DNA of 64,000 bases from a virus: the IMG/VR virus record IMGVR_UViG_3300022890_000011, positions 1 to 64,000 of that record; one strand, given 5' to 3'. Of this stretch, positions 1-64,000 are shown one piece after another. Position 1 is the first letter of the stretch. Each line of letters starts with the position of its first letter. The translations under genes were made by a program, and so were the position numbers. The notes under the pieces were generated by a model. That model was not told the DNA's origin. It worked only from the letters and a program-made list of their open reading frames with translations, and ran no database searches.

Positions 1-26
1 TGTGAATGCTGTTTTTTTACCTTGGA

Positions 27-500
27 TCATTCTAATATTTTTTTTAATTTTAATTTTCTTCTTATATTAATTTCTTCTAACATAGTTTCAAAATAAAGAC
101 TTCCAATAATTTTTTTCATTTTTAGAACATTTTTTAAATGTTCTAAATTCATATCTTTAATAAGAATATGTTTAAGTGGTTGTTTTCCATCTTTTCCATA
201 AGTTCCCCAAAATAAAATATCTCTTGCAAGATTATTTTGTTCTAATAAAATTTCATATTCTTCTTTATAATACCAAAATCCTGAATAATTAGAAATAATA
301 TTCAATTTAATTAATATTTGAGAAAATCTTAAATCTTGATTTTCTAACCAAAAATTTAGAATTTTTTCTTTATTATCATTAAAATTTTTTAAAATTTCTA
401 ATTGTTTTTCATCTGATAATATTTTATTAAATTCATTGCTAAGATATTTCTTAAAATCAATTTTTTCCATAAATAATGATATTCTTTCAATTGTTCTCAT
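27..500 (-). CDS. Hypothetical phage protein, 157 aa
   Basis: I do not recognise a named family. The protein is charged and mostly helical-looking. A central segment (about residues 55-95) combines DLRFSQILIKL, FWYYKEEYEILLEQ and ARDILFWGTYG, a pattern I associate with small proteins of unknown function in phages and host genomes. The start overlaps the stop of a 23-codon ORF upstream through ATGA, which supports translational coupling and an ATG at 500. The stop lies 26 bases from the window edge. No signal peptide or membrane segment is visible. It reads in the same direction as the Thg1-like and RNase H genes upstream and probably belongs to that operon. Confidence 0.7.
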   Translation of the reverse strand: MRTIERISLFMEKIDFKKYLSNEFNKILSDEKQLEILKNFNDNKEKILNFWLENQDLRFSQILIKLNIISNYSGFWYYKEEYEILLEQNNLARDILFWGTYGKDGKQPLKHILIKDMNLEHLKNVLKMKKIIGSLYFETMLEEINIRRKLKLKKILE

Positions 501-568
501 TTTGTTCTCATTTTTCTTTTTAAAATATTTTTTAATTTTCTTTCTCTTTCAAATTTTATTTTTTCCAT
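497..568 (-). CDS. Possible 23-aa ORF between Thg1-like gene and next gene
   Basis: A short, lysine- and arginine-rich reading frame starts at ATG 568 and ends with a TGA that overlaps the ATG of the next gene. The overlap is the usual coupling seen across this genome, so the frame may be translated. It is too short for any functional call and may simply be a chance frame or the remnant of a longer gene. Confidence 0.25.
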   Translation of the reverse strand: MEKIKFERERKLKNILKRKMRTK

Positions 569-620
569 AATTGTATTAAAATGTGGAATTTCAAGATTTA
601 TTGTAATATTATATACTGTT

Positions 621-1424
621 TTATTTGTTTAATTCTTTCCATTCTTTTCCATATATTATCACATCAATTTTATTTTCAATTTTTGACAATTGAGGTAAAT
701 CTAAAACTTCAACAATTTTTCTTTCAAATGTGAAATTTTTATCTTTTCTTGCATTATGTAATTCTGGTAAATTTTGAAGTTCTTTTTCACTTAATTTTCC
801 AGTTTTAATTTTTCTCTGAATATATGTTCCTCTTTTAAAAAAAGATGGATAATCATTCCAATTAATTCCTTTTTGAAATAACATTTCTTGTTTTTCAGAT
901 CCACTTTTAGATAAAAGTTCTGTTGGAGAATATACTGATTGTGCAGCTATTGAAATTGAATTTCTTACTGCATCATCTTCTCTATATTTAAATGAATTAA
1001 CTACTTCATCAAGATTAGGGACATTCCAAACTCTTGCATCAAATCGTGGCATTGTATCAACTTTTTCAGGGATATAGGTAGATAACCTGTTATTAAAATA
1101 AACTGAACACATCGCTGATAAATCAGTCATAATTTTAAATATTTTTCCATTAAAATATTGTTGTGAATCTCTATTATCAGTATACCATACAAGAGTTATT
1201 TCATCAGATTGAGTAAATGAACAGTTTGCATTAGTTTCTTTAACTAAATACTTTGCTGTATCTATCATCAACATTGATAAACGTTTATCATACGGTTTTT
1301 CTAAACTTCTTGTAAAAGTAGAAAAATTTTTACCATCTAATCTCGCAACAATTGGTAATAAAGGTATTAACCTCAATTTTGTTGTTTGAGATTCATATAA
1401 TTTCATTCTCTCTGAAAGTTTCAT
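621..1424 (-). CDS. Thg1-like 3'-5' RNA polymerase (tRNA-His guanylyltransferase family)
   Basis: Thg1 enzymes and their bacterial relatives (TLPs) add nucleotides in the 3'-5' direction to the 5' end of tRNAs, either to make G-1 of tRNA-His or to repair shortened tRNAs. The 267-aa length fits the family. Visible motifs: VARLDGKNFSTFTR with metal-binding Asp30, SDEITLVW with Asp74 and Glu75, FDARVWNVP at about 128-136, then EDDAVRNSI and WNDYPSFFKRG near the C-terminus. All catalytic acids are present, so the enzyme looks active. It lies upstream of small unknown genes and downstream of RNase H on the same strand. A phage tRNA-repair role together with the KptA-like gene at 28.2 kb is inference. 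Confidence 0.9.
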   Translation of the reverse strand: MKLSERMKLYESQTTKLRLIPLLPIVARLDGKNFSTFTRSLEKPYDKRLSMLMIDTAKYLVKETNANCSFTQSDEITLVWYTDNRDSQQYFNGKIFKIMTDLSAMCSVYFNNRLSTYIPEKVDTMPRFDARVWNVPNLDEVVNSFKYREDDAVRNSISIAAQSVYSPTELLSKSGSEKQEMLFQKGINWNDYPSFFKRGTYIQRKIKTGKLSEKELQNLPELHNARKDKNFTFERKIVEVLDLPQLSKIENKIDVIIYGKEWKELNK

Positions 1425-1428
1425 TTTA

Positions 1429-1692
1429 TTATTTATTTTTTAAAAAATTATAATTTTTTAATATTAATGAACTATCAACATTAAAAAACCTTTTATTGAT
1501 TATGTCTATCATTTCTAATTTAATAGTATCAATATGGAATTTCATTGTATTTGTAATTGGAACTGAAACACCATCAACTTTACTATTTGCACAAAGCACT
1601 ATTCTAACATGAATAAAATCTTTATCCAATGAATCCCAAATTTTTGCATCAGGATATTTTTTTTCTAAATATGTTTTTATTTTAGTTGTCAT
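1429..1692 (-). CDS. Hypothetical protein, 87 aa
   Basis: Unrecognised small protein. The longest frame would begin with TTG at 1707; the ATG at 1692 gives a more natural start (MTTKIKTYLEKKYP) and a shorter overlap with the RNase H gene upstream. The sequence alternates lysine-rich helix and short hydrophobic strands, with no membrane segment. It sits four bases from the Thg1-like gene and is very likely co-transcribed with it and with RNase H. Confidence 0.65.
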   Translation of the reverse strand: MTTKIKTYLEKKYPDAKIWDSLDKDFIHVRIVLCANSKVDGVSVPITNTMKFHIDTIKLEMIDIINKRFFNVDSSLILKNYNFLKNK

Positions 1693-2227
1693 AATTCTTA
1701 TTTTCAATATTTTTAATTATTCTGTATTTTAATTTTCTTTTTGATTTAAATAAATTAGGATGATATTTTTGTCTTTTTCTTGATGCATTAGATAATCTAT
1801 CTGCAACTTCATTTCCATATACCCCACAATGTCCTTTAATCCATCTTATTTCAACATTATTTTTCTTTATTAATTTATCACATTCATTAATAATTGTTTG
1901 ATGTGTTTTTCTTAATTCTTTAGTATTTGTCTTTTTAATATCATTTAAAATATAAAAGTTTTGAATATTGTCAGTATATATGATAATTTTATCATATTTT
2001 TTCTTAATATTTTTTAATGAAAATAACATTCCAAATGCTTCAGTAATTCCAGATGTGTAATCATCATAATTTGAAATTTTTAAATATTCTGAAATGTGTT
2101 TTACATTTGTTCTCATTTGCAAAAATTTTTCTTTTTCATTTTCTATAAACAATACTCCAATTCCTATATCATCATTTTGATTTCCATCTCCTGAAGCATC
2201 ACAATATATATTTAATATTTTTTTCAT
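1682..2227 (-). CDS. rnhA: Ribonuclease HI
   Basis: RNase HI cuts the RNA strand of RNA-DNA hybrids and removes replication primers. Numbered from the longer frame, the active-site carboxylates are Asp15 in YCDASGDG, Glu68 in TEAFGML, Asp91 in IYTDN and Asp148 in NEVADRL, with the catalytic-loop His138 in KGHCG. All are intact. I chose ATG 2227 (MKKILNIYCDASG) rather than the frame's first codon because the core beta-strand then starts right after the Met. A basic C-terminal tail (SRKRQKYHPNLFKSKRK) extends beyond the usual core. The gene heads the minus-strand operon containing the Thg1-like gene. Confidence 0.9.
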   Translation of the reverse strand: MKKILNIYCDASGDGNQNDDIGIGVLFIENEKEKFLQMRTNVKHISEYLKISNYDDYTSGITEAFGMLFSLKNIKKKYDKIIIYTDNIQNFYILNDIKKTNTKELRKTHQTIINECDKLIKKNNVEIRWIKGHCGVYGNEVADRLSNASRKRQKYHPNLFKSKRKLKYRIIKNIENKNYDN

Positions 2228-2277
2228 ATTGCAAAGATACAAAAAATTTATTTAATTAAAAAATTCATTTGAAATAA

Positions 2278-2287
2278 TTAATATATA
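2278..2287 (+). promoter_or_regulatory. TTAATATATA motif, candidate phage promoter
   Basis: Exact copy of the recurrent 10-mer, 23 nt upstream of the ATG of the Dps-like gene, in the divergent gap between RNase H and that gene. The promoter role is inferred from recurrence and spacing only. Confidence 0.5.
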
Positions 2288-2310
2288 AATAAAAATATTA
2301 AATTTAAATT

Positions 2311-2724
2311 ATGAAAAAAGATATAATACTATTTGAAAGTTTTGGTTCTAATCAAAATCCAACACATTCTGAAATAGCAGTAAAGACATTACATATTATA
2401 ATTCAGTTTCAGATGTTTCATTGGCAAACTGAAAAATATTCACAACATAATATATTTGATAAATTTATTAATGATTTTAAAGAACTTGGAGATCAATTAG
2501 TTGAAGTTATATCTGGGATTTATGGTAGAGTTGTTATTCAACAAGAGACAGCAATACCAATTAGAAATATTTCTGAATTAGATTCACTAGGGTTTATTGA
2601 ACAAGCAATTGATATTTATAATGTTTATAAAGAAAATATAGTTAAAGAAGCAGAAATTATAACTATTATAGATGAAATACTTGCATTGTTTCAACAACTA
2701 AAATATTTATTATCTTTTAATTAA
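2311..2724 (+). CDS. Dps/ferritin-like four-helix protein
   Basis: This 137-aa protein contains FHWQTEKYSQHNIFDKF and ELGDQLVEVISG (about residues 37-68). That spacing resembles the HWxxxGxxFxxxHxxFxxxxxxxxxxxDxxAE core of Dps proteins, in which His, Asp and Glu bind iron at the ferroxidase site. Helical segments follow to residue 137, consistent with a four-helix bundle. Phage proteins of this kind are known and are annotated only by domain of unknown function. The role could be DNA or iron protection, or a structural use of the fold. The start is the ATG 23 nt after a TTAATATATA motif. Confidence 0.5.
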   Translation: MKKDIILFESFGSNQNPTHSEIAVKTLHIIIQFQMFHWQTEKYSQHNIFDKFINDFKELGDQLVEVISGIYGRVVIQQETAIPIRNISELDSLGFIEQAIDIYNVYKENIVKEAEIITIIDEILALFQQLKYLLSFN

Positions 2725-2735
2725 ACCTATATATA

Positions 2736-2745
2736 TTAATATATA
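2736..2745 (+). promoter_or_regulatory. TTAATATATA motif close to a start codon
   Basis: Exact 10-mer ending only 4 nt before the ATG of the RuvC-like gene. The spacing is shorter than at other copies, so this one may be a chance match in AT-rich DNA or imply a very short leader. Confidence 0.25.
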
Positions 2746-2749
2746 ATAT

Positions 2750-3460
2750 ATGTATAATTTGATCGGATTAGACATCTCAAAAGTATCAACTGCCATGACA
2801 ATCGAAGTTAATGGAGTTGAATATTTATTTTCTTACAATACTAAAAAAAGTAATTATAAATGGAATAAAATATTACTTGGGGTTAAAAATCTCAAAATAA
2901 GAAATTATCAATATGAGAAAATAGATAATTATTCTAAAAATGAAATATCACAATTAGGTATTTTTATAAATATCGCAAATGATTTAATTGAAGATATTTT
3001 ATCAGTAATAAACATTAATGATGAATCTATCTTTTATTTAGAAGGATTTTCATATGGTTCTGCTGGTGGTCCATTTATTGATTTAATTGGTATTGCATCT
3101 ATAGTTAGGTCTAAAATATATGAAAATATCCCTAATATAAAAGAAATCAAAATAATAGCCCCTAAATCATTAAAATTAATTTCTTGTGAAATGGTTTATG
3201 GTTCTGAAATGGTTGATATTGGAAAAAGAAAACCAAAAGTTGTTAAAATAATAAATACAAATAAAAATAAAGTAAAAGGTGGAGATTTTTCAAAACATGA
3301 TATGTTTGACGCAATTATAGATTATAATAAAGATTATATTTTATTAGATTTATTTAAAGAAAAATATGATGAAATCACATCTGTAAAAGCATATCCCAAA
3401 CCTCTCGAAGATATTAATGATTCATATTTATTAAAAGAGATTATAAAATTTACTTCTTAA
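2750..3460 (+). CDS. RuvC-like Holliday junction resolvase (RNase H fold), copy 1
   Basis: The 236-aa protein opens with IGLDISKVSTAMTI (Asp8), followed by FYLEGFSYG (Glu98) and a C-terminal EDINDSYLL with Asp221 and Asp224. This is the order of acidic residues of the RuvC/RNase H-fold resolvases that cut four-way DNA junctions. A clear paralogue is encoded at 45002-45721 with the same motif order, and both share CEMVYG around residue 150. Family placement is by motif only. Junction cleavage before packaging or during recombination is the expected role. The stop overlaps convergently with the AAA+ gene. Confidence 0.65.
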   Translation: MYNLIGLDISKVSTAMTIEVNGVEYLFSYNTKKSNYKWNKILLGVKNLKIRNYQYEKIDNYSKNEISQLGIFINIANDLIEDILSVININDESIFYLEGFSYGSAGGPFIDLIGIASIVRSKIYENIPNIKEIKIIAPKSLKLISCEMVYGSEMVDIGKRKPKVVKIINTNKNKVKGGDFSKHDMFDAIIDYNKDYILLDLFKEKYDEITSVKAYPKPLEDINDSYLLKEIIKFTS

Positions 3461-4670
3461 CTAAAAAGTTTTTAACTAACATTTGCCATGCTGGAATTTT
3501 TTTACCTTTAATAGTCATCTCAAAAGCATTTGATAATTTAATATTTAAACAATGAACAAATGTTCTTAAATTTAATGCAAATCTTAAATCATATTCTTTA
3601 TGCATTCCAATCATAAAATCTAAAATATCATTTTTTTCACCAATTTTTATATTTGGTTTTATTTTTGGCATTATTTTTTTAATTCTATTAATAACTTCAT
3701 CTATTGATGGATTAATATCAACAAATAAAGATCTTGATATTAATGCTTCATCCAATTCTTCTCCCGGTTTATTAGTAATAAATATTATTCTCCCTGTAAA
3801 TTCAAATTGTTTAGGTAATTTTCCTGTTTCATCATAAATTTCTTGAATTTTTTGATCACTCATACCAAAAGAATCAAAATTAATTTTTAATATTCTTGAT
3901 ACTTTTCTTATTGGTTGAGTATCTAATACTGCTTTTAATAAATTAACAGATTCTTCACTTTTATATACAGAATCCATATCATCAAACACAATTAATTTAT
4001 CTCTATTTTTAAATAATATATCATATAATCCTGCTGTTGTTATATCACCAGACACATCAATATAATCAACTCTCATATCTTTTAATGTGTTCATAATATC
4101 TGTAGTTTTTCCCATACCGGCAGATCCACTAACAACTAATGAATTAGATACTTTATAAGCTACTTGAGCTGTATATAATTTAACAGCTTCAAATGAATCC
4201 ATATCTTGTTCAAAAACATTTTTATTTATTTTAAATGTTTTTAATTCTGTTTCTTCATCTGGGCTTTTCTTTATTGTTGGTTCATGTTCATTAAGTTCAT
4301 ATAATTCAAATTCTTCTTCTACAAAATCAACAATATCATCTAATACTCCCATAATTGAATCTGAAATATTCATTTGATATGTTGGTTTATTATAAATTTT
4401 ATTTAATGTTAAAAATTCAAAATTATCCCATAAATCAATTGAAACTAATTTACGTTTATTAAAATTAAGTCTAATAGCTCTTTCATCTGGAATTAAAAAT
4501 AATTTTCCAGTTAATATTTCATCTGAATTATTTTTTTTAACTTGAAATTCTTCTTCATATGGGAAAAATTCATAATTAGTATTTTTTAATAAATAATTAA
4601 TAACTAATTCAATATATTTATTCTGTTTTTGACTTATATTTTCTAATAAAAAATTTGTATATTTTTTCAT
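3450..4670 (-). CDS. AAA+ ATPase with T4-type capsid-targeting-like N-terminus
   Basis: The 406-aa protein begins MKKYTNFLLENIS, resembling the cleavable targeting peptide of T4 internal proteins, with a possible prohead-protease site after LLE. An acidic linker follows (about residues 110-145). The AAA+ core has Walker A SGSAGMGKTT (181-190), Walker B LIVFDD (226-231) and sensor 1 IIFITNKP (about 294-301), followed by an arginine-containing region (SRSLFVD) and a helical lid. The N-terminal 100 residues are unrecognised. A shorter, degenerate relative with a similar tag lies at 24600-24980. An ATP-driven remodelling role is known for the family; packaging in the virion is inference. Confidence 0.75.
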   Translation of the reverse strand: MKKYTNFLLENISQKQNKYIELVINYLLKNTNYEFFPYEEEFQVKKNNSDEILTGKLFLIPDERAIRLNFNKRKLVSIDLWDNFEFLTLNKIYNKPTYQMNISDSIMGVLDDIVDFVEEEFELYELNEHEPTIKKSPDEETELKTFKINKNVFEQDMDSFEAVKLYTAQVAYKVSNSLVVSGSAGMGKTTDIMNTLKDMRVDYIDVSGDITTAGLYDILFKNRDKLIVFDDMDSVYKSEESVNLLKAVLDTQPIRKVSRILKINFDSFGMSDQKIQEIYDETGKLPKQFEFTGRIIFITNKPGEELDEALISRSLFVDINPSIDEVINRIKKIMPKIKPNIKIGEKNDILDFMIGMHKEYDLRFALNLRTFVHCLNIKLSNAFEMTIKGKKIPAWQMLVKNFLVKK

Positions 4671-4695
4671 TTAATTTGTTTATTCTTCTTTTGTT

Positions 4696-4705
4696 TATAT
4701 ATTAA
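4696..4705 (-). promoter_or_regulatory. TTAATATATA motif upstream of AAA+ gene
   Basis: Exact copy on the minus strand, 25 nt upstream of the ATG of the AAA+ ATPase gene, in the short gap after the preceding gene. It fits the common spacing of this motif. Confidence 0.5.
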
Positions 4706-4707
4706 AT

Positions 4708-5091
4708 TTATTCTCCACTAAATTCTGTATCTAAAATATTAATTATAATATTTACATCTTCATCAATAAAATCTCCATCTTCTTTTTCAACTTCCATTTG
4801 TCGGCAAATAGTATTCAATGTTTTTTGATCAACTTGAATGTTGTGGCCATATGTGTTTGCCATAGTTTTATCAAAAATTTGTTCTATTATTTTAGTTAAT
4901 GATCTACTATTAAATTTTTTATTTACTCCAAAATGACCTGTTAATTTTTCAATAACATCATTAACATATCTCATTTTTTTATTTTTATCATCTTCATTTA
5001 CCCAATTTGCCCAATTTTCAAATACTCTATCAGTTTCAACCCAATATCCTTTATTATTAAGTTTTTCAAACGTTTTTATATATTTCATCAT
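4708..5091 (-). CDS. Small tagged protein, 127 aa
   Basis: Unrecognised protein starting M(M)KYIKTFEKLN, a member of the N-terminally tagged set of this genome. The body is acidic and helical, with DDKNKKMRYVNDVIEKL and KIIEQIFDK as likely helices, and an acidic C-terminus; the C-terminal GLL-type tag is absent. Two adjacent ATGs (5091 and 5088) are equally possible starts. It lies in a minus-strand block of tagged genes reading toward the AAA+ gene. A structural or delivered virion protein is the best guess from the tag alone. Confidence 0.65.
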   Translation of the reverse strand: MMKYIKTFEKLNNKGYWVETDRVFENWANWVNEDDKNKKMRYVNDVIEKLTGHFGVNKKFNSRSLTKIIEQIFDKTMANTYGHNIQVDQKTLNTICRQMEVEKEDGDFIDEDVNIIINILDTEFSGE

Positions 5092-5095
5092 TATT

Positions 5096-5482
5096 TTAAT
5101 TTTTTTTTAAATAGTATTCATTTATTTCAAAAATGAAATCATCTAATATTTTTTTCCATTCTATTATATCAAAACTCCATTTATCCTCAAATCTTAAAAA
5201 TAATTTTTTAGGATAATCTGGATTTTTTGGATCTATAACAATATCAATATGGTCATTTGTTTCACAATCTTCTCTATATATATTATATGTATGAAAATTA
5301 TTAAATTTATCATAATGATATGTAATTTCACCTATTTTAAACATTTGCCAAACTTCTGTAAATTTTGTTTTTGCAGTATAATATTTAAGTTTAATCTTTA
5401 AAGATTCACCTTCATATTTATTATTTATGTTTTGAAGAAATGTTTTTTCATTAAATATTTCATATAATTTTATATATTTCAT
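5096..5482 (-). CDS. Small tagged protein, 128 aa
   Basis: Starts MKYIKLYEIFNEKTF. The FNE at positions 10-12 matches the (L/I/F)xE consensus cut by T4-like prohead proteases, so the first 12 residues could be a removable targeting peptide. The remainder has aromatic, beta-rich stretches (about residues 35-100), including VWQMFKIGEITYHYDKF, and is otherwise unrecognised. It lies 4 nt upstream of the next tagged gene, consistent with an operon. No membrane segment or C-terminal tag. Confidence 0.65.
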   Translation of the reverse strand: MKYIKLYEIFNEKTFLQNINNKYEGESLKIKLKYYTAKTKFTEVWQMFKIGEITYHYDKFNNFHTYNIYREDCETNDHIDIVIDPKNPDYPKKLFLRFEDKWSFDIIEWKKILDDFIFEINEYYLKKN

Positions 5483-5502
5483 ATTAATATTTTTTTACTT
5501 TT

Positions 5503-5790
5503 TTATGAATTATATTCTAAATCAAACTCTTGATAATCATCTGTTTCTCCGGTGATTGTTATATTTTGTGGTTGTTGTTCATTTTTTAAATAGTCAAATA
5601 ATTGTCTTAATACTATTTCAAAATTATCATCCATAATAAAATCTACTAAATCAGACATATCAAACTCTTGATAATCATCTGTTTTTGTAATATTATTTAA
5701 ATATGTATGAAAATTTTCTATATCTTCATCACTTAAATCCAAATATTGTTCAAGTATTCCATTTTCAATTGCATCTGATGAACTACACAC
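5503..5790 (-). pseudogene. 5'-truncated small acidic gene cut by the IS element
   Basis: The frame has no ATG at its beginning; the only possible start is a GTG at 5790 that lies inside the terminal hairpin of the IS200/IS605 element. The natural N-terminus is therefore missing. What remains is a 90-odd residue acidic protein with two near-identical segments (KTDDYQEFD and ETDDYQEFD). They are encoded by a 25-bp direct repeat at about 5524 and 5660. The missing part is not found beyond the other end of the IS, so insertion was accompanied by deletion or rearrangement. It may have been another tagged gene. Confidence 0.6.
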
Positions 5791-6982
5791 AAGCTAAAGA
5801 CTTGTGTGTTTCAGGTTTCATAGACTCATCTAACGACAACGCCTCCACCTGTTTTTGTTTAATGTCCGACTCAATCCCTGAACCAGACAATATTTTTAAT
5901 CCTTGTTTTAATATATTTTTAGCCGCATTAAAATCTCTATCATGTGTTGTATTACATGATGGACAAATCCATTCTCTATCTTTTAATGTTAAATCTTGGT
6001 TTATCCAACCACACTTAGAACACATTTTACTTGATGGGAAAAATCTATCAATTTTTACATATTGTTTATCATTCCATTTAGCTTTATATTCTAACATAGA
6101 ATAGAATGTACCTAAACTAACATCTACAAATGCTTGTGCTAACTTATGATTTTTCATCATATTTTTAACTGCTAAATCTTCTACACAGATTACATCGTGG
6201 TTTTTGATGATTTCTGTGGAAATTTTGTGTAAATAATCTTTTCTTACATTAGTTATTTTTTCGTGAATTATAGCAAGATTTTGTCTTTGTTTATTTCTTG
6301 ATGAACTTCCTTTTACCTTTTTAGATAATTGTCGTTGTTCATACTTTAATTTCTTTAAATTATTCTTTAATGTTTTAATATTTTCATAGACTTTACCATC
6401 ACTTAATATAGCTAAGTCTTTAATTCCAGTATCAATTCCTATTTTAGAACATGTTTTTTCAAATTGTTTATGTTGAACTTCACAGGTAATAGAAACATAA
6501 TATTTATCTGTTACTGATTTAGATATTGTGGCAAAGGCTATTTTACCATCAATTTCTTGGTGTAAATTAATTTTAATTCCTTCTTTAAATTTAGGTATAT
6601 TTAATTTATTATCTTTAATTAACACATTTTGTGGAATTTTAAACGATTGTCTATCATATTTTGATTTAAATTTTGGAAATTTAGTTTGTTTTCTAAAAAA
6701 TTTCATATATGATGTATCAAGATTTCTTAAGCCTGATTGAAGTGTTTGGCTATTAATTTCTTTTAACCAAATATAATTCTCATCTTTCTTTAATTGAGTT
6801 AAATCATTAGCATTATCATAATAATTAAGTGATTTCTTATCTTCACCAAGATAACTTTCTTTTCTTTTGTTTAGATAGTAATTAAAAACAAATCTATTTG
6901 CACCAAAATGTTTAGCCAACAAGATTTCTTGTTCTTTACCTGGATATATTCTAAACTTAAATGACTTAAATATTGTTTTCAT
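5783..6982 (-). CDS. tnpB: TnpB RNA-guided endonuclease (OrfB) of IS200/IS605
   Basis: TnpB is the compact RuvC-type nuclease ancestral to Cas12. It uses an omega-RNA from the element's right end to cut DNA next to a transposon-associated motif, which helps retain the IS. The 399-aa protein carries RuvC-I Asp184 in IGIDTGIKDLAIL, RuvC-II Glu268 in VICVEDLAVKN, a zinc ribbon with Cys321, Cys324, Cys340 and Cys343, and RuvC-III Asp350 in HDRDFNAAKNIL. The N-terminal region is the usual helix-turn-helix/wedge part. All key residues are intact. A TTAATATATA match lies only 7 nt upstream of its ATG. Confidence 0.95.
   Translation of the reverse strand: MKTIFKSFKFRIYPGKEQEILLAKHFGANRFVFNYYLNKRKESYLGEDKKSLNYYDNANDLTQLKKDENYIWLKEINSQTLQSGLRNLDTSYMKFFRKQTKFPKFKSKYDRQSFKIPQNVLIKDNKLNIPKFKEGIKINLHQEIDGKIAFATISKSVTDKYYVSITCEVQHKQFEKTCSKIGIDTGIKDLAILSDGKVYENIKTLKNNLKKLKYEQRQLSKKVKGSSSRNKQRQNLAIIHEKITNVRKDYLHKISTEIIKNHDVICVEDLAVKNMMKNHKLAQAFVDVSLGTFYSMLEYKAKWNDKQYVKIDRFFPSSKMCSKCGWINQDLTLKDREWICPSCNTTHDRDFNAAKNILKQGLKILSGSGIESDIKQKQVEALSLDESMKPETHKSLACV
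5785..5809. repeat. IS terminal hairpin beside tnpB (likely right end)
   Basis: Nine-base stem ACACACAAG/CTTGTGTGT with a 7-nt loop. It overlaps the last codons of tnpB and forms the expected terminal structure recognised by the Y1 transposase. It probably also lies in the 3' scaffold of the TnpB guide RNA. Confidence 0.75.
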
Positions 6983-7087
6983 TAAAAGTATATATTAAAC
7001 TTTAAAAGTCATTTTTTACATTTTTTAATTTTTTTGTAAAATACTTTAATATTTATGAAAAGTATTCACAAAAAAAATTAAAAAGTT

Positions 7088-7501
7088 ATGTCTAAAAATT
7101 CTAATTACAATTCAACAAATCGTTCAAAACACTATTTAAAATGTCATTTAATCTTTGTATGTAAATACAGAAAGAAATTACTGGTTGGTCAGTTAAAAGA
7201 TGATATGAAACAATTATTACTAAATATTGCTTCTAAAAGTGATTTTGAAATAGAAGTCTTTGAAAGTGATATAGATCATATACATTTCTTAATTAGATAT
7301 ATACCAAGATTATCTATCACATCAATTGTCAGAAAGTTAAAACAGGAATCCACCTATCATATATGGCGTTCAGTTCATAGAAATTATTTATATAGTCATT
7401 TCTGGAAAGAAAGAACTTTTTGGTCAGATGGATATTTTGTTTGTTCAATTGGAGAAGCAAATCCGAATACTATTAAACAATATATTTTAAGTCAAGGATA
7501 A
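7088..7501 (+). CDS. tnpA: IS200/IS605 Y1 transposase TnpA
   Basis: Y1 HUH transposases excise and insert the element as single-stranded DNA. This 137-aa protein has the usual length, the HUH pair in DHIHFLIRY (about residues 62-70) and the catalytic tyrosine in IKQYILSQG at the C-terminal helix. It also has the conserved IVRKLKQEST and FWKERTFWSDGYFVCSIG blocks. The gene is divergent from tnpB and appears functional. Phage replication would supply the single-stranded DNA these elements prefer. Confidence 0.95.
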   Translation: MSKNSNYNSTNRSKHYLKCHLIFVCKYRKKLLVGQLKDDMKQLLLNIASKSDFEIEVFESDIDHIHFLIRYIPRLSITSIVRKLKQESTYHIWRSVHRNYLYSHFWKERTFWSDGYFVCSIGEANPNTIKQYILSQG

Positions 7502-7522
7502 ATGTTTTTTATTCACTTACAT

Positions 7523-7545
7523 CACACAAGCTAAAGACTTGTGTG
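7523..7545. repeat. IS terminal hairpin beyond tnpA (likely left end)
   Basis: Eight-base stem CACACAAG/CTTGTGTG with the same 7-nt loop and the same orientation as the copy at 5785. It overlaps the apparent beginning of the truncated GuaB-like frame. Confidence 0.75.
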
Positions 7546-8430
7546 TTTTACGTTCAGTGGTATAAAGGGATAAGCACAGATTTATCAACTTGGCAAGCGT
7601 ATTCAATGAAAGAATTCGAACACTTTTTCTTATCGAATAATTGTCCAGGAAGTAAAATAGATAATAATAAAAAAATGTATGCTCTAATTGATGTAGCTAA
7701 TGGAAATATGTCAAAGGTTAAAGAATTAACTAAGTTGTCTAAAAAGAAATATGGTGATAGATTAATACTCATGGTTGGTAATATAGCTAATCCAGAAACT
7801 TATAGAGTACTTTCGGAAGCTGGTGCGGATTATTGCCGTGTGGGCGTGGGAAATGGATCAAGCTGCTTGACAACTCAACAATTAGGAATTGGCTATGCGG
7901 CAGGGTCTTTAGTAAGTGAATGTTATGAAGAATATTGTAAATTAGATAATCCAGCTAAAATTGTAGCCGATGGTGGATTTAAAAAATATGCTGATATAAT
8001 TAAATCATTTTCAGTTGGCTCTACACACATTATGCTCGGTAGTATTTTCAATAAATCCTTAGAAAGTTGTGCTGATACGTTTGAAGAAAACCAATCTCAT
8101 GGTAATTGGAAAACTCCTGGTGAAAAAGTGGATCAATATTCTAAATTTATCAAAAATAAATTTAATAATGGTTCTAAATTTTATAAAAAATTTAGAGGGA
8201 TGTCAACTAAAGAAGTTCAGAAAGAACTCGGTAATGAAAAATTAAAAACAAGTGAGGGAATAGTTAAAATAAACCCAGTTGAATATACTATTGAAAGTTG
8301 GGTAGAAAATTTTGATTCATATTTAAAATCTGCTATGTCATATACCAATAAAAGAAATTTAAATGATTTTGTGGGTGAGGTAGAAATTATTAAAATAACT
8401 GATAATGCTTTCAGGAGATATAACAAATAA
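7543..8430 (+). pseudogene. 5'-truncated IMP dehydrogenase/GMP reductase-family gene
   Basis: The protein matches the GuaB/GuaC barrel from its middle onward. ALIDVANGNMSKV is followed by LILMVGNIANPET, the catalytic-cysteine loop VGNGSSCLTT (Cys108), the phosphate-binding VADGGFKKY and IMLGSIF. The C-terminal FRGMSTKEVQ is typical of GMP reductase. In full-length relatives the catalytic Cys is about 80 residues further in, so the first beta-alpha units are missing. The only upstream start is a GTG in the IS hairpin; an internal ATG is at 7606. The break coincides with the IS end, so the gene is probably inactive, although a remodelled N-terminus cannot be excluded. Confidence 0.75.
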
Positions 8431-8441
8431 ACTATTTGAAT

Positions 8442-8696
8442 ATGAGCATGGATGAATATTTTGAATATAGTACTACAGATAAATTACTAACTGATTTAAG
8501 TAATAATCAAATATTAGATTTAATTAAAAATGGCAGTTTAGCTCTAACTCGTAATATGAATTCAAATAATGATAGTAGTTTTTATAATTCTACCATATAT
8601 TATAAAGGTTGGTATTCACCATTAAATACAAATACCGAAAGTAGAATTAAGTCCTTATTTTTAGACTATAAAATAAATGAAATAATAAATGGATGA
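8442..8696 (+). CDS. Hypothetical acidic protein, about 84 aa
   Basis: Unrecognised. The longest frame would start with TTG at 8436; ATGs at 8442 and 8448 are better candidates. The N-terminus MDEYFEYS resembles the MDEYIEYI start of the next gene, so the two may be diverged relatives. The stop TGA overlaps the next ATG region by 8 bases, implying translational coupling. It lies between the truncated GuaB-like gene and thymidylate synthase. Confidence 0.55.
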   Translation: MSMDEYFEYSTTDKLLTDLSNNQILDLIKNGSLALTRNMNSNNDSSFYNSTIYYKGWYSPLNTNTESRIKSLFLDYKINEIING

Positions 8697-8970
8697 ATAT
8701 ATTGAATATATCGCTGAAAATAATGATAGTGTCATAAAATACGCTAATTATTTAGCTGAAGCTATTGATCCTAAAACTAATATAATACAAAGTTTTAAAT
8801 CTAAATCTGATAAAACCTTATTAAAAGATATTAAAAGGGGAATCATTTTCAAAATTGATGATGAATATATAATTGATCATAAAGGATATAATATATCCCT
8901 CGATGGAGATTTAAATATTCGATTAACTATGATAGAAAGAAATAATAAAATAAATAATATATTAAAATGA
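8689..8970 (+). CDS. Hypothetical protein, 93 aa
   Basis: Unrecognised. It begins MDEYIEYIAENND, followed by a helix, then a basic patch (KSKSDKTLLKDIKRG) and a beta-rich second half with IIFKIDDEYIIDHKGY. The ATG overlaps the previous gene, and its TGA overlaps the ATG of thyA by ATGA, so it is likely translated together with thymidylate synthase. No membrane or catalytic motif is visible. Confidence 0.6.
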   Translation: MDEYIEYIAENNDSVIKYANYLAEAIDPKTNIIQSFKSKSDKTLLKDIKRGIIFKIDDEYIIDHKGYNISLDGDLNIRLTMIERNNKINNILK

Positions 8971-9806
8971 AAGAAATTATTAAAGCAGATAAGTATTATA
9001 TTGATAATTTGAATAAAATTATGAAAATAGGGTGTTTAGATGAAAATCCAAGACCTAAGTATAGAGATGGAACTCCAGCATATACCAAATTCATCACAGG
9101 TGTTTTCGAAGAATATGATATTTCTAAGGGGGAATTTCCTATTCCCACACTCCGAAACACAGCGGTTAAAACAGGAATCAAGGAAATTTTATGGATATAT
9201 CAAAAGCAGTCAAATTCCTTAGAAGATGCTCGTAATATGGGTATAAATTGGTGGAATGATTGGGACATTGGAAATAATTCTATCGGACAAAGATATGGAG
9301 CTACTGTTAAAAAATGGAACTTAATAGATGATTTACTAAAAACCTTAACAGATGATCCATTTTCTCGTAGACATATAATGAATATGTATCAATATTCCGA
9401 CCTCCAAGAAACTAAGGGACTTTTTCCATGTGCTTATGAAACTATTTGGTCTGTGGAAAAGAAAGGTAATGATTATATCTTAGATATGACACTTATCCAG
9501 AGAAGTTGTGATTTTTTAGTAGCTAAATTTATAAACCAAGCACAATATGTAGCCCTTCAAATGATGGTAGCTGGACATTTAGGTTATAAAATTGGTAATT
9601 TTAGACATTTGATACAAAATCTTCATATTTATGATAGACATAACGATGCGGTTGATGAACTACTTAATCGAACTCCAATAAATAAACAACCTACAATAGA
9701 ACTAATAGCCAATAAAAATTTTTATGATTATAAAATAGAAGATTTTAAAATCAAAAATATCGAAGGTATAATAAAAATCAAAAGCGATTTAGATTTGGGT
9801 ATCTAA
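8967..9806 (+). CDS. thyA: Thymidylate synthase
   Basis: ThyA methylates dUMP to dTMP with methylene-tetrahydrofolate. The 279-aa length fits bacterial and phage ThyA. Recognisable elements: Arg134-Arg135 in PFSRRHIMNM, the nucleophile Cys155 in LFPCAYETIW, the phosphate-binding QRSCDFLVA at 178-186 and NLHIYDRH at 218-225. All active-site residues are present. Extra dTMP supply makes sense for a phage with a genome this AT-rich. The gene is coupled by ATGA to the small gene upstream. The adjacent GuaB-like fragment suggests a former nucleotide-metabolism cluster. Confidence 0.95.
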   Translation: MKEIIKADKYYIDNLNKIMKIGCLDENPRPKYRDGTPAYTKFITGVFEEYDISKGEFPIPTLRNTAVKTGIKEILWIYQKQSNSLEDARNMGINWWNDWDIGNNSIGQRYGATVKKWNLIDDLLKTLTDDPFSRRHIMNMYQYSDLQETKGLFPCAYETIWSVEKKGNDYILDMTLIQRSCDFLVAKFINQAQYVALQMMVAGHLGYKIGNFRHLIQNLHIYDRHNDAVDELLNRTPINKQPTIELIANKNFYDYKIEDFKIKNIEGIIKIKSDLDLGI

Positions 9807-9887
9807 ATTGGATAATTTTTAAACAAACTATTAAAATAAAAATATATAAAGTATAACTTAAATTGAAAAAATAAATTAAAATAAAAT

Positions 9888-10256
9888 ATGAAAAAATATG
9901 ATGTTAAACTTTTTATAAATGATGAATTATTTATAGAAAATGAATTTAATTTTAAAACTGATATCTTTACAAAAAGAAGAGAAATAGATATAGTAATTGA
10001 TGATTTAAATGAAAAAGTTAATTTTTTCATTCAAAATGATGAATTTACAGAAAAAGATAAAATTAATAAAATTAAAAATCTTTTTATAAAAGCAGTAAAT
10101 TTATTAACAGAATTTAAAAAAGATAATTCTTCGATAACTTATAAAGAAAATATTAGTGAAATTGAAGATATTTTATCAAATTTTGGTTCTCTTGATAAAG
10201 ATGATGGTGGAATATTTTCACAATTAAATTATATGTTAGAAGATTTAGATGAATAA
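9888..10256 (+). CDS. Hypothetical acidic protein, 122 aa
   Basis: Unrecognised. The first 45 residues look beta-rich (YDVKLFINDELFIENEF), followed by charged helices through residue 95 and an acidic end (DDGGIFSQLNYMLEDLDE). The start at 9888 follows a TATATAAAG-rich gap of 80 bases. The stop overlaps the start of the next gene (GATGAATAA), indicating coupling. No tag, signal peptide or membrane segment. Confidence 0.65.
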   Translation: MKKYDVKLFINDELFIENEFNFKTDIFTKRREIDIVIDDLNEKVNFFIQNDEFTEKDKINKIKNLFIKAVNLLTEFKKDNSSITYKENISEIEDILSNFGSLDKDDGGIFSQLNYMLEDLDE

Positions 10257-10566
10257 GATAACAAATAAAGAACTAAAAATAGGTGACATTTGTTATTTTA
10301 AATCTAAAACAGCAAATGAAACTATTCAAGGTGAAATATTATCGATTGAAGATTGTAAATATCAGAAAACTTTAAATGGTAAAGAATGTTATGAAAAATA
10401 TAAAAATAAAATTTTATCAGAAAAAGATTTTATTTTAAAATATGTATTACATAAAAATGTTATAATAACTATATATGGATGGATTATAAATGATAATTGG
10501 AATATAAAAGAAACATTGGGGGAAATTAAATTTAGTTGTTCAAATTATGATATATTTGTTTTTTAA
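10249..10566 (+). CDS. Hypothetical protein, 105 aa
   Basis: Unrecognised. It begins MNKITNKELKIGDICYFKSK, which resembles the opening of small barrel domains that bind nucleic acid or ligand (a KIGD strand followed by an Ile/Glu-rich strand), but I cannot assign a family. The start overlaps the previous gene. The gene ends about 14 bases before the first attC-like element, so it borders the inserted cassette. Confidence 0.6.
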   Translation: MNKITNKELKIGDICYFKSKTANETIQGEILSIEDCKYQKTLNGKECYEKYKNKILSEKDFILKYVLHKNVIITIYGWIINDNWNIKETLGEIKFSCSNYDIFVF

Positions 10567-10579
10567 ATATGACAATGTA

Positions 10580-10640
10580 ACACTTACACATAACGGTTTT
10601 AATAAAAAATCGTTATAATGTTTTTTATTTATTGTTAGCG
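10580..10640 (-). repeat. attC-like element, left copy
   Basis: Read on the minus strand it starts CGCTAACAAT and ends CCGTTATGTGTAAGTGT (61 bp). The right copy at 10868-10937 has nearly the same ends in opposite orientation. The interior differs but is again self-complementary (ATAACG and CGTTAT). Conserved core-like ends with a variable palindromic middle are the architecture of integron attC sites, although the GTTRRRY consensus is not matched exactly. Confidence 0.5.
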
Positions 10641-10678
10641 TTTCGTTTTTGAGCGTTGGTAATGCAAAATATTATATT

Positions 10679-10873
10679 ATGACAATAGAAGAATTAAGAA
10701 AAACACAATTTAGAAAAGGCGATAAAGCAAAATACTACAATGTTATTGCTGAAATAATAGAAATTGAACACACCGAAGCCCTGTTAGGATTACGACAAGG
10801 CAATGATGAAATAGAGTGGGTAAGATGTGAAAATATCACATATATCCCTTGTGTGTTGGCAAATGAACGCTAA
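10679..10873 (+). CDS. 64-aa gene carried between inverted attC-like elements
   Basis: The frame extends to a TTG at 10649, but ATG 10679 (MTIEELRKTQFRKGDKA) is the natural start. The protein has an RKGDKAKYYNVIAEIIEIE strand pair and EWVRCENITYIPC, resembling a small SH3-like barrel; no family is recognised. Its base composition is visibly less AT-rich than its neighbours. The stop codon lies in the right attC-like element. The gene therefore looks like a horizontally acquired single-gene cassette, possibly from a bacterial host. Confidence 0.6.
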   Translation: MTIEELRKTQFRKGDKAKYYNVIAEIIEIEHTEALLGLRQGNDEIEWVRCENITYIPCVLANER

Positions 10874-10937
10874 CAATGTATATGATTTCGGTTGTTTTTC
10901 ACAACTGAATTATATACTAAACGTTATGTGTAGGTGT
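10868..10937 (+). repeat. attC-like element, right copy
   Basis: Starts CGCTAACAAT, which includes the stop codon of the 64-aa gene, and ends ACGTTATGTGTAGGTGT (70 bp). The interior folds: TGTATAT faces ATATACT and GGTTGT faces ACAACT. The terminal sequence AAACGTTATG resembles the right core of attC sites. It is an inverted partner of the copy at 10580-10640. Confidence 0.55.
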
Positions 10938-11022
10938 GGTTGGGTTTTTGCTAAATTTAATTTGGAGAACTGAAAGAAATTTTAGAAAAAAGGAGGTTGA
11001 AAACTCACAAACAACATTTTTA

Positions 11023-11032
11023 TTAATATATA
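11023..11032 (+). promoter_or_regulatory. TTAATATATA motif before tagged gene array
   Basis: Exact copy followed by G, 27 nt upstream of ATG 11060, at the beginning of the first plus-strand tagged gene. The same TTAATATATAG form occurs at 23278, 34868 (minus), 40131 and 51446. Confidence 0.5.
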
Positions 11033-11059
11033 GAATATAAAATCAATAAAACTACATAA

Positions 11060-11586
11060 ATGATACAATTAAAAAGATATGAAAGTTTTAAAGCCTTATT
11101 GAAACCTAGTTTTAGTTATTGGTTTTCAATAAAAATAAATAGTGAAGGTGAAGCAAAAAAGGTCCTTGAAAAATTATTTGAAAATAATTATATTTGGCAA
11201 AGTAGTAGTTCCTTCAAAAGTGAAGATTTTATTCATCTTAATTCAAAATATAAAAAAAACTTATTAATGTGTTCAAACCATTCAAACCTTATAAATTACC
11301 TATGACAATGACTATTTATACTGGTGATGAATATAGTAATTTTGATAATTATGAATATAATATGTATGAAATAGAAATATGGTATAGAAAAAAAATGTGG
11401 GTAAGAGATTCATCTGGGCCATTAGTGCGATTAAATACTAAAAGTTCTAGGGAAAATAATATTATTAGTTTTGAATTAAAAAATCTTGAAAATAAAAATA
11501 TTAATGAAATATGTGACAAAGTAATGTCTATGAGTGATGAAGATATAAAGGCGCAAGTAGAAGCAAAAAAATTGAACTTATTATAA
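11060..11586 (+). CDS. Tagged small protein split by an apparent -1 frameshift
   Basis: Two overlapping frames form one gene. The first (from 11060) starts with the tag-like MIQLKRYESFKAL and ends at 11305. The second, in the -1 frame, runs to 11586 and ends in the C-terminal tag KKLNLL. Together they give about 175 aa, a normal size for this family. Just before the overlap, at 11254-11260, the zero frame reads A AAA AAC within a run of eight A, a textbook -1 slippery heptamer. A programmed shift, a homopolymer mutation and an assembly error are all possible. Function is unknown; the second part is rich in aromatic residues (FDNYEYNMYEIEIWY). Confidence 0.55.
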
Positions 11587-11883
11587 ATGAATCATGTTAA
11601 ATTATATGAATCAGTGGGTAAAAAAGCAACATTTGTTTATGATGCAGAAGAACAATTTAGCTTAGTTATTTATATAGATAATAAATTATTAGGTATTTTT
11701 AGTGATACTTATATAAGTGATATGATGATACTAATGGATATGCTTGGTTATACTTGTGAATCACTTGAACTTGAAAATAAAGACTTAATTGATTGGTGGT
11801 TAAGTTTACCAAATAAAAAATGTCCGAAAACTCTCGATGAAATAAAAACTAGAATTGAAGGTAGTAAATTAGGTTTATTATAA
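11587..11883 (+). CDS. Doubly tagged small protein, 98 aa
   Basis: Starts MNHVKLYESVGK, a divergent form of the N-terminal tag, and ends EGSKLGLL, the C-terminal tag. The body has a beta-rich first half (TFVYDAEEQFSLVIYIDNKLL), then a helix and an acidic segment with DLIDWWLSL. The ATG directly follows the stop of the preceding gene. The end overlaps convergently with the next gene, whose own C-terminal tag is encoded on the other strand, so the two tag-coding sequences meet tail to tail. Function unknown. Confidence 0.7.
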   Translation: MNHVKLYESVGKKATFVYDAEEQFSLVIYIDNKLLGIFSDTYISDMMILMDMLGYTCESLELENKDLIDWWLSLPNKKCPKTLDEIKTRIEGSKLGLL

Positions 11884-12309
11884 CAATCCCATTTTCTTAG
11901 TCTCAATTTTTTCCCTTAATTCTTTTAAATCAACACTAATACAATTAGTTTCTACTGTGCCTAATTCCCAAGGATCACTAATAAAAAATTCTACAGAATT
12001 ACCTTTAACATTCAGTATTTCCATTCCTGGACTTGAAGACCAATCTTCATTTTCTTTATGTATATCAGAATCACTTACAATAACATAATCAATTTCATAA
12101 CCTATTTTTTCCCATAATGAATCATCTTTAAAAATATCTTCACCAGTAGCAAATAATTGTACATCATTAGCAACAACTTTAACTGATATTACATCGTCTC
12201 TTTTCAAAATTGAATAATCTTTTTTGAAAACATTATAAAAATCATCTGTTATAGGTATTAAACAAACACCTCTATCCTCACTTCTACAATACATTGTAGC
12301 TACATACAT
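11878..12309 (-). CDS. Small protein with C-terminal tag, 143 aa
   Basis: The protein ends ETKKMGLL, matching the C-terminal tag, but begins MYVATMYCRSED without the usual N-terminal tag. It contains several hydrophobic strands (residues 35-80: DVISVKVVANDVQLFATG) and a WELGTVETNCISVDL segment; no family is recognised. It lies three bases downstream of the phosphatase gene on the same strand, so the two are probably co-expressed. Confidence 0.65.
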   Translation of the reverse strand: MYVATMYCRSEDRGVCLIPITDDFYNVFKKDYSILKRDDVISVKVVANDVQLFATGEDIFKDDSLWEKIGYEIDYVIVSDSDIHKENEDWSSSPGMEILNVKGNSVEFFISDPWELGTVETNCISVDLKELREKIETKKMGLL

Positions 12310-12311
12310 AA

Positions 12312-12806
12312 TTAATTGTAATTTTTTCTAAAAGCAATATTATTTAATAATCTTCTTACTCTTATATTTGGTTGTATTTGTGGATTAGTTTTCTTAAATT
12401 TCTTGTAATCAAAATTAAAATAATTAACAATAAACTCACCAATACCAGCACTTCTACTAATACCAGCCATACAATGGATAATAATAGTACTTACAGTTTC
12501 TGGTAAATTATCTAAGAATTCAATTACTTTTTCTGCCATCTTTACATCAAATACTTTACCTTGAATTTCATATTCACAATCATCAAATTCAAGATTTAAA
12601 ACATTTGCATGATCTCTTTCAAAATAATGTTCTTTAGTACAACGAAATAATTGGCTATAATAATCTAAATCATCAGCAGTATAATCAATTATTGATATAA
12701 AAGCATATTGATCCCATGTTTCTACATTAGAATCATCCAATTTATTATCTGACATTGTTTCATCGAAAGCTTTTTTATTGATTATATAAATATTTTCTAA
12801 ATTCAT
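12312..12806 (-). CDS. Dual-specificity/tyrosine phosphatase-like protein
   Basis: The 164-aa protein contains the cysteine phosphatase P-loop HCMAGISRSAG with nucleophile Cys112 and phosphate-binding Arg118, preceded by a strand TIIIHC. Acidic residues around 65-76 (DHANVLNLEFDD) may supply the general acid. The spacing and length fit the small dual-specificity phosphatases that act on phosphoproteins, nucleotides or RNA 5' ends. There is no targeting tag. The substrate cannot be told from sequence; reversing host or phage kinase phosphorylation is one possibility, given the kinase-like gene at 14108. Confidence 0.75.
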   Translation of the reverse strand: MNLENIYIINKKAFDETMSDNKLDDSNVETWDQYAFISIIDYTADDLDYYSQLFRCTKEHYFERDHANVLNLEFDDCEYEIQGKVFDVKMAEKVIEFLDNLPETVSTIIIHCMAGISRSAGIGEFIVNYFNFDYKKFKKTNPQIQPNIRVRRLLNNIAFRKNYN

Positions 12807-12810
12807 GTTA

Positions 12811-13207
12811 TTATATATTTATTATATTATTTGATTTTTTAGTATTACACTCAGAACAAGAAGGTACAAGATTTTCAGTATCAAATTTTAAACCACCTTT
12901 ATCTAAAGGCGTAACATGATCAATCGATAAATTTATTGTTTTTACCATTAATTCCTCTGGGACCCATTTCTTTTTCATCATTACAATAATTGCAATTCCA
13001 ACAACCATTTTCATTCTTTCTATGTCTTAAAAAAGTTCTTCTAAAAATAAACCAATATCTCCAATCATAATCATAACGTCTAGAATCATCTTTTTTGATT
13101 AATCTTTTGGTAAGTAATAACATTGCAGCATAAGACTTCGGATGTGGGTTTTTCGGTACTTCATGAATTATACTTCTATTTCGAGATGTTTTTTGTTTTA
13201 CTATCAT
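12811..13207 (-). pseudogene. HNH endonuclease with a frameshift
   Basis: Two frames make one HNH protein. The upstream frame (from ATG 13207) gives a basic region and NGCWNCNYCNDEK; the downstream frame gives KKWVPEELMVKTINLSIDH-VTPLDKGG, then LVPSCSECNTKKSN. Cys pairs flank the DH and N of the HNH core. Removing one A from a run of five (DEK/KW join, near 12972) restores a single frame of about 130 aa. HNH enzymes in phages are usually homing nucleases or packaging nicking enzymes. Whether the shift is real or an assembly error is open. Confidence 0.7.
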
Positions 13208-13308
13208 AATCTTATAATATAAGGAATTTATTTTAAAATTAAAAATTCAATATATAAATCCAAAATTAACTTTATAAAGCATCTAAAAAATCTTCATTTT
13301 CAGGATCT

Positions 13309-14058
13309 TTAATTATTTAATGTTATAGGTAATAAGAAATTTAATACAAATCTTTCCATATCAGATATTTTAATCGTATCTATATTATCTTTCAATTTAT
13401 GACAATTTTCAAAATGAGTGTAATCAATTTCACCACCAACACTTGGACAAATAGATACAATTTCAGAATCAATACCTTTTTTATTTAAATATAAAGAATC
13501 ATTTAATCCAATAATTTTATTTGTTGTAACGTCAAAGTTTTGTGTGATTTTTTTATATAATTCTTTGTTTGAATAATTTGACACCATAACCTTGTCTCCT
13601 AAACCTGTCAATTCAAGATTAAGAATCCATTTAATATCTTTAAAAGGGCTATCTATCCTTGAAATATTTCTTGCTAACTGTTTAGCACCTTCACAACCAA
13701 CTTCTTCAGCATCAGCCAATACAACATTTACTTCAGGATTCAACACTTTAAGAGCAATAGCATTAAGAACAGAAGCACTATTATCATTTGCATTATCAGA
13801 ATCTAAATTAGCAATATCATAATGAGCAATTACCATTTTATCACTTTTTCCTTTTAAACACAAATTTCTAACAACTTCATCTTTTTCATCACCATAAACA
13901 TCAACAAAGTAATCTATCTTTAATTCTTTCACTAGGGAAATTAACCATTTCAATCTATTAGAATACACTTCAACTTGATACAAAGTATCAAATGTTTCTT
14001 TTACTTTTGTAAAATCGCCTATTCTATTTAATATATTCTTGATTTTTTTCATTTGCAT
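13309..14058 (-). CDS. M28/M42-type zinc aminopeptidase-like protein
   Basis: The 249-aa protein shows the order of metal ligands of co-catalytic zinc peptidases: His79 in VIAHYDI, Asp92 in NANDNSASVLNA, the Glu118-Glu119 pair in ADAEEVGCEGA, Glu149 in LNLELTG and His220 in CHKLKDNIDTI. The length is a little short of typical aminopeptidases, and no signal peptide is present, so it would act in the cytoplasm or virion. A phage-encoded member is unusual. It could process phage proteins, or be a deacylase rather than a peptidase, since the fold serves both. Confidence 0.75.
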   Translation of the reverse strand: MQMKKIKNILNRIGDFTKVKETFDTLYQVEVYSNRLKWLISLVKELKIDYFVDVYGDEKDEVVRNLCLKGKSDKMVIAHYDIANLDSDNANDNSASVLNAIALKVLNPEVNVVLADAEEVGCEGAKQLARNISRIDSPFKDIKWILNLELTGLGDKVMVSNYSNKELYKKITQNFDVTTNKIIGLNDSLYLNKKGIDSEIVSICPSVGGEIDYTHFENCHKLKDNIDTIKISDMERFVLNFLLPITLNN

Positions 14059-14107
14059 TTTTATATATAAATATAGTCAAAATAACTAAGAAAAAAAAAA
14101 TTCTATT

Positions 14108-14872
14108 ATGAAATATCTCAAAACATTACACGAGTTTCTTGGCGCTGCACTAAATAAATCAAAAGAACAACAAACAGCATTCGCCCAAAAAGTATCAAAT
14201 AAAATATATGGTGATAATAAATTTAATGTCAAATATTTAGGCGAAGGTGGTCAAGGCACTTCATTTGATATTGGAAATAAAGTACTCAAATTAACAAAAG
14301 ATAAAAATGAAACCGGTAATGCTATTAAATCAATGAAACATAACTTCAAACATATAATTAAATACTATTCAGTTTATAAAATTAAAGTTCCTGATACTGT
14401 GCAAGATCAAATATTAAATAAATTCTACGTTTTAACAATGGATAAAATCAAAACATTCGAAAAAGGTCATATTATTCAAAAATTATTAAACTCATTTGCA
14501 TGTCCAGATGATAGTGGAAATATAAATTATAAACTTGCTAATTTTGGTATGACACAATATAAAGGTAAAAAAACTTCTGGTGAATGGAATTTTGAAAAAT
14601 TTAAAGAAATAAACACATTAGAAAAAGTATGTAAAAGAAAAGGATTAAATCCTGACGAAGTTAAAGGATTTCATGAACAATTAATAGCAATGATGAAAGA
14701 ATCAATGGAAAATAATATATTATTGGTTGATATGGATTATGGTAATGTTGGTATGCAAGGTAACACTTTAGTTGTATTTGATATGGGTGGAATGGGTGCT
14801 TGTCCAGAAAAAAAATCTATTCTTAAAGAATTAAAAATAATTACATTAGAAGACGAAAATTTATTTGAATAA
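14108..14872 (+). CDS. Protein-kinase-like enzyme with capsid-targeting-like N-terminus
   Basis: The 254-aa protein starts MKYLKTLHEFLGAALN, a variant of the shared tag. A glycine loop LGEGGQGTSF (44-53) leads to KVLKL with Lys61, the ATP-binding lysine. The C-terminal part has a catalytic loop LLVDMDYGNVGM (Asp208 and Asn213, five residues apart) and the DFG equivalent VVFDMGG (Asp225). That is the complete set for a kinase-like fold, although the lobe is small and the substrate unknown. T4 delivers its ADP-ribosyltransferase Alt in the same way, so delivery of this kinase with the DNA is a reasonable inference. Confidence 0.75.
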   Translation: MKYLKTLHEFLGAALNKSKEQQTAFAQKVSNKIYGDNKFNVKYLGEGGQGTSFDIGNKVLKLTKDKNETGNAIKSMKHNFKHIIKYYSVYKIKVPDTVQDQILNKFYVLTMDKIKTFEKGHIIQKLLNSFACPDDSGNINYKLANFGMTQYKGKKTSGEWNFEKFKEINTLEKVCKRKGLNPDEVKGFHEQLIAMMKESMENNILLVDMDYGNVGMQGNTLVVFDMGGMGACPEKKSILKELKIITLEDENLFE

Positions 14873-14889
14873 AATTTTTAAAAAGGTTT

Positions 14890-14899
14890 TTAATATATA
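14890..14899 (+). promoter_or_regulatory. TTAATATATA motif upstream of the tagged array
   Basis: Exact copy 23 nt upstream of ATG 14923. From here to 19322 the genes follow with overlaps or gaps of at most 14 nt, so this site may drive the whole array. Confidence 0.55.
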
Positions 14900-14922
14900 A
14901 ACCTACAAAATAAATCTATAAT

Positions 14923-15192
14923 ATGAAACATTTAAAAAAATTCAACGAACGAGAAATTAAAGATAGAAGCGAAATGCCCGAACAAAAAAGACAAATTGAT
15001 CTTTCAGGACCAGACGGAAACGCTTTTGTTATTTTGGGAATAGCTCAAGATTTATGTAGACAATTAAAAGATATAAACCCAGAAAGATATGATTGGGATA
15101 AAATTAAAACTGAAATGGAATCAGGAGATTATGAAAATTTGATTAATGTTTTTGATAATTATTTTGGTGATTTTGTAGATTTATATAGATAA
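14923..15192 (+). CDS. Small tagged protein, 89 aa
   Basis: Begins MKHLKKFNEREIKD; FNE gives a possible prohead-protease site. The core LSGPDGNAFVILGIAQDLCRQL looks like a compact conserved motif seen in phage hypothetical proteins, followed by an acidic helix. No C-terminal tag. It is the first gene after the TTAATATATA site and is followed after two bases by the next gene. Confidence 0.7.
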   Translation: MKHLKKFNEREIKDRSEMPEQKRQIDLSGPDGNAFVILGIAQDLCRQLKDINPERYDWDKIKTEMESGDYENLINVFDNYFGDFVDLYR

Positions 15193-15194
15193 TT

Positions 15195-15671
15195 ATGAAG
15201 AAAATTGATAAATATTTAGATTTTATTAAAAAAAATTACAAAGATATTGAAAAAAACAAATCTAAGATTAAAAATATTGTAAAAGATAATAATCTTATTA
15301 AGAATGATATTTTAAGCACTAAACAAAAAATAGAAAAATTGTTAATTTCAAAAATTGTAAAATTTAAAGAAAGAATGAAAAACGATCCAAATAATCCAAA
15401 TTATTTATGTATAGTTATTAAAAAACCATTTTCACATTATGATTATAAAGGATATATAGATGTTTCATATTTAAGGGAAACTGGTGGTTTTAGAATTTAT
15501 TTAAATTACGATAAAGGTAATAATTTACATTTATTGTCATTTAATAAAGATATGGAAGTCTATGATGAATTTAATGAAGATGAACAATTAGAATTAATAA
15601 CAAAATTATATAAATACTTTGATGATGATTTAGAACATTACATTGAAGGAAATAAATTGGGATTAATGTAA
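15195..15671 (+). CDS. Doubly tagged protein, 158 aa
   Basis: Starts MKKIDKYLDFIKKN, a looser N-terminal tag, and ends EGNKLGLM. The N-terminal third is a lysine-rich helix or coiled coil; the middle has YLCIVIKKPFSHYDYKGYIDVSYL, likely a beta sheet, and the end is acidic and helical. Function unknown. The next gene starts immediately after its stop. Confidence 0.75.
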   Translation: MKKIDKYLDFIKKNYKDIEKNKSKIKNIVKDNNLIKNDILSTKQKIEKLLISKIVKFKERMKNDPNNPNYLCIVIKKPFSHYDYKGYIDVSYLRETGGFRIYLNYDKGNNLHLLSFNKDMEVYDEFNEDEQLELITKLYKYFDDDLEHYIEGNKLGLM

Positions 15672-16046
15672 ATGAAATATTTAAAAACATATGAAAAATC
15701 TAATTTTGATAATTATCTTGATGAATATCTAAGAACAATATCAAAAGAAAATGATTTTCTTTGCTCATATATTGCAAATAATTTCTATTTTACCATATAT
15801 ACAGAATTAATCTATTCTGAAAGTGATGTTGATTCATCAATTAATATAGGTGAATTAGGTGAATTAAAAAGAATCGAAGACAAATTTCAAAAATTTGTTG
15901 ATAAATATATACCAAAAGATGCATCATGTTCTATTGGTATTGATCCTGATACACCATCAATAGATATGACAATTAATTGTTCTAAAGAAGACTTTATTAC
16001 TAAAAATGCACAACATTTAGAAGCTTATAAAATGGGTTTATTATGA
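15672..16046 (+). CDS. Doubly tagged protein, 124 aa
   Basis: Begins MKYLKTYEKSNFDNYL and ends EAYKMGLL. The middle region is acidic, with alternating hydrophobic strands (YFTIYTELIYS) and a DPDTPSIDMTINC segment. No recognised family. Its TGA overlaps the ATG of the next gene (TTATTATGAAATAT), the junction form shared by several neighbours. Confidence 0.75.
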   Translation: MKYLKTYEKSNFDNYLDEYLRTISKENDFLCSYIANNFYFTIYTELIYSESDVDSSINIGELGELKRIEDKFQKFVDKYIPKDASCSIGIDPDTPSIDMTINCSKEDFITKNAQHLEAYKMGLL

Positions 16047-16681
16047 AATATTTAAAAACATATGAAAATTACGGCAATAACCAACAACCATTTTGGTTAT
16101 CAATTGATAGCTTGTTCATATCAGATGATATAGTAAAAAATTGTATGGCAAAAGAAAAAGATAGAAATAAATCATATAAAAAATATAATAAATATTGGGT
16201 TGATAAATATTTATTTGCTGAATTTGGTTCTAGAAAAATATATCCTTTTACTATTAACAGTGTAAGATGGGATAAAACACCATTTAAAACTGGTGAAGTA
16301 AAAGGTAATCAATCATATAGAATGGATATACGATTTTCTAAATGGCCAGGAGTAGATAATGAAGTAAAAGTAAATAAGGCAGGTACATTTACATATTTTC
16401 TAAATGGAATATCAGGTGATTCCGAAATGTTTGGTAAAAGTATGATTAATGGTACACGATGGGCAAATTATAATTTCATGTGTAAGTTATATCCAATATT
16501 CAGATATGTTAAAAACGGATATAAAAGACTAAAAGAAGGAGAATTGTTCTTAGATATAATATCAGAACTTTTAGACACTAACCCAGAAATGGCAATACAT
16601 GAAGTACCAGAAGAATTAAAAGATAAATATCCAGACTATTATAATACATTTACAAATGCAAATAAATTAGGATTAATATGA
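16043..16681 (+). CDS. Doubly tagged protein, 212 aa
   Basis: Begins MKYLKTYENYGNNQQPFW and ends NANKLGLI. Between the tags it is rich in aromatic and basic residues, with YWVDKYLFAEFGSRKIYPF and a conserved-looking TRWANYNFMCKLYPIFRY segment. I do not recognise a fold. It is the longest of the array's unknown members and overlaps both neighbours by four bases. Confidence 0.75.
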   Translation: MKYLKTYENYGNNQQPFWLSIDSLFISDDIVKNCMAKEKDRNKSYKKYNKYWVDKYLFAEFGSRKIYPFTINSVRWDKTPFKTGEVKGNQSYRMDIRFSKWPGVDNEVKVNKAGTFTYFLNGISGDSEMFGKSMINGTRWANYNFMCKLYPIFRYVKNGYKRLKEGELFLDIISELLDTNPEMAIHEVPEELKDKYPDYYNTFTNANKLGLI

Positions 16682-17061
16682 TATATTTGAAGACATATGA
16701 AAATCATAAAGTTTATAAATATAATGTGATGACTACATTAGAAAATGAATTAAAAGATTTTATTGCAAGAAAAATATCATCTTTTGATGGTATTTTAGAA
16801 GTTGATGATGATATTGAAACAGTTGGAGAATTTAATCAAGACATTAAATATAATTATACAGCATATACGATTGGTGCGAACATAAACACAGATCCATTTC
16901 TTATTGAAGATAAAATTGAAGATTTTTTAAAGAATTTAAAACCCAGTAAATATACAATAACAGACAACGGATTTTGTTATACTATTACTTTTTTAATAAA
17001 AAGATCTGATATTAAATACCTAAAACATGTTATTGAAGGAAATAAATTAGGATTATTATGA
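16678..17061 (+). CDS. Doubly tagged protein, 127 aa
   Basis: Begins MIYLKTYENHKVYK and ends EGNKLGLL. The body is acidic and has alternating strands typical of a small alpha/beta domain (YTAYTIGANINTDPFLI, then YTITDNGFCYTITFLI). No known family. It overlaps both neighbours by ATGA. Confidence 0.75.
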   Translation: MIYLKTYENHKVYKYNVMTTLENELKDFIARKISSFDGILEVDDDIETVGEFNQDIKYNYTAYTIGANINTDPFLIEDKIEDFLKNLKPSKYTITDNGFCYTITFLIKRSDIKYLKHVIEGNKLGLL

Positions 17062-17597
17062 AATATTTGAAGACATATTCAGAAAATAAATTAATTAAAG
17101 ATAATTTAAGTGGTGATGGTAAAATATTAAATTTAGCTGATTTAAATCTAAATGAATTACCTGAACTACCAAAAGGGTTAGAAATATTATATTGTTATAA
17201 TAATAAATTAACTAAATTACCTGAATTACCTGAAGGATTAAAAACATTAAAATGTGATAATAACAAATTAACCGAATTACCTGAATTACCTGAAGGATTA
17301 AAAAGATTATCTTGTCATAATAACCAATTAACTGAATTACCTGAATTACCAAAAGGATTAAAAGAATTATATTGTTATAATAACCAACTAACTGAATTAC
17401 CTGAATTACCTAAAGAATTAATACAATTATATTGTCGTAATAACCAACTAACTGAATTACCTGAATTACCTAAAGAATTAATACAATTATATTGTCGTAA
17501 TAACCAATTACCTTATTATAATTTAGATGGTTATTGGAAATGGTTTTGGAAAGAAAATCCAGATCTTTATAATGCAAATAAAATGGGATTATATTAA
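17058..17597 (+). CDS. Leucine-rich repeat protein of YopM/IpaH type, doubly tagged
   Basis: Begins MKYLKTYSENKL, ends NANKMGLY, and contains about seven LRR units of 20 residues with the pattern NNxLTELPELPxGLxxLxC. This LPELP form is characteristic of the LPX class of repeats found in type III effectors such as YopM and IpaH and in related bacterial surface proteins. The last two full units are identical at the DNA level (about 17385-17504), showing recent repeat duplication. The C-terminal YWKWFWKENPDL segment is shared with a second LRR protein at 18906. It presumably binds a host protein; target unknown. Confidence 0.85.
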   Translation: MKYLKTYSENKLIKDNLSGDGKILNLADLNLNELPELPKGLEILYCYNNKLTKLPELPEGLKTLKCDNNKLTELPELPEGLKRLSCHNNQLTELPELPKGLKELYCYNNQLTELPELPKELIQLYCRNNQLTELPELPKELIQLYCRNNQLPYYNLDGYWKWFWKENPDLYNANKMGLY

Positions 17598-18170
17598 ATG
17601 AAGTATTTAAAGACATATAATCGAATGATAAATGAGATTTCAGTTAATGAGAATCAATATGAAAATACTTTTATACTATATAAAGTGTCTCAATATATTA
17701 AAGATAAATTAGAATTATTTGAAGAAATGTTTAACGAATCAATTATAAATGAAGTTGATGATGATGAAGTTAAAGAACATTTAGATGAATATACTGAATA
17801 TATTGATGAACTAGATCATGATATTGATATTGATGAAATTAGTAGTAAAGAATTAGAAGAAATAATTATTCCAGATGATGTAAAATTCATACATTATGCT
17901 AATTATTCAAATAATTGGCAAATGGAAGAAGAAATGGTTGAACATATATCAGATTGTTTAGTTGATGACGATGTTATAGAATGGGATGATATAGATTACG
18001 AAAAAGATAATGATCCAATAAATGACTTAATTAGAGGTTATATTGGATTATTTGATTATTCTGATTATAAATTTGAAGAGAAATATTCAAATAAAGGAGT
18101 ATATCAAATGGTTAAAAATGACCCTGAATTTATGAAATATGTTGAAGCAAGTAAAATGGGACTATTATGA
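17598..18170 (+). CDS. Doubly tagged acidic protein, 190 aa
   Basis: Begins MKYLKTYNRMINEISVNE (a possible INE cleavage site) and ends EASKMGLL. The body is extremely acidic: runs such as EVDDDEVKEHLDEYTEY and ECDD-like stretches dominate residues 45-150. Such acidity could mimic DNA, or balance positively charged packaged DNA-binding proteins; both are speculation. No family is recognised. It starts directly after the stop of the LRR gene. Confidence 0.75.
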   Translation: MKYLKTYNRMINEISVNENQYENTFILYKVSQYIKDKLELFEEMFNESIINEVDDDEVKEHLDEYTEYIDELDHDIDIDEISSKELEEIIIPDDVKFIHYANYSNNWQMEEEMVEHISDCLVDDDVIEWDDIDYEKDNDPINDLIRGYIGLFDYSDYKFEEKYSNKGVYQMVKNDPEFMKYVEASKMGLL

Positions 18171-18562
18171 AATATATTAAGAAATACAATGAAAAAGATT
18201 TTAGCGATTTTGAAAAATCAATTAATACATTCTTTAAAGATAAAAATATTATAATTGATAATTATAGAAATATAACAATTTTTATTAAAGATTGGGGTGA
18301 AGAAATGGGTGTTACATTTTGTTTAGAAACAAAGATATCTGATGATGATCATTATCCTTTGATTGCTGAAAACACAAATCAACTTACTGATATTATTCAT
18401 AAAGTTGATAAACTTACTAAATTATTACCAACTATATTAAACACTGAAATAAAAATAAGTTATGAAGATTCAGAAATATGGTTTGAATATACTGTAAATG
18501 TTGGTGAATTCATGGAAAAACACAAAGAATATTTTGACTCTGTTAAAATGGGATTATTATAA
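18167..18562 (+). CDS. Doubly tagged protein, 131 aa
   Basis: Begins MKYIKKYNEKDFSDF and ends DSVKMGLL. Residues 30-70 and 85-110 look like beta strands separated by helices (IIIDNYRNITIFIKDWGEE; IKISYEDSEIWFEYTV), a layout similar to the genes at 15672 and 16678. These may therefore be distant paralogues. Function unknown. It overlaps the previous gene by ATGA. Confidence 0.75.
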   Translation: MKYIKKYNEKDFSDFEKSINTFFKDKNIIIDNYRNITIFIKDWGEEMGVTFCLETKISDDDHYPLIAENTNQLTDIIHKVDKLTKLLPTILNTEIKISYEDSEIWFEYTVNVGEFMEKHKEYFDSVKMGLL

Positions 18563-18576
18563 AAATATATAAGATT

Positions 18577-18906
18577 ATGAATAAATATTTAAAAACATTT
18601 GAAGGTTTCCTTAAACCTAAAAATAAATATGCTGATTTAGAAAACCTTTCTAAAAGCAAATATGGAAACGGCAACGTAGATAAATCTACAGAAGAACGTA
18701 TACTAAATATTGACAATTTCAATAGATGGTTTAATGAAGAATGTAAAAGTTTTGGTGGAAAAGGTGAACCAGGCATATTTGGTAGAAGAGATAAACTATC
18801 TCAATCAGTTGTTGAAGATTATTTTTTTGATCAAGGCGTAGAATGTACTGAAACTGAAATAAATGGTTTTCATAAGAAAATTGAAGAAAATTGGATGAAT
18901 CTTTAA
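18577..18906 (+). CDS. Tagged protein, 109 aa
   Basis: Begins MNKYLKTFEGFLKPKNKYADL. The N-terminal tag is present but the C-terminal tag is absent (ends ENWMNL). The body has a glycine-rich middle (KSFGGKGEPGIFGRRDKLSQ) between helices. The start at 18577 leaves a 14-nt gap containing AAATATATAAG. The stop overlaps the start of the second LRR gene. Confidence 0.7.
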   Translation: MNKYLKTFEGFLKPKNKYADLENLSKSKYGNGNVDKSTEERILNIDNFNRWFNEECKSFGGKGEPGIFGRRDKLSQSVVEDYFFDQGVECTETEINGFHKKIEENWMNL

Positions 18907-19322
18907 TGAAATATTTAAAGACATATAATGAAAAAAACGATGTTAAAATTCGAAGTAATGATGGTAAAACATTAGATTTATCTAATTTAGATTTAATTGA
19001 ATTACCTGAATTACCTAAAGGATTAAAATATTTATATTGTGAATATAACCAATTAACTAAATTACCTAAATTACCTGAAGAATTAGTAATATTATATTGT
19101 CATAATAACCAATTAACTAAATTACCTGAATTACCAAAAGGGTTAAAATATTTAGATTGTGATGGTAACAAATTAACTGAATTACCTGAATTACCAAAAG
19201 GGTTAAAATATTTAGATTGTGATGGTAACAAATTACCTTATGATAATTTAGAAGAATATTGGGAATGGTTTTGGAAGGAAAACCCAGACCTTCATAATGC
19301 AAATAAAATGGGACTATATTAA
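18906..19322 (+). CDS. Second LRR protein of YopM/IpaH type, doubly tagged
   Basis: Starting at ATG 18906 (an upstream in-frame ATG at 18891 overlaps the previous gene and is less likely), it begins MKYLKTYNEKND and ends NANKMGLY. About five 20-residue units follow the pattern NQLTKLPELPKGLKYLDC. The last two units are identical in DNA (about 19131-19235). The C-terminal YWEWFWKENPDL matches the paralogue at 17058. Repeat number and surface residues differ, so the two may recognise different partners. Paralogue multiplication and repeat expansion suggest selection for binding diversity. Confidence 0.85.
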   Translation: MKYLKTYNEKNDVKIRSNDGKTLDLSNLDLIELPELPKGLKYLYCEYNQLTKLPKLPEELVILYCHNNQLTKLPELPKGLKYLDCDGNKLTELPELPKGLKYLDCDGNKLPYDNLEEYWEWFWKENPDLHNANKMGLY

Positions 19323-19361
19323 ATGGGATTATGGTTAGCAGATAATTTAGGACTTCTCTAA
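19323..19361 (+). pseudogene. 13-codon remnant carrying only a C-terminal tag
   Basis: Immediately after the LRR gene's stop there is an ATG frame reading MGLWLADNLGLL and then TAA. Its end NLGLL matches the C-terminal tag of the array genes, but no gene body precedes it. It looks like the scar left when a tagged gene was deleted between junction sequences. Confidence 0.45.
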
Positions 19362-20073
19362 TATTTTAACACATTTTTGATATATTCTTTCTCTATTTTC
19401 AGATTCAGGTAAATCTAAATACAATTTTCTTATATAATCTTTTTCTTTAATTAATTCTAAGGTTTTAGGGTAATTTATATCATATATCCAAGAAAATTGA
19501 ATACATTTAAAATCTAATACAGTTTTGAGTTTATTATAATCAACAACTTGTTCATTTTCAATACATTCAACAACATCATCAGATATTTCTAATATAGGTT
19601 CATAACCTGGCATTGTCATATTACCTTTATAATATTTAAAATAAACTCTAAATATGTCTAATTTATCAGCATCTCTTATAAGTTTGATAAATTTTAAAGT
19701 ATAATCATCATATTCTTTTGTTATTTTAATTTTATTGTGTTCAAATGTGCATATAGACATTAATTCTTTAAGAGAATTTTCAATATCTAAATTATTGATA
19801 ATAATTGAACCTTCTAAACCATGTTCAAAATTATCATCATCATGATATGTATTAAACTTTGATAATTGTTCAAATCTGGCTATATCATGATATAACCCTA
19901 TTAATTTAGCAATTTCAATTTCTTCTTTAGTAAAATTAAGTGATTTGGCTAAAATGACACAAATATCTGAAACTATTTTTAGAATGTTCTAATTTTAATT
20001 CTAGTTTATCTATATTGTTACCAAATTTAATATAATTATTAACATATTTATCAAAATGTTGGTATAAATTCAT
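19347..20073 (-). pseudogene. HD-domain phosphohydrolase with a frameshift
   Basis: One gene in two frames. From ATG 20073 the first frame gives MNLYQHFDKYVNN and the metal-binding His in KLEHSKN. After a run of five A (near 19985) the second frame continues VSDICVILAKSLNF, then LIGLYHDIARFEQL with the HD pair, NFEHGLEG and finally RDADKLDIF. That order (H, HD, H, D) is the HD phosphohydrolase signature. Deleting one A restores a single frame of about 240 aa. The family hydrolyses nucleotides or cyclic-nucleotide-type signals. The break could be decay or a homopolymer assembly error. It fills the otherwise gene-free stretch 19761-20143. Confidence 0.7.
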
Positions 20074-20111
20074 TAAATTTTTAACGATTATTTTTAATTG
20101 ATCTTTGTTTT

Positions 20112-20121
20112 TTAATATATA
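20112..20121 (+). promoter_or_regulatory. TTAATATATA motif before homing endonuclease
   Basis: Exact copy 22 nt upstream of ATG 20144. The homing endonuclease therefore has the same promoter-like signal as the phage genes. Confidence 0.5.
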
Positions 20122-20143
20122 AATTTAAAATTAATTAGTTGTT

Positions 20144-21748
20144 ATGATTTTGTCACAATATGTTGAAGTTAAAATTTCTAATAACCAAATCAAATATTAT
20201 ATATTGAAAGGTTATGATGTAAAAGGAAACAATGAAATACGAAAAATAAAAGTATCAGATTTACCATTAAATAGTGGTCAAAAAATAGAAGTTCAATGTG
20301 ATATATGTAGTAATAAAAAAATTATTACAATGAATAGATATCAAATAAATACCAATAATGGTGAAAAATTATATACATGTAGTAGGAAATGTGCTGAATT
20401 TAAAAATAAACAAACATGTTTAGATAATTATGGAGTTGATAACATTTCTAAATTAGAAAGTGTAAAAATTAAAAAAATTGAAACATGTTTAGATAATTAT
20501 GGAGTTGAATTTCCACAACAATCTGAAAAAATATTTGAAAAAAGTAAAAATACAAAGAAATTAAAATATAATGATGAAAATTATAATAATCTTAAAAAAA
20601 GAATTCAAACATGTTTAAATAAATATGGTTGTGTATCACCTTCACAAAATACTAATATTAAAAAGAAAATGAAAATTAATCAATTTGAATCAAACAAAGA
20701 AAAAATATTAGAAAAATATAAAGATTTAAAAATAGTCAATTTTGATAAAGATGATAAATATGTGATTGAATGTGATTGTGATCAAAACCATACTTTCAAT
20801 ATTGAGTATAAATTACTATGGCAAAGAGTAAATGCTAAAACAACTTTATGTACAGTATGCAACGAAATCGATAGAAAACAGTCTGGGTTGGAAATAAACT
20901 TAATTAATTTTATTGAAAAAAACTATAATGGAGAAATTTTAATAGGTGATAGAGATGTTATTAAACCACTAGAATTAGATATTTATCTACCAGATTTAAA
21001 ATTGGCTTTTGAATTCAATGGGTTATATTGGCATAATGAATTAAATAAAGAAAACAATTATCATTTAAATAAAACAGAAAATTGCGTTGAAAAAGACACA
21101 CAACTTATTCATATTTGGGAAGATGATTGGTTATATAAACAACATATAGTAAAGTCAATGATATTAAACAAATTAGGTAATACTCCAACTAAAATATATG
21201 CTAGAAAATGTAAAATTGAAGTCATTCAAGATAACAAATTGATAAGAAATTTTTTGGATGAAAATCACCTTCAAGGTTTTGTTGGTTCAAGTATTAAATT
21301 AGGTCTTTATTATGAAAGAAATCTTGTAAGTTTAATGACTTTTGGAAAATCAAGGAAATCAATGGGCACAACTGCAAAAGAAGGCGATTATGAATTAATA
21401 AGATTTTGTAATAAGTTAAATACCAATGTTATTGGTGGTGCTGGTAAATTATTTAAACATTTCACTAGAAATTATTCTTTTAATGAAATAACATCATATG
21501 CTGACAGATCACATTCAAACGGTAAATTGTATGAAAATTTAGGATTTGAATTTGTTTCAAAAACTAAACCTAATTATTATTACATAATAGAAGGTTTAAG
21601 AAAATATAGGTTTAGTTTTAGAAAAGATATATTAATAAAGGAAGGTTTTGATCCAAATAAAAGTGAACATGAAATAATGTTGGGTAGAGGTATTTATAGA
21701 ATATATAATAGTGGAAATCTAAAATATAAATATAAGAAAGTGATTTAA
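20144..21748 (+). CDS. Hef-like homing endonuclease (Vsr/PD-(D/E)xK type)
   Basis: The 534-aa protein has a Cys4 zinc ribbon (CDIC at 52-55, CSRKC at 79-83), then three copies of a TCLDNYGV-type repeat (around 91, 114 and 156) that serves as a DNA-binding module in phage homing enzymes. A nuclease domain follows with LELDIYLPDLKLAFEFNGLYWH (Asp279, Glu290) and LIHIWEDDW. The C-terminal 200 residues resemble an acyltransferase-like fold (NHLQGFVGSS, LGLYYERNLVSLMTFGK) often fused in this family. It ends tail-to-tail with the split DNA polymerase and is the likely agent of that split. Confidence 0.8.
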   Translation: MILSQYVEVKISNNQIKYYILKGYDVKGNNEIRKIKVSDLPLNSGQKIEVQCDICSNKKIITMNRYQINTNNGEKLYTCSRKCAEFKNKQTCLDNYGVDNISKLESVKIKKIETCLDNYGVEFPQQSEKIFEKSKNTKKLKYNDENYNNLKKRIQTCLNKYGCVSPSQNTNIKKKMKINQFESNKEKILEKYKDLKIVNFDKDDKYVIECDCDQNHTFNIEYKLLWQRVNAKTTLCTVCNEIDRKQSGLEINLINFIEKNYNGEILIGDRDVIKPLELDIYLPDLKLAFEFNGLYWHNELNKENNYHLNKTENCVEKDTQLIHIWEDDWLYKQHIVKSMILNKLGNTPTKIYARKCKIEVIQDNKLIRNFLDENHLQGFVGSSIKLGLYYERNLVSLMTFGKSRKSMGTTAKEGDYELIRFCNKLNTNVIGGAGKLFKHFTRNYSFNEITSYADRSHSNGKLYENLGFEFVSKTKPNYYYIIEGLRKYRFSFRKDILIKEGFDPNKSEHEIMLGRGIYRIYNSGNLKYKYKKVI

Positions 21749-21759
21749 AAATCACTTTC
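21736..21759. terminator. Palindrome spanning both 3' gene ends
   Basis: GAAAGTGAT, a six-base AT spacer, then ATCACTTTC. The two stop codons (homing endonuclease and polymerase fragment) sit in the loop, and each arm encodes the last residues of one protein. It could act as a bidirectional terminator, although the T-tract is weak. Confidence 0.45.
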
Positions 21760-23214
21760 TAATTCTTTTAATTCTTTCTTTAATTCTTCCCATTCAGAAT
21801 GTTTTTGCATCATAATTTTCTTAAAACTTTTACGATCTGCATAAACTTCACCCATAACTTGGTTTACAACACCAATTTCATTTTTAAATACACTTCCATT
21901 TAATAAAACAATATCATCTTTTTCAATTTGTAGTTGATGACCATTAAATAACGTGTAATTTTTTCCTTTAACTTTTTGGCCTTTGTAACTATCAGCAGAT
22001 ATGTTAAATTGTCGAATTGTCATTGGATAAAGTGAGGCGAAATCATAACAACATGTCCATTTTGACATTCCTCTAACAGGTGGTAAAACAAAACCACCAG
22101 ACACACTACCTTCTTTTGCTTTACTTCCATCATCAAAATTATCATCTCTACATAGAACAATATTTTTTTGATCTTTAAGTTTATTTCTTAAAATACCTTC
22201 TGTTATAGCTAACGTAGAGAAACCATTTTGAACAGTTACTTTTGATTTGGTCGCCATCGCATAAAGAATATCAATATATTTTTGTTTTTCGTGTATTAAT
22301 TGAACTAGTACACTATCGACAACATTATAATAAATAAAATCTCTTTTATTCGTATTATATAAATGTTTAAGATCTCCTGTATATGCAACTTTACCAAACT
22401 CTTGACCTAGTATTGCTCCAGCAACAAAATCAAGTGCATTGCTTTCTTTTACTTTTACTGATGTGTCCCATTTTGCATAAAGTTCCATATAATCAACAAT
22501 AATCTTATGAGCTGGCATTTCTGAATAGTCATTTTGTTTCCATGATTCTTTTAATTTGCCTGTTAATGATGCTACTGTAGGATCTATACCGATTTTTCTC
22601 GCTCTATTTACAAGGAATACCCAGTCATAATTTATGAAATTCCATCCTGATATACAAGCCATTACTGGTACATATACTTTAAAAAAATTGAGTAAAAGTT
22701 CATATTCATTATTATAACAAATATATTTGAAACCCCATTTTTTATCAAATTTTTTCCCATATTTAACATTTAAATCATTTTCAATTGAACTTATTTCTTT
22801 TTTAGTGAGTGGGTCTATTCCCAAAACCAATGCTTTATCTTTATTAACGATTGAGATTGAAAGAATTGCTGATTCTGCTAAATGAGGTTCTGGTTTCTTA
22901 TCTAATATTTCGTTTTCTATGTCAACAAAAAATATATTTGGCTCTTTATAATCAAATAATATTGATTGGTCTTCACTGGGAAGAGAACCTAAGAAATCAT
23001 AAACAGCATATTTATTTGGATATTTTGTGTATATTTCTTTAACTGATTTACCATTCCACATTACATATTTTCCAGACTTCTCTTTATCATGGTCTGATGT
23101 TGGTATAAATTTTGTAGGTCTTCCCCACGGGAAGTATTTTAAACGGACATTACCTGCATCATTGATATAGCTACATAACAACTTCGAATTTTTAAATTCA
23201 TAGTCTATAAGCAT
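21745..23214 (-). CDS. Family B DNA polymerase, N-terminal half only (gp43-like)
   Basis: The 489-aa protein holds the exonuclease and the first polymerase motif of a T4-type polymerase: Exo I FFVDIENE (Asp98, Glu100), Exo II NFINYDWVF (Asp197), Exo III YNVVDSVLV (Asp300) and motif A CYDFASLYPMTIRQ (Asp391). It stops after a lysine-rich helix, before motif B (KxxxNSxYG) and motif C (DTDS). No frame elsewhere in the window contains those motifs. Several T4-like phages split gene 43 at this same place with a homing gene in between, and the two subunits assemble. Here the second half must lie elsewhere or be lost. Confidence 0.85.
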   Translation of the reverse strand: MLIDYEFKNSKLLCSYINDAGNVRLKYFPWGRPTKFIPTSDHDKEKSGKYVMWNGKSVKEIYTKYPNKYAVYDFLGSLPSEDQSILFDYKEPNIFFVDIENEILDKKPEPHLAESAILSISIVNKDKALVLGIDPLTKKEISSIENDLNVKYGKKFDKKWGFKYICYNNEYELLLNFFKVYVPVMACISGWNFINYDWVFLVNRARKIGIDPTVASLTGKLKESWKQNDYSEMPAHKIIVDYMELYAKWDTSVKVKESNALDFVAGAILGQEFGKVAYTGDLKHLYNTNKRDFIYYNVVDSVLVQLIHEKQKYIDILYAMATKSKVTVQNGFSTLAITEGILRNKLKDQKNIVLCRDDNFDDGSKAKEGSVSGGFVLPPVRGMSKWTCCYDFASLYPMTIRQFNISADSYKGQKVKGKNYTLFNGHQLQIEKDDIVLLNGSVFKNEIGVVNQVMGEVYADRKSFKKIMMQKHSEWEELKKELKELESDF

Positions 23215-23277
23215 GTGTGTATTATTACTTTTTTTATTTTAAAAACATAGTCAATTAACATTTTTGACTTTTTAAAA

Positions 23278-23287
23278 TTAATATATA
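23278..23287 (+). promoter_or_regulatory. TTAATATATA motif before DUF723 nuclease
   Basis: Exact copy followed by G, 30 nt upstream of ATG 23318 in the divergent gap behind the polymerase gene. Confidence 0.45.
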
Positions 23288-23317
23288 GTAATATAAAATA
23301 AATCGAAAGTTAAGTTT

Positions 23318-24580
23318 ATGAAAAAGTTAGAAAAATTTATAGTTAAAGCCATTAATGTTCATGCTGATAAGTACGATTATAGTTTAGTAGTATATGAAAA
23401 TTCACAAAAGAAAGTTAAAATTATATGTCCTGAACATGGTATTTTCGAACAAAGACCAGCAAATCATAATCGAGGACAGGGTTGTCCTTCTTGTGCAGGT
23501 GTAAAAAGGAACACACAATCAGATTTTATATATAAAGCTTCTGAAGTACATAACAATAAATACGATTATAGTTTAGTGGAATATAAAAACAATAAAACTA
23601 AAATTAAAATTATATGCCATGAACATGGCGTTTTCGAACAGAGGCCTGATAATCATCTAAACAAAAAAACAGGATGTCCTATATGTGCCGATAACCAGTT
23701 ATATTCATCTTGTGAATATATTGAGAAAGCCAAAAAAGTACATGACAATAAATATGATTATTCTTTAGTTATTTATAAAAATGCTAAATCCATGATAAAA
23801 ATTATTTGTCCAGAACACGGCGAATTTAAACAAAAGGCATATTCACATTTAGATGGTATAGGTTGTTCTAAATGTTCAGAAAATTACAATTATTCAACAG
23901 AAGAATATATTGAAAAAGTTAAAAAAGTTCACGGTAATAAATATGATTATTCTTTAGCTGAATATAAAAACAATAAAACTAAGATTAAAATTATTTGTTC
24001 TATTCATGGTATATTTGAACAAAATCCAAAATCACATTTAAATGGACATGGTTGTCAGAAATGTTTTTTTGATGAGAACACAGACAATAAACAAGATTTT
24101 GTTAATAAGTCTAAAAACAAACACGGTAATAAATATGATTATTCTTTAGTTGAATATATAAATAGTTATACAAATGTTAAAATTATATGTCCAAATCATG
24201 GTATATTTGAACAACGACCATCAACACATACCAATGGTGGTGGTTGTTCTTTATGTAAAGAAAGTAAAGGTGAAAGGGAAGTATCTTTATATTTAGATGA
24301 TAAGAATATTAAATATGAAAGGCAAAAGATATTTGAAGATTGTAAAGATGTTAGACATTTACCTTTTGATTTTTATTTACCAAAATATAATATGTGTATA
24401 GAATATGATGGCTTACAACATTTTAAACCTATAGAATTTTTTGGTGGAGAAAAAACTTTTTTATTAACAAAGGAACATGATAGAATTAAGAATGAATATT
24501 GTGAAGATAATGGTATTAAATTAATAAGAATAAAATATAATCAAAAAATTAAAAAACAGTTAAATTTGGTCAAGAATTGA
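23318..24580 (+). CDS. Homing-type endonuclease: DUF723-like repeats plus Vsr-like nuclease
   Basis: The 420-aa protein has five copies of a ~60-residue module with the pattern VHxNKYDYSLVxYKNxxxKIKIICxEHGxFEQ followed by a CxxC pair. These are DNA-binding zinc repeats (DUF723 type). A C-terminal nuclease domain carries LPFDFYLPKYNMCIEYDGLQHF and IKLIRIKY, as in Vsr-like homing enzymes. A close relative with four modules is at 43851-44969. It sits between the polymerase fragment and the mini-AAA gene and has its own TTAATATATA motif. The first residues MKKLEKF are probably only accidentally tag-like. Confidence 0.8.
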   Translation: MKKLEKFIVKAINVHADKYDYSLVVYENSQKKVKIICPEHGIFEQRPANHNRGQGCPSCAGVKRNTQSDFIYKASEVHNNKYDYSLVEYKNNKTKIKIICHEHGVFEQRPDNHLNKKTGCPICADNQLYSSCEYIEKAKKVHDNKYDYSLVIYKNAKSMIKIICPEHGEFKQKAYSHLDGIGCSKCSENYNYSTEEYIEKVKKVHGNKYDYSLAEYKNNKTKIKIICSIHGIFEQNPKSHLNGHGCQKCFFDENTDNKQDFVNKSKNKHGNKYDYSLVEYINSYTNVKIICPNHGIFEQRPSTHTNGGGCSLCKESKGEREVSLYLDDKNIKYERQKIFEDCKDVRHLPFDFYLPKYNMCIEYDGLQHFKPIEFFGGEKTFLLTKEHDRIKNEYCEDNGIKLIRIKYNQKIKKQLNLVKN

Positions 24581-24599
24581 TTGAACTTGTGATAATATT

Positions 24600-24980
24600 T
24601 CATTTTATATTTATTATCGTGCTTTTATCTGTCAATATTTTAGGTAGACCTTTTGTATTTGAGCATGTAAAAATAGCATATATTGTTTCTTTAGCTGTAA
24701 CAAAAACATATCTTAATATAAAAGGTATAATATTTCTGTTAGCTTTATCAATATTATCAAATATTATTGAATCTTCATCAGTTATTAATGAACTAGGATC
24801 TTTTGTTAATTTAGAACAATCTATTATTTGATAATCTAAACCTATTTCTTTTATAGAATTTTCTGATATTGATAATTTACCACTACCAGGTTTACCACAT
24901 ACTAGTAATGGTTGAGTGTAATCTTCTAGTCTTGTAGTAACAGGATTATTATAATTTTCAAATGTTTTTAAATGTTTCAT
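24600..24980 (-). CDS. Degenerate mini AAA ATPase with N-terminal tag
   Basis: The 126-aa protein begins MKHLKTFENYNNP. It contains CGKPGSGKLS, a Walker A loop with Leu where Ser/Thr is expected, then SIIFDNIDKA as a Walker B-like strand without the usual Glu, and AIFTCSN as a sensor-1 strand. Order and spacing follow the full AAA+ protein at 3450-4670, so it looks like a shortened, possibly non-hydrolysing paralogue consisting of tag plus core. It lies 19 bases beyond the DUF723 gene end, convergent with it. Confidence 0.6.
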   Translation of the reverse strand: MKHLKTFENYNNPVTTRLEDYTQPLLVCGKPGSGKLSISENSIKEIGLDYQIIDCSKLTKDPSSLITDEDSIIFDNIDKANRNIIPFILRYVFVTAKETIYAIFTCSNTKGLPKILTDKSTIINIK

Positions 24981-24987
24981 AGTTTAT

Positions 24988-26427
24988 TTAGTTTTCATTT
25001 GGTCCTATTAAGTCAGATTTTCTTTGGTTAGACTTAATACCAGTATTTGTTTGATCAGGTCCAGTTAAATCAGTTTTTGGTGCTTTATAACTTTGACCTT
25101 TTACATCTTTAGTATATGGTCCGCCCATATCTGATAATTTCTTAATTTGATTAACTCCTTGAGTTTTCTTTATTATATCTTGTGTAAGTTTTGCTGATTT
25201 TGCTGTATCTGTTACATCTGAAGCAACACCTTTCCCAGAACCTTTAACAGGTTTCGAAACTGATTTATTAGCAGGTCCTTGAATATTGGTTTTAGGTAAT
25301 TCTGTCTCAGTTTTGATTGGTTTATAAGCATTTGATATTTCTTTAATAGAAACAATTTTTTCTCCTTCGTGAGTATCTAAATATACATCTTTTCCATCAA
25401 TTCTATTTACAAAACCTGAAACATCACCAACTGTAACTTGTCTACCTCTTAAAATTTCTCTCGTAGGAAGAGTTCTTTTATTAGTAAAAGCATCCCAATT
25501 TTTAATTGTATTCATATTTCTCATAATATCATAATAATTATCATTATCTGTATTTTCATTTAATCCTTCAAAAGTATCACTCTCCATGTCAAATTCTCCA
25601 ATTGGCAAATCTATTAGCCTATCCTGGTCACCCTCATCAAAAGTTACAAATTTTCCACCAGAATCTTTAATTATTACATTTTTACCCATATAAGTATCAG
25701 GTAATATACCTTCGCCTTCATCTACATCTTCAATCATGATAATTAAATCATCACCATCAAGATAACAACCATCTACTATTCCTTCATATTCATTCATAAA
25801 TTGAACTACAATCGATTCAATTGAGGCATCTTCATTTACTTTTTTACTTTTTTTCTTTTTACCTTTCTTTGGGTATTTTGCAAACCATTCTGGAGAACCA
25901 AATTTAGGTTTGTCATCTTTTTTGTCATCTTTTTTATTATCAACTTCTACTTCAACTTCAACCTTTTTACCTTTTGGATTTTTTACTTCAACGTCAATTT
26001 CTTTTTTATCTTTTTTGTCTTTAACTTCGACATCAACATCTTTATCTTTGATCTTTTTTGCTTCGAATGTTGCAAATCTTTGAATTTTTTCAACCTTTTC
26101 TTTAATTGGTTGTTTCTTATCATCTGGATGTAAAATTTCTTCATTAAATTTCATTTCGTTTATTTTATTTTTAAAATTGTCAAATTTTGTGATTTTTTCA
26201 CTTACACCCTTATGTTGTGAGTGATTTGGTATATCTATTGTCATATGATCTTCAACAGAATCTACTGTTCTATCAAGTGGATTATCCATCCAAAGATCAT
26301 TAGGCATTTTTTCTTCTTTATGTTTCTCACCTTTTTTAACTTTATCAGCGATATCACCACCTTGTTTACGAATTTCATTATTAATTCGTCTTAATTGATC
26401 TATAGAAGATTGTCTCATTACTGCCAT
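24988..26427 (-). CDS. Highly charged 479-aa protein, possible virion/core component
   Basis: No family recognised. Residues 120-200 form an extreme lysine/aspartate/glutamate region (VDVEVKDKKDKKEIDVEVK and similar repeats). A folded acidic segment follows (200-290, VQFMNEYEGIVDGCYLDGDD), then a small barrel-like segment (TVGDVSGFVNRIDGKDVYL) and a glycine- and serine-rich C-terminus. Internal stretches such as FDNFKNKINE and QRFATFEAKK resemble the N-terminal tags and contain (I/F)xE. The protein could therefore be processed by a prohead protease like a core/scaffold polyprotein. This is inference from pattern only. Confidence 0.6.
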   Translation of the reverse strand: MAVMRQSSIDQLRRINNEIRKQGGDIADKVKKGEKHKEEKMPNDLWMDNPLDRTVDSVEDHMTIDIPNHSQHKGVSEKITKFDNFKNKINEMKFNEEILHPDDKKQPIKEKVEKIQRFATFEAKKIKDKDVDVEVKDKKDKKEIDVEVKNPKGKKVEVEVEVDNKKDDKKDDKPKFGSPEWFAKYPKKGKKKKSKKVNEDASIESIVVQFMNEYEGIVDGCYLDGDDLIIMIEDVDEGEGILPDTYMGKNVIIKDSGGKFVTFDEGDQDRLIDLPIGEFDMESDTFEGLNENTDNDNYYDIMRNMNTIKNWDAFTNKRTLPTREILRGRQVTVGDVSGFVNRIDGKDVYLDTHEGEKIVSIKEISNAYKPIKTETELPKTNIQGPANKSVSKPVKGSGKGVASDVTDTAKSAKLTQDIIKKTQGVNQIKKLSDMGGPYTKDVKGQSYKAPKTDLTGPDQTNTGIKSNQRKSDLIGPNEN

Positions 26428-26455
26428 TTTAACATACTCATTATTTTATATATAA

Positions 26456-26465
26456 TATATATTAA
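26456..26465 (-). promoter_or_regulatory. TTAATATATA motif upstream of 479-aa gene
   Basis: Exact copy on the minus strand, 28 nt upstream of ATG 26427 and followed by a second TATATATAA-like stretch. Confidence 0.45.
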
Positions 26466-26505
26466 AAGAAAAAACCAATTTTTTAATTCAAAAAATAATT
26501 AATTT

Positions 26506-26910
26506 ATGAAAGATTTATTAGATGATATTTTTATTAAAGAACTTATTAATATTTCTGGTATTATGAATAGAATACCTAAAGATGATTGGGAACAGGTTAA
26601 TTTTATAGAAGATCTGAAAATAGATATTATTACTATAACACAGTATTATATGATTACTTTTGAAGATAGATTAAAAGATAATCCTGAATTAAAAAAAGAA
26701 AAACCTTTACTTAGATATTTAGAAAAACTTGCCTCTAAATTTAGTTTTAGTGGAAATTATATATCTGTTAATATAGAGAGTTTACTTAAAAATCCAGATA
26801 TGAGTGAAAGTAATGTAAGAAAATTATTTGGGTTTTTATTAACTTATGGTTATAGTATTTGGGATAGAACGAAACATTTAATTCAAGGTCAGGAATTGGG
26901 TTTATTTTAA
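26506..26910 (+). CDS. Helical protein with C-terminal tag, 134 aa
   Basis: Starts MKDLLDDIFIKEL, without the standard N-terminal tag, and ends QGQELGLF, a C-terminal tag variant. It appears all-helical (IMNRIPKDDWEQVN, DIITITQYYMITFEDRL, LRYLEKLASKF). Function unknown. Its end overlaps convergently with the Dam methylase gene. Confidence 0.65.
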   Translation: MKDLLDDIFIKELINISGIMNRIPKDDWEQVNFIEDLKIDIITITQYYMITFEDRLKDNPELKKEKPLLRYLEKLASKFSFSGNYISVNIESLLKNPDMSESNVRKLFGFLLTYGYSIWDRTKHLIQGQELGLF

Positions 26911-27719
26911 TAATTATAAATTAATATTTCTTCGCTATTTTTAGTATTCTTATTACGAGCAACTTTTTCATAATCATAATCGAAAATCTTATAATTAAAT
27001 TTTTTAATTAATTTATCAATTAAGACAGACCTTTTACCATTTTTATGTTCGCCTAAAACACCAGATAAGGCAAATGAAATACCCTTATCATTTAAATTTA
27101 TAATATATTTATATAATTTATCACCATCTTCTTTTGAGAAATAAGCATTATATCCAGCTTCAGTTTCTAAATAAGGTGGATCTAAATAAACCATTGTATT
27201 GTTGTTGGTTATTTTAATATTTTCAAAGTGAGAACTTTTGAATATTAATTTATCTTTATAAGGTCTAACATGATTTATAAATTCATTAATCTTTTTCTGA
27301 GTATTATCATTAAAACTTCTTTTACCAAATGTTTGATTAAATCCAAATTTTTTATTAAATCTCATCATGTTATTCGTGCAACACAACATCAATGCCCATA
27401 ACTTTTCAGGTGATTTGTCTTCATTATAAGAACTTCTTAATTTTAAGTAACCTTCTTTATCATCTTTATTTACTGATAATTTCTTAACATCTTCAATTAT
27501 TTTATCTGAGATGATTAAATTTTTGTGTATACCAATCAAGTCAGAAATGATATCATTAACTAATATTTTATCATATTTATCAATAATGTTTGTATATATG
27601 GAACCACCACCACAAAAAACATCTACAAAATATGATTTTGAATAATCGAATAATGGTAGGAGCTGTTCTAGGAGTTTATATTTAGAACCTGTGAAATTGT
27701 ATGGTGTGTTTATATACAT
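26907..27719 (-). CDS. dam: DNA adenine-N6 methyltransferase (Dam, D12 class)
   Basis: The 270-aa enzyme has the D12-class alpha arrangement: NFTGSKYKLL at the N-terminus, the SAM-binding VDVFCGGGS (32-40), the catalytic DPPY at 180-183, and a target-recognition region with KKFGFNQTFGKRSFN between them. It resembles T4 Dam in length and motif order. It probably methylates adenine in a short site such as GATC to protect phage DNA or to mark it, but the site cannot be read from sequence. The next gene starts at the same base at which this one begins. Confidence 0.95.
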   Translation of the reverse strand: MYINTPYNFTGSKYKLLEQLLPLFDYSKSYFVDVFCGGGSIYTNIIDKYDKILVNDIISDLIGIHKNLIISDKIIEDVKKLSVNKDDKEGYLKLRSSYNEDKSPEKLWALMLCCTNNMMRFNKKFGFNQTFGKRSFNDNTQKKINEFINHVRPYKDKLIFKSSHFENIKITNNNTMVYLDPPYLETEAGYNAYFSKEDGDKLYKYIINLNDKGISFALSGVLGEHKNGKRSVLIDKLIKKFNYKIFDYDYEKVARNKNTKNSEEILIYNY

Positions 27720-28195
27720 TATAATCTATCTAATTTTCTTTTTCTATCAAATTTTTCATAATCTTTAGATAGTTCTTTATCAAAAAAATCTTTATTTATT
27801 TTTATAAGTTCTAGATCTGATTCTAATTTATTTTTGGTAAGTTCTTCTAGAACTTTAGTTTTTGCAATATCTAGGGCTTCATTTTCAAATCTTTGTAATA
27901 GATGAGATTCTATATATTCAATTATAATAGAATCTTTATCTAATTTTTCATATTTTGTATTATTATAATTATAATAATAAATATATGATTCTTTAAATAA
28001 ATAATAGTAAACTGAAAAGTGTGAGGGATCACCAACATATTTAAAAATTTCTTTATTTAGTATTTCTCTTTCATTTGAATATACTTCTGATTGAATATAG
28101 ATATCAGAACCTGTTACATCTATATAAGTGTGTTTTGAAGTATCTCCTGGATATAAGTATTTATGTAATTTTATTACCCTTTCTCTTTTTGTCAT
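27719..28195 (-). CDS. Hypothetical protein, 158 aa
   Basis: Unrecognised. A beta-rich first half with many tyrosines (FSVYYYLFKESYIYYYNYNN) is followed by a long charged helix (residues 95-158). It shares a boundary base with both neighbours (KptA-like upstream, Dam downstream), so the three genes form one tightly packed minus-strand operon. No tag. Confidence 0.65.
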   Translation of the reverse strand: MTKRERVIKLHKYLYPGDTSKHTYIDVTGSDIYIQSEVYSNEREILNKEIFKYVGDPSHFSVYYYLFKESYIYYYNYNNTKYEKLDKDSIIIEYIESHLLQRFENEALDIAKTKVLEELTKNKLESDLELIKINKDFFDKELSKDYEKFDRKRKLDRL

Positions 28196-28731
28196 TAAAT
28201 ATAAATTGTATCAATAAAATATTTTGGATCTACATGATCTACTAACCATACACTATTTGCACTTAGATAAAATATAATACCATCTTCATACATTGATTTA
28301 GTGTCAATTTCTATTATAACAGTATTATCACCATGTCTTTGACCAACGTTTGTGGCTGTTGGTATATCATCAGATAAGTGAACATGTTGTCTACTCATTT
28401 TATTTAAACCATTTTCATATATTTTTTCGAGAAATCTACTTGATGTTCCGTGATATAATATATCAGGCGGTTCAACTTCATCCATATCAACTTCAACCCA
28501 ATCAATAGAATGTCCTTGATTAGCTCTAATTTTAGTTTTATTATCGTTAAAGTTATATCTTTGTTTATTATCTGTTGCAACTATTTCTTCAAGTTCTTCC
28601 ATTGGAATCTTACATTTCTTAAGAAGGTCTTTGACATCAACCCATCCTTTTTTATTCATGTCTAAATTTTCCGGATTATGTCGAAGTAAGTACGCTATAT
28701 ATTTACCTGTTCTAAGTGATCGTTTTTTCAT
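28195..28731 (-). CDS. kptA: RNA 2'-phosphotransferase, KptA/Tpt1 family
   Basis: Tpt1/KptA removes an internal RNA 2'-phosphate by transferring it to NAD+; some members also ADP-ribosylate RNA or DNA ends. The 178-aa protein has the standard layout: SLRTGKYIAYLLRHNPE with Arg17-His18, KIRANQGHS with Arg69, ILYHGTS, HVHLSDD and GQRHGDN with Arg132. The Arg-His-Arg-Arg catalytic set is complete. In a phage it may complete RNA ligase repair of cleaved tRNAs or modify nucleic-acid ends. It overlaps its downstream neighbour by one base and its upstream neighbour by four. Confidence 0.92.
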   Translation of the reverse strand: MKKRSLRTGKYIAYLLRHNPENLDMNKKGWVDVKDLLKKCKIPMEELEEIVATDNKQRYNFNDNKTKIRANQGHSIDWVEVDMDEVEPPDILYHGTSSRFLEKIYENGLNKMSRQHVHLSDDIPTATNVGQRHGDNTVIIEIDTKSMYEDGIIFYLSANSVWLVDHVDPKYFIDTIYI

Positions 28732-28985
28732 AAGTTTTTAATTTTATCAAAAGCTTTATCTAATTTATTCCATATAAATTCATATGTTACTATAAAAGGC
28801 TTTTTTTGTATTGTTAATGTTGATGTTTTAGCTAAAGGATTATAACTATATTTTATTTTGACTCCCCATTTTTTAACTACACCTGAAGTAGAATTTAAAT
28901 CTAAATCAAATTCTTTAGCTTCTTTTAATGTAGAAGCTTTATCAATTAACTCTTTTGTTATTCCTGTGTAAACTTTAGTTTTCAT
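28728..28985 (-). CDS. Hypothetical basic protein, 85 aa
   Basis: Unrecognised. It starts MKTKVYTGITKELIDKAS and continues with beta strands (GVVKKWGVKIKYSYNPLAKTSTLTIQ) and a C-terminal helix. The TGA overlaps the start of the kptA-like gene by ATGA, so the proteins are probably made together. No membrane segment. Confidence 0.65.
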   Translation of the reverse strand: MKTKVYTGITKELIDKASTLKEAKEFDLDLNSTSGVVKKWGVKIKYSYNPLAKTSTLTIQKKPFIVTYEFIWNKLDKAFDKIKNL

Positions 28986-29046
28986 TCTTATGTTATTTTA
29001 ATGTATAATATTTAGTAATATATAAAAATAAAATAAAATAAAAAAA

Positions 29047-29397
29047 TTATTCTTTATTTCGTATTCTTAATAATTTTATCTTTCTAGCAGCTCTTTTGTG
29101 AGCTTTTTCATTTTTCATAAATCCATTTAACCATTCATCACCTTTTTCATTACGTATTTTATCTAATTCTATATCTGTTTCAGAGCCGATTTTATCCAAT
29201 TTCATTATATATTTATCTGTAATAAATGTGTTTTCTTTATAGTTATTTTTTAAAGAATATAATTCTTCAAACAACTCATCAAATCGATAATATTCAAATT
29301 TTTCACTATATAACATATGATAATACATTATACATTCAAGATATTCTTTAATATAAAGTAAATTTTTTTCTACATCATTAAATGTGTACATATTCAT
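29047..29397 (-). CDS. Hypothetical helical protein, 116 aa
   Basis: Unrecognised. It is predicted all-helical, with a tyrosine-rich first half (YIKEYLECIMYYHMLYSEKFEYYRF) and a basic C-terminus (KAHKRAARKIKLLRIRNKE) suited to nucleic-acid contact. Upstream lies an AAAATATATAG variant of the promoter-like motif, and beyond it a terminator that separates this gene from the 288-aa gene. Confidence 0.6.
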   Translation of the reverse strand: MNMYTFNDVEKNLLYIKEYLECIMYYHMLYSEKFEYYRFDELFEELYSLKNNYKENTFITDKYIMKLDKIGSETDIELDKIRNEKGDEWLNGFMKNEKAHKRAARKIKLLRIRNKE

Positions 29398-29435
29398 TTT
29401 AATTTGATTTGATTTGATTTAATTTCTATATATTT

Positions 29436-29470
29436 TTATTAAAACGCCCCGTTAAATCAATAACAGGGCA
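29436..29470 (-). terminator. Rho-independent terminator after the 288-aa gene
   Basis: On the minus strand GCCCTGTTA, a short loop, then TAACGGGGC form a stable stem, followed by GTTTTAATAAAAA. It lies about 24 nt after the stop of the gene at 29494 and is one of the few GC-rich spots in the window. Confidence 0.75.
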
Positions 29471-29493
29471 TCTTTATTTAGTTTAGTAATTTT

Positions 29494-30360
29494 TTATTCT
29501 TTTTCTGTTGGTATTTCTGTTGGTATTTCAATATTAGATTCTCCTGTTACATTTGCAGTAATACTACCAGCCCATGTTATAAAATCTGTTTCAATTCTAT
29601 CTTTAACTACATTATATGCGTTATAGATCCTATTTGTATCACCGATTTTTCCTAAAACACCTACAAAGTTTTCAAATGATTTATCAATACCTTTTACTGT
29701 ATGTTTTTGTAAGAAGTGATATAACATTACAATATTTTTAATATCAATTGTTACAGTGAATTCATTTTCCATTTTGTCCATTACTCTAAATGATTGTTGC
29801 CATTTGTCTAGATACGTCTGTTTGAGATCGATTAAATTAAATACTTCATTTCCATCATATTCAATTTTACGTCTAAGAGCTATTTCCATAAAGTTATATT
29901 CATCTCTTGTAAATTTCATATCAAACATTAGATTATTAACCATATCAATATAATTATTCTTTAAAAATTGAGCGATACCATAAATTTTATCTTTTTCTCT
30001 TTCACCTTGTTCACCTTTAGTTTCTATTTCTTTGATATTATCTGAATTAACATCATATTTTTTAACAAATGCGTAGAAATTATTTTTAATTCTATCCATT
30101 TCAGATTGAAACTCTTTTTCTAAATATTCAGGACCGACTTCTAATAAAACTGTTTCAGCCTCATTCTTTTTAAGATTTACTCTTTCAGCTTTAATATTTT
30201 CAATTAATTTATAACTATCATCTAAATTAAAATCATTTTCTTCATCAGTAAAATCATTTTCTAATAATTCATCTAATGGGTCATATTCTACAAATTCAGA
30301 AACAGGTGTATCATCTACTATTTCTAGTTCTTCTATAGAAATTTTATTTTCTTCTTTCAT
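29494..30360 (-). CDS. Hypothetical acidic protein, 288 aa
   Basis: Unrecognised. The first 70 residues are very acidic (EEENDFNLDDS-like), followed by long helices (about 75-230) and a C-terminal PTEIPTEKE tail. It reads toward a strong terminator and follows the 147-aa gene on the same strand. Position next to the probable tail and inner-virion genes suggests a structural or assembly role, but no motif proves it. Confidence 0.65.
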   Translation of the reverse strand: MKEENKISIEELEIVDDTPVSEFVEYDPLDELLENDFTDEENDFNLDDSYKLIENIKAERVNLKKNEAETVLLEVGPEYLEKEFQSEMDRIKNNFYAFVKKYDVNSDNIKEIETKGEQGEREKDKIYGIAQFLKNNYIDMVNNLMFDMKFTRDEYNFMEIALRRKIEYDGNEVFNLIDLKQTYLDKWQQSFRVMDKMENEFTVTIDIKNIVMLYHFLQKHTVKGIDKSFENFVGVLGKIGDTNRIYNAYNVVKDRIETDFITWAGSITANVTGESNIEIPTEIPTEKE

Positions 30361-30377
30361 ATTTTTATTGTATTTTT

Positions 30378-30818
30378 TTAAGATTCTTTATCTTTCTTTT
30401 GACTTTCATATTCTTTTTCAAGAATAATTGCTCTATTTACTTCTTCCCAAGTATATTTATCTATTATAGATGGGTTTGTACTAACTTTTGGTATACCAAG
30501 TTTAAATGTACCTTTATCCAGATTAAAATCAATTCTATCAATTTGAGTTTCGATTATAATTGTTTTAGCTTTATCATCTAAAGTATCAAAATATTCTTCA
30601 CTAACTTGAATCATTATATCTTTACCTATAGCAACCGAATAAGAATCGGGTATTTTAGTTAATTTTAGAAGTTGTTTAAGTTTTGAATTTGATTGATAGT
30701 AAAATTTAATATCAACAGGAAGGTTGAAATTATCAATTATTCCTTCAAAAAATTCAATAATATCACCACCTTTCACATCGTCGCCTTTTACTAATTTTTT
30801 TAAATGTTCTTTTGCCAT
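30378..30818 (-). CDS. Hypothetical protein, about 146 aa
   Basis: The open frame extends upstream to 30932 but overlaps the membrane gene there; ATG 30818 (MAKEHLKKLVKGDD) gives the natural start. The sequence runs through VAIGKDIMIQVSEEYFDTL, KAKTIIIETQIDRI and FNLDKGTFKLGIPK. The arrangement recalls phage proteins annotated as putative metallopeptidases, but the HExxH-type motif is not present here, so I do not assign that function. Confidence 0.6.
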   Translation of the reverse strand: MAKEHLKKLVKGDDVKGGDIIEFFEGIIDNFNLPVDIKFYYQSNSKLKQLLKLTKIPDSYSVAIGKDIMIQVSEEYFDTLDDKAKTIIIETQIDRIDFNLDKGTFKLGIPKVSTNPSIIDKYTWEEVNRAIILEKEYESQKKDKES

Positions 30819-30871
30819 AATTAATTTTTGGTTAATTTTAATTTTATATTTTATTCCAATAATATAGTTTA

Positions 30872-31279
30872 TTAAAAAATTAATAATAATCCTAGAACAA
30901 TTAGTGAAATAATGATGAATGAGTAAATCCATCTTTTTATAATAGTGATTTTTTTACTATTCAAGGTTTTAAATTCGATTATTATTAAGACATTAAAATC
31001 ATCGAGTTGTGATAATTCTGATACTCCTATCATTTCGAATAAACCTATTTCTGAAAAAAATTCTTGAACATCTCTCAAATATGTTCTAACTTGATTATCT
31101 ATATAATAATAACCATATTGTCTAACATTGTCTTGTTCATCGGGTGGGAAATTTAATACTGTATAACACCTATTAATGTTGTCTACTTTCATATTATACT
31201 TCTGAAGAAGAATATCTTTATTCTTCTTTATAAGTTTTTTATACGTTCGGAAATATTTATATTTTTTCCAAAAATTCAT
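30872..31279 (-). CDS. C-terminally anchored membrane protein, 135 aa
   Basis: A basic, charged N-terminal 110 residues (WKKYKYFRTYKKLIKKNKD) precedes one membrane segment at the very end, WIYSFIIISLIVLGLLLIF. The topology is that of a tail-anchored protein facing the cytoplasm. It could be a lysis or inner-membrane effector; no family is recognised. It lies 54 bases downstream of the tape-measure-like gene on the same strand. Confidence 0.65.
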   Translation of the reverse strand: MNFWKKYKYFRTYKKLIKKNKDILLQKYNMKVDNINRCYTVLNFPPDEQDNVRQYGYYYIDNQVRTYLRDVQEFFSEIGLFEMIGVSELSQLDDFNVLIIIEFKTLNSKKITIIKRWIYSFIIISLIVLGLLLIF

Positions 31280-31333
31280 GTTTAGAAAATTACTTTTCTA
31301 TATTTATAAAAAATAGTGAGTCCTGTTTGAAAT

Positions 31334-34300
31334 TTAAGATTTTAATTTCATTTTGGGTTTTTTAAGTTCTTCTTCTTCAACTCTTTTAACTTCTATATTT
31401 TTTTGTTTTTCGCTATTTTCAACCAATTTAGTCATTTTGTCGTCAATGTTCTTAACATGGTCAAGCATTTCTTGCATTGGAGATTTTTTAGTTTGAATTT
31501 CTTCTCCGCCTTCAATTACACCTTTAACACCATCACCAATCCATTCAGTTAAATCACCCAACATTGAAGTGTTTCCTTCATCTGATATAGCTTTTATTGA
31601 TGCACTTTTTTCTTCTATCACATTTAAAGTATTTGCTAATGATTCTTGATCAATAACTGAAATTGTTAATAATGATCCTGATAATTTAGATAAATTTTTA
31701 ATTGATTGTGTTTCTAAGTCATTTACTACATCTCCTAATTCTTCTATTGAAGTAGCTAACATTTTAATTCCTAAAGATACATAATACATATTATTAGGAA
31801 TTCCTGATAGAAAGTTTTTAAGAGAATTACCAAGTTTCATTAATTTTTCTGGTGCTGTATCTGGTATTTTATTAAACATTATACCTGCATATGCAATTCC
31901 AAATGATATACTTGTCATAAATGCTAAAATTTCATCTGGTTTATCAACATCAACATATTCATCCATTTCAGCCATTGATTTGGCAAACATTATAATTGTA
32001 TTACCTACACCCTCAGCCCATTCTTTACTAGGAATTTTAGTATCATCAAAAACACCAAATTGTGATAATATTCTACCAGAAAATGCAATTGCAAACGCAA
32101 TACTAGACATAGAAGCAATAACTTCTTCTGGGTCATCAACATCAATAGTTTCATCCATTTCAGCCATTGATTTAGCAAAAATAGAAATTGCACCACCAAC
32201 ACCTTCTGCCCATGATTTACTAGGAACTTTTGTATCATCAAATGAACCAAATTTATTAAATATTCTACCAACTATAATTAAACCAGCGGCTACACTAACC
32301 ATAGAGCCTATAACTTCTTCTGGATCTTCAACATCAAGTGCCTCGTCCATATCTTTAATAGCAGTACTGAAAGATGCTAAAGAACCACCTACACCTTCAG
32401 CCCATTTCTTACTAGGGACTTTTGTGTCATCAAATTTACCACCATATTTATTAAATACATCCCCTGCTGCAATAATAGCTAATGCTATAATTCTTGTTGC
32501 TCCTATAATTTCACCTGGAGTATCTAGTCCCATATCATCAAAAGCTAATAACGCATTTGAAAATGTTGCAACCGCGGTTCCAACACCATCAGCCCATTTT
32601 TTACTAGGGACTTTAGATTCATCGAAAGCACCTCCACTTCTATTAAATACATTTGCAGCGGTTACTAATGCCAATGATATTGTTATAATAAATTTATTTA
32701 AGTCTACTTTACCGCCTCCAAAGAAACCAGAAAGAAGATCTAAATATGTCATTTGAACTAAGACATCAGAGAAAGTTTTAATTGCTAATGAGACACCAGA
32801 AGCCCAGTCTAATGTAGGGTATTTATCATAATTTCCTCCACCTAATATTTTAGAAGCTTCTACAATAGAAGTTGCGACTATTAACATAGCTGCACCACCT
32901 GCCGCCAACATAGCTAAACCAAATCCAAGTGTAGCAAAGATGAAAACTCCTAATAACATCATACCTGTGCCAAATACTAACATTGATAAACCAACACCAC
33001 CAGACCAATCAGCCGACGGATATTTATCATAACTACCTGCTCCTAAAATGTATGAAGTTGCTGTTATAGTAGCAGCAACAATTACAACAGCCAGTGCACC
33101 TAAAGCCAATGCGATAAAACCTGTACCACCACTAGCAAGTATTAATGCACCAAAAACCAATGTTGCACCACCAAATATTAACATAGATAAACCTACACCA
33201 CCAACCCAATCTAATGATGGATATTTTTCATAATTACCAAATGATATTAACCAACTTGATAACATTATTGCAGCAGATACCATTACTACGGCTAATGCCC
33301 CTAGAGCTATATCTTCTAATTTAACTTTTGATTTAGTTATTAATATAATTGTTGGCATCATTGCTAGTGTGGTCACACCAATAACAACACCAGTTAACAT
33401 TACATCAATTGGATTTTTAATTGGAGCTGTTAATTGTAATATCCAAGACGAAACTACAATACCAGCTGCTATTATTGGTAATACGGCAACTGTTAATAAT
33501 ATATCTTTAGGTGTAACTCCTTTTGTACCTTTTTTAGATGTTAGTTTTTTTAATTTTCCGGATTTATCAAATGATTCTAACACTTTATCATCCATAGTTC
33601 CACCTTTTAAAAGCTTGGCTAACATTAAAACGATTATTGCGGCAGGAGCCATTGCTATTGAAGCAAAAATTACATTTTTCATTGTTTCAAATGTCATTGG
33701 TGCAACTGCACTAAGAATATATGATGATAAAACAATCGCGCTTGCAACTATTGGCATTATAGTTGGTAACATCATCAATGATGCAACAGATTTATTGTCT
33801 AATTTTGTATCTTTTAATCCCCATAATATGAGAGCTACCGCTGCTGACATAGTAACACCAACGGCTACAATTGTTAATAATTCCATAAATCCAATAGTAT
33901 CAACCATATTTAAAAAATATGATGAAGCGAGAATTGCGAGTGCCATTATTGGAAAAATTGATGAAACCATAAGAACCTTTTCGTATGTTAAATCTTTTAT
34001 TGAAGCAACTTCAGCAAAAGCTTTTGCTACCGCTAACATACCTATTCCTAAAGCTATAACAGATAACACATCAACCTTGCCTATTAATTTAAAAGCCATA
34101 CCAATTGCTAATACACCACCAGCTATTAAAACTATTGCTGATATTCCTTCTACTATTTTCTTTTTGTTCTTTGTTTCGCCGACAGTTCCAAACATACCGG
34201 TTTCTTTTCTTTCCTTATCTTGTTCGACTGCTTTTTTTATAGTAGAGACATCAGTTTTCATTTCACCAATTTCTTTTGATTCAGAAATTGCTTTTTTAAC

Positions 34301-34468
34301 TTGATCTGTAATATTACTAAAAACTTCTGTGCTTAGTCCTTCAATTAATTTATCACTAACATCAGTTTCACTTCCTTTTGCTTGTTCTTTTAAAAGTTCA
34401 ACTACACTTTCTAATGATTTAGTAAAATTATCTAATTTTTCTACAAATTCTCTATCTATTTTAGCCAT
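31334..34468 (-). CDS. Tape-measure-like large hydrophobic repeat protein, 1044 aa
   Basis: An N-terminal charged coiled-coil (residues 1-105) is followed by about 15-20 hydrophobic segments of membrane type (110-560), then five or six copies of a ~60-residue unit with FDDTKVPSKKWAEGVGG and AEMDExxDVDDPEEVI, and a charged helical C-terminus. Long proteins combining coiled coils and hydrophobic helices in a phage structural block are usually tail tape measures that also form a channel in the host membrane. No lytic domain is visible. An alternative is an inner-virion ejection protein. It follows the internal-protein-like gene by three bases. Confidence 0.5.
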   Translation of the reverse strand: MAKIDREFVEKLDNFTKSLESVVELLKEQAKGSETDVSDKLIEGLSTEVFSNITDQVKKAISESKEIGEMKTDVSTIKKAVEQDKERKETGMFGTVGETKNKKKIVEGISAIVLIAGGVLAIGMAFKLIGKVDVLSVIALGIGMLAVAKAFAEVASIKDLTYEKVLMVSSIFPIMALAILASSYFLNMVDTIGFMELLTIVAVGVTMSAAVALILWGLKDTKLDNKSVASLMMLPTIMPIVASAIVLSSYILSAVAPMTFETMKNVIFASIAMAPAAIIVLMLAKLLKGGTMDDKVLESFDKSGKLKKLTSKKGTKGVTPKDILLTVAVLPIIAAGIVVSSWILQLTAPIKNPIDVMLTGVVIGVTTLAMMPTIILITKSKVKLEDIALGALAVVMVSAAIMLSSWLISFGNYEKYPSLDWVGGVGLSMLIFGGATLVFGALILASGGTGFIALALGALAVVIVAATITATSYILGAGSYDKYPSADWSGGVGLSMLVFGTGMMLLGVFIFATLGFGLAMLAAGGAAMLIVATSIVEASKILGGGNYDKYPTLDWASGVSLAIKTFSDVLVQMTYLDLLSGFFGGGKVDLNKFIITISLALVTAANVFNRSGGAFDESKVPSKKWADGVGTAVATFSNALLAFDDMGLDTPGEIIGATRIIALAIIAAGDVFNKYGGKFDDTKVPSKKWAEGVGGSLASFSTAIKDMDEALDVEDPEEVIGSMVSVAAGLIIVGRIFNKFGSFDDTKVPSKSWAEGVGGAISIFAKSMAEMDETIDVDDPEEVIASMSSIAFAIAFSGRILSQFGVFDDTKIPSKEWAEGVGNTIIMFAKSMAEMDEYVDVDKPDEILAFMTSISFGIAYAGIMFNKIPDTAPEKLMKLGNSLKNFLSGIPNNMYYVSLGIKMLATSIEELGDVVNDLETQSIKNLSKLSGSLLTISVIDQESLANTLNVIEEKSASIKAISDEGNTSMLGDLTEWIGDGVKGVIEGGEEIQTKKSPMQEMLDHVKNIDDKMTKLVENSEKQKNIEVKRVEEEELKKPKMKLKS

Positions 34469-34471
34469 TTA

Positions 34472-34846
34472 TTATTTCTCATTATCTTTTGTTATATCTT
34501 CTTGTTCTTCTTTTGCAGTACCAATTATTTTATCAAAGTCTTCGATATCTTGTTCAAGTTCATCCATTTTAGGTTCAATATCTTCAGAATCTATACCTTT
34601 TTGAAAGTCTTGTTTAATATCTTTTGTTGTGTCTTCGATTTTTTTACCTTGATCTTCAATTAAATCTGTACTATTTTTTAATTGATCTAATTTATCAGAA
34701 GTTGTATCTGGTTCAACATTTTCAATTTCTTCTGTTTCTTTTGATTTAGATTTTTGTTCTTCTTGATGTTTTTGAATTTTATTAGATAATTCACTTTTGA
34801 ATTCATCTGCGCTTTGTTCATTTAAGAATTCTATATAGGTTTTCAT
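34472..34846 (-). CDS. T4 internal-protein-like coiled coil with capsid-targeting N-terminus
   Basis: The 124-aa protein begins MKTYIEFLNEQSADEF. As I recall it, the T4 internal protein targeting sequence is MKTYQEFIAE, so eight of the ten positions are the same or similar, and LNE is a fitting cleavage site. The rest is a highly charged, low-complexity coiled coil (EEQKSKSKETEEIENVEPD) with no fold signature. Such a composition suits a scaffold core or internal head protein. It carries an upstream TTAATATATAG motif and is followed directly by the tape-measure-like gene. Confidence 0.7.
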   Translation of the reverse strand: MKTYIEFLNEQSADEFKSELSNKIQKHQEEQKSKSKETEEIENVEPDTTSDKLDQLKNSTDLIEDQGKKIEDTTKDIKQDFQKGIDSEDIEPKMDELEQDIEDFDKIIGTAKEEQEDITKDNEK

Positions 34847-34867
34847 ACTTGTTTATAGATTTGAAAC

Positions 34868-34877
34868 TATATATTAA
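34868..34877 (-). promoter_or_regulatory. TTAATATATA motif upstream of internal-protein-like gene
   Basis: Exact copy followed by G on the minus strand, 21 nt upstream of ATG 34846. Confidence 0.55.
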
Positions 34878-34953
34878 AATTAATAATTTAAAAAGAAAGA
34901 TTTTTTATTTAAAAAAATTTTCTTATATTAGGTTGAATTTAAAAAATATAAAT

Positions 34954-35469
34954 ATGAAGCAATCAATTTTATCATTTTACACTTTGGCAATTCTTTTTGG
35001 TTTTTTATTAACTATGGCATTACATTCATGTATTATACCACAATCAGAAGTTGGTGAGAAATTAGATGGTACACATAATTTAAAACAAACATCAGATGGT
35101 TATTATACCTATACTTTCACTAAAGTAGATGATTCGTATGAAATAAATAAAATAAACTTTTTCTGGAAAGATAGTTCTAATACTAATGTTATGACTAGAT
35201 TAAGACAAAGTGATATAAGAATTGAGTTGAATGATACTATTGAAACACCAATGGTTAAATTTAGATGGAATAGCGGTAGTTATGATAATAATTTAGAGAG
35301 ACTTGAAAACCATATTGTATATGCATTAATTATATGTAATGATGAATCGTTACCTGTGATGATTAATAAAATATCTAAATCAAAATATTTAGATTTAATA
35401 AAGGAACCTGAATTATTCTATGAAGCAGATTCAATTTCTAATGAAAAAGAAAATATAATTGAACTGTAA
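34954..35469 (+). CDS. Putative lipoprotein or membrane-anchored secreted protein, 171 aa
   Basis: The open frame begins at 34849, but ATG 34954 gives MKQSILSFYTLAILFGFLLTM-ALHSC. This is a classic signal peptide ending in a lipobox-like LHSC, so the mature protein would start at Cys with a lipid anchor. The mature part is beta-rich and has no known domain. Phage lipoproteins often block superinfection or act in lysis. The lipobox lacks the preferred small residue at -3, so an uncleaved anchor is also possible. Confidence 0.6.
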   Translation: MKQSILSFYTLAILFGFLLTMALHSCIIPQSEVGEKLDGTHNLKQTSDGYYTYTFTKVDDSYEINKINFFWKDSSNTNVMTRLRQSDIRIELNDTIETPMVKFRWNSGSYDNNLERLENHIVYALIICNDESLPVMINKISKSKYLDLIKEPELFYEADSISNEKENIIEL

Positions 35470-35544
35470 ATTACAGAGATAAATTTTTATTTTTTGAAGA
35501 AATTTAGTATATTGATTTAAATAAACCACTAAAAAACAAAAATT

Positions 35545-36207
35545 ATGATAGATTTTAAAGAAATATTTGAAAAAATAGAAAAGAACGAAATGGTTGATAT
35601 TTACTTAGTTGAATCAACTCTGAATTATTTTATAGCTATTGAAGATTATAAAAAATGTATGGTTATTCAAAATCACATTAATTCTAAAGTTAACTCTGGT
35701 TATACAAACGACGAATATGAAATGATTAGAGAAATTGACGAACATAATAAGAAAATTGAATGGTTGGACAAAGAATTTGAAAAATCTTTAAATGGTGAAA
35801 AGGAAAAATATATTGGAAAACCAGGTAGTGAATTGTTTAAATTACATGAAATGATGTATAATTCATTGAGAGATTCTTCAACGAATAAGATTAAAAAATT
35901 ACAATCAAAATTAGATGGTACATTTGATTTTGAAGACGAAAAAAGAAAAGGTAAAGAAACAATGAAAGACTTTTTTGTTAAATGTAAAGGTATGTTAAAC
36001 GAAGAATTTGATAGAAATGTACGTGATTTGTCAAAGAATATACAAAAAGAAAAAGATGATATTGAAACTTTAGAAAAAAGTAAAACGGGAGACAAAAATC
36101 TTGATAGATTGTTAGATGAACATGTATCATCAATTAGAAAAAAGAAAGTTAAACTTGAAGAAGAGTTGTTAGAAATACAAACAATGAAAAATAAAATAAA
36201 CGAATAA
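35545..36207 (+). CDS. Coiled-coil protein, 220 aa
   Basis: No family is firmly recognised. Residues 25-48 (LNYFIAIEDYKKCMVIQNHIN) resemble the UVR helical hairpin of UvrB/UvrC and other proteins. The rest is long charged coiled coil (60-80 and 140-220). It would be cytoplasmic and elongated. It ends directly in a bidirectional terminator. The gene stands alone on the plus strand between minus-strand structural genes. Confidence 0.65.
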   Translation: MIDFKEIFEKIEKNEMVDIYLVESTLNYFIAIEDYKKCMVIQNHINSKVNSGYTNDEYEMIREIDEHNKKIEWLDKEFEKSLNGEKEKYIGKPGSELFKLHEMMYNSLRDSSTNKIKKLQSKLDGTFDFEDEKRKGKETMKDFFVKCKGMLNEEFDRNVRDLSKNIQKEKDDIETLEKSKTGDKNLDRLLDEHVSSIRKKKVKLEEELLEIQTMKNKINE

Positions 36208-36233
36208 AAAAAGAGAGTTTGACTCTCTTTTTT
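36206..36233. terminator. Bidirectional rho-independent terminator
   Basis: AAAAAAGAGAGT, a 3-nt loop, then ACTCTCTTTTTT. The A and T tracts on both sides allow termination of the coiled-coil gene on the plus strand and of the 250-aa gene on the minus strand. Confidence 0.8.
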
Positions 36234-36236
36234 GTT

Positions 36237-36989
36237 TTATTGTTGAGTTTTTATTCCTTGTGGTGTTGTTATTTGTTGTCCTTGTGTTAATTGTTTAGTT
36301 TGTGATTGAACTTGTTGTGATTGAACTCGAACAGTACTTGATTCTTTTGCTATATCCTTAATTTTAGAAAAAATATCACTTTCTTGTGTTTGTTGTGAAT
36401 CTTTAACTGGTAAATCAACATATTGATACAAACTCTTCCAATTTATTCCTATAATACTACCACCAAATGGTTTAAGTGAATTTTTATATGGTTTTCCTTG
36501 AACAGTATTTTCATCAACATCTTGTCCCTGTATATCTAAATTTGTTAATTCAATAATACTTCTATCACCATCTTGATTTTGGTATATGTATGAATTACCA
36601 ACTTTTAGTATATTTTTCCCGGTGCATTGTTTAGGTTGTGATAATTGATCTTTACTTCTACCGACAGGCCCGTTAATTTTACCTTCTTTATTTTTATATT
36701 TCAATTGATAAATATCACCATCAATTTTAACAAGCAATGCTGTAACTTTCATACCCTTATTTTTATAAGTATATAAATTACCTTCTTTAAATTCACTTGT
36801 AGTTGCAGGTAATGTTTGAGTTTGTGGTTGTGATTTTATAGGTAATGTTTGACCCCCTTTATTAATATGTTCTTGTCTTTTAGCTATATTTACTTGTGAT
36901 TGTGACGCACCACTTTTTCCTGATGCTATCTGTGATGTAGCTTCTTTAGCACCTGTATTTTCTTTAATAAAATTACTAAATTTTTTCAT
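36237..36989 (-). CDS. Tagged probable inner-virion protein, 250 aa
   Basis: Begins MKKFSNFIKENTGAKEA, a close match to a T4-type capsid-targeting sequence with a possible cut after IKE. The region after it is Gln/Ser-rich and disordered. Two beta domains follow: FKEGNLYTYKNKGMKVTALLVKIDGD (68-93) and VGNSYIYQNQDGDRSIIEL (130-150). The tail is again Gln-rich. No enzymatic motif. It shares a strand and a 5-nt gap with the 840-aa gene upstream, suggesting an inner-head module. Confidence 0.65.
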   Translation of the reverse strand: MKKFSNFIKENTGAKEATSQIASGKSGASQSQVNIAKRQEHINKGGQTLPIKSQPQTQTLPATTSEFKEGNLYTYKNKGMKVTALLVKIDGDIYQLKYKNKEGKINGPVGRSKDQLSQPKQCTGKNILKVGNSYIYQNQDGDRSIIELTNLDIQGQDVDENTVQGKPYKNSLKPFGGSIIGINWKSLYQYVDLPVKDSQQTQESDIFSKIKDIAKESSTVRVQSQQVQSQTKQLTQGQQITTPQGIKTQQ

Positions 36990-36994
36990 ATTTT

Positions 36995-39517
36995 TTATTT
37001 ATTTGGTTTATATCCATAAGAATCACCAGCATTTATTTTTTTACCATTTAGTGCGTCTTTTAAATAAATAGAGGAAGAATTTATTATCATTCTTCTCAAA
37101 TCCTCCTCATCCCATGGACTTGTAAAGTCATTGTCTCCTGGTGAAGTTTTATATACTGGACAACTTCTAAAATTAAAAATATTACCTTTTTCACCAATAG
37201 AAATAAGTTTTATATATTCATCAACAGTGACATATTTACCATTACTAAAAACACCAATGTTATCTTTATTTATAACTATTGTGTCTTTTTCATCTTTGTT
37301 AACTTTAGCTTTTTGATATGTTTTGTTAATTTTTATTAAGATTGATCCTTGACCACCAACACCAGCATTTTTATCTATAGAAGTTTTATTAATGAAAACA
37401 ACATAAATATTATCTTTAAAGTCATTTGAACCAAATTTAAAATAATTAGAAGCATAAATTTTAAATTCATTTTCACTATTATCAGAATTGTATTTGTCAT
37501 TGTAATAGTATTTAGAAAGAAAATTTATTGGATTTTCACCTTTTTTTACTTCTTTTAATTTTTTAAAATCAATAAAACCTTCAATTAAAAAACAAATATT
37601 TTCCTTTTTACCAAAAATACTTTGGCTATCATCAGTTGGTGACATTAATCTACCAACTACCCCGTAATTATCAAGGGCTATTATATATGTAGAATCCATA
37701 CTTTTTGTATTTGCATTCTCCGTAACATGAAAAACATCACTTATTATATCAGAATTTTTATCTACATCTACAACATCCATACTTCCTGATGCATTAGTAA
37801 CATTTGGATTTGTATAATCTTCTTTTGCAAACATAGCAGATTCACCATTATATATTGAGAAAGGATTAACATCTTTCCATGTTAAATAATTTTGAAATAA
37901 TTGTCCAATATTTCTAATTAATGTTTTCCATTTTTTTTCTAATTTTTCTCTATCTCTAGGTTTAACTGTGAAATTTTGTCTTACATTTGGTTCATATCCT
38001 TCTCTTCTTTTATTTACAAATGTGCTTTTGTTGTCATATAACAGTAAAGCAGCTTCTTGTATTTCAGCAATTTTTATTTTATTTAATTCATTTTTTGAAG
38101 CATGTTCCTGTGGAGTTGGTGAGACATTTCGTAGACCATTAAATTTTTCTAAAACTTTCTTGTCACTTAATAATGCAGCATTTAAATTACTAAATTCTGA
38201 TTTTGGTAAAGAATCACCTAATATTTCACCAAGTCTATTTCCTTTACTAAATAATTTTTTAGCAATTTTAGATTGTTTTTTAGAACCTTCTACTTTAATG
38301 TCTTTAGCCTCTAGAATAAGAGATTCATTTTGTTGTGAATTAATTACATCGTCTATTTTTTCTATAATTCCTTTAAATTTATCATCACTATAATTAACAT
38401 CAAATCCAAATTGATCATTAACATATTTCTTAAGTTCATCTATATTTTTATAATCACCTTTAAGATCTTTATATTCTTTTAATTTGTTTTTAATAGTATT
38501 TCTAAAATTAGAATATATTGATTTTAACCATTCTTTATTTGTATCATCATTAAAATATTGTGTATTACTAATAATTTTAGAAATACTTTTTTCTATTATG
38601 AATCGTGAACATTTCAACAAGTACATATTTTGTGCTGATTGATCTGCAACTACTAAATTTGATATTTCTTTAGTAAATTCTTCTGTTATTTTTTTAATAA
38701 AGTTATATTGTGGTTGTACTTGTTGTACTTGTTGTTGATTTTGTGATTCATATTTTGTAGTACTAAATAAATCTAAATGATTACAACTATAAAGTCTATT
38801 TAGTGTTAAATTAATCCAACTTAACGCTTTTTGGTCATTTGGTTTCATCACTTTAAAATCTGGTTCATCAATCATTTCTTTAATATCTTCAGGTTTAGTT
38901 TCATTAATGTTTATAGAAGATACATTTTTTATGTAAATATCTTCAATTTTATCTGATTTTTGTTTTAAAATATCTACATTATATAAATTGTATTCTTCTG
39001 GTATCTTTATATCTGTTTTATAATCAAATGAAGTTGTATCACCTCCAGATAATAAAAATAGTCCGTATGCTATACTAAAATCTGAAGCAATATCATTTAT
39101 ATCATAAATATCATTTTTAGTAAACATTTTATTTTTAATAAATAATTGAATTTTTTCAGTTAAAGCTTTTTCAGCTTCTTTAAATGTTGATATAGCTTGT
39201 TCCATCGTTTCTTTTTCATCTTTCATTAAACCTTCTATAGTATTAACACCAGCTTTTAAGAATGTTCTAAATATAGCAGCCAAATATTCATTCTCTAATT
39301 GTCTTGAATACATAACCAATGTAGCAGTATGTTTTTTTCTTTTCATAAAACTAAAAACAGAATTAATAGCTCTACCTACCAATGATTCACTAAACCCAGT
39401 TTTATTACTGAAATCTAAAGTTTCGAATAATTTATGATCTTCATATAAATCTTCATATGAAGATTTATTTTCATAGACTTTTTTAAATTCTTTTGATGTA
39501 AAAAGGTTTTTTAACAT
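36995..39517 (-). CDS. Large probable virion protein, 840 aa
   Basis: Unrecognised. A helical N-terminal half (VGRAINSVFSFMKRKKHTATLV, long charged helices to 430) is followed by NESLILEAKDIKVEG near residue 400. That piece closely resembles the junction seen in tagged genes (FLLEAT) and could be an internal prohead-protease site. The C-terminal half is alpha/beta, with ICFLIEGFIDFKKLKEV and NIYVVFINKTSIDKN. Size, neighbourhood and lack of enzymatic motifs suggest a structural or ejected internal protein. Processing into two parts is an inference that peptide mapping could test. Confidence 0.6.
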   Translation of the reverse strand: MLKNLFTSKEFKKVYENKSSYEDLYEDHKLFETLDFSNKTGFSESLVGRAINSVFSFMKRKKHTATLVMYSRQLENEYLAAIFRTFLKAGVNTIEGLMKDEKETMEQAISTFKEAEKALTEKIQLFIKNKMFTKNDIYDINDIASDFSIAYGLFLLSGGDTTSFDYKTDIKIPEEYNLYNVDILKQKSDKIEDIYIKNVSSININETKPEDIKEMIDEPDFKVMKPNDQKALSWINLTLNRLYSCNHLDLFSTTKYESQNQQQVQQVQPQYNFIKKITEEFTKEISNLVVADQSAQNMYLLKCSRFIIEKSISKIISNTQYFNDDTNKEWLKSIYSNFRNTIKNKLKEYKDLKGDYKNIDELKKYVNDQFGFDVNYSDDKFKGIIEKIDDVINSQQNESLILEAKDIKVEGSKKQSKIAKKLFSKGNRLGEILGDSLPKSEFSNLNAALLSDKKVLEKFNGLRNVSPTPQEHASKNELNKIKIAEIQEAALLLYDNKSTFVNKRREGYEPNVRQNFTVKPRDREKLEKKWKTLIRNIGQLFQNYLTWKDVNPFSIYNGESAMFAKEDYTNPNVTNASGSMDVVDVDKNSDIISDVFHVTENANTKSMDSTYIIALDNYGVVGRLMSPTDDSQSIFGKKENICFLIEGFIDFKKLKEVKKGENPINFLSKYYYNDKYNSDNSENEFKIYASNYFKFGSNDFKDNIYVVFINKTSIDKNAGVGGQGSILIKINKTYQKAKVNKDEKDTIVINKDNIGVFSNGKYVTVDEYIKLISIGEKGNIFNFRSCPVYKTSPGDNDFTSPWDEEDLRRMIINSSSIYLKDALNGKKINAGDSYGYKPNK

Positions 39518-39519
39518 TA

Positions 39520-39906
39520 CTATTTAATTTTTTTTAGTCTGATACCAGTATATTCATACTTTTTATCATTTATTCTAAATCCATCTTCCTCGTATTCAAT
39601 AGGATTGCCATTTGTAAAAATGATTTTACCATTTTTTAATATTTGGCAAGACTTATTTTTAAAAAGATATTCTTGTAATATTTCTTTTGGTGATTTGGAT
39701 ATTATTTCTGTATTGGAAACCCCTTGTTTTTTATCAACCTTAACAATTTTTTCAACATTCTCTACAATCTTTTCTTCTTTTAAAACAGGTTTATAACCTT
39801 TCTTTTTAGCAGTTACTGGTAATAAACTTACTTTTTCTCCTTTATCATTTAAATATAAGTATGTCGTTTTACCTGATTTTGTTGGTTTTCCTTCGATTAG
39901 TTTCAT
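39520..39906 (-). CDS. Hypothetical basic protein, 128 aa
   Basis: Unrecognised. MKLIEGKPTKSGKTTYLYLNDKGEKVSLLPV suggests an N-terminal beta hairpin domain. It is followed by a lysine/valine-rich linker (EEKIVENVEKIVKVDKKQG), a helix KEILQEYLFK, and a C-terminal beta segment. It is two bases upstream of the 840-aa gene, so the pair is probably expressed together; a chaperone or assembly factor is conceivable. Confidence 0.6.
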   Translation of the reverse strand: MKLIEGKPTKSGKTTYLYLNDKGEKVSLLPVTAKKKGYKPVLKEEKIVENVEKIVKVDKKQGVSNTEIISKSPKEILQEYLFKNKSCQILKNGKIIFTNGNPIEYEEDGFRINDKKYEYTGIRLKKIK

Positions 39907-39911
39907 AGTTT

Positions 39912-40058
39912 TTAGTTTAATTCTTTATCTGATACGTCTTTGATTAATTCTCCTTCATCTTCGTATTCAATAACTTCTTTTAAGATAGGTGCATCTTCGC
40001 TTTTCTTTTTAAGTAGTTCTTTTTTCTCTTTCTTTTTTTTCTTCTTATTATCATTCAT
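39912..40058 (-). CDS. Small lysine-rich ORF, 48 aa
   Basis: ATG 40058 opens a frame MNDNKKKKKKEKKELLKKKSED followed by an acidic second half (VIEYEDEGELIKDVSDKELN). Half strongly basic and half acidic, it fits an unstructured binding peptide. It lies five bases before the 128-aa gene, in a gap otherwise without genes, which supports a real gene. It is low-complexity, so caution is needed. Confidence 0.5.
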   Translation of the reverse strand: MNDNKKKKKKEKKELLKKKSEDAPILKEVIEYEDEGELIKDVSDKELN

Positions 40059-40130
40059 AACTTAATTTCATTTTTTTCTATATATTAAAATACTATGTCG
40101 GATTTTTTAATTTAAAATGAAAATTATATG

Positions 40131-40140
40131 TTAATATATA
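40131..40140 (+). promoter_or_regulatory. TTAATATATA motif upstream of 257-aa gene
   Basis: Exact copy followed by G, 22 nt upstream of ATG 40163. This spacing supports 40163 over an out-of-frame ATG at 40151. Confidence 0.5.
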
Positions 40141-40162
40141 GTGATATAAAATGAAATGAAAA

Positions 40163-40936
40163 ATGAAAAGATTACTCAGCTACGATAGATTCAATTTTGT
40201 TAAAGAACATATGATTACTGAAGATACTGAATTTAACCAGTATCAATTCGGTGTTGGTAATGCAAGTCCGTTGGGACCAGGTTATGGTTTTGCTGTTGAT
40301 CCAAGTTTGGGTATTTATACTGACCGAGATAGCCCATATACCGATTACTACTCTAGAACTTCAGGCTTAGTTAAAGATTTAATGGATGTTATTGATTATA
40401 CTAGAGGTAGCAAGGCCATGTCAGATGTTAAGTTTGATTATTTCATTGATGATATTTCAAAATATGAAAATATGAAAATATTAAGAATAAATGAAAATGG
40501 TAGTGGTTGGATGGATATTTTTATATCTTTTGATTTTGATGGTCAAGATTTTTTTGGTGTTTATAAAGATTTTAATAAACCATATATGAAACCAGTTTTA
40601 GAAAGTGAAATTATTTCTGGTAGACATTATGACTATATGGATAAAGAATATTATTTAAAATTAGATAATTATTTATTTAAAATATTAGAAAATTGGTTCT
40701 CACCTAAGAAAGGATTTTATAAGAATCATAAAGAATTATTACCAGTAAGAGATTCAATGGGACAAGAATATGATATTAAAAAAAATAAAGTTATTGAAAT
40801 TGTTGGTCAATATACAGACGAGAATTCAAAACAATATTTAGAAATGAAAATTGACGGTGAATTGTTTAGATTGGCTGGAAATAAATATTTTTATTTTAAT
40901 TACTGGTTTGAAGCCCTTCCAAAATTTGAATTATAA
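40163..40936 (+). CDS. Hypothetical, possibly tagged virion protein, 257 aa
   Basis: Begins MKRLLSYDRFNFVKEHM, a longer variant of the N-terminal tag with VKE as a possible cut site. A glycine-, proline- and tyrosine-rich stretch (GVGNASPLGPGYGFAVDPSLG) follows, and then an alpha/beta body with many aromatic residues. No family recognised. It is the first gene of a short plus-strand pair; the second member bears both tags. Confidence 0.65.
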   Translation: MKRLLSYDRFNFVKEHMITEDTEFNQYQFGVGNASPLGPGYGFAVDPSLGIYTDRDSPYTDYYSRTSGLVKDLMDVIDYTRGSKAMSDVKFDYFIDDISKYENMKILRINENGSGWMDIFISFDFDGQDFFGVYKDFNKPYMKPVLESEIISGRHYDYMDKEYYLKLDNYLFKILENWFSPKKGFYKNHKELLPVRDSMGQEYDIKKNKVIEIVGQYTDENSKQYLEMKIDGELFRLAGNKYFYFNYWFEALPKFEL

Positions 40937-40937
40937 T

Positions 40938-41390
40938 ATGAAATATCTTAAAGATTATAATTCATGGGATAATAAATTATTAAAAGAATTTTACGAAGAA
41001 ACAGATAATTTAGAAGAACTTAAAAAAAGATGTGAATATTTAATTGATAAGTTTGGAAAACCCTCACTTGGTGTACCTGATAAGGATTATTTAAGTATTT
41101 TGATACCATTATCAAATCATGAAATTATTGATTTTTTGTGTGATATTGAAAATATTAAATCTTTTTCTCTTGAAATTTTAAGACCACCTATTACACTAGA
41201 TTATAAATTTAAAATATATTTTTTAAATGAAAATAACCCTAACGATAACTATGAAATATTTGCAATTTCAAGAGAAAAAGATTTAATTTTAATTGATTCA
41301 TCATATGAACAATATAAAATTATTGAAAATATTATTTTATTTGGAGATGTTGAACAAAGAATAACTACAAATCAAATGGGTTTACTTTAA
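40938..41390 (+). CDS. Doubly tagged protein, 150 aa
   Basis: The frame extends further upstream, but ATG 40938, one base after the previous stop, gives MKYLKDYNSWDNKLLKE, a clear tag. The protein ends TTNQMGLL. It contains an acidic helical region and a beta segment (ILRPPITLDYKFKIYFL). It is organised like the members at 15672-18562 but lies 20 kb away, so tagged genes are not confined to one array. It meets the next gene convergently with a 4-nt overlap. Confidence 0.7.
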   Translation: MKYLKDYNSWDNKLLKEFYEETDNLEELKKRCEYLIDKFGKPSLGVPDKDYLSILIPLSNHEIIDFLCDIENIKSFSLEILRPPITLDYKFKIYFLNENNPNDNYEIFAISREKDLILIDSSYEQYKIIENIILFGDVEQRITTNQMGLL

Positions 41391-41647
41391 CCTGTATTCG
41401 AAACTGTAGAACCAATAGGATTTTTACTTAATAACCCTTTAGTATATTCACCGAAAGTATTAACTGGTGGTATTTCTTTATCATCTTCTAAATTATTATG
41501 AATCTGTTTTCTTAATATTTCAAATTCTTCTGGTGTTAAATCTCTATTTAGTAATTCCATTTGTTTATCAACTGTGTGTTGAAGTATATCTTCATCAGAA
41601 GGTGTTATTTGAGTTTCAAATTGTTTATATGTTTTTATATGTTTCAT
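41387..41647 (-). CDS. Small tagged protein, 86 aa
   Basis: Begins MKHIKTYKQFETQITP. A helical acidic middle with DLTPEEFEILRKQIHNNL is followed by a polar C-terminus without the tag. Unrecognised. It is the last gene of a minus-strand series of five tagged genes (41387-43864) that overlap or nearly touch one another. Confidence 0.65.
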   Translation of the reverse strand: MKHIKTYKQFETQITPSDEDILQHTVDKQMELLNRDLTPEEFEILRKQIHNNLEDDKEIPPVNTFGEYTKGLLSKNPIGSTVSNTG

Positions 41648-42057
41648 AATATTCCTAGATTAATTCCGTTTTTCGCCCATTCTAAATTTTTTAGAAGTGG
41701 TGTTAAAATTGTTTTTTTAAATTTTTTGATTTTTATTAAACTTTTCCCATCATAACCCCCAGAAGAAAAATTCATAGATGTTGGATTATTGAAATCTTTT
41801 TCTAACTTAGATAAATATTTTAGATTTTCTGTTAAAAATTCATCCAATCTTTTATAATCAGTGTGACTTTTTTTTATATTAGGTATCCATTCTATAAATG
41901 GTGCAGAATCAGACTCATCATCACGAAATATATAATATAAATTTGGGAAATCACCGCCAATATCGCCAATAAAAAAACAAAAATGTTTATGATAATATGA
42001 TTCTACCATTGGTAGTTTGTTAAATTCAAAATTTTCGTATGTTTTTAAATATTTCAT
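41644..42057 (-). CDS. Doubly tagged protein, 137 aa
   Basis: Begins MKYLKTYENFEFNKL and ends NGINLGIL, a looser C-terminal tag. The middle is beta-rich and aromatic (HKHFCFFIGDIGGDFPNLYYIF), with a basic helix-strand near the end. Its layout (short alpha/beta domain between tags) resembles SMI1/KNR4-type immunity domains in composition (FPNLYYIFRDDESDSAPFIEW), but I cannot confirm this. It overlaps the next gene by four bases. Confidence 0.7.
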   Translation of the reverse strand: MKYLKTYENFEFNKLPMVESYYHKHFCFFIGDIGGDFPNLYYIFRDDESDSAPFIEWIPNIKKSHTDYKRLDEFLTENLKYLSKLEKDFNNPTSMNFSSGGYDGKSLIKIKKFKKTILTPLLKNLEWAKNGINLGIL

Positions 42058-42060
42058 AAT

Positions 42061-42414
42061 TTAGTCTAGATCATCAATTGCATCCCAAAGTTTGTTTTGT
42101 TGTATTTTTTTATGTCTCCAATGAAAAGGATCATTTTCTTCCATTTCAATTGTATATTTTTCAAAGTTCTCAACAAAATCATTAGTCAATTTAGCTTGAT
42201 CTAATGCAAATAATAATTGTTCATAGAATTGATCTGGATTATAATCTTCTTCACAAGCCTCTATTTCAGGAAAAACATCTTTAAATGGTTCTCTACCATA
42301 CTTAAAATTAAGTAATTCTACTAACTGATAAACATCAAGAAACCCAATTATATCTTCCCATGAGTTAATATCTTCATATTCATATGCTTCATTAAATTTT
42401 CTTAAATGTTTCAT
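42061..42414 (-). CDS. Small tagged acidic protein, 117 aa
   Basis: Begins MKHLRKFNEAYEYED; FNE forms the likely processing site. The rest is acidic and helical, with WEDIIGFLDVYQLVELL and QFYEQLLFALDQAKL. No C-terminal tag. Unrecognised. It overlaps the preceding tagged gene by four bases (ATGA type). Confidence 0.65.
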   Translation of the reverse strand: MKHLRKFNEAYEYEDINSWEDIIGFLDVYQLVELLNFKYGREPFKDVFPEIEACEEDYNPDQFYEQLLFALDQAKLTNDFVENFEKYTIEMEENDPFHWRHKKIQQNKLWDAIDDLD

Positions 42415-42980
42415 AAATTATATTTAATTTTAACTTCTTTTAAAGCTTCTTTATATGTATTATTTTGTGGATATTTATCACATAACATTTGTATAGATTG
42501 TGTAATTTTTAATTTATTTCCTTTAGATGACATACCTCTCCCAATAATAGTATATGAAAATCCATCAATAATTTTATTAGCTGATAAATTACAATTATTA
42601 ATATCTTCTAGATCTTCATTATTTGGTAATCTATATGATGTATATGTAAATATTTTAGGTTTACATTTTTCTATAATATCAGTTAAATCTAAAGGATAAA
42701 TAGCATTTAAATGTTCTGCACAAAATTGATATCTAGAATCTTTTTTCTCAAATTCTAATATAATTGTTTTATATGTGTCATTGTGTTCACTTATAAAATT
42801 GTCAAGATAACTTTTAATTTTATCATAATTTGTAAAATCTTTTTCAGATATTCTATTTTCTTCTGTAAGAATGTGCATCCAGTAGCTTCTAACATTATCT
42901 TCATAAGGCCATTCTGGTGGTTTAATACCTAATCCAGTCCAGTTATTATTTTCATTTAAAAATTGGTCAAATTTTTTCAT
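42411..42980 (-). CDS. Tagged protein, 189 aa
   Basis: Begins MKKFDQFLNENNNWTG, almost the T4-type targeting consensus with LNE as the cut site. The body is alpha/beta, with HNDTYKTIILEFEKKDSRY and a GRGMSSKGNKLKITQS loop; no family recognised. It overlaps the WYL-like gene upstream by four bases, so both are likely made together. Confidence 0.7.
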   Translation of the reverse strand: MKKFDQFLNENNNWTGLGIKPPEWPYEDNVRSYWMHILTEENRISEKDFTNYDKIKSYLDNFISEHNDTYKTIILEFEKKDSRYQFCAEHLNAIYPLDLTDIIEKCKPKIFTYTSYRLPNNEDLEDINNCNLSANKIIDGFSYTIIGRGMSSKGNKLKITQSIQMLCDKYPQNNTYKEALKEVKIKYNL

Positions 42981-43864
42981 AATAAGTTCATTTTTTCAAT
43001 AAAAACATAAATATCCATACTTGTTTTACCTCTTACTCTTTTATGTTTATCTATTTCATCAGCAGTAAATGCTTCAATAGTTTTATATGTTCCTTTTAAT
43101 TCTTTGTTATCAAAGACTTTTACACTTTTATTTATAGTACCTATGGCACCAATTAAGAATATCCAATTATCACCTAGAACACTTTTCATAATAGATATTT
43201 TAAGTAATTTATCATCACCAACTTGCTTTCTAGTTTCTTGCATTAATTCAGTTGCCCAAGGATTGTAAAGATCTATCATTTGATCTGTATCTTTAATATC
43301 AATTTTAGTGATAGTAGTTTCTTTACCAATTGTTGTTTTTTCTTCTGATTCAATTTTACCAGATTGTATAAGTTTATTTTGATTTCTTCTTATTTCGTTA
43401 AAATCAGCTTTTTGTATTGTCCTTTCTGACATCACTCTATCATTCATTTTATAATCTTTGGGTGGTAATCTAAAGAAGTTTCCTGTGAATGTCATATGTT
43501 CTATATTTGATACATTGAATAACCTCCAAACTTTTTCATTACTTCCACCACCACTATGAGAGTAACCTTGAACATGCCATCCTCTTAAAAGTGTATTCTT
43601 TGTATTTTTATTAATACCTAAATTCATTGGATATATAACTCTTTCTCCACCTCCACCTTTATCATCTTCACCTTCATATTTTATTAGTATTATCATGCCA
43701 TTTTTAATAGCTTGAATAAGTTTTGCTTCATTATATGGTATTCTTTTATTGATAGGGAAATTTGGAACAATATCCATAATTTCTTGTGATTCAAATACTC
43801 TATATTTTGGAACGAAAATTGAATCGTTTTTTGTAGATTCTTTATGTTGTTTAAATTTTTTCAT
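42977..43864 (-). CDS. WYL-like domain protein carrying both tags, 295 aa
   Basis: The N-terminus MKKFKQHKESTKND is tag-like and the end EKMNLL matches the C-terminal tag. Residues 48-140 show a WYL-like pattern: LIQAIKNGMIILIKYEG, then ERVIYPMNLGINK, LLRGWHVQGYSHSGG and VWRLFNVSNIEHMTFTG. WYL domains sense nucleic acids or nucleotides and regulate transcription or defence systems. There is no helix-turn-helix, so it is not a standard regulator. The last 90 residues (TELMQETRKQVG, then ISIMKSVLGDNWIFLIGA) are unknown. A delivered sensor or inhibitor is speculation. Confidence 0.6.
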   Translation of the reverse strand: MKKFKQHKESTKNDSIFVPKYRVFESQEIMDIVPNFPINKRIPYNEAKLIQAIKNGMIILIKYEGEDDKGGGGERVIYPMNLGINKNTKNTLLRGWHVQGYSHSGGGSNEKVWRLFNVSNIEHMTFTGNFFRLPPKDYKMNDRVMSERTIQKADFNEIRRNQNKLIQSGKIESEEKTTIGKETTITKIDIKDTDQMIDLYNPWATELMQETRKQVGDDKLLKISIMKSVLGDNWIFLIGAIGTINKSVKVFDNKELKGTYKTIEAFTADEIDKHKRVRGKTSMDIYVFIEKMNLL

Positions 43865-44969
43865 TAAAAATAAAATTCATTTTTTCTTCTATATTATCAG
43901 TATATTTAATCCTTAAAAGTTTAATATTTTTCTCTTCGCAGAATTTTGTTTTAATTTTATCGTGTTTTTTCACGTAGTTTAAATTTTCGACACCACCAAA
44001 ATATTCAATTGGTTTAAAATGTTGTATGCCATCATATTCTATACACATGTTTAAATTATCAAGATAAAAATCAAATGGTAATTTATTTTTATCAATACAA
44101 TCATTAAATTTTTTTTGTTTAGTATAGTTAAGATTGTTCTTTTTTAAAAATTTTGTTATAAATTTTTCTCCTTTACTTTCTTTACAAACAGGACAACCGT
44201 GTCCAGATAGATGTGAGTTTGGTGTTTGTTCAAATACACCATGTTTTTTACAAATAATTTTAACTTTTGTTGTTGCATTAAAATAATCAACCATTGAATA
44301 GTTATATTTATGTTCATGTGTTTTGATTGAATCTTTTATGAATTGTGTATTTGATTTTTTAAGTTTAATATGTGTGGATTCATTTCCACATAAATCACAA
44401 CCAAAACCTTTATGGTGATTTGATGGTGTTTGTTCAAAAATGCCATGTTTAGGACAAATTATTTTCACATTTACTTTTGCTGTAATATATTTTACTAAAA
44501 AATAATCGTATTTATTTCCGTGTATTTTTCTTGATTTATTAATGAAATGGTTTGAATCTTTCGAATATTTTGTTGAAAGATTTTCATATGAACATTTTTT
44601 ACAACCAGACATATTACTAATATGAGATTTTGGTGTTTGTTTAAAAATACCATGTTTTTTACATATAATTTTAACTTTGGTGTTGTAATTAATATAATTA
44701 ACTTTTGAATAATCGTATTTATCGCCATGTATATTTTTAGATTTTTCAATAAATTCTTCTGTCGTTAATTTTTTATTACCATTACATTTTGAGCAACCAC
44801 TTGTTCTTAAATGTTTATTTGGTGTTTGTTCAAAAATACCATGTATTTTACATATAATTTTAACTTTAGTATTATAATTAACATAATTTACTAAAGAGTA
44901 ATCATATTTATCACCATGTATTTTAATAGATTCATTTATGAATTCTTCTATTGTTTTCTTTTTTCTCAT
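43851..44969 (-). CDS. Homing-type endonuclease: DUF723-like repeats plus Vsr-like nuclease
   Basis: The 372-aa relative of the enzyme at 23318 has four modules of the form IHGDKYDYSLVNYVNYNTKVKI plus a CxxC pair. A nuclease end follows with LPFDFYLDNLNMCIEYDGIQHF and IKLLRIKYTD. Module number and sequence differ from the other copy, implying a different target. It overlaps the start of the WYL-like gene by 14 bases, so insertion at that place may have altered the neighbour's start or expression. It lies beside the second RuvC-like gene. Confidence 0.8.
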   Translation of the reverse strand: MRKKKTIEEFINESIKIHGDKYDYSLVNYVNYNTKVKIICKIHGIFEQTPNKHLRTSGCSKCNGNKKLTTEEFIEKSKNIHGDKYDYSKVNYINYNTKVKIICKKHGIFKQTPKSHISNMSGCKKCSYENLSTKYSKDSNHFINKSRKIHGNKYDYFLVKYITAKVNVKIICPKHGIFEQTPSNHHKGFGCDLCGNESTHIKLKKSNTQFIKDSIKTHEHKYNYSMVDYFNATTKVKIICKKHGVFEQTPNSHLSGHGCPVCKESKGEKFITKFLKKNNLNYTKQKKFNDCIDKNKLPFDFYLDNLNMCIEYDGIQHFKPIEYFGGVENLNYVKKHDKIKTKFCEEKNIKLLRIKYTDNIEEKMNFIFNEKI

Positions 44970-45001
44970 AATAATATATATTTTAATTTAAAAATGAAAT
45001 A

Positions 45002-45721
45002 TTATAATTTATTGGTCTTCATCATTTCTTTAACAAGTAAAGAATCAATAATATCATCAAAAGGTTTCGGTATTGTTTTTGTTGTTAGTATTTCTTTTTG
45101 GTTTTCTTCACAAAATTTAAATGCAGGACTATTTATATCACCTTCTAACATAGCTAAAAACATTTCTTTTTTATTAAATTCACCACCACTAATTCCTTGT
45201 TTATTTGTCGCAGGTGGTTGTGTTTTTAATGGTTCTCCAGTTCTTTTATTTAAAAGAACTTCGGGTTTACCATATACCATCTCACATGTTAGAGTTTTTA
45301 ATCTTTTTGGTGATATAACTCTAAAGTCTTTTATTTTTGGTATATTTTCGAAAATTTTTAATCTTATTGATTGTCCTAAACCAACTAAATCAATTATTGG
45401 ACCAGGAGAAGATTTGAAACCATATGAATATCCTTCAATACCTATATTTGTATTTTCATTTAAATCTATAACTGAAAGTATGTCTTTCAATACCATTTCA
45501 GAAATTTGACTAAATGTTTGTAATTTATAGAATTCACTTTCACTATAAATATCAGATGTATAATAAGTAAATTGTGTGTATTTAATTTGGTCTTTTGTTT
45601 TTTTAATCCATTTATAACCTAAATCTTTTGTAGTATAATTAAAAAGAAAGTCACCTTTATTAGATTCAACTGAAATAGCTGTTGAAGCTTTTGATGGATC
45701 AATTCCGATGTAATTGTTCAT
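45002..45721 (-). CDS. RuvC-like Holliday junction resolvase, copy 2
   Basis: The 239-aa paralogue of the gene at 2750 has IGIDPSKASTAISV (Asp8), IGIEGYSYG (Glu96) and PFDDIIDSLLV (Asp222/223 and Asp226). Both copies keep every acidic residue of the RNase H-fold active site, so both may be active. They differ in the middle insertion (residues 155-180). Two resolvases in one phage may separate replication and packaging roles, or one may serve a different substrate. Identity rests on motif order only. Confidence 0.65.
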   Translation of the reverse strand: MNNYIGIDPSKASTAISVESNKGDFLFNYTTKDLGYKWIKKTKDQIKYTQFTYYTSDIYSESEFYKLQTFSQISEMVLKDILSVIDLNENTNIGIEGYSYGFKSSPGPIIDLVGLGQSIRLKIFENIPKIKDFRVISPKRLKTLTCEMVYGKPEVLLNKRTGEPLKTQPPATNKQGISGGEFNKKEMFLAMLEGDINSPAFKFCEENQKEILTTKTIPKPFDDIIDSLLVKEMMKTNKL

Positions 45722-45772
45722 ATTTCGTATTTATTTTTAAATATATATTATTAAATACCAATCTAAATAAAA

Positions 45773-46243
45773 ATGATTATAAATTTTAATAATTTTATAA
45801 ATGAAAAATTAGATATTTCTGATATTGAATTATATAATACTACTATGTATGATATTGAAACTGAAATTACAAATTTAGAATATGAAATTGAAGAATTAAA
45901 AACAAAAAAAGAAGAATTCAAGGATCTACATAAGAAATTATTTTTAGAAATTATAGATCTAACAGTTAAATATGGTGAAAAATTAGATTCAGATTGTTAT
46001 AATTTAAAAATTAAAGGTATAGGAGAGTTTGATAAAATAACAATATATTTAGAAAAAGAAACAAATATTGAGGATTCTTATATAGAATTAGAAACATTTA
46101 AAAATAATAAACCTGGACCTAGTGCATCAGGTAGTGTTTATGATTTTGAAGTAGATGGTCTTGAAATTTTATATAAATATTTTTGCAATTTACCAGAAGA
46201 CTTAACACCTTATTTAGAAGCAGGAAAAATGGGACTAATGTAA
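45773..46243 (+). CDS. Doubly tagged coiled-coil protein, 156 aa
   Basis: Begins MIINFNNFINEKLDIS, with INE as a possible cut site, and ends EAGKMGLM. A coiled coil (ETEITNLEYEIEELKTKKEEFKD, about 27-60) precedes an alpha/beta domain with a glycine-rich segment NKPGPSASGSVYDF. Unrecognised. It stands alone on the plus strand between the RuvC-like gene and the giant tail gene. Confidence 0.7.
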   Translation: MIINFNNFINEKLDISDIELYNTTMYDIETEITNLEYEIEELKTKKEEFKDLHKKLFLEIIDLTVKYGEKLDSDCYNLKIKGIGEFDKITIYLEKETNIEDSYIELETFKNNKPGPSASGSVYDFEVDGLEILYKYFCNLPEDLTPYLEAGKMGLM

Positions 46244-46245
46244 TA

Positions 46246-46536
46246 TTAAGAGTGTAATTTTTCTAATAATTTTTCATTTAAAAATTTTTCAATTAAATTG
46301 CATAAATGTAACCTGCCAACAAGATTTTCATCTTCATTTATACATCTAAAACCAGAACCATTATAACAAAATAAATCAATATTTTCAGTTAGTTTGATAC
46401 CTTTAAATAATAAATGAGCTAGTTGTTCATTATTACAATCTATTATTAAATCTCTAAGTTTTTTATTTATCTTAGTGTCATAATTTTTGTGATATAATTC
46501 ATGTAATACTTCTCTTATCATTTCAATATTATCCAT
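46246..46536 (-). CDS. Hypothetical protein, 96 aa
   Basis: Unrecognised. A helical N-terminus (IEMIREVLHELYHKNYDTKINKKL) is followed by a short Cys- and Gly-containing segment (LFCYNGSGFRCINEDENL) and a C-terminal helix. It directly follows the stop of the 1494-aa tail-like gene, so it may be translated with it as a small assembly factor. Confidence 0.6.
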   Translation of the reverse strand: MDNIEMIREVLHELYHKNYDTKINKKLRDLIIDCNNEQLAHLLFKGIKLTENIDLFCYNGSGFRCINEDENLVGRLHLCNLIEKFLNEKLLEKLHS

Positions 46537-46537
46537 T

Positions 46538-49500
46538 TTAGTAATCTAGATTTTCATCAACATACAAGTAACCTTTTTCATCAAAGAAATAATATCCACC
46601 TCCTACATTAATATAAGGATAACTATCACCAGATGCGATAGCTGATATTCTTAAATTATTATTTATTAGATGTAGATTTCTTGCTAATTTTGTATTATAC
46701 ATTTCATTATTAGTCATTCCGATACCATCTTCATTATAGTAATTTGTTTCAATATAGATATAAGGATCTACATCTTTATTTATTACGAAACTATATGGTT
46801 CTAAATCATTTTTTTGTAATTTTATATATTGTTCTGGTGCTAGTTTTAAACTACCAATAGAGTCATTTTTATATTCCTCCATCATTTCTGGATACCATGT
46901 TCCTATTGGTTGTACTTCTGAACTAACCCAATCTTCTTCTTCAATAACTTCATATATTTCTCTTGTATCATTTAAACTGAATGTTTTAATTTTACAAGTC
47001 CATCCACTTGGGATAAAATTGTCATTGGTATAAAAATTCAATGTTGTTAAATAACTTTCACCAAAGTTTTGTGTTAATGTTTTGTAAAAATGCACTACAG
47101 ATGTTGTTCTGGTAACATCAAAAGCCATTGATTGATTACTAACATCATTATTAAGATATAAATTTGTATTTGTTGTAGCAACCCCCGTTATGTCAATTAT
47201 ATTTGTTGATAATGGTAATATATTTCTTTTTAACCATCTTTTTAATCCATTTAATTTATATAATGCTTCATCAAATGTATACATTTCAACATTATCTCCA
47301 TTTTCATCAGTTAATTTATAAGCAAGATTAAATAGATTCGTTTTTTTCATGACTTCCTTTTCTTTAGGAGTTCTAATATAGTCATAAGTGTTCCAACCCT
47401 CAACACTATTATCAAAAATATCAGGTATTAAGACTTTATGTAATTTTTCATACATTGGAGATGTAGGATCAGCAGTACGATAATATTCATATAATTCTAG
47501 ATCATTATATCCGAAATAATTAATTGCATTGATTAAAGCTTTATAAGAACCTACATAATTCCATATTTCTGGATATACGGCTAACATTTCTTTTCTTTTT
47601 CTATTTAAAAGAATGTAATCTATTCCTTGTTCTTTAACATCAGATTCTTTAAAAATATATTCTAATTCTTCGCCTATGTCAACACCAATATTATGTAATC
47701 CTATATCAAATCTAATATCTTCAACTTCTGTTTGACCATAAATTGGACATCTTAAAATAGTCTTAGGTTCAACTTTAATTTTAAATTTATAACCATTTGT
47801 ATTTCCACTAGAATTAAATATAGTGAATCCAGTTATTCCTGTTAATTGTATTTCAACTTTTCCTGCCGTTATTATTTTATACTCTTGAGGATTTTCAAAA
47901 ATAGTTTCACCGGTTGTTGACAAATCATCAAATCTAAGTGACACAAATTGATCTTTTTCAAAACCTAATTTAACAAAACTAAAATTTGGTTGATTAGGAT
48001 TTGTTATTCTTAATAAACCAGTTTCATCTAATGAAAATTGTATACTATTATTATTTTCATCATTATTTGTTGTTCCACTATAAATAATATTTTCAATTTT
48101 CTCTAATAGTAAAACATTATTAGTAACACCTTCATTTTCTCCCTTAAAACCAACAAATGTTTGTAATGGTATTGGAATATAATTAGCATTACTAGAATCA
48201 TATTGATCTAAAAGATATTTAACTTCTTCGAATACTGTTTGTTGTCTTGATGGGTCATTAACATAATTAATATCCATATTTGGATACCAGTTTAGATATA
48301 AATTATTTGGGTTATTTTTATCAAATAATGGTTTTGAACCTGTATACATTCTTGTTGTTATCGTATTTCCTGTTGTGTCTACAGGTGGATAATTTTCTAA
48401 TTGTTCTCCTGAAAAATCATATAAAAACATTGAACTATCATAATCTTCTTCCCATCTAAATCTATAATAAATATCTTTATAATAACTTTCTCTAGGTTTT
48501 CTTAAAAATTCTCTAGATTGTATTATAGTATGTTCTGAACTTGAAAATATATTGAAATCATTATTAAATGAATTATCAAACGAATATCGTGTGGTTGTAT
48601 AATGTCCTTGGTATGATAATTGCATTATAGTTTCTGATAAACCAATAATATTATATTCGTGATTATTAGTAAAGAATGTATCACCACTGATAGCAACAAT
48701 CATTCCTGTTGAAAATCTTTTATCAAAGAAAGTTGTACTACCTGTAGGTGGTAATGTTCTTATTTCACTTCCTGTCACAATTATTCCTTGTGATTGTATT
48801 TCTGATAATATTTCATAATTAGAAAATGTATTAACATTTATTTCAAGATTCCAAACAGATATATTTGGATATTGTCCTTGAATAGTTAATGTATCAGCAG
48901 AACTTGATAAATTAAATCCTTTAGTAGTAAATGCATTTTGATATTCATCAATAAAATCAGTTAATGTTTGTTCTGTATTTGCACTAAACGAAATATAACT
49001 TTCCATGTTATTTAAGTTAATCCTAAATCCATATTCTTGATTATTAGTTGATAAGTCAAATTGTATTTGAGTACTGTATACTTGCGCATTTTCAGCACTA
49101 TAAACAGGCAACCATTGGCTATATAATTTATCTTGCATTTTAATATAGTATCTAGGTAATGTTGAACCTGTAAAAGTTATACCAGAATCGTCATTGATAT
49201 ATAATTTTAAATTATCGAAATATAATTCATAACTATTATCATAACTATATAAAGATTCGACTGTTATTTCTGTGTCTCCTGATGTACCACCACTATAAAC
49301 ATCTATGCCATATCTATTATTTAATAATGTTTTATATTTAATATTAAATGCTTCGATAGTATTTGCGTAAGTATCTAATACTTCTTGTGTGAATTCTACT
49401 TTAGTATCAGCTAAATAACAAATTGCATCACCAGTAAAATCAGAAGATTCTACTGTTGTAGTATCACAAATTAATTTATCTATTTTAGGTCTTTTTAACC

Positions 49501-51022
49501 TAAACATATATTCTTGTGAGTTTTCTTCTATAATATAATTAGTTAATTCATATCTTGTTGTTCTTAAATTATAAGGAACTGGATTTTTATTTGTTGTTCC
49601 GTCTGATTTGGTATATGTTAATGATTCATTTTCAATTGTATATAAATCAATTGTTCTGTACATCCAGATAGCATCTAAACTTTTTTGTTCAATGTATGTA
49701 TTTCCTCTGTCTTGTGCTTTTGCAACAACACTATCTTTCCATACTTTACTGCCTTCAATTCTACTCTCCCAATATTCAATTCTTAGATCTTTCCATTTCT
49801 TAACTGTGTTAAATGTTATTGTTCTATTATTTAATTGACTGGTTATACCAGAAAAAATAAATTGATCTCCAGTACTAAAAAAATCTTCATTTGTTAATCC
49901 TGATAGTTCAATATAGTAATCATATGTTTGATATTTTCTTGGCATTGTAGATGGTGGTGTAGTTGGATTTGTTGAAACCATCGGAAAACTTCTATTGTTG
50001 TTAAAACTTTTTGATCTAGAAGCCGAATCATTATATTCTTTTATGAATGTAACAGCAGTTGTTAAAATATTATCATATTCAACAACTTCTATAACTTTAT
50101 AAATTGGATTTGAAGCAAATGTTAAATCACCAGTATAATCTTCAAACATTATTTCTTGTCCTTCTTGTAATTCTAATATTTCTTTATCTGTGTTTAATAA
50201 TGAATTTAACCCTAAATCAAATAATATTACAGCAGTTGTGCCAGTTCCATATGATGTATTATCAATTGTAACACCACCTTTATAAACAGTTGGTCTTTCA
50301 GTTCTAACATCGAATTCTAATTTTAATTCATTTCCTGTTTGTCCTGTTGGTAATGAACAATAGTTCTGGTAAAATATTTCTGTTAAACCTATATCTAAAA
50401 CATCATTTAATCCATCATTTGTATCTGATCCAACAATCGTCAATGTTTGACCACTATAAATATTAAATCCTAAAAAATCTGTAGCAGTATCACCAGAGTA
50501 ATCATTCCATGCAATATAATTGAGACTATCTAGAGCCCATGTATTTGCACTATATGAATATGTATATAAATCATTTTGAGTTTGTGTTAAAACTGAAACT
50601 GCACCAGGTCTTGTGTCAACTATTGTATAAAAATCTTTATTAAAATCTGATGTTAAGCTAGGTCCACTGAATTTCACTATTGTTCCGATAGGATACTTTC
50701 TATCGAAATTTTCTCCAAAAATCCATTTCGAATGAAAATCACTACTTTCATTAATCTTTTGTATATTTGTAATTGTGTTTCCGCTATATGTTTCACCGAA
50801 AAATCTTATACCGTCGTAGTTATATAGTTCTATATTTCGAAATTCAAATGTATCTTCATATGTTATTGGTCTTACAGTTTCGAAAGTGTAGAATGATAAT
50901 GTTTTGAATGTATCGTTACTATTTACTGGAAAAAATAATTTTCCATTATATCTATCTGCTTCTGCATCATAAATAAAATTGTACGGATATCCTTTAGAAT
51001 TAAAGAAAAGTAAATTTTTCAC
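46538..51022 (-). CDS. Giant tail/baseplate-like structural protein, 1494 aa
   Basis: The start is GTG 51022 (VKNLLFFNSKGYPYNF), with a TTAATATATA motif 22 nt upstream. The protein is beta-rich, with very many SGxT, TGxT and aromatic strands and no transmembrane segment. Around residue 1140-1190 a helical piece (RKEMLAVYPEIWNYVGSYKALINAINYFGYNDLELY) recalls baseplate proteins related to P2 gpI/T4 wedge components. The size and the company of two other Ser/Thr/Gly/Tyr-rich giants suggest a baseplate or tail-fibre hub. Family not proven. Confidence 0.6.
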   Translation of the reverse strand: MKNLLFFNSKGYPYNFIYDAEADRYNGKLFFPVNSNDTFKTLSFYTFETVRPITYEDTFEFRNIELYNYDGIRFFGETYSGNTITNIQKINESSDFHSKWIFGENFDRKYPIGTIVKFSGPSLTSDFNKDFYTIVDTRPGAVSVLTQTQNDLYTYSYSANTWALDSLNYIAWNDYSGDTATDFLGFNIYSGQTLTIVGSDTNDGLNDVLDIGLTEIFYQNYCSLPTGQTGNELKLEFDVRTERPTVYKGGVTIDNTSYGTGTTAVILFDLGLNSLLNTDKEILELQEGQEIMFEDYTGDLTFASNPIYKVIEVVEYDNILTTAVTFIKEYNDSASRSKSFNNNRSFPMVSTNPTTPPSTMPRKYQTYDYYIELSGLTNEDFFSTGDQFIFSGITSQLNNRTITFNTVKKWKDLRIEYWESRIEGSKVWKDSVVAKAQDRGNTYIEQKSLDAIWMYRTIDLYTIENESLTYTKSDGTTNKNPVPYNLRTTRYELTNYIIEENSQEYMFRLKRPKIDKLICDTTTVESSDFTGDAICYLADTKVEFTQEVLDTYANTIEAFNIKYKTLLNNRYGIDVYSGGTSGDTEITVESLYSYDNSYELYFDNLKLYINDDSGITFTGSTLPRYYIKMQDKLYSQWLPVYSAENAQVYSTQIQFDLSTNNQEYGFRINLNNMESYISFSANTEQTLTDFIDEYQNAFTTKGFNLSSSADTLTIQGQYPNISVWNLEINVNTFSNYEILSEIQSQGIIVTGSEIRTLPPTGSTTFFDKRFSTGMIVAISGDTFFTNNHEYNIIGLSETIMQLSYQGHYTTTRYSFDNSFNNDFNIFSSSEHTIIQSREFLRKPRESYYKDIYYRFRWEEDYDSSMFLYDFSGEQLENYPPVDTTGNTITTRMYTGSKPLFDKNNPNNLYLNWYPNMDINYVNDPSRQQTVFEEVKYLLDQYDSSNANYIPIPLQTFVGFKGENEGVTNNVLLLEKIENIIYSGTTNNDENNNSIQFSLDETGLLRITNPNQPNFSFVKLGFEKDQFVSLRFDDLSTTGETIFENPQEYKIITAGKVEIQLTGITGFTIFNSSGNTNGYKFKIKVEPKTILRCPIYGQTEVEDIRFDIGLHNIGVDIGEELEYIFKESDVKEQGIDYILLNRKRKEMLAVYPEIWNYVGSYKALINAINYFGYNDLELYEYYRTADPTSPMYEKLHKVLIPDIFDNSVEGWNTYDYIRTPKEKEVMKKTNLFNLAYKLTDENGDNVEMYTFDEALYKLNGLKRWLKRNILPLSTNIIDITGVATTNTNLYLNNDVSNQSMAFDVTRTTSVVHFYKTLTQNFGESYLTTLNFYTNDNFIPSGWTCKIKTFSLNDTREIYEVIEEEDWVSSEVQPIGTWYPEMMEEYKNDSIGSLKLAPEQYIKLQKNDLEPYSFVINKDVDPYIYIETNYYNEDGIGMTNNEMYNTKLARNLHLINNNLRISAIASGDSYPYINVGGGYYFFDEKGYLYVDENLDY

Positions 51023-51044
51023 AAATCTTAATTTGATTTTTACT

Positions 51045-51054
51045 TATATATTAA
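51045..51054 (-). promoter_or_regulatory. TTAATATATA motif upstream of giant tail gene
   Basis: Exact copy on the minus strand, 22 nt upstream of the GTG start; its spacing supports that non-ATG start. Confidence 0.55.
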
Positions 51055-51147
51055 ATATGATTCACTAAAACAAATTAATATTTCTTATAGAAAAAATAAA
51101 CTTTTTGGGTGTTGTCTTTTATAAGTAACAAAATAAATACATTTTGA

Positions 51148-51426
51148 ATGGAAATAAATTTAAGAGATAACATCATTTTTTGCAAATATACTAATTATAC
51201 AGACATGAAGAAAGTAATATTAAAATTTATAATGGATTCTAAAACTGATAGAATTTTATATAAAGGTAACCCTAGTGATGTTAATTACAAATTATTGAAA
51301 AAAGTGTTACCAGAAAAAAATGATGATTTTTATAATCATGTCGAAGAAGGTGAAACAATAAGAGATACTTTTAATAATTTTATTAATTTAATTGAATGTG
51401 AATATTGTTTAATTTATAAAAAGTAA
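51148..51426 (+). CDS. Hypothetical protein, 92 aa
   Basis: Unrecognised small alpha/beta protein: MEINLRDNIIFCKYTNYTDMKKVI, an acidic middle and a C-terminal ECEYCLIYKK. It is the first plus-strand gene after the divergent tail gene and precedes the adhesin gene, which has its own promoter-like motif. No membrane segment or tag. Confidence 0.55.
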   Translation: MEINLRDNIIFCKYTNYTDMKKVILKFIMDSKTDRILYKGNPSDVNYKLLKKVLPEKNDDFYNHVEEGETIRDTFNNFINLIECEYCLIYKK

Positions 51427-51445
51427 GTATTCGTATAATCATTTT

Positions 51446-51455
51446 TTAATATATA
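51446..51455 (+). promoter_or_regulatory. TTAATATATA motif upstream of tail adhesin
   Basis: Exact copy followed by G, 22 nt upstream of ATG 51478. Confidence 0.55.
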
Positions 51456-51477
51456 GATAAAATTGAATTTTTTTATT

Positions 51478-53610
51478 ATGACAGGAATGACTCTTACTGA
51501 TCTAGCTCAATATATTGAAGACTGGGTTTATACTAATAATACTGGTGCAATTACAGGTGATATCCTTCAACAAGTACTACAAGAAGTAACATGGACAATA
51601 CCTTTATCTGGTGCAACAAATTTTAATATAAATGGATTAACAACCGGTGAAACACTAGTTTATGATGGTTCTCAATGGATTAATTCAGGCAGAACAGAAG
51701 TTATAGGATTAACTGATTTAACTGATGTAACATTAAGTGGAGTAACATCAGATGAGACATTAGTTTATGATGGTTCTCAATGGATTAATAGTGCTGTAAC
51801 ATTAATTGATGGTTCTACTTTTGAGATACAGGTTAATTCCGGTGGTTCTTTTACAACAGATTCTGGTTTTACATATAATTTTGATACATATTCATTTACA
51901 GGTGGTGTTAATAGTGTAGCAGCAAGTGCTCACACATTCGCATTTGGTAAAGGTAATACTGCAAGTGGAGATCAATCAGCAACTTTAGGTGGATATTTAA
52001 ATACTGCAAGTGGTTTATATAGTATTGCTATTGGTGGTACACACAACATTGCAAGTGGTATGCATTCATTTGCTGCTGGTGGTGGTTCTACGACAAGTGG
52101 TGATGATGCTTTCTCGTTTGGTGCAGGTAATGAAGCAAGTGGAAATTATTGCGTTTCTTTTGGTGGTACCGCAAGTGGTACTTACTCATTCGCTGGAGGT
52201 AGTACTGGTAATGTGTCAGCAAGTGCCTATACTTTCGCTTTTGGTAAAGATAATACATCAAGTGGAGATTATTCAGTTGTTTTTTGTAAAGATAATATTG
52301 CGAGTGGAACTGCTTCATTTGTAACTGGTTCAGGAAATACGGCAGAAGCTTTACATTCAGCGATAATAGGTGGTAGAAATAATTCTATAGAACCATTAAA
52401 TAATAGTTATAATGTTATTTTGGGTTCTTTAGATTCATCTATTTTATCAAAATCTAGTTCTTCATTTATTTTTAGTTCAATTAATTCAAATGTTTTTGGA
52501 TTTTCTTCTGGTATATTAGCAAGTTCTTCTTCTGAAATTGGTGGAATTTCTTCTTCTCGTTGTCTTATATTAGGTGGTATTTCTAATATAATATCTGGTA
52601 CTAGTTCAAATACTAATAATTCACTGATTTCTTCATCTGAGTGTGATATTTTATCATCAAGTTATTGTAGTATGGTAGGTACTAGAAGTAGTTTGATAGA
52701 TGGTGGAACATATAGTGTAATATTAGGTGGTATGTCAAATGTTAATACTGGTAGAAGTTGTGTTGTAGGTGGTGAAAATTCATCAGTGGGTGGTACTATG
52801 TCATTTGCTTTCGGGGATACTTGTATATCGAGTGGTTCTTTATCATTTGCATTTGGTAAAAATAGTATATCAAGTGAAGATTATTCAACAGTATTAGGTG
52901 GTTTAAATAATACAGCAAGTGGAATGTATAGTGTTGCTATTGGTGGTGTAAGTAATACTGCAAGTGGTATGCATTCATTTGCTGCTGGTGGTGGTTCTAC
53001 GACAAGTGGTGACGATGCTTTCTCGTTTGGTGCAGGTAATGAAGCAAGTGGAAATTATAGTGTTTCTTTTGGTGGTACTGCAAGTGGTATGCATTCATTC
53101 GCTGGAGGTGGAGGTGATAGTGTAGCAGCAAATGCTCACACATTCGCTTTTGGTAAAAGTAACACAGCAAGTGGTGATGGTTCAATTGCAGTAGGTAATA
53201 CTACAACAGTAAGTGGTTCATATTCTCAAGCTTTTGGTATAGGTGTATTAATAAGTGGAAATTATTCAACGGGGTTTGGTAAAGATAATACTGCAAGTGG
53301 TTATTATTCATTCGTAGGTGGTCAAAGTTCAGTAGCAGCGAGTGCTTATACATTTGCTTTTGGTAAAAATAATACATCAAGTGGTGATTATTCAGTATCA
53401 TTAGGTGGTATTAATAACGCTGCTATTCATGAAGGTTCAATTATTTTAGGTGGTTCTGGTTTAACATCTCTAGCAATAGATACGGTTTATATTCCATCAT
53501 TTGAGATTACAACATCAGGTGAAACTTGTTTCATTATGAAAGATGCTTATTCTGGTGATAGATATAAAATGATTTTAAGTGGTGGTACATTAGTAGCACA
53601 AGCAGTATAA
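51478..53610 (+). CDS. Tail-fibre adhesin with YadA-head-like repeats, 710 aa
   Basis: The frame begins at a TTG (51463), but ATG 51478 (MTGMTLTDLAQYIED) has the better spacing to the promoter-like motif. After an N-terminal attachment segment (1-110, LTDLTDVTLSG and YDGSQWIN repeats) come some 30 repeats of about 14-16 residues, such as NTASGxYSxAxGGxxNxASG. These match the left-handed beta-roll of trimeric autotransporter (YadA-like) heads. The protein is probably a trimeric receptor-binding fibre. Two 99-bp nearly identical DNA stretches (52051-52149 and 52960-53058) could recombine and vary its length. The last ~60 residues form a different cap. Confidence 0.8.
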   Translation: MTGMTLTDLAQYIEDWVYTNNTGAITGDILQQVLQEVTWTIPLSGATNFNINGLTTGETLVYDGSQWINSGRTEVIGLTDLTDVTLSGVTSDETLVYDGSQWINSAVTLIDGSTFEIQVNSGGSFTTDSGFTYNFDTYSFTGGVNSVAASAHTFAFGKGNTASGDQSATLGGYLNTASGLYSIAIGGTHNIASGMHSFAAGGGSTTSGDDAFSFGAGNEASGNYCVSFGGTASGTYSFAGGSTGNVSASAYTFAFGKDNTSSGDYSVVFCKDNIASGTASFVTGSGNTAEALHSAIIGGRNNSIEPLNNSYNVILGSLDSSILSKSSSSFIFSSINSNVFGFSSGILASSSSEIGGISSSRCLILGGISNIISGTSSNTNNSLISSSECDILSSSYCSMVGTRSSLIDGGTYSVILGGMSNVNTGRSCVVGGENSSVGGTMSFAFGDTCISSGSLSFAFGKNSISSEDYSTVLGGLNNTASGMYSVAIGGVSNTASGMHSFAAGGGSTTSGDDAFSFGAGNEASGNYSVSFGGTASGMHSFAGGGGDSVAANAHTFAFGKSNTASGDGSIAVGNTTTVSGSYSQAFGIGVLISGNYSTGFGKDNTASGYYSFVGGQSSVAASAYTFAFGKNNTSSGDYSVSLGGINNAAIHEGSIILGGSGLTSLAIDTVYIPSFEITTSGETCFIMKDAYSGDRYKMILSGGTLVAQAV
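52051..52149 (+). repeat. Direct repeat inside adhesin gene, copy 1
   Basis: A 99-bp segment differing by one base from 52960-53058, offset 909 bp and in frame. Recombination between the two would remove or duplicate about 303 residues without breaking the frame. Confidence 0.8.
52960..53058 (+). repeat. Direct repeat inside adhesin gene, copy 2
   Basis: Partner of 52051-52149. Similarity continues more weakly on both sides, as expected for a repeat array that expands and contracts. Confidence 0.8.
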
Positions 53611-53686
53611 TGTTTAATTTTAGTAGAAAAATGGACATTAATTAAACTTTTAGTTTAAATTAAAGTAAATACCAAAAATACACAAA

Positions 53687-54502
53687 ATGGAAATTTTTTA
53701 CAATAGCTCATTACCTAGAGCTGGTAGTTCTTTATTGCAAAATATAATTGGACAAAATCCTGATTTTTATGTAACTCCAACATCTGGTTTATTAGAACTA
53801 GTTTTTACAGCAAAAAACACATTTACAAATCTTATTGAATTTAAAGCACAAGACCAAACACAAATGGAAGATGCTTTTATATCATTTTGTAAAGGTGGTA
53901 TGGAAGGATATTTTAAACCTTTGACTGATAAAAAATATGCTCTTGATAAGTCTAGAGGGTGGTTTATAAATTATAATTTATTAGATAAGATTTTCCCTAA
54001 TCCAAAAATAGTGTGTATGATTAGAGATATACGAGATGTTATTGCTTCTATGGAAACAAAATATAGAGAAAACCCACTTCATTTTGAACAACTTCAAAAT
54101 TTTGCAGAATTAAAAGGAACCACAACTGGAAAAAGAGCGCAATTATTTTTAAATAGTTTACCAGTTGGATTGGCATTAGATAGATTAAAAGATTCTTTAG
54201 AACAAGGAATAAATAAAAATGTATTTTACATTAAAATAGAAAATCTAATTGATAGACCATTTGATACAATGTTCGCATTATATTCTTATCTTGGTGTACC
54301 ATATTTTAAACATAATTTTAAAGATATTAAACAAATTACAATTGAAGATGATAAATGGTATGGTATTTATGGTGATCATAAAACTCACAGTAAATTGGAA
54401 AAACCTAAAACCAATTGGAAAGATATATTGGGTGAAGAATTAGGTGGTTATATTTATAATGATTATAAGTGGTTTTTTCAAACATTTGAATATGAAAAAT
54501 AA
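53687..54502 (+). CDS. Sulfotransferase-family protein, 271 aa
   Basis: PAPS-dependent sulfotransferases move a sulfate group to hydroxyl or amine acceptors. The N-terminus SSLPRAGSSLLQNII (7-21) is the 5'-phosphosulfate loop, and VCMIRDIRDVIAS (109-121, Arg113 and Ser121) is the 3'-phosphate site; both look intact. The length fits the family. It lies 76 bases after the tail adhesin, so it may sulfate the fibre, a phage glycan or a host surface component. The acceptor cannot be predicted. Confidence 0.8.
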   Translation: MEIFYNSSLPRAGSSLLQNIIGQNPDFYVTPTSGLLELVFTAKNTFTNLIEFKAQDQTQMEDAFISFCKGGMEGYFKPLTDKKYALDKSRGWFINYNLLDKIFPNPKIVCMIRDIRDVIASMETKYRENPLHFEQLQNFAELKGTTTGKRAQLFLNSLPVGLALDRLKDSLEQGINKNVFYIKIENLIDRPFDTMFALYSYLGVPYFKHNFKDIKQITIEDDKWYGIYGDHKTHSKLEKPKTNWKDILGEELGGYIYNDYKWFFQTFEYEK

Positions 54503-54555
54503 ATAATTAAACAGAACTTAAATTTTCTTATATATAGGTAAAATATATTTTTATT

Positions 54556-54774
54556 ATGGAAATTGAAGATATCCGAAAACAAAGACAATCAAAAGGAAAA
54601 TCATTTTGGTATTATCCTGCAATATTTTGGAAATGGCTTAAAAAGAATAAATGGAAGATTCTTATTACAGCCATTATCGCAATTCTATTAATTAGTCCAA
54701 GTTGGGCTGGTACTACAATAGGAACATGGATTACTGATTTTATTGGTAATTTAGTAAATTCAATTAGTATTTAA
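54556..54774 (+). CDS. Small single-span membrane protein, 72 aa
   Basis: A basic N-terminus (KQRQSKGKSFWYYPAIFWKWLKKNKWK) is followed by one strong membrane segment, ILITAIIAILLISPSWAG, and a short amphipathic end. Topology and size fit a holin, spanin or other small inner-membrane protein, but there is no diagnostic motif or adjacent endolysin. A TTATATATAG variant lies about 19 nt upstream. The next gene overlaps its stop (TAATG). Confidence 0.6.
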   Translation: MEIEDIRKQRQSKGKSFWYYPAIFWKWLKKNKWKILITAIIAILLISPSWAGTTIGTWITDFIGNLVNSISI

Positions 54775-55109
54775 TGACTTGGGAAGATGTAGAAAATGCT
54801 AATTCAATTTCGAAGAGAGAAAAGTTAGAAGAAAAGTATTATATAGAACAAGTTAAAATTCTGGATTGGTTAAAAACTGAAGGTGATCAAAAAATTAGAT
54901 TCTTAGACAGAATAGAATATAAAGTTGATGGTAAACCACATAGATTAGATGGACCAGCCGTAGAACCAATTGAAGGAAATCCTACCGGTACTTTACCATT
55001 AGAAGAATATTGGATTAATGGTGAAAAATTTAGTGATCATAAAGAATGGTTACCCGTAGCACAAAGATTAGATAGAAAATTAAAATTAGAAAGAGTTAAA
55101 GGTGAATAA
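54774..55109 (+). CDS. Protein with HRLDGPAVE-type repeat, 111 aa
   Basis: Residues 55-85 contain DGKPHRLDGPAVEPIEGN and EYWINGEKF, a motif of short MORN-like beta hairpins that is common in phage and bacterial proteins of unknown function and in some antitoxin-like families. The rest is charged helix. The next protein has the same kind of motif (GGLLHNLDGYAY, then MYYLDGYYHEEKP), so the two are related neighbours. It overlaps both flanking genes, suggesting coupling with the membrane protein. Confidence 0.65.
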   Translation: MTWEDVENANSISKREKLEEKYYIEQVKILDWLKTEGDQKIRFLDRIEYKVDGKPHRLDGPAVEPIEGNPTGTLPLEEYWINGEKFSDHKEWLPVAQRLDRKLKLERVKGE

Positions 55110-55566
55110 TATATTTGAAGAAGCAAAAAATAAAGATATTATAGAAAATTTACCAAAAGGTTATGATGTAGATTATAATTATATGATAAGATTATGGCCA
55201 AAATATATTAAATACTACATTATTGATAAAGAAAAAATAGAAGTTGATGATAAGGTGATATTATTATTTTCGAAAAATAAATATAGAAATAATGTAACTT
55301 ACGTTTATTGTGAAAATACAACTTCTATTTATGAATATTATCTAAAAGGTGGATTATTACATAATCTTGATGGATATGCTTATAGACATTATTATAAACC
55401 GAATAAAAGATTACAAATAATGTATTATTTGGACGGATATTATCATGAAGAAAAACCTGATGAAATTTTCAATTCAGTTACTCCTATATGGGTAGAAGAT
55501 AAAAGAGTAATAAGACATCAGAGAAAAAGTAAATTAGAAAAAATTAAGTTGAAACAGAACCCATAG
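55102..55566 (+). CDS. Protein with LDGYAY/YYLDG motif, 154 aa
   Basis: Starts with GTG at 55102, overlapping the preceding gene's stop; no better ATG lies nearby. Residues 100-140 carry LLHNLDGYAYRHYYK and MYYLDGYYHEEKPDEIF, a diverged copy of the motif in the previous protein. The first half is rich in tyrosine and lysine. It ends convergently, overlapping the 3' end of the WxxG-repeat gene by 23 bases. Function unknown. Confidence 0.6.
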   Translation: MNNIFEEAKNKDIIENLPKGYDVDYNYMIRLWPKYIKYYIIDKEKIEVDDKVILLFSKNKYRNNVTYVYCENTTSIYEYYLKGGLLHNLDGYAYRHYYKPNKRLQIMYYLDGYYHEEKPDEIFNSVTPIWVEDKRVIRHQRKSKLEKIKLKQNP

Positions 55567-57223
55567 TCCCGTTCACAAATGTTCCATTTAACCAAGTTCC
55601 TTGTAGAAAATCTCCATTTTCCCAAGTACCGTTTATCCATAATCCATTTTCCCAGGTTCCATTGTACCAAGTAGGTGATGTATAATAAAATACTCTTAAA
55701 CCAATATTGTATAATTTAGCATACATATCAAAAACTGGTGACATATATTCATATTTATAATTGGTAGTTCCATAAAGGAAAAACATTTGATCATCATTAA
55801 ATAATTCTGAAGTTAGATTTGATATCCAAGTTGTTTGTGTAGAACCTGTACCTTCTATCCAGTAATTCTCAAATCTACCATAATAAATTGTCTGTTTATC
55901 AGAAGTGAAGAAATCTGTTTGTGTTGCATAATTAGAGCCTGATGCTGGTATATTATAATTATACATACTAACTACATTATCAGTTGTACCACCTAAAGTT
56001 GTATTATAATAAGCACTTCTTTCTATTTTTGTTTGCATTCCTGTAATAGTTGAACCTGAAGGAAGATCAAAACTATTTCCATTAGTATCTCTCCAATTAC
56101 CAAAAGATAAAATATTACTATATGTCCATCCACTAGTTAATAATGAAACACCAGTCGTTTGTAAATAGGCATATTCATCTGTATAACCTGTTAGATTTTC
56201 TGTATAAGTCCATTGTGTGTTTCCTGTTTCATGTATTAATGCAAGATTTGGATAGTACCAATTTTCAGTTACCCATGTACCCCATATACCATCTTTCCAT
56301 GTTCCTGTGATCCAATCACCTTGTTCAAATTGACCACCATACCATATACCGCCTTTAAATGTTCCTTCATACCATCTAGATGATAGATGTTCTTCTGAAG
56401 GAAATGTTATACCACTAATTTCTTTTAGACCAGAATGAAATTCTCCAGCTAAGAAAATCCCATCATACCATCTAGAAACAATATAACCATTTCCACTATT
56501 TATTCCAAATCTACTTAAATTATCACCAATTTCTGTAAAAATACCATCATACCATTTTCCTTGTAGAAAATCTCCACCATACCATTTTCCAGTTATCCAG
56601 GTATGATCTTCGAATGTTCCATTATAAAAAAGTCCATTTTCCCACCATGAATTAATCATTTTACCATTATAAAAATTGCCATATTCCCATCTAGAATTAA
56701 TAAAAATACCATCTAAAAAATTACCATATTTCCAAATACAATTACTTTCAGTAGTATCCCAATCTAAATTATAGTTTGTTAAAACAGTATAATTAATATC
56801 ATATTTAGTTTGTGTATCCCAGTAATTTTCATTTAGACCAAATGTACCATTATGATGTGTACCATATATCCAAGTTCCTGATAAAAAATGTGAATTATCA
56901 TTACTTGCATCATCTTCAATATATAACACACCATTTCTAGCTTGTGATAAGTCTAATTGATAAGAATACCAATCACCATTTCTCCAAATACCTTGATGAA
57001 AAACTCCAGAATACCAGTAACCATCAAACCATTCTCCACATAACCATTCACCTGAATACCAAATTAATTTGTTATCTGTACTTTCACCTATGATAGCATT
57101 TTTGATTCTAGCATTCAACAACCAACCATATCTTAATCTAACTTTGTCTAGGTCTAGGCCGTTAGTAAATTTGATATTTTGGAAACCAAAATCTAAAACT
57201 TCTCTTTTTATATTAACTTTCAT
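55544..57223 (-). CDS. WxxG-repeat structural protein, 559 aa
   Basis: The protein contains more than 30 copies of a WxxGxFxxGxW-type unit (for example WYSGEWLCGEWFDGYWYSG and NGLFYNGTFEDHTWITGKW). The spacing of about 5 residues between W/F-xx-G units suggests a stacked beta structure like MORN or pentapeptide-type solenoids. A non-repetitive insertion (about 325-510, SGSTITG and TETGNT-like) resembles a carbohydrate-binding-type beta domain. The last 40 residues return to the repeat. It is probably a tail or baseplate appendage; it follows the 637-aa gene by four bases. Confidence 0.65.
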   Translation of the reverse strand: MKVNIKREVLDFGFQNIKFTNGLDLDKVRLRYGWLLNARIKNAIIGESTDNKLIWYSGEWLCGEWFDGYWYSGVFHQGIWRNGDWYSYQLDLSQARNGVLYIEDDASNDNSHFLSGTWIYGTHHNGTFGLNENYWDTQTKYDINYTVLTNYNLDWDTTESNCIWKYGNFLDGIFINSRWEYGNFYNGKMINSWWENGLFYNGTFEDHTWITGKWYGGDFLQGKWYDGIFTEIGDNLSRFGINSGNGYIVSRWYDGIFLAGEFHSGLKEISGITFPSEEHLSSRWYEGTFKGGIWYGGQFEQGDWITGTWKDGIWGTWVTENWYYPNLALIHETGNTQWTYTENLTGYTDEYAYLQTTGVSLLTSGWTYSNILSFGNWRDTNGNSFDLPSGSTITGMQTKIERSAYYNTTLGGTTDNVVSMYNYNIPASGSNYATQTDFFTSDKQTIYYGRFENYWIEGTGSTQTTWISNLTSELFNDDQMFFLYGTTNYKYEYMSPVFDMYAKLYNIGLRVFYYTSPTWYNGTWENGLWINGTWENGDFLQGTWLNGTFVNGTMGSVST

Positions 57224-57226
57224 AAT

Positions 57227-59140
57227 TTAACTTTCATATTCAAAATCATCATCAAATAGAAATAATGGAAACATTGTCTTTAAATCAGTTCCAATTCCTA
57301 CTAAATCTGATGGATAATATGTTAATTTTTCATCGTCTTTATTATATATCTTAAAAATAAATCTGTTGTCATTTCTATGTATTATACCACTGCTATAATT
57401 TCTAACAGTAGAATCTTCACTTAATATTTGACCATAAGCACCAGCAACATTTTTATAAACATTATTTGGTAATGATGTAGTAAAACCACTATAAAGAAGA
57501 TTAGAAATATCTCCTAATGTATTTATATTTGTAATTATTGATAAATTTGTGACTCCAGATTCTACTAATAAATAAGTATCATATTTTTTTAATATTAATG
57601 ATACAATTGAGCTAGACAAACCACTTAATGTAACATATGTAGATTGTCTGAAATACTCCATTTCATCAACATTATCTGGTGTTATTTTAGTATAACCACT
57701 TAAACTTATGTCTAATGTAAATGCACTTAATGCAAAACTATTATATGTTGTATATGATGTCGTAAAACCACTATATATTCTTTCCATGAATGGTTGTAAC
57801 TGATAGTTTATATAATTATTATATGTATTAAATGTATAACTACTTGGTGTAAATGTGAATGTTAATCCATCATAGTCAAAATAATTTAAATAATTGTAAG
57901 TTGTAGCTGTTAATGTCATTGTTGTGCTATTATAATATACAGCAGATATAAATTTATTAAATGGTGATGAGTTAATTGCATCTACAATAGTAGATGTATC
58001 ATCATTATTTGTATATTGTAAATTTTCAATTTCATATGTTATTGCTGTATTGTGTATTGGTTCATATAATACATGATTTGGTATATAATCTTTTAAAGCT
58101 ATAATTGTACTAGTGGATAAACTAGAATCTATAAATCCTTTATAATCTAAGTATGTGTAACCACTAGAATCATAAATTTTTAGATTAATATAAAAATCAT
58201 CATTTTTAATAAAATTAGTTGCAGTAGTTACATATGTTGTACCAGAATCATTATAAATATTTGCAGTTGTTGTTGCGGATGTTGTATTTGTATAACCTGA
58301 AACATAATTATAATCAATTGAACTATAACCACTATTTACAATAATATATGATATATCTTCATATAAAATATAATTTGTAGAACCAGTTTCAATAGTTATT
58401 GTTAATTCATTATATAATGAACTATTTTCTGATAATTGTTTTCTAGCTAAATCATAATCAGTAAATATTATTTTAGCACAATCACCAGATGTTTGACCTG
58501 TTAGCATTATGTCATAATCAACAAAATGTCTAAGTAAAAATGATTCACTTTCAACAAAATACATACTTTCACCAGAAATTGGAAAATATGTGGCGCCAGT
58601 AGATCCAGATAATGTGAATTGTTTATCTTTATATGTACCACTTTTACAATAGGTTTTAAATCTATATGATTGTTCTCGTGTATCAAGTAGATTTGTTGGG
58701 TTTAAAAAATATGTATTACCAACTGTATAAATTAAATTTTCTGTTGAATCAACTTGGTTTATAAATTGAATTCTATATCCAGGTTTAATAATGACATTAT
58801 CAAATTTATAAAATTGTTTAGTTAAATCTGTATCTTCGTCTACTATAATATCAACTGCATAGAAATTTGGAAAAAATTCTTCAATTGAATCGTATTCTGT
58901 ATAAACATTATAATTACTATATCCATCACCAGTATAAAGATCTACTTTATAAATATCTTCAAGACTATTAATATATGACCAACATGTACCAGATAAACAT
59001 TTATTATATCTAAAAGTTTCATATGTTGTATCTATTACATCTCTTACATAATATTGTTGTCTATTTTTTTGATAGTAGTATGTATTTCCTGAACTTGTGT
59101 CTAAAGTCCAGTCAAATTCTTGTTTCCAAATATCAATCAT
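57227..59140 (-). CDS. Tail/baseplate-like structural protein, 637 aa
   Basis: Unrecognised, beta-rich, with very many Ser, Thr, Tyr and Asn and no catalytic or membrane motif. It begins MIDIWKQEFDWTLDTSSGNTYYY and resembles the 1494-aa protein in composition (SGFTTS, SGYT, YYNSTT), so the two may belong to one structural assembly. It shares an operon with the WxxG-repeat gene. The upstream gap holds a TTTTATATATAC variant of the promoter-like motif. Confidence 0.6.
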   Translation of the reverse strand: MIDIWKQEFDWTLDTSSGNTYYYQKNRQQYYVRDVIDTTYETFRYNKCLSGTCWSYINSLEDIYKVDLYTGDGYSNYNVYTEYDSIEEFFPNFYAVDIIVDEDTDLTKQFYKFDNVIIKPGYRIQFINQVDSTENLIYTVGNTYFLNPTNLLDTREQSYRFKTYCKSGTYKDKQFTLSGSTGATYFPISGESMYFVESESFLLRHFVDYDIMLTGQTSGDCAKIIFTDYDLARKQLSENSSLYNELTITIETGSTNYILYEDISYIIVNSGYSSIDYNYVSGYTNTTSATTTANIYNDSGTTYVTTATNFIKNDDFYINLKIYDSSGYTYLDYKGFIDSSLSTSTIIALKDYIPNHVLYEPIHNTAITYEIENLQYTNNDDTSTIVDAINSSPFNKFISAVYYNSTTMTLTATTYNYLNYFDYDGLTFTFTPSSYTFNTYNNYINYQLQPFMERIYSGFTTSYTTYNSFALSAFTLDISLSGYTKITPDNVDEMEYFRQSTYVTLSGLSSSIVSLILKKYDTYLLVESGVTNLSIITNINTLGDISNLLYSGFTTSLPNNVYKNVAGAYGQILSEDSTVRNYSSGIIHRNDNRFIFKIYNKDDEKLTYYPSDLVGIGTDLKTMFPLFLFDDDFEYES

Positions 59141-59306
59141 TTAATGAATTCTTTTTATAAGAGTATATATAAAATCATTGATATTGAAAATGAATTTTTT
59201 AATCCCATAAAAAATCTTATTCTAAAATTAGAACCTGTCTTGATTTGAACGTTAATTTTTTATTTAGAATTTTAAAGTTATATTTATGTAAATAATAATA
59301 TTAAAT

Positions 59307-59789
59307 ATGGAATTAAACAAATTAGTAGAGAAGATGATTTCTGATTATCCATATTTATATGGACATAGAAATCAGGTTTTACATTATATTTATTGTGTTT
59401 TACCAAATGAATTTATATGGAAAAATGGAAAAATTTTTTGTGAAAATTTCTTAGAATCAAATACAATTACACAAAGAATTGATAAACATTTAAAAATGTT
59501 TCCTGATAATATTAAGGAAGAATTAATAAGTGAAGAATATGAGGAAATGAAAGATTTAAAGAATGGTAAGTTTTATATTTTTCCTTTAACAAAACAATGT
59601 AATTTATATAATATTCCAAATAATGTTTCAAAAGATTATTTGGATGGTGCATATGAAATAATAAATATTTTAAAAGGTATGGATAAAGATTATCATAAAA
59701 TTTATACTAGGCAAGAAGAACAAAATTATTATTATAAGAATATATTAATAATTAGTGAAATTGACAAAAATCTAATTGATAGATTTTAA
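59307..59789 (+). CDS. Hypothetical protein, 160 aa
   Basis: Unrecognised. It starts MELNKLVEKMISDYPYLYGHRNQVLHYIYCVL. An alpha/beta organisation is likely, with an acidic middle (ELISEEYEEMKDL) and a tyrosine-rich end (EEQNYYYKNILIISE). No tag or membrane segment. The preceding 166-bp gap (59141-59306) holds no ORF and only AT-rich DNA. Confidence 0.6.
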   Translation: MELNKLVEKMISDYPYLYGHRNQVLHYIYCVLPNEFIWKNGKIFCENFLESNTITQRIDKHLKMFPDNIKEELISEEYEEMKDLKNGKFYIFPLTKQCNLYNIPNNVSKDYLDGAYEIINILKGMDKDYHKIYTRQEEQNYYYKNILIISEIDKNLIDRF

Positions 59790-59856
59790 TATTTTTTTAT
59801 TAAAGAATTTTAACTATATTTGATATAATTGTAAATTAAAATTAAAAAACTTAAAA

Positions 59857-60459
59857 ATGACAGAAAAAACTACTACAATTGAAAAAAATTACGATTTACC
59901 AGATGATATTGTTGGAATAAAGGATGATAAAATCTATAAGAGATTAGCTAAAGAAGTACTTGATAGTGATTTACCTGGTCCCGATTATTTAGAATTTAGA
60001 CAACAATTAATGAGTATGCAAGATTTAGATGTAGATATAGATCCTGATAAATTAGAAGAATTTATTTTCAAAGCCGCATATAAAATTGTTAAAGGCGGTG
60101 ATAATTCATTAACAAAACAAATATTAATGAATTCATTAACACATTATATTAAAATAGTTAAAGATCAAGAAAAATCATTTAATAAGGAATTTAATGAACA
60201 AGTGAAAGTGAAAATTGGTGCAAAGTTTGAAAAAATTGATAATTTAGATGAAGAAACAGAAAAAATATTGACACAAATAGAGGAATTAAAAGATAGATTG
60301 GAAAGTATCAAAGAGGATAAAAAGATAACTATCGCTGATGTTGATATTGAAAAGAAAAAATTATCAAAGGTTAAATCTAATTTTAAAGCTACTGCTTCAG
60401 AATTGGTTGGTAAATTAGAAGAAGATAAATTAAAAATTGACAAATATATTAAAGATTAA
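59857..60459 (+). CDS. Acidic coiled-coil protein partnered with the PspA-like gene, 200 aa
   Basis: No family recognised. An acidic helical N-terminal part (DLPDDIVGIKDDKIYKRLAKEVL) is followed by a long coiled coil from about 105 to 195 (EETEKILTQIEELKDRLESIKED). It lies 17 bases upstream of the membrane-anchored PspA-like gene, so the two products may act together. The region 59800-59850 contains TATATTTG, which fits the Bacteroidota -7 consensus TAnnTTTG, although a clear -33 element is not seen. Confidence 0.65.
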   Translation: MTEKTTTIEKNYDLPDDIVGIKDDKIYKRLAKEVLDSDLPGPDYLEFRQQLMSMQDLDVDIDPDKLEEFIFKAAYKIVKGGDNSLTKQILMNSLTHYIKIVKDQEKSFNKEFNEQVKVKIGAKFEKIDNLDEETEKILTQIEELKDRLESIKEDKKITIADVDIEKKKLSKVKSNFKATASELVGKLEEDKLKIDKYIKD

Positions 60460-60476
60460 TTAATTAAAACAGAACT

Positions 60477-61529
60477 ATGAATTTAGAAAAAGAAAAACGA
60501 AGAGGTTTTTTTAAAAAACCAGAAGGAAAAACAGGATTATTATTTATGGCTGGATTAATTATTGGTGGTGGTTTATTAGCATGGAAATTTCTTCCATTTA
60601 TAATTGGATTATTTTCAAACTTAATAACAGCTGGTTTAATGGTTATAGGTATTGGTGCAGTTTTATGGATTGCAACAAGAAAACAAACTCGAAATCTGGC
60701 ATGGTTTGGTTTTAAAATGATAATGAAAAGAGTAACAAGTTGGTTTGTGAAAATTGATCCAATTGCAATTATTGAAACGTACATTGAAGATTTGAAGAAA
60801 AGCCTTCAACAAATGGATGAAAATATTGTGAAATTGAGAACTCAAATGGTTTCATTAAAAAGGATTATAGATTCAAATAATGATGAAATTGAAGAATCAA
60901 TGAAAATTATGCAAGCGGCTCAGAAAAAAGGTAACCGTGACGAGTTTAGATTAAAATCAAGAAAAGCAGGTCGTACTAAAGACTCTAATGTTAAATTAAC
61001 AGAAATGTATAATAAAATGTTTAAGTTATATAAAGCTTTAACAAGAATGTATGAAGTTTCAGGTTATGTTGTTGAAGATTTGGAAGACGATATGAAGAAT
61101 AAGAAAATTGAACATAAGGCACTTAAAGCTGGTCATTCAGCCATGAAATCTGGTATTAGAGCGATGATGGGTGATCCTGACAAAAGAGCAATATTTGAAC
61201 AAACATTGGAATCGATGGAAGAAGATGCGGCTAAAAAGATTGGTGAAATGGAAAGATTTATGGAAATGTCAACATCGTTCATTAATAACATTGATTTAAA
61301 AAACGGTATCTATGAAGAAGAAGGATATGCGATGTTAGAAGAGTGGGAGAAAAGTGGATTTGATATTATGATGGGAGATTTTGATACTCAACAAAAAGCT
61401 TCTAAATCTGGTCAAAAAGCTCTTGAATCTGGAGAAACTAAAGAAGTAGAGAAAGAATTAGAATTAGTAGCTGTTGAAAGAGATAGTGGTAGTTCAGAAG
61501 CTCCTAAAAAATGGGGAGATATGTTTTAA
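60477..61529 (+). CDS. Membrane-anchored PspA/ESCRT-III-like protein, 350 aa
   Basis: Two membrane segments at 19-50 (LLFMAGLIIGGGLLAWKFLPF) and 51-67 (LITAGLMVIGIGAVLWIA) are followed by IDPIAIIETYIEDLKKSLQQMDENIVKLRTQM (about 95-125) and long helices to residue 300. The pattern of a short N-terminal amphipathic/helix segment and extended coiled coils resembles PspA/Vipp1 (IM30) proteins, bacterial relatives of ESCRT-III. The C-terminal tail is acidic and flexible. Membrane remodelling or protection during infection is inference. It ends before a strong terminator. Confidence 0.55.
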   Translation: MNLEKEKRRGFFKKPEGKTGLLFMAGLIIGGGLLAWKFLPFIIGLFSNLITAGLMVIGIGAVLWIATRKQTRNLAWFGFKMIMKRVTSWFVKIDPIAIIETYIEDLKKSLQQMDENIVKLRTQMVSLKRIIDSNNDEIEESMKIMQAAQKKGNRDEFRLKSRKAGRTKDSNVKLTEMYNKMFKLYKALTRMYEVSGYVVEDLEDDMKNKKIEHKALKAGHSAMKSGIRAMMGDPDKRAIFEQTLESMEEDAAKKIGEMERFMEMSTSFINNIDLKNGIYEEEGYAMLEEWEKSGFDIMMGDFDTQQKASKSGQKALESGETKEVEKELELVAVERDSGSSEAPKKWGDMF

Positions 61530-61551
61530 TCTAATTAAATAATCAAGTAAG

Positions 61552-61582
61552 AAAGCCATTCAGAAATGAATGGCTTTTTTTG
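61552..61582 (+). terminator. Rho-independent terminator after PspA-like gene
   Basis: AAAGCCATTC, a 6-nt loop, then GAATGGCTTT and a run of seven T followed by GTTTT. It isolates the 59.3-61.5 kb operon from the polyphosphate kinase gene. Confidence 0.85.
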
Positions 61583-61592
61583 TTTTATATTT

Positions 61593-61602
61593 TTAATATA
61601 TA
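61593..61602 (+). promoter_or_regulatory. TTAATATATA motif upstream of PPK2 gene
   Basis: Exact copy directly after the terminator and 24 nt before ATG 61627. Spacing argues for 61627 as the start rather than the in-frame ATG at 61603. Confidence 0.55.
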
Positions 61603-61626
61603 ATGGTGTTAAAAATAAAATTACTG

Positions 61627-62817
61627 ATGAAACATTTAAAAACATATGATGATTTAATAAATGAATCAATATTTGATTTTGGTTTTCTTAAAGGTGTTAA
61701 AGATTTTGTTTCAAATTTTTTTAGTGGAAAAGCAAATGCTAAAGAGATTACTATTAATTTAACAAATGCATTGAGAAATTATCAAAAAGAAGTATTACAC
61801 AATCCTTATAAACTTGATAGATTATCTATTAATAGTATGTTGAAAAAAATTAAAGATATAGTTGGTGAAGAATTATTAATTGATCTTAATTTAGATTCAT
61901 TTTTCAGGGGACTTTATAGTGTATCTGTTTTAAAAGGAGATAGACATGAAAATATTATAGATTATTTCAATTCTTATATTGATTTATTATCACAAAGAGT
62001 ACAAAAATTATATAAGAAAAAGAAAGATGTTGATTATGAAGAAGAAGAATTTGAAGAAGTAAAAAAATTGAAGAAAAAAGCCATTCAAAAAATGACTAAT
62101 AAAGAGTTTAGAAAGAAAAAAACTCCTCTTCAAATTGAATTATTAAAATTACAAAATTGGTTATATAGAAAAGATAAAAGATTAGCTGTTCTTTTTGAAG
62201 GTAGAGATGCTGCAGGAAAAGGTTCAGCAATCAAGACCATTATTGAATTTCTAGACCCAAAATTATTTAAAGTGGCTACGTTTGGTATACCAACAGAAGA
62301 AGAAAAATTAAATTGGTTTGAAAGATATACTAAGAAATTACCAAAACCTGGTAAAATATCATTTTTTGATAGAAGTTGGTATAATAGAGCAGTAAATGAC
62401 CCTGTTATGGGTTATTGTACAAAAGAACAATATAATGAATTTATAGAAGAAGTTATTCCATTTGAAGATCAATTAATTGATAATGGATTATATTTATTTA
62501 AATTTTGGTTCTCAGTGAGCCAAGAAACTCAAGAATTAAGGTTTCAAATTAGACAAGCAAATCCATTAAAGACCTGGAAATTTAGTGAAAATGATTTATT
62601 AACTATGAATAAATGGGATAAATTTACAGCATATAAAGAGAGAATGTTTTTACAAACTTCTACAGAAAAATCACCTTGGGTAATTGTTGATTCTAATGAT
62701 AAGAAATTGGCTCAAATTAACATAATGAAATATATTTTAGAACAGATACCATATAAAAATAAAGATGTTAAAAGAGTTGGTCATCCATTACCAGAAATCG
62801 TAATACCTTTGAAATGA
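61627..62817 (+). CDS. ppk2: Polyphosphate kinase 2 with capsid-targeting-like N-terminus
   Basis: PPK2 enzymes transfer phosphate between polyphosphate and nucleotides, usually NDP to NTP or NMP to NDP. The C-terminal 230 residues are a class I-like PPK2 domain: Walker A EGRDAAGKGS (191-200), lid PTEEEKLNWFERY, Walker B FFDRSWYNRAVND (246-258), then VMGYCTKEQY and NPLKTWKFSENDL. All appear intact. The N-terminal 165 residues are unrelated: the tag MKHLKTYDDLINES (INE cut site) and an unknown helical domain ending in a lysine-rich linker. The fusion and tag suggest packaging in the head and release into the host, a new use for PPK2. Confidence 0.88.
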   Translation: MKHLKTYDDLINESIFDFGFLKGVKDFVSNFFSGKANAKEITINLTNALRNYQKEVLHNPYKLDRLSINSMLKKIKDIVGEELLIDLNLDSFFRGLYSVSVLKGDRHENIIDYFNSYIDLLSQRVQKLYKKKKDVDYEEEEFEEVKKLKKKAIQKMTNKEFRKKKTPLQIELLKLQNWLYRKDKRLAVLFEGRDAAGKGSAIKTIIEFLDPKLFKVATFGIPTEEEKLNWFERYTKKLPKPGKISFFDRSWYNRAVNDPVMGYCTKEQYNEFIEEVIPFEDQLIDNGLYLFKFWFSVSQETQELRFQIRQANPLKTWKFSENDLLTMNKWDKFTAYKERMFLQTSTEKSPWVIVDSNDKKLAQINIMKYILEQIPYKNKDVKRVGHPLPEIVIPLK

Positions 62818-63230
62818 AATATTTAAAAAAATTTGAAGATATTATTACTACTACTTATGATAATATTGATATACCTATTGATTATACAGATGATATATTA
62901 TTTGATTTAGATTTTGAAACATTTAAATCAGTTTTAAATCTTATAAATATTGGTAGGCCACTTAATGCTTTAAAAAGTATTAAACATAAATTAGATTATG
63001 GTTTAAAACAATGCAAAGATTTGATGGGGAGAATGTGTTCTCTATTAGGTTATGATAGATTTAATATTAAATCTAATGAAAATGATCAATTTAATTATCA
63101 AGATGAAATAATAGATAAATATCCAGAATTAATATCATTAATTAGTAATTCAGAAAGATTTAATTTATTACCAGAAATAAGAGAAATATATGATGATTTA
63201 ATTCAAGGAAGTGAGTTGGGATTATTGTAA
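62814..63230 (+). CDS. Doubly tagged protein, 138 aa
   Basis: Begins MKYLKKFEDIITT and ends QGSELGLL. It overlaps the ppk2-like gene by four bases (ATGA), so the two are made together. The body is helical and includes FKSVLNLINIGRPLNALKS and DLMGRMCSLLGYDRFN. Unrecognised. It could be a partner of the kinase. Confidence 0.7.
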   Translation: MKYLKKFEDIITTTYDNIDIPIDYTDDILFDLDFETFKSVLNLINIGRPLNALKSIKHKLDYGLKQCKDLMGRMCSLLGYDRFNIKSNENDQFNYQDEIIDKYPELISLISNSERFNLLPEIREIYDDLIQGSELGLL

Positions 63231-63239
63231 TTTTAAAAT

Positions 63240-63249
63240 TTAATATATA
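63240..63249 (+). promoter_or_regulatory. TTAATATATA motif upstream of last gene
   Basis: Exact copy 21 nt before ATG 63271. Confidence 0.5.
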
Positions 63250-63270
63250 ATAAAAAATTAACGAAATATA

Positions 63271-64000
63271 ATGAAAGAATTAAAAAATCTATCAAGTTAT
63301 AAAGATTTCTTATTAGAAGCTACAAATACTTATCAAGTTAAATGTAATGATAAAGTAACTGGTTCATTAGGAAATTATAAAGATACATTAAAAGTTTTTA
63401 AACAATCTTGTGAAGGTGGTAAAGATGGTGATGAAATTCAAATGATAAAAATTAAAGATAATAAAGGTAAAGATGTTAATGTTGTTAGTAAAACTAAAAC
63501 TATTGGAGGATCATCTAAGAAAGATACTAAAACAAAAGATGTTAGTTCAACTTCTATGTCAAAATCAACAAAAAATGTTGGTGTTGGTGAATTTAAGAAA
63601 GCATTAAAAGATCAATTATTAGATTTATTTGAACCACCTGCAAAAGATGTTAAATATGAATATGATAATGAAGGTAAACCAATTAAGATTACTTGTTTAG
63701 TAAATGCTAAAGATTGTGTTAATAAAATTAATCCAGATGAACAATTAAAAAATTTCAGTTTTGGTGTAAGTAAGAAAAAACCTTATTTAGTTACAGTTGG
63801 AAATGTTATCGTTGATGATGAAACAACAAGTAAAGCTAAAGATTCAGTTGTAACAAGTGGTGATGCAGCAGATAAAGATAGAATTTATAAAATTTCTTAT
63901 CCTATTTCTTATAAATCGAATAAAGAATTTGGTAAGAAGAAAGAAGAATTAGAAAGAAATTTTGATAAAGATTCATCACCACAATTAAAATCTAAGTTAA
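63271..64000 (+). CDS. Partial tagged protein, at least 243 aa, open at window end
   Basis: From ATG 63271 the frame is open to the last base. It begins MKELKNLSSYKDFLLEATN; FLLEA is a strong match to the targeting/cleavage pattern and to an internal piece of the 840-aa protein. A repeat-like pair of small domains follows: TYQVKCNDKVTGSLGNYKDTLK, then KPIKITCLVNAKDCVNK. These are separated by a Ser/Thr/Lys-rich linker (SKKDTKTKDVSSTSMSK). Unknown function; probably an inner-virion protein. Confidence 0.7.
   Translation, partial: MKELKNLSSYKDFLLEATNTYQVKCNDKVTGSLGNYKDTLKVFKQSCEGGKDGDEIQMIKIKDNKGKDVNVVSKTKTIGGSSKKDTKTKDVSSTSMSKSTKNVGVGEFKKALKDQLLDLFEPPAKDVKYEYDNEGKPIKITCLVNAKDCVNKINPDEQLKNFSFGVSKKKPYLVTVGNVIVDDETTSKAKDSVVTSGDAADKDRIYKISYPISYKSNKEFGKKKEELERNFDKDSSPQLKSKL

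What the first reader, a model, noticed from the sequence alone, without database searches (positions are those of the whole stretch)
20144..23214. DNA polymerase split between motifs A and B, with no second half in the window
The 489-aa polymerase piece ends where several T4-like phages split gene 43, and a homing endonuclease lies tail-to-tail with it. In those phages the other half follows the endonuclease; here the next minus-strand gene is an HD hydrolase and the tagged array. Either the C-terminal half is encoded far away and assembles in trans, or the genome was rearranged, or another polymerase does the work.
Basis: partly seen in the sequence, partly recalled or inferred. Interest (0 to 1): 0.78.

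Follow-up and report, generated by a model that had tools for sequence, protein, structure and literature searches.

The report
Polymerase front half, partner encoded elsewhere
This is the intact front half of a phage DNA polymerase that a whole lineage of giant bacterial viruses makes as two separate proteins, often from genes 80-280 kb apart; the back half is missing here most likely because the sequenced piece is only a fragment of the genome.

Summary
The 489-aa minus-strand ORF is the N-terminal half of a T4/RB69-type family B DNA polymerase, with exonuclease motifs and motif A intact. It stops at the tip of the fingers, and no C-half exists in the 166.6-kb record. The absence has an ordinary cause: the record is a fragment of a Mahaphage-type huge phage and also lacks the gp23-type capsid gene that all five reference relatives carry. 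All 80 retrieved IMG/VR relatives and all five reference huge phages carry the same stand-alone N-half. All five also carry a C-half gene: 101-281 kb away in the four genomes reported complete and circular, about 10 kb away in the fifth. No polymerase A or Pol III alpha was found in any of them. Trees of the two halves agree (r = 0.957; 0.92 for distant pairs). The break matches Aeromonas phage 25 gp43A/43B, whose halves co-purify and are active. So the best reading is an ancient two-gene replicative polymerase assembled in trans. An added finding: in many close relatives the C-half is broken again at motif C by a split intein with nuclease genes, giving a three-piece polymerase. Not decay, and not an assembly error at the break.

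The parts
21745..23214 (-). N-terminal half of a family B DNA polymerase (489 aa): N-terminal domain, 3'-5' exonuclease, first part of palm with motif A, first fingers helix
   Evidence: Pfam/PHROG/PDB matches; AF2 model, top PDB match RB69 gp43, E 4.8e-22
22915..22923 (-). Exo I motif, D98-I-E100
   Evidence: invariant in 25 homologues
22624..22641 (-). Exo II motif, N192...D197
   Evidence: invariant in 25 homologues
22315..22329 (-). Exo III motif, Y296...D300
   Evidence: invariant in 25 homologues
22024..22044 (-). Polymerase motif A, D391-FASLYP397
   Evidence: D391, L395, Y396, P397 invariant in 25 homologues
21751..21870 (-). C-terminal 40-residue helix (first fingers helix); the break is at its end, the tip of the fingers
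   Evidence: AF2 helix 449-488; break at Bp7 gp43 residues ~504-514 in the split homologues aligned
20144..21748 (+). homing endonuclease (phrog_3339, DUF7487) abutting the 3' end of the N-half; accessory, in inverted orientation compared with relatives
23318..24580 (+). second homing endonuclease (phrog_559/681) upstream of the N-half, same position and relative orientation as in LR756501 and G005/G001

Best explanation
This is the N-terminal subunit gene of a two-polypeptide replicative family B DNA polymerase. SHOWN: the same break, at the tip of the fingers, is shared by a large clade of jumbo and huge phages (Mahaphage and related). Every genome reported complete that I checked keeps both halves; in the huge phages the two genes are unlinked. 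INFERRED: the two halves are translated separately and associate without a covalent bond. The long C-terminal fingers helix of this protein and the N-terminal helix of the C-half would pair as in intact gp43, and motif A (this half) and motifs B and C (other half) would complete one active site next to the exonuclease. INFERRED: this phage's C-half lies on a part of its genome that was not assembled into this 166.6-kb record.
For: All 80 retrieved IMG/VR relatives carry a stand-alone 465-508-aa N-half. C-halves occur in 5/5 reference huge phages: LR756501 ~115 kb away around the circle, LR756502 132 kb, LR756504 281 kb, LR745206 101 kb, LR756500 about 10 kb; the 634-, 636-, 642- and 735-kb genomes are reported complete and circular (PMC7162821). 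The window's clade-mates have the C-half 81-115 kb downstream on the opposite strand (G005, G028, LR756501, G035, G036); this record has only 21.7 kb on that side. The record lacks the Gp23 capsid gene found in all five relatives. Trees of the halves agree, r=0.957 (25 taxa, 0/5000 permutations), r=0.92 for the seven far-apart pairs (5/5000). No PolA or PolIII-alpha. Break coincides with Aeromonas phage 25 43A, whose halves co-purify and have polymerase activity (PMC2988022 citing Petrov 2006). In the AF2 model of the N-half alone the motif A region is disordered (pLDDT<50, residues 361-399), as expected if the palm needs the other half. No intein and no Rfam intron at this break.
Against: The window phage's own C-half has not been seen. 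Gene order around the N-half is rearranged relative to its relatives, so its position cannot be predicted firmly. No biochemical data exist for this clade's halves that I found. An AF2 model of a lone C-half was poor (pTM 0.38), and a complex was not modelled. The low-confidence motif A region could also reflect a shallow alignment.
Confidence: 0.88

Rival explanations
1. The N-half is a decayed or redundant remnant and another polymerase replicates the genome.
For: No C-half in the record. Iyer et al. report a minimal split Pol III alpha in some group 2.2 jumbo phages (PMC7824862).
Against: The exonuclease and motif A catalytic residues are invariant across 25 diverse N-halves; the N-half is kept in hundreds of relatives with a co-evolving C-half; PolA and PolIII-alpha absent from G000 and five relatives. 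The PF07733 search might miss the minimal Pol III form.
Confidence: 0.03
2. The split or the missing half is an assembly artefact at 20-21.7 kb.
For: The downstream endonuclease is inverted relative to its closest relatives L028 and G005/L029, so a local inversion or mis-join next to the gene is possible.
Against: The ORF ends at the same alignment position as in 80 independent contigs and curated genomes.
Confidence: 0.02
3. The halves are joined covalently, by a split intein or by RNA trans-splicing, at the fingers break.
For: Split inteins and endonucleases are common in this clade's polymerase, but at motif C.
Against: The N-half ends in a helix with no intein-N segment, C-halves begin with helix or TPR-like sequence, and no Rfam intron lies at either flank.
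Confidence: 0.04
4. The neighbouring endonuclease split the gene here recently, as a local event like seg43 in Aeromonas phage 25.
For: Endonucleases of the same family abut the N-half in G005/G001, LR756500, Lak-A2 and, decayed, L028.
Against: The split clade is one group (100/100 support, 31 rows) and most of the members inspected have no endonuclease there. An ancient endonuclease origin remains possible.
Confidence: 0.03

Closest known systems
Split gene 43 (43A/43B) of Aeromonas phages 25 and 44RR
   Same: Break at the same place in the fingers (phage 25); an endonuclease gene lies at the break in phage 25; phage 25 halves shown to co-purify with polymerase activity (PMC2988022)
   Different: In phage 25 the halves are neighbours separated by one endonuclease gene; phylogenetically an independent split inside the T4-like branch. 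Here the split is clade-wide and the genes can be >100 kb apart on opposite strands
Annotated split polymerases of Sphingomonas phage PAU (gp105/gp110), Tenacibaculum phage pT24 (gp165/gp168), Chryseobacterium phage MA9V-2; PHROG 2062 (N) and PHROG 1918 (C)
   Same: Same family, same break
   Different: Halves 1-4 kb apart on one strand; the window's clade has them 81-115 kb apart on opposite strands
Fractured polymerases with split inteins, e.g. PolB16 OarG intein (GDTD|Ser1, Ser+1)
   Same: Relatives' C-halves (G005, G030, LR756500, Lak-A2) are interrupted at DTD|S by split intein parts, in most with endonuclease-like genes between; PolB16 trans-splices in vitro at such a site (PMC10189870)
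   Different: Not at the break in this window, which carries no intein
Split archaeal PolB (Nanoarchaeum equitans, Methanothermobacter)
   Same: Family B polymerase encoded by two separate genes (own knowledge; not tested here)
   Different: Cellular, different lineage; the Nanoarchaeum halves are joined by a split intein (own knowledge)

Membership tests
Family B DNA polymerase, T4/RB69 gp43-like | 3'-5' exonuclease motifs Exo I, II and III | tested here: met
   D98/E100, N192/D197, Y296/D300 invariant
Family B DNA polymerase, T4/RB69 gp43-like | Motif A (DxxSLYP) | tested here: met
   DFASLYP at 391-397
Family B DNA polymerase, T4/RB69 gp43-like | Motifs B and C (KxxxNSxYG, DTDS) | tested here: inconclusive
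   Absent from this protein and record; present in the separate C-half of the relatives aligned
Family B DNA polymerase, T4/RB69 gp43-like | Fold | tested here: met
   Model matches RB69 gp43, E 4.8e-22, TM-score 0.66 over the query
Split PolB of jumbo/huge phages (PHROG 2062 N-half) | Stand-alone N-half of about 465-515 aa ending at the fingers tip | tested here: met
   PHROG 2062 5-498/502; break position
Split PolB of jumbo/huge phages (PHROG 2062 N-half) | A partner C-half gene in the same genome | tested here: inconclusive
   Not in the 166.6-kb record, which is incomplete; present in all five reference relatives
Split PolB of jumbo/huge phages (PHROG 2062 N-half) | Halves associate and polymerise DNA | not testable with these tools
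   Precedent only: phage 25 43A/43B (PMC2988022)
Fractured gene with split intein | Intein N/C segments at the break | tested here: not met
   No intein at the N-half end; inteins occur only at motif C of relatives' C-halves

The most novel reading that the evidence does not exclude
The replicative polymerase of this phage is a three-piece enzyme: this N-half docks non-covalently onto a C-half that must itself first be made from two further polypeptides by split-intein trans-splicing at the catalytic motif C, with the genes dispersed over ~100 kb. Assembly in trans and trans-splicing would then jointly gate replication in huge phages.
Probability: 0.35. Interest if true: 0.72.

Novelty: new variant of a known kind. 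Interest (0 to 1): 0.5.

Why it matters
Splitting the main replicative polymerase of a virus once, then keeping the two halves for a whole clade while moving their genes 80-280 kb apart, makes an essential enzyme depend on co-expression of unlinked genes. It gives a natural series (adjacent, a few genes apart, dispersed, and re-fractured by an intein) for studying how multi-gene enzymes arise from one-gene enzymes, and a practical warning: full-length polymerase searches and fragment contigs will misread these phages as lacking a polymerase. Cultured members (PAU, pT24, MA9V-2) make it directly testable.

Tried and rejected
C-half search in the own record with two profiles: nothing. PolA and PolIII-alpha as substitutes: nothing. 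Extending the record by its end sequence in IMG/VR: no match. Synteny with G005 and LR756501 to place the missing half: homologous blocks found but rearranged, so no firm placement. Intron or intein joining at the break: no evidence. First mirror-tree run used a wrong protein for G028 and was discarded (corrected). Literature searches for a report of this dispersal found none; the library lacks most subscription journals. A 2025 preprint on Jug phages reports polymerase genes split by endonucleases (PMC12363816).

Full report
Observation. The minus-strand ORF 21745-23214 (489 aa) is the N-terminal half of a T4/RB69-type family B polymerase. It matches the exonuclease domain and only the first third of the DNA_pol_B domain, PHROG 2062 from end to end (profile of 502 positions) and the front of the full-length polymerase PHROG 262, and aligns with RB69 gp43 up to residue 502. 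The catalytic residues of all three exonuclease motifs and motif A are intact and invariant in 25 homologues. The predicted structure (21-row alignment, mean pLDDT 79) matches RB69 gp43 best (E 4.8e-22, TM-score 0.66 of the query) and ends in a 40-residue helix, residues 449-488. By comparison with RB69 gp43 this is the first fingers helix, so the protein stops at the tip of the fingers (domain limits are from general knowledge).

The missing half. Neither a full-length profile nor a C-half profile finds a second half in the whole 166,601-bp record of which the window is the first 64 kb. The full-length profile finds C-halves in all five relatives, so it is sensitive enough. The record is a fragment: its nearest phage-database relatives are uncultured huge phages of 462-735 kb, and it lacks the Gp23 major capsid family that all five of them carry. 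Al-Shayeb et al. report the 634-, 636-, 642- and 735-kb genomes as complete and circular and place the largest genomes and the Lak phages in one clade, Mahaphage (PMC7162821).

The split is natural and clade-wide. All 80 IMG/VR loci retrieved with the N-half encode it as a stand-alone ORF of 465-508 aa, as do the five huge phages, Prevotella phage Lak-A2, Sphingomonas phage PAU, Tenacibaculum phage pT24 and Chryseobacterium phage MA9V-2. Mapped on Escherichia phage Bp7 gp43, the break falls at residues ~504-514 where it can be placed, and Aeromonas phage 25 43A ends at 512. In the tree the 31 split sequences form one group with full support, while Aeromonas 25 sits with the unsplit T4-like Bp7; so the same spot was broken independently there, and, most simply, once and early in this clade.

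Where the other half is. In LR756501, LR756502, LR756504 and LR745206 the C-half gene is 115 (around the circle), 132, 281 and 101 kb from the N-half; in LR756500 it is about 10 kb away. In the window's own subclade (G005, G028, G035, G036, LR756501) it lies 81-115 kb downstream of the N-half on the opposite strand. This record has only 21.7 kb on that side. Large contigs with just one half are common: G001 (256 kb) has only the N-half; G038, G040 and G041 (308-348 kb) have only the C-half. Gene order is rearranged between the window and its relatives, so the exact place in this phage is not predicted. In smaller jumbo phages the halves are 4-7 kb apart in one operon-like row: N-half, nrdB-like, nrdA-like, a clamp-like gene, C-half, uvsX-like and dnaB-like genes (the names of the neighbours are read from the sequences, not searched).

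Do the halves work together? Trees of N- and C-halves from 25 genomes agree (r=0.957, 0 of 5000 label permutations as high); the seven genomes with far-apart halves alone give r=0.92 (5 of 5000). No PolA or PolIII-alpha family is found in the record or the five relatives, so this is the only replicative polymerase detected. In the lone N-half model the motif A region is disordered. Phage 25 43A and 43B, broken at the same place, co-purify and have polymerase activity (PMC2988022). There is no intein at this break and no Rfam intron nearby. The most likely mechanism is therefore non-covalent assembly of two separately translated subunits. That step is inferred for this clade.

A second break in relatives. 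In G005 (58% identical N-half) the C-half is two ORFs: one ends ...YGDTD followed by an intein N segment (Pfam Intein_splicing, above cut-off); the other starts with the intein C end ...VHN|SLYISF. Between them lie two other ORFs, one resembling an endonuclease by eye. The same break occurs in LR756500, Lak-A2, G008, G030 and other contigs, while G035/G036, 94% identical to G005 in this region, are uninterrupted, so the insertion is polymorphic. The PolB16 OarG split intein from sheep gut, with the extein SGDTD and Ser at both junctions, trans-splices in vitro (PMC10189870). Whether the window's phage has it is unknown; C-halves with about the identity to G005 expected of the window's (L208, L209/L212, L210/G030; 62-63%) all have it, which is why the three-piece case gets a probability of 0.35.

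The endonucleases. The gene abutting the N-half (20144-21748) is 50% identical to the one that follows the N-half in G005/G001, and a decayed copy follows the N-half in L028; both run in the same direction as the polymerase, while the window's copy is inverted. Endonucleases of this family also follow the N-half in LR756500 and Lak-A2. Most of the members inspected have none there, so they mark the break rather than explain it, although an endonuclease may have made the original split.

Verdict. Observation confirmed; 'encoded far away and assembled in trans' is the best reading; the absence of the partner in the record is explained by truncation. The split is known at annotation level (separate PHROG families; PAU), with an experimental precedent in Aeromonas phage 25; the dispersal over ~100 kb and the polymorphic re-fracturing by a split intein were not found described in the papers searched.

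Noticed in passing
window 15195-19322: Row of plus-strand genes starting MKYLKTYE.. and ending ..KMGLL/KLGLI/KMGLY (LPELPK-repeat and unrelated middles); the MK(Y/H)LKxF/Y start also occurs on other genes of the window and of LR745206, LR756502, L036.
   Followed up: partly
L145:1930-3615, L017:784-2484, L143:1695-2810: C-halves of the LR756501/G028/G030 group begin with a TPR-like helical extension before the fingers helix (weak TPR_2 hit in L145 only, below cut-off; extra helices in the model): a possible docking piece at the break.
   Followed up: partly
window 20144-21748: Endonuclease gene inverted relative to its orthologues in L028 (decayed) and G005/L029, where it runs with the polymerase.
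   Followed up: partly
L007:15374-19545 (LR756500): The gene following the endonuclease after the N-half looks like a ribonucleotide reductase that runs into an intein-like segment, so this phage seems to have more than one intein-broken gene.
   Followed up: no
L150:4850-4918 and 6763-6831: Two tRNA matches with identical scores 1.9 kb apart downstream of the N-half in G005.
   Followed up: no
L155:2980-6569 (Vibrio phage V6Aob): A 98.7-kb Vibrio phage outside the clade also has a split polymerase at the same spot, and its annotated 326-aa C-half starts after motif B, suggesting a further break or intron.
   Followed up: no
window 29494-45721 and 55544-59140: Blocks homologous to LR756501 14-36 kb and 53-60 kb and (first block) G005 68-78 kb, in a different order relative to the polymerase gene.
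   Followed up: partly
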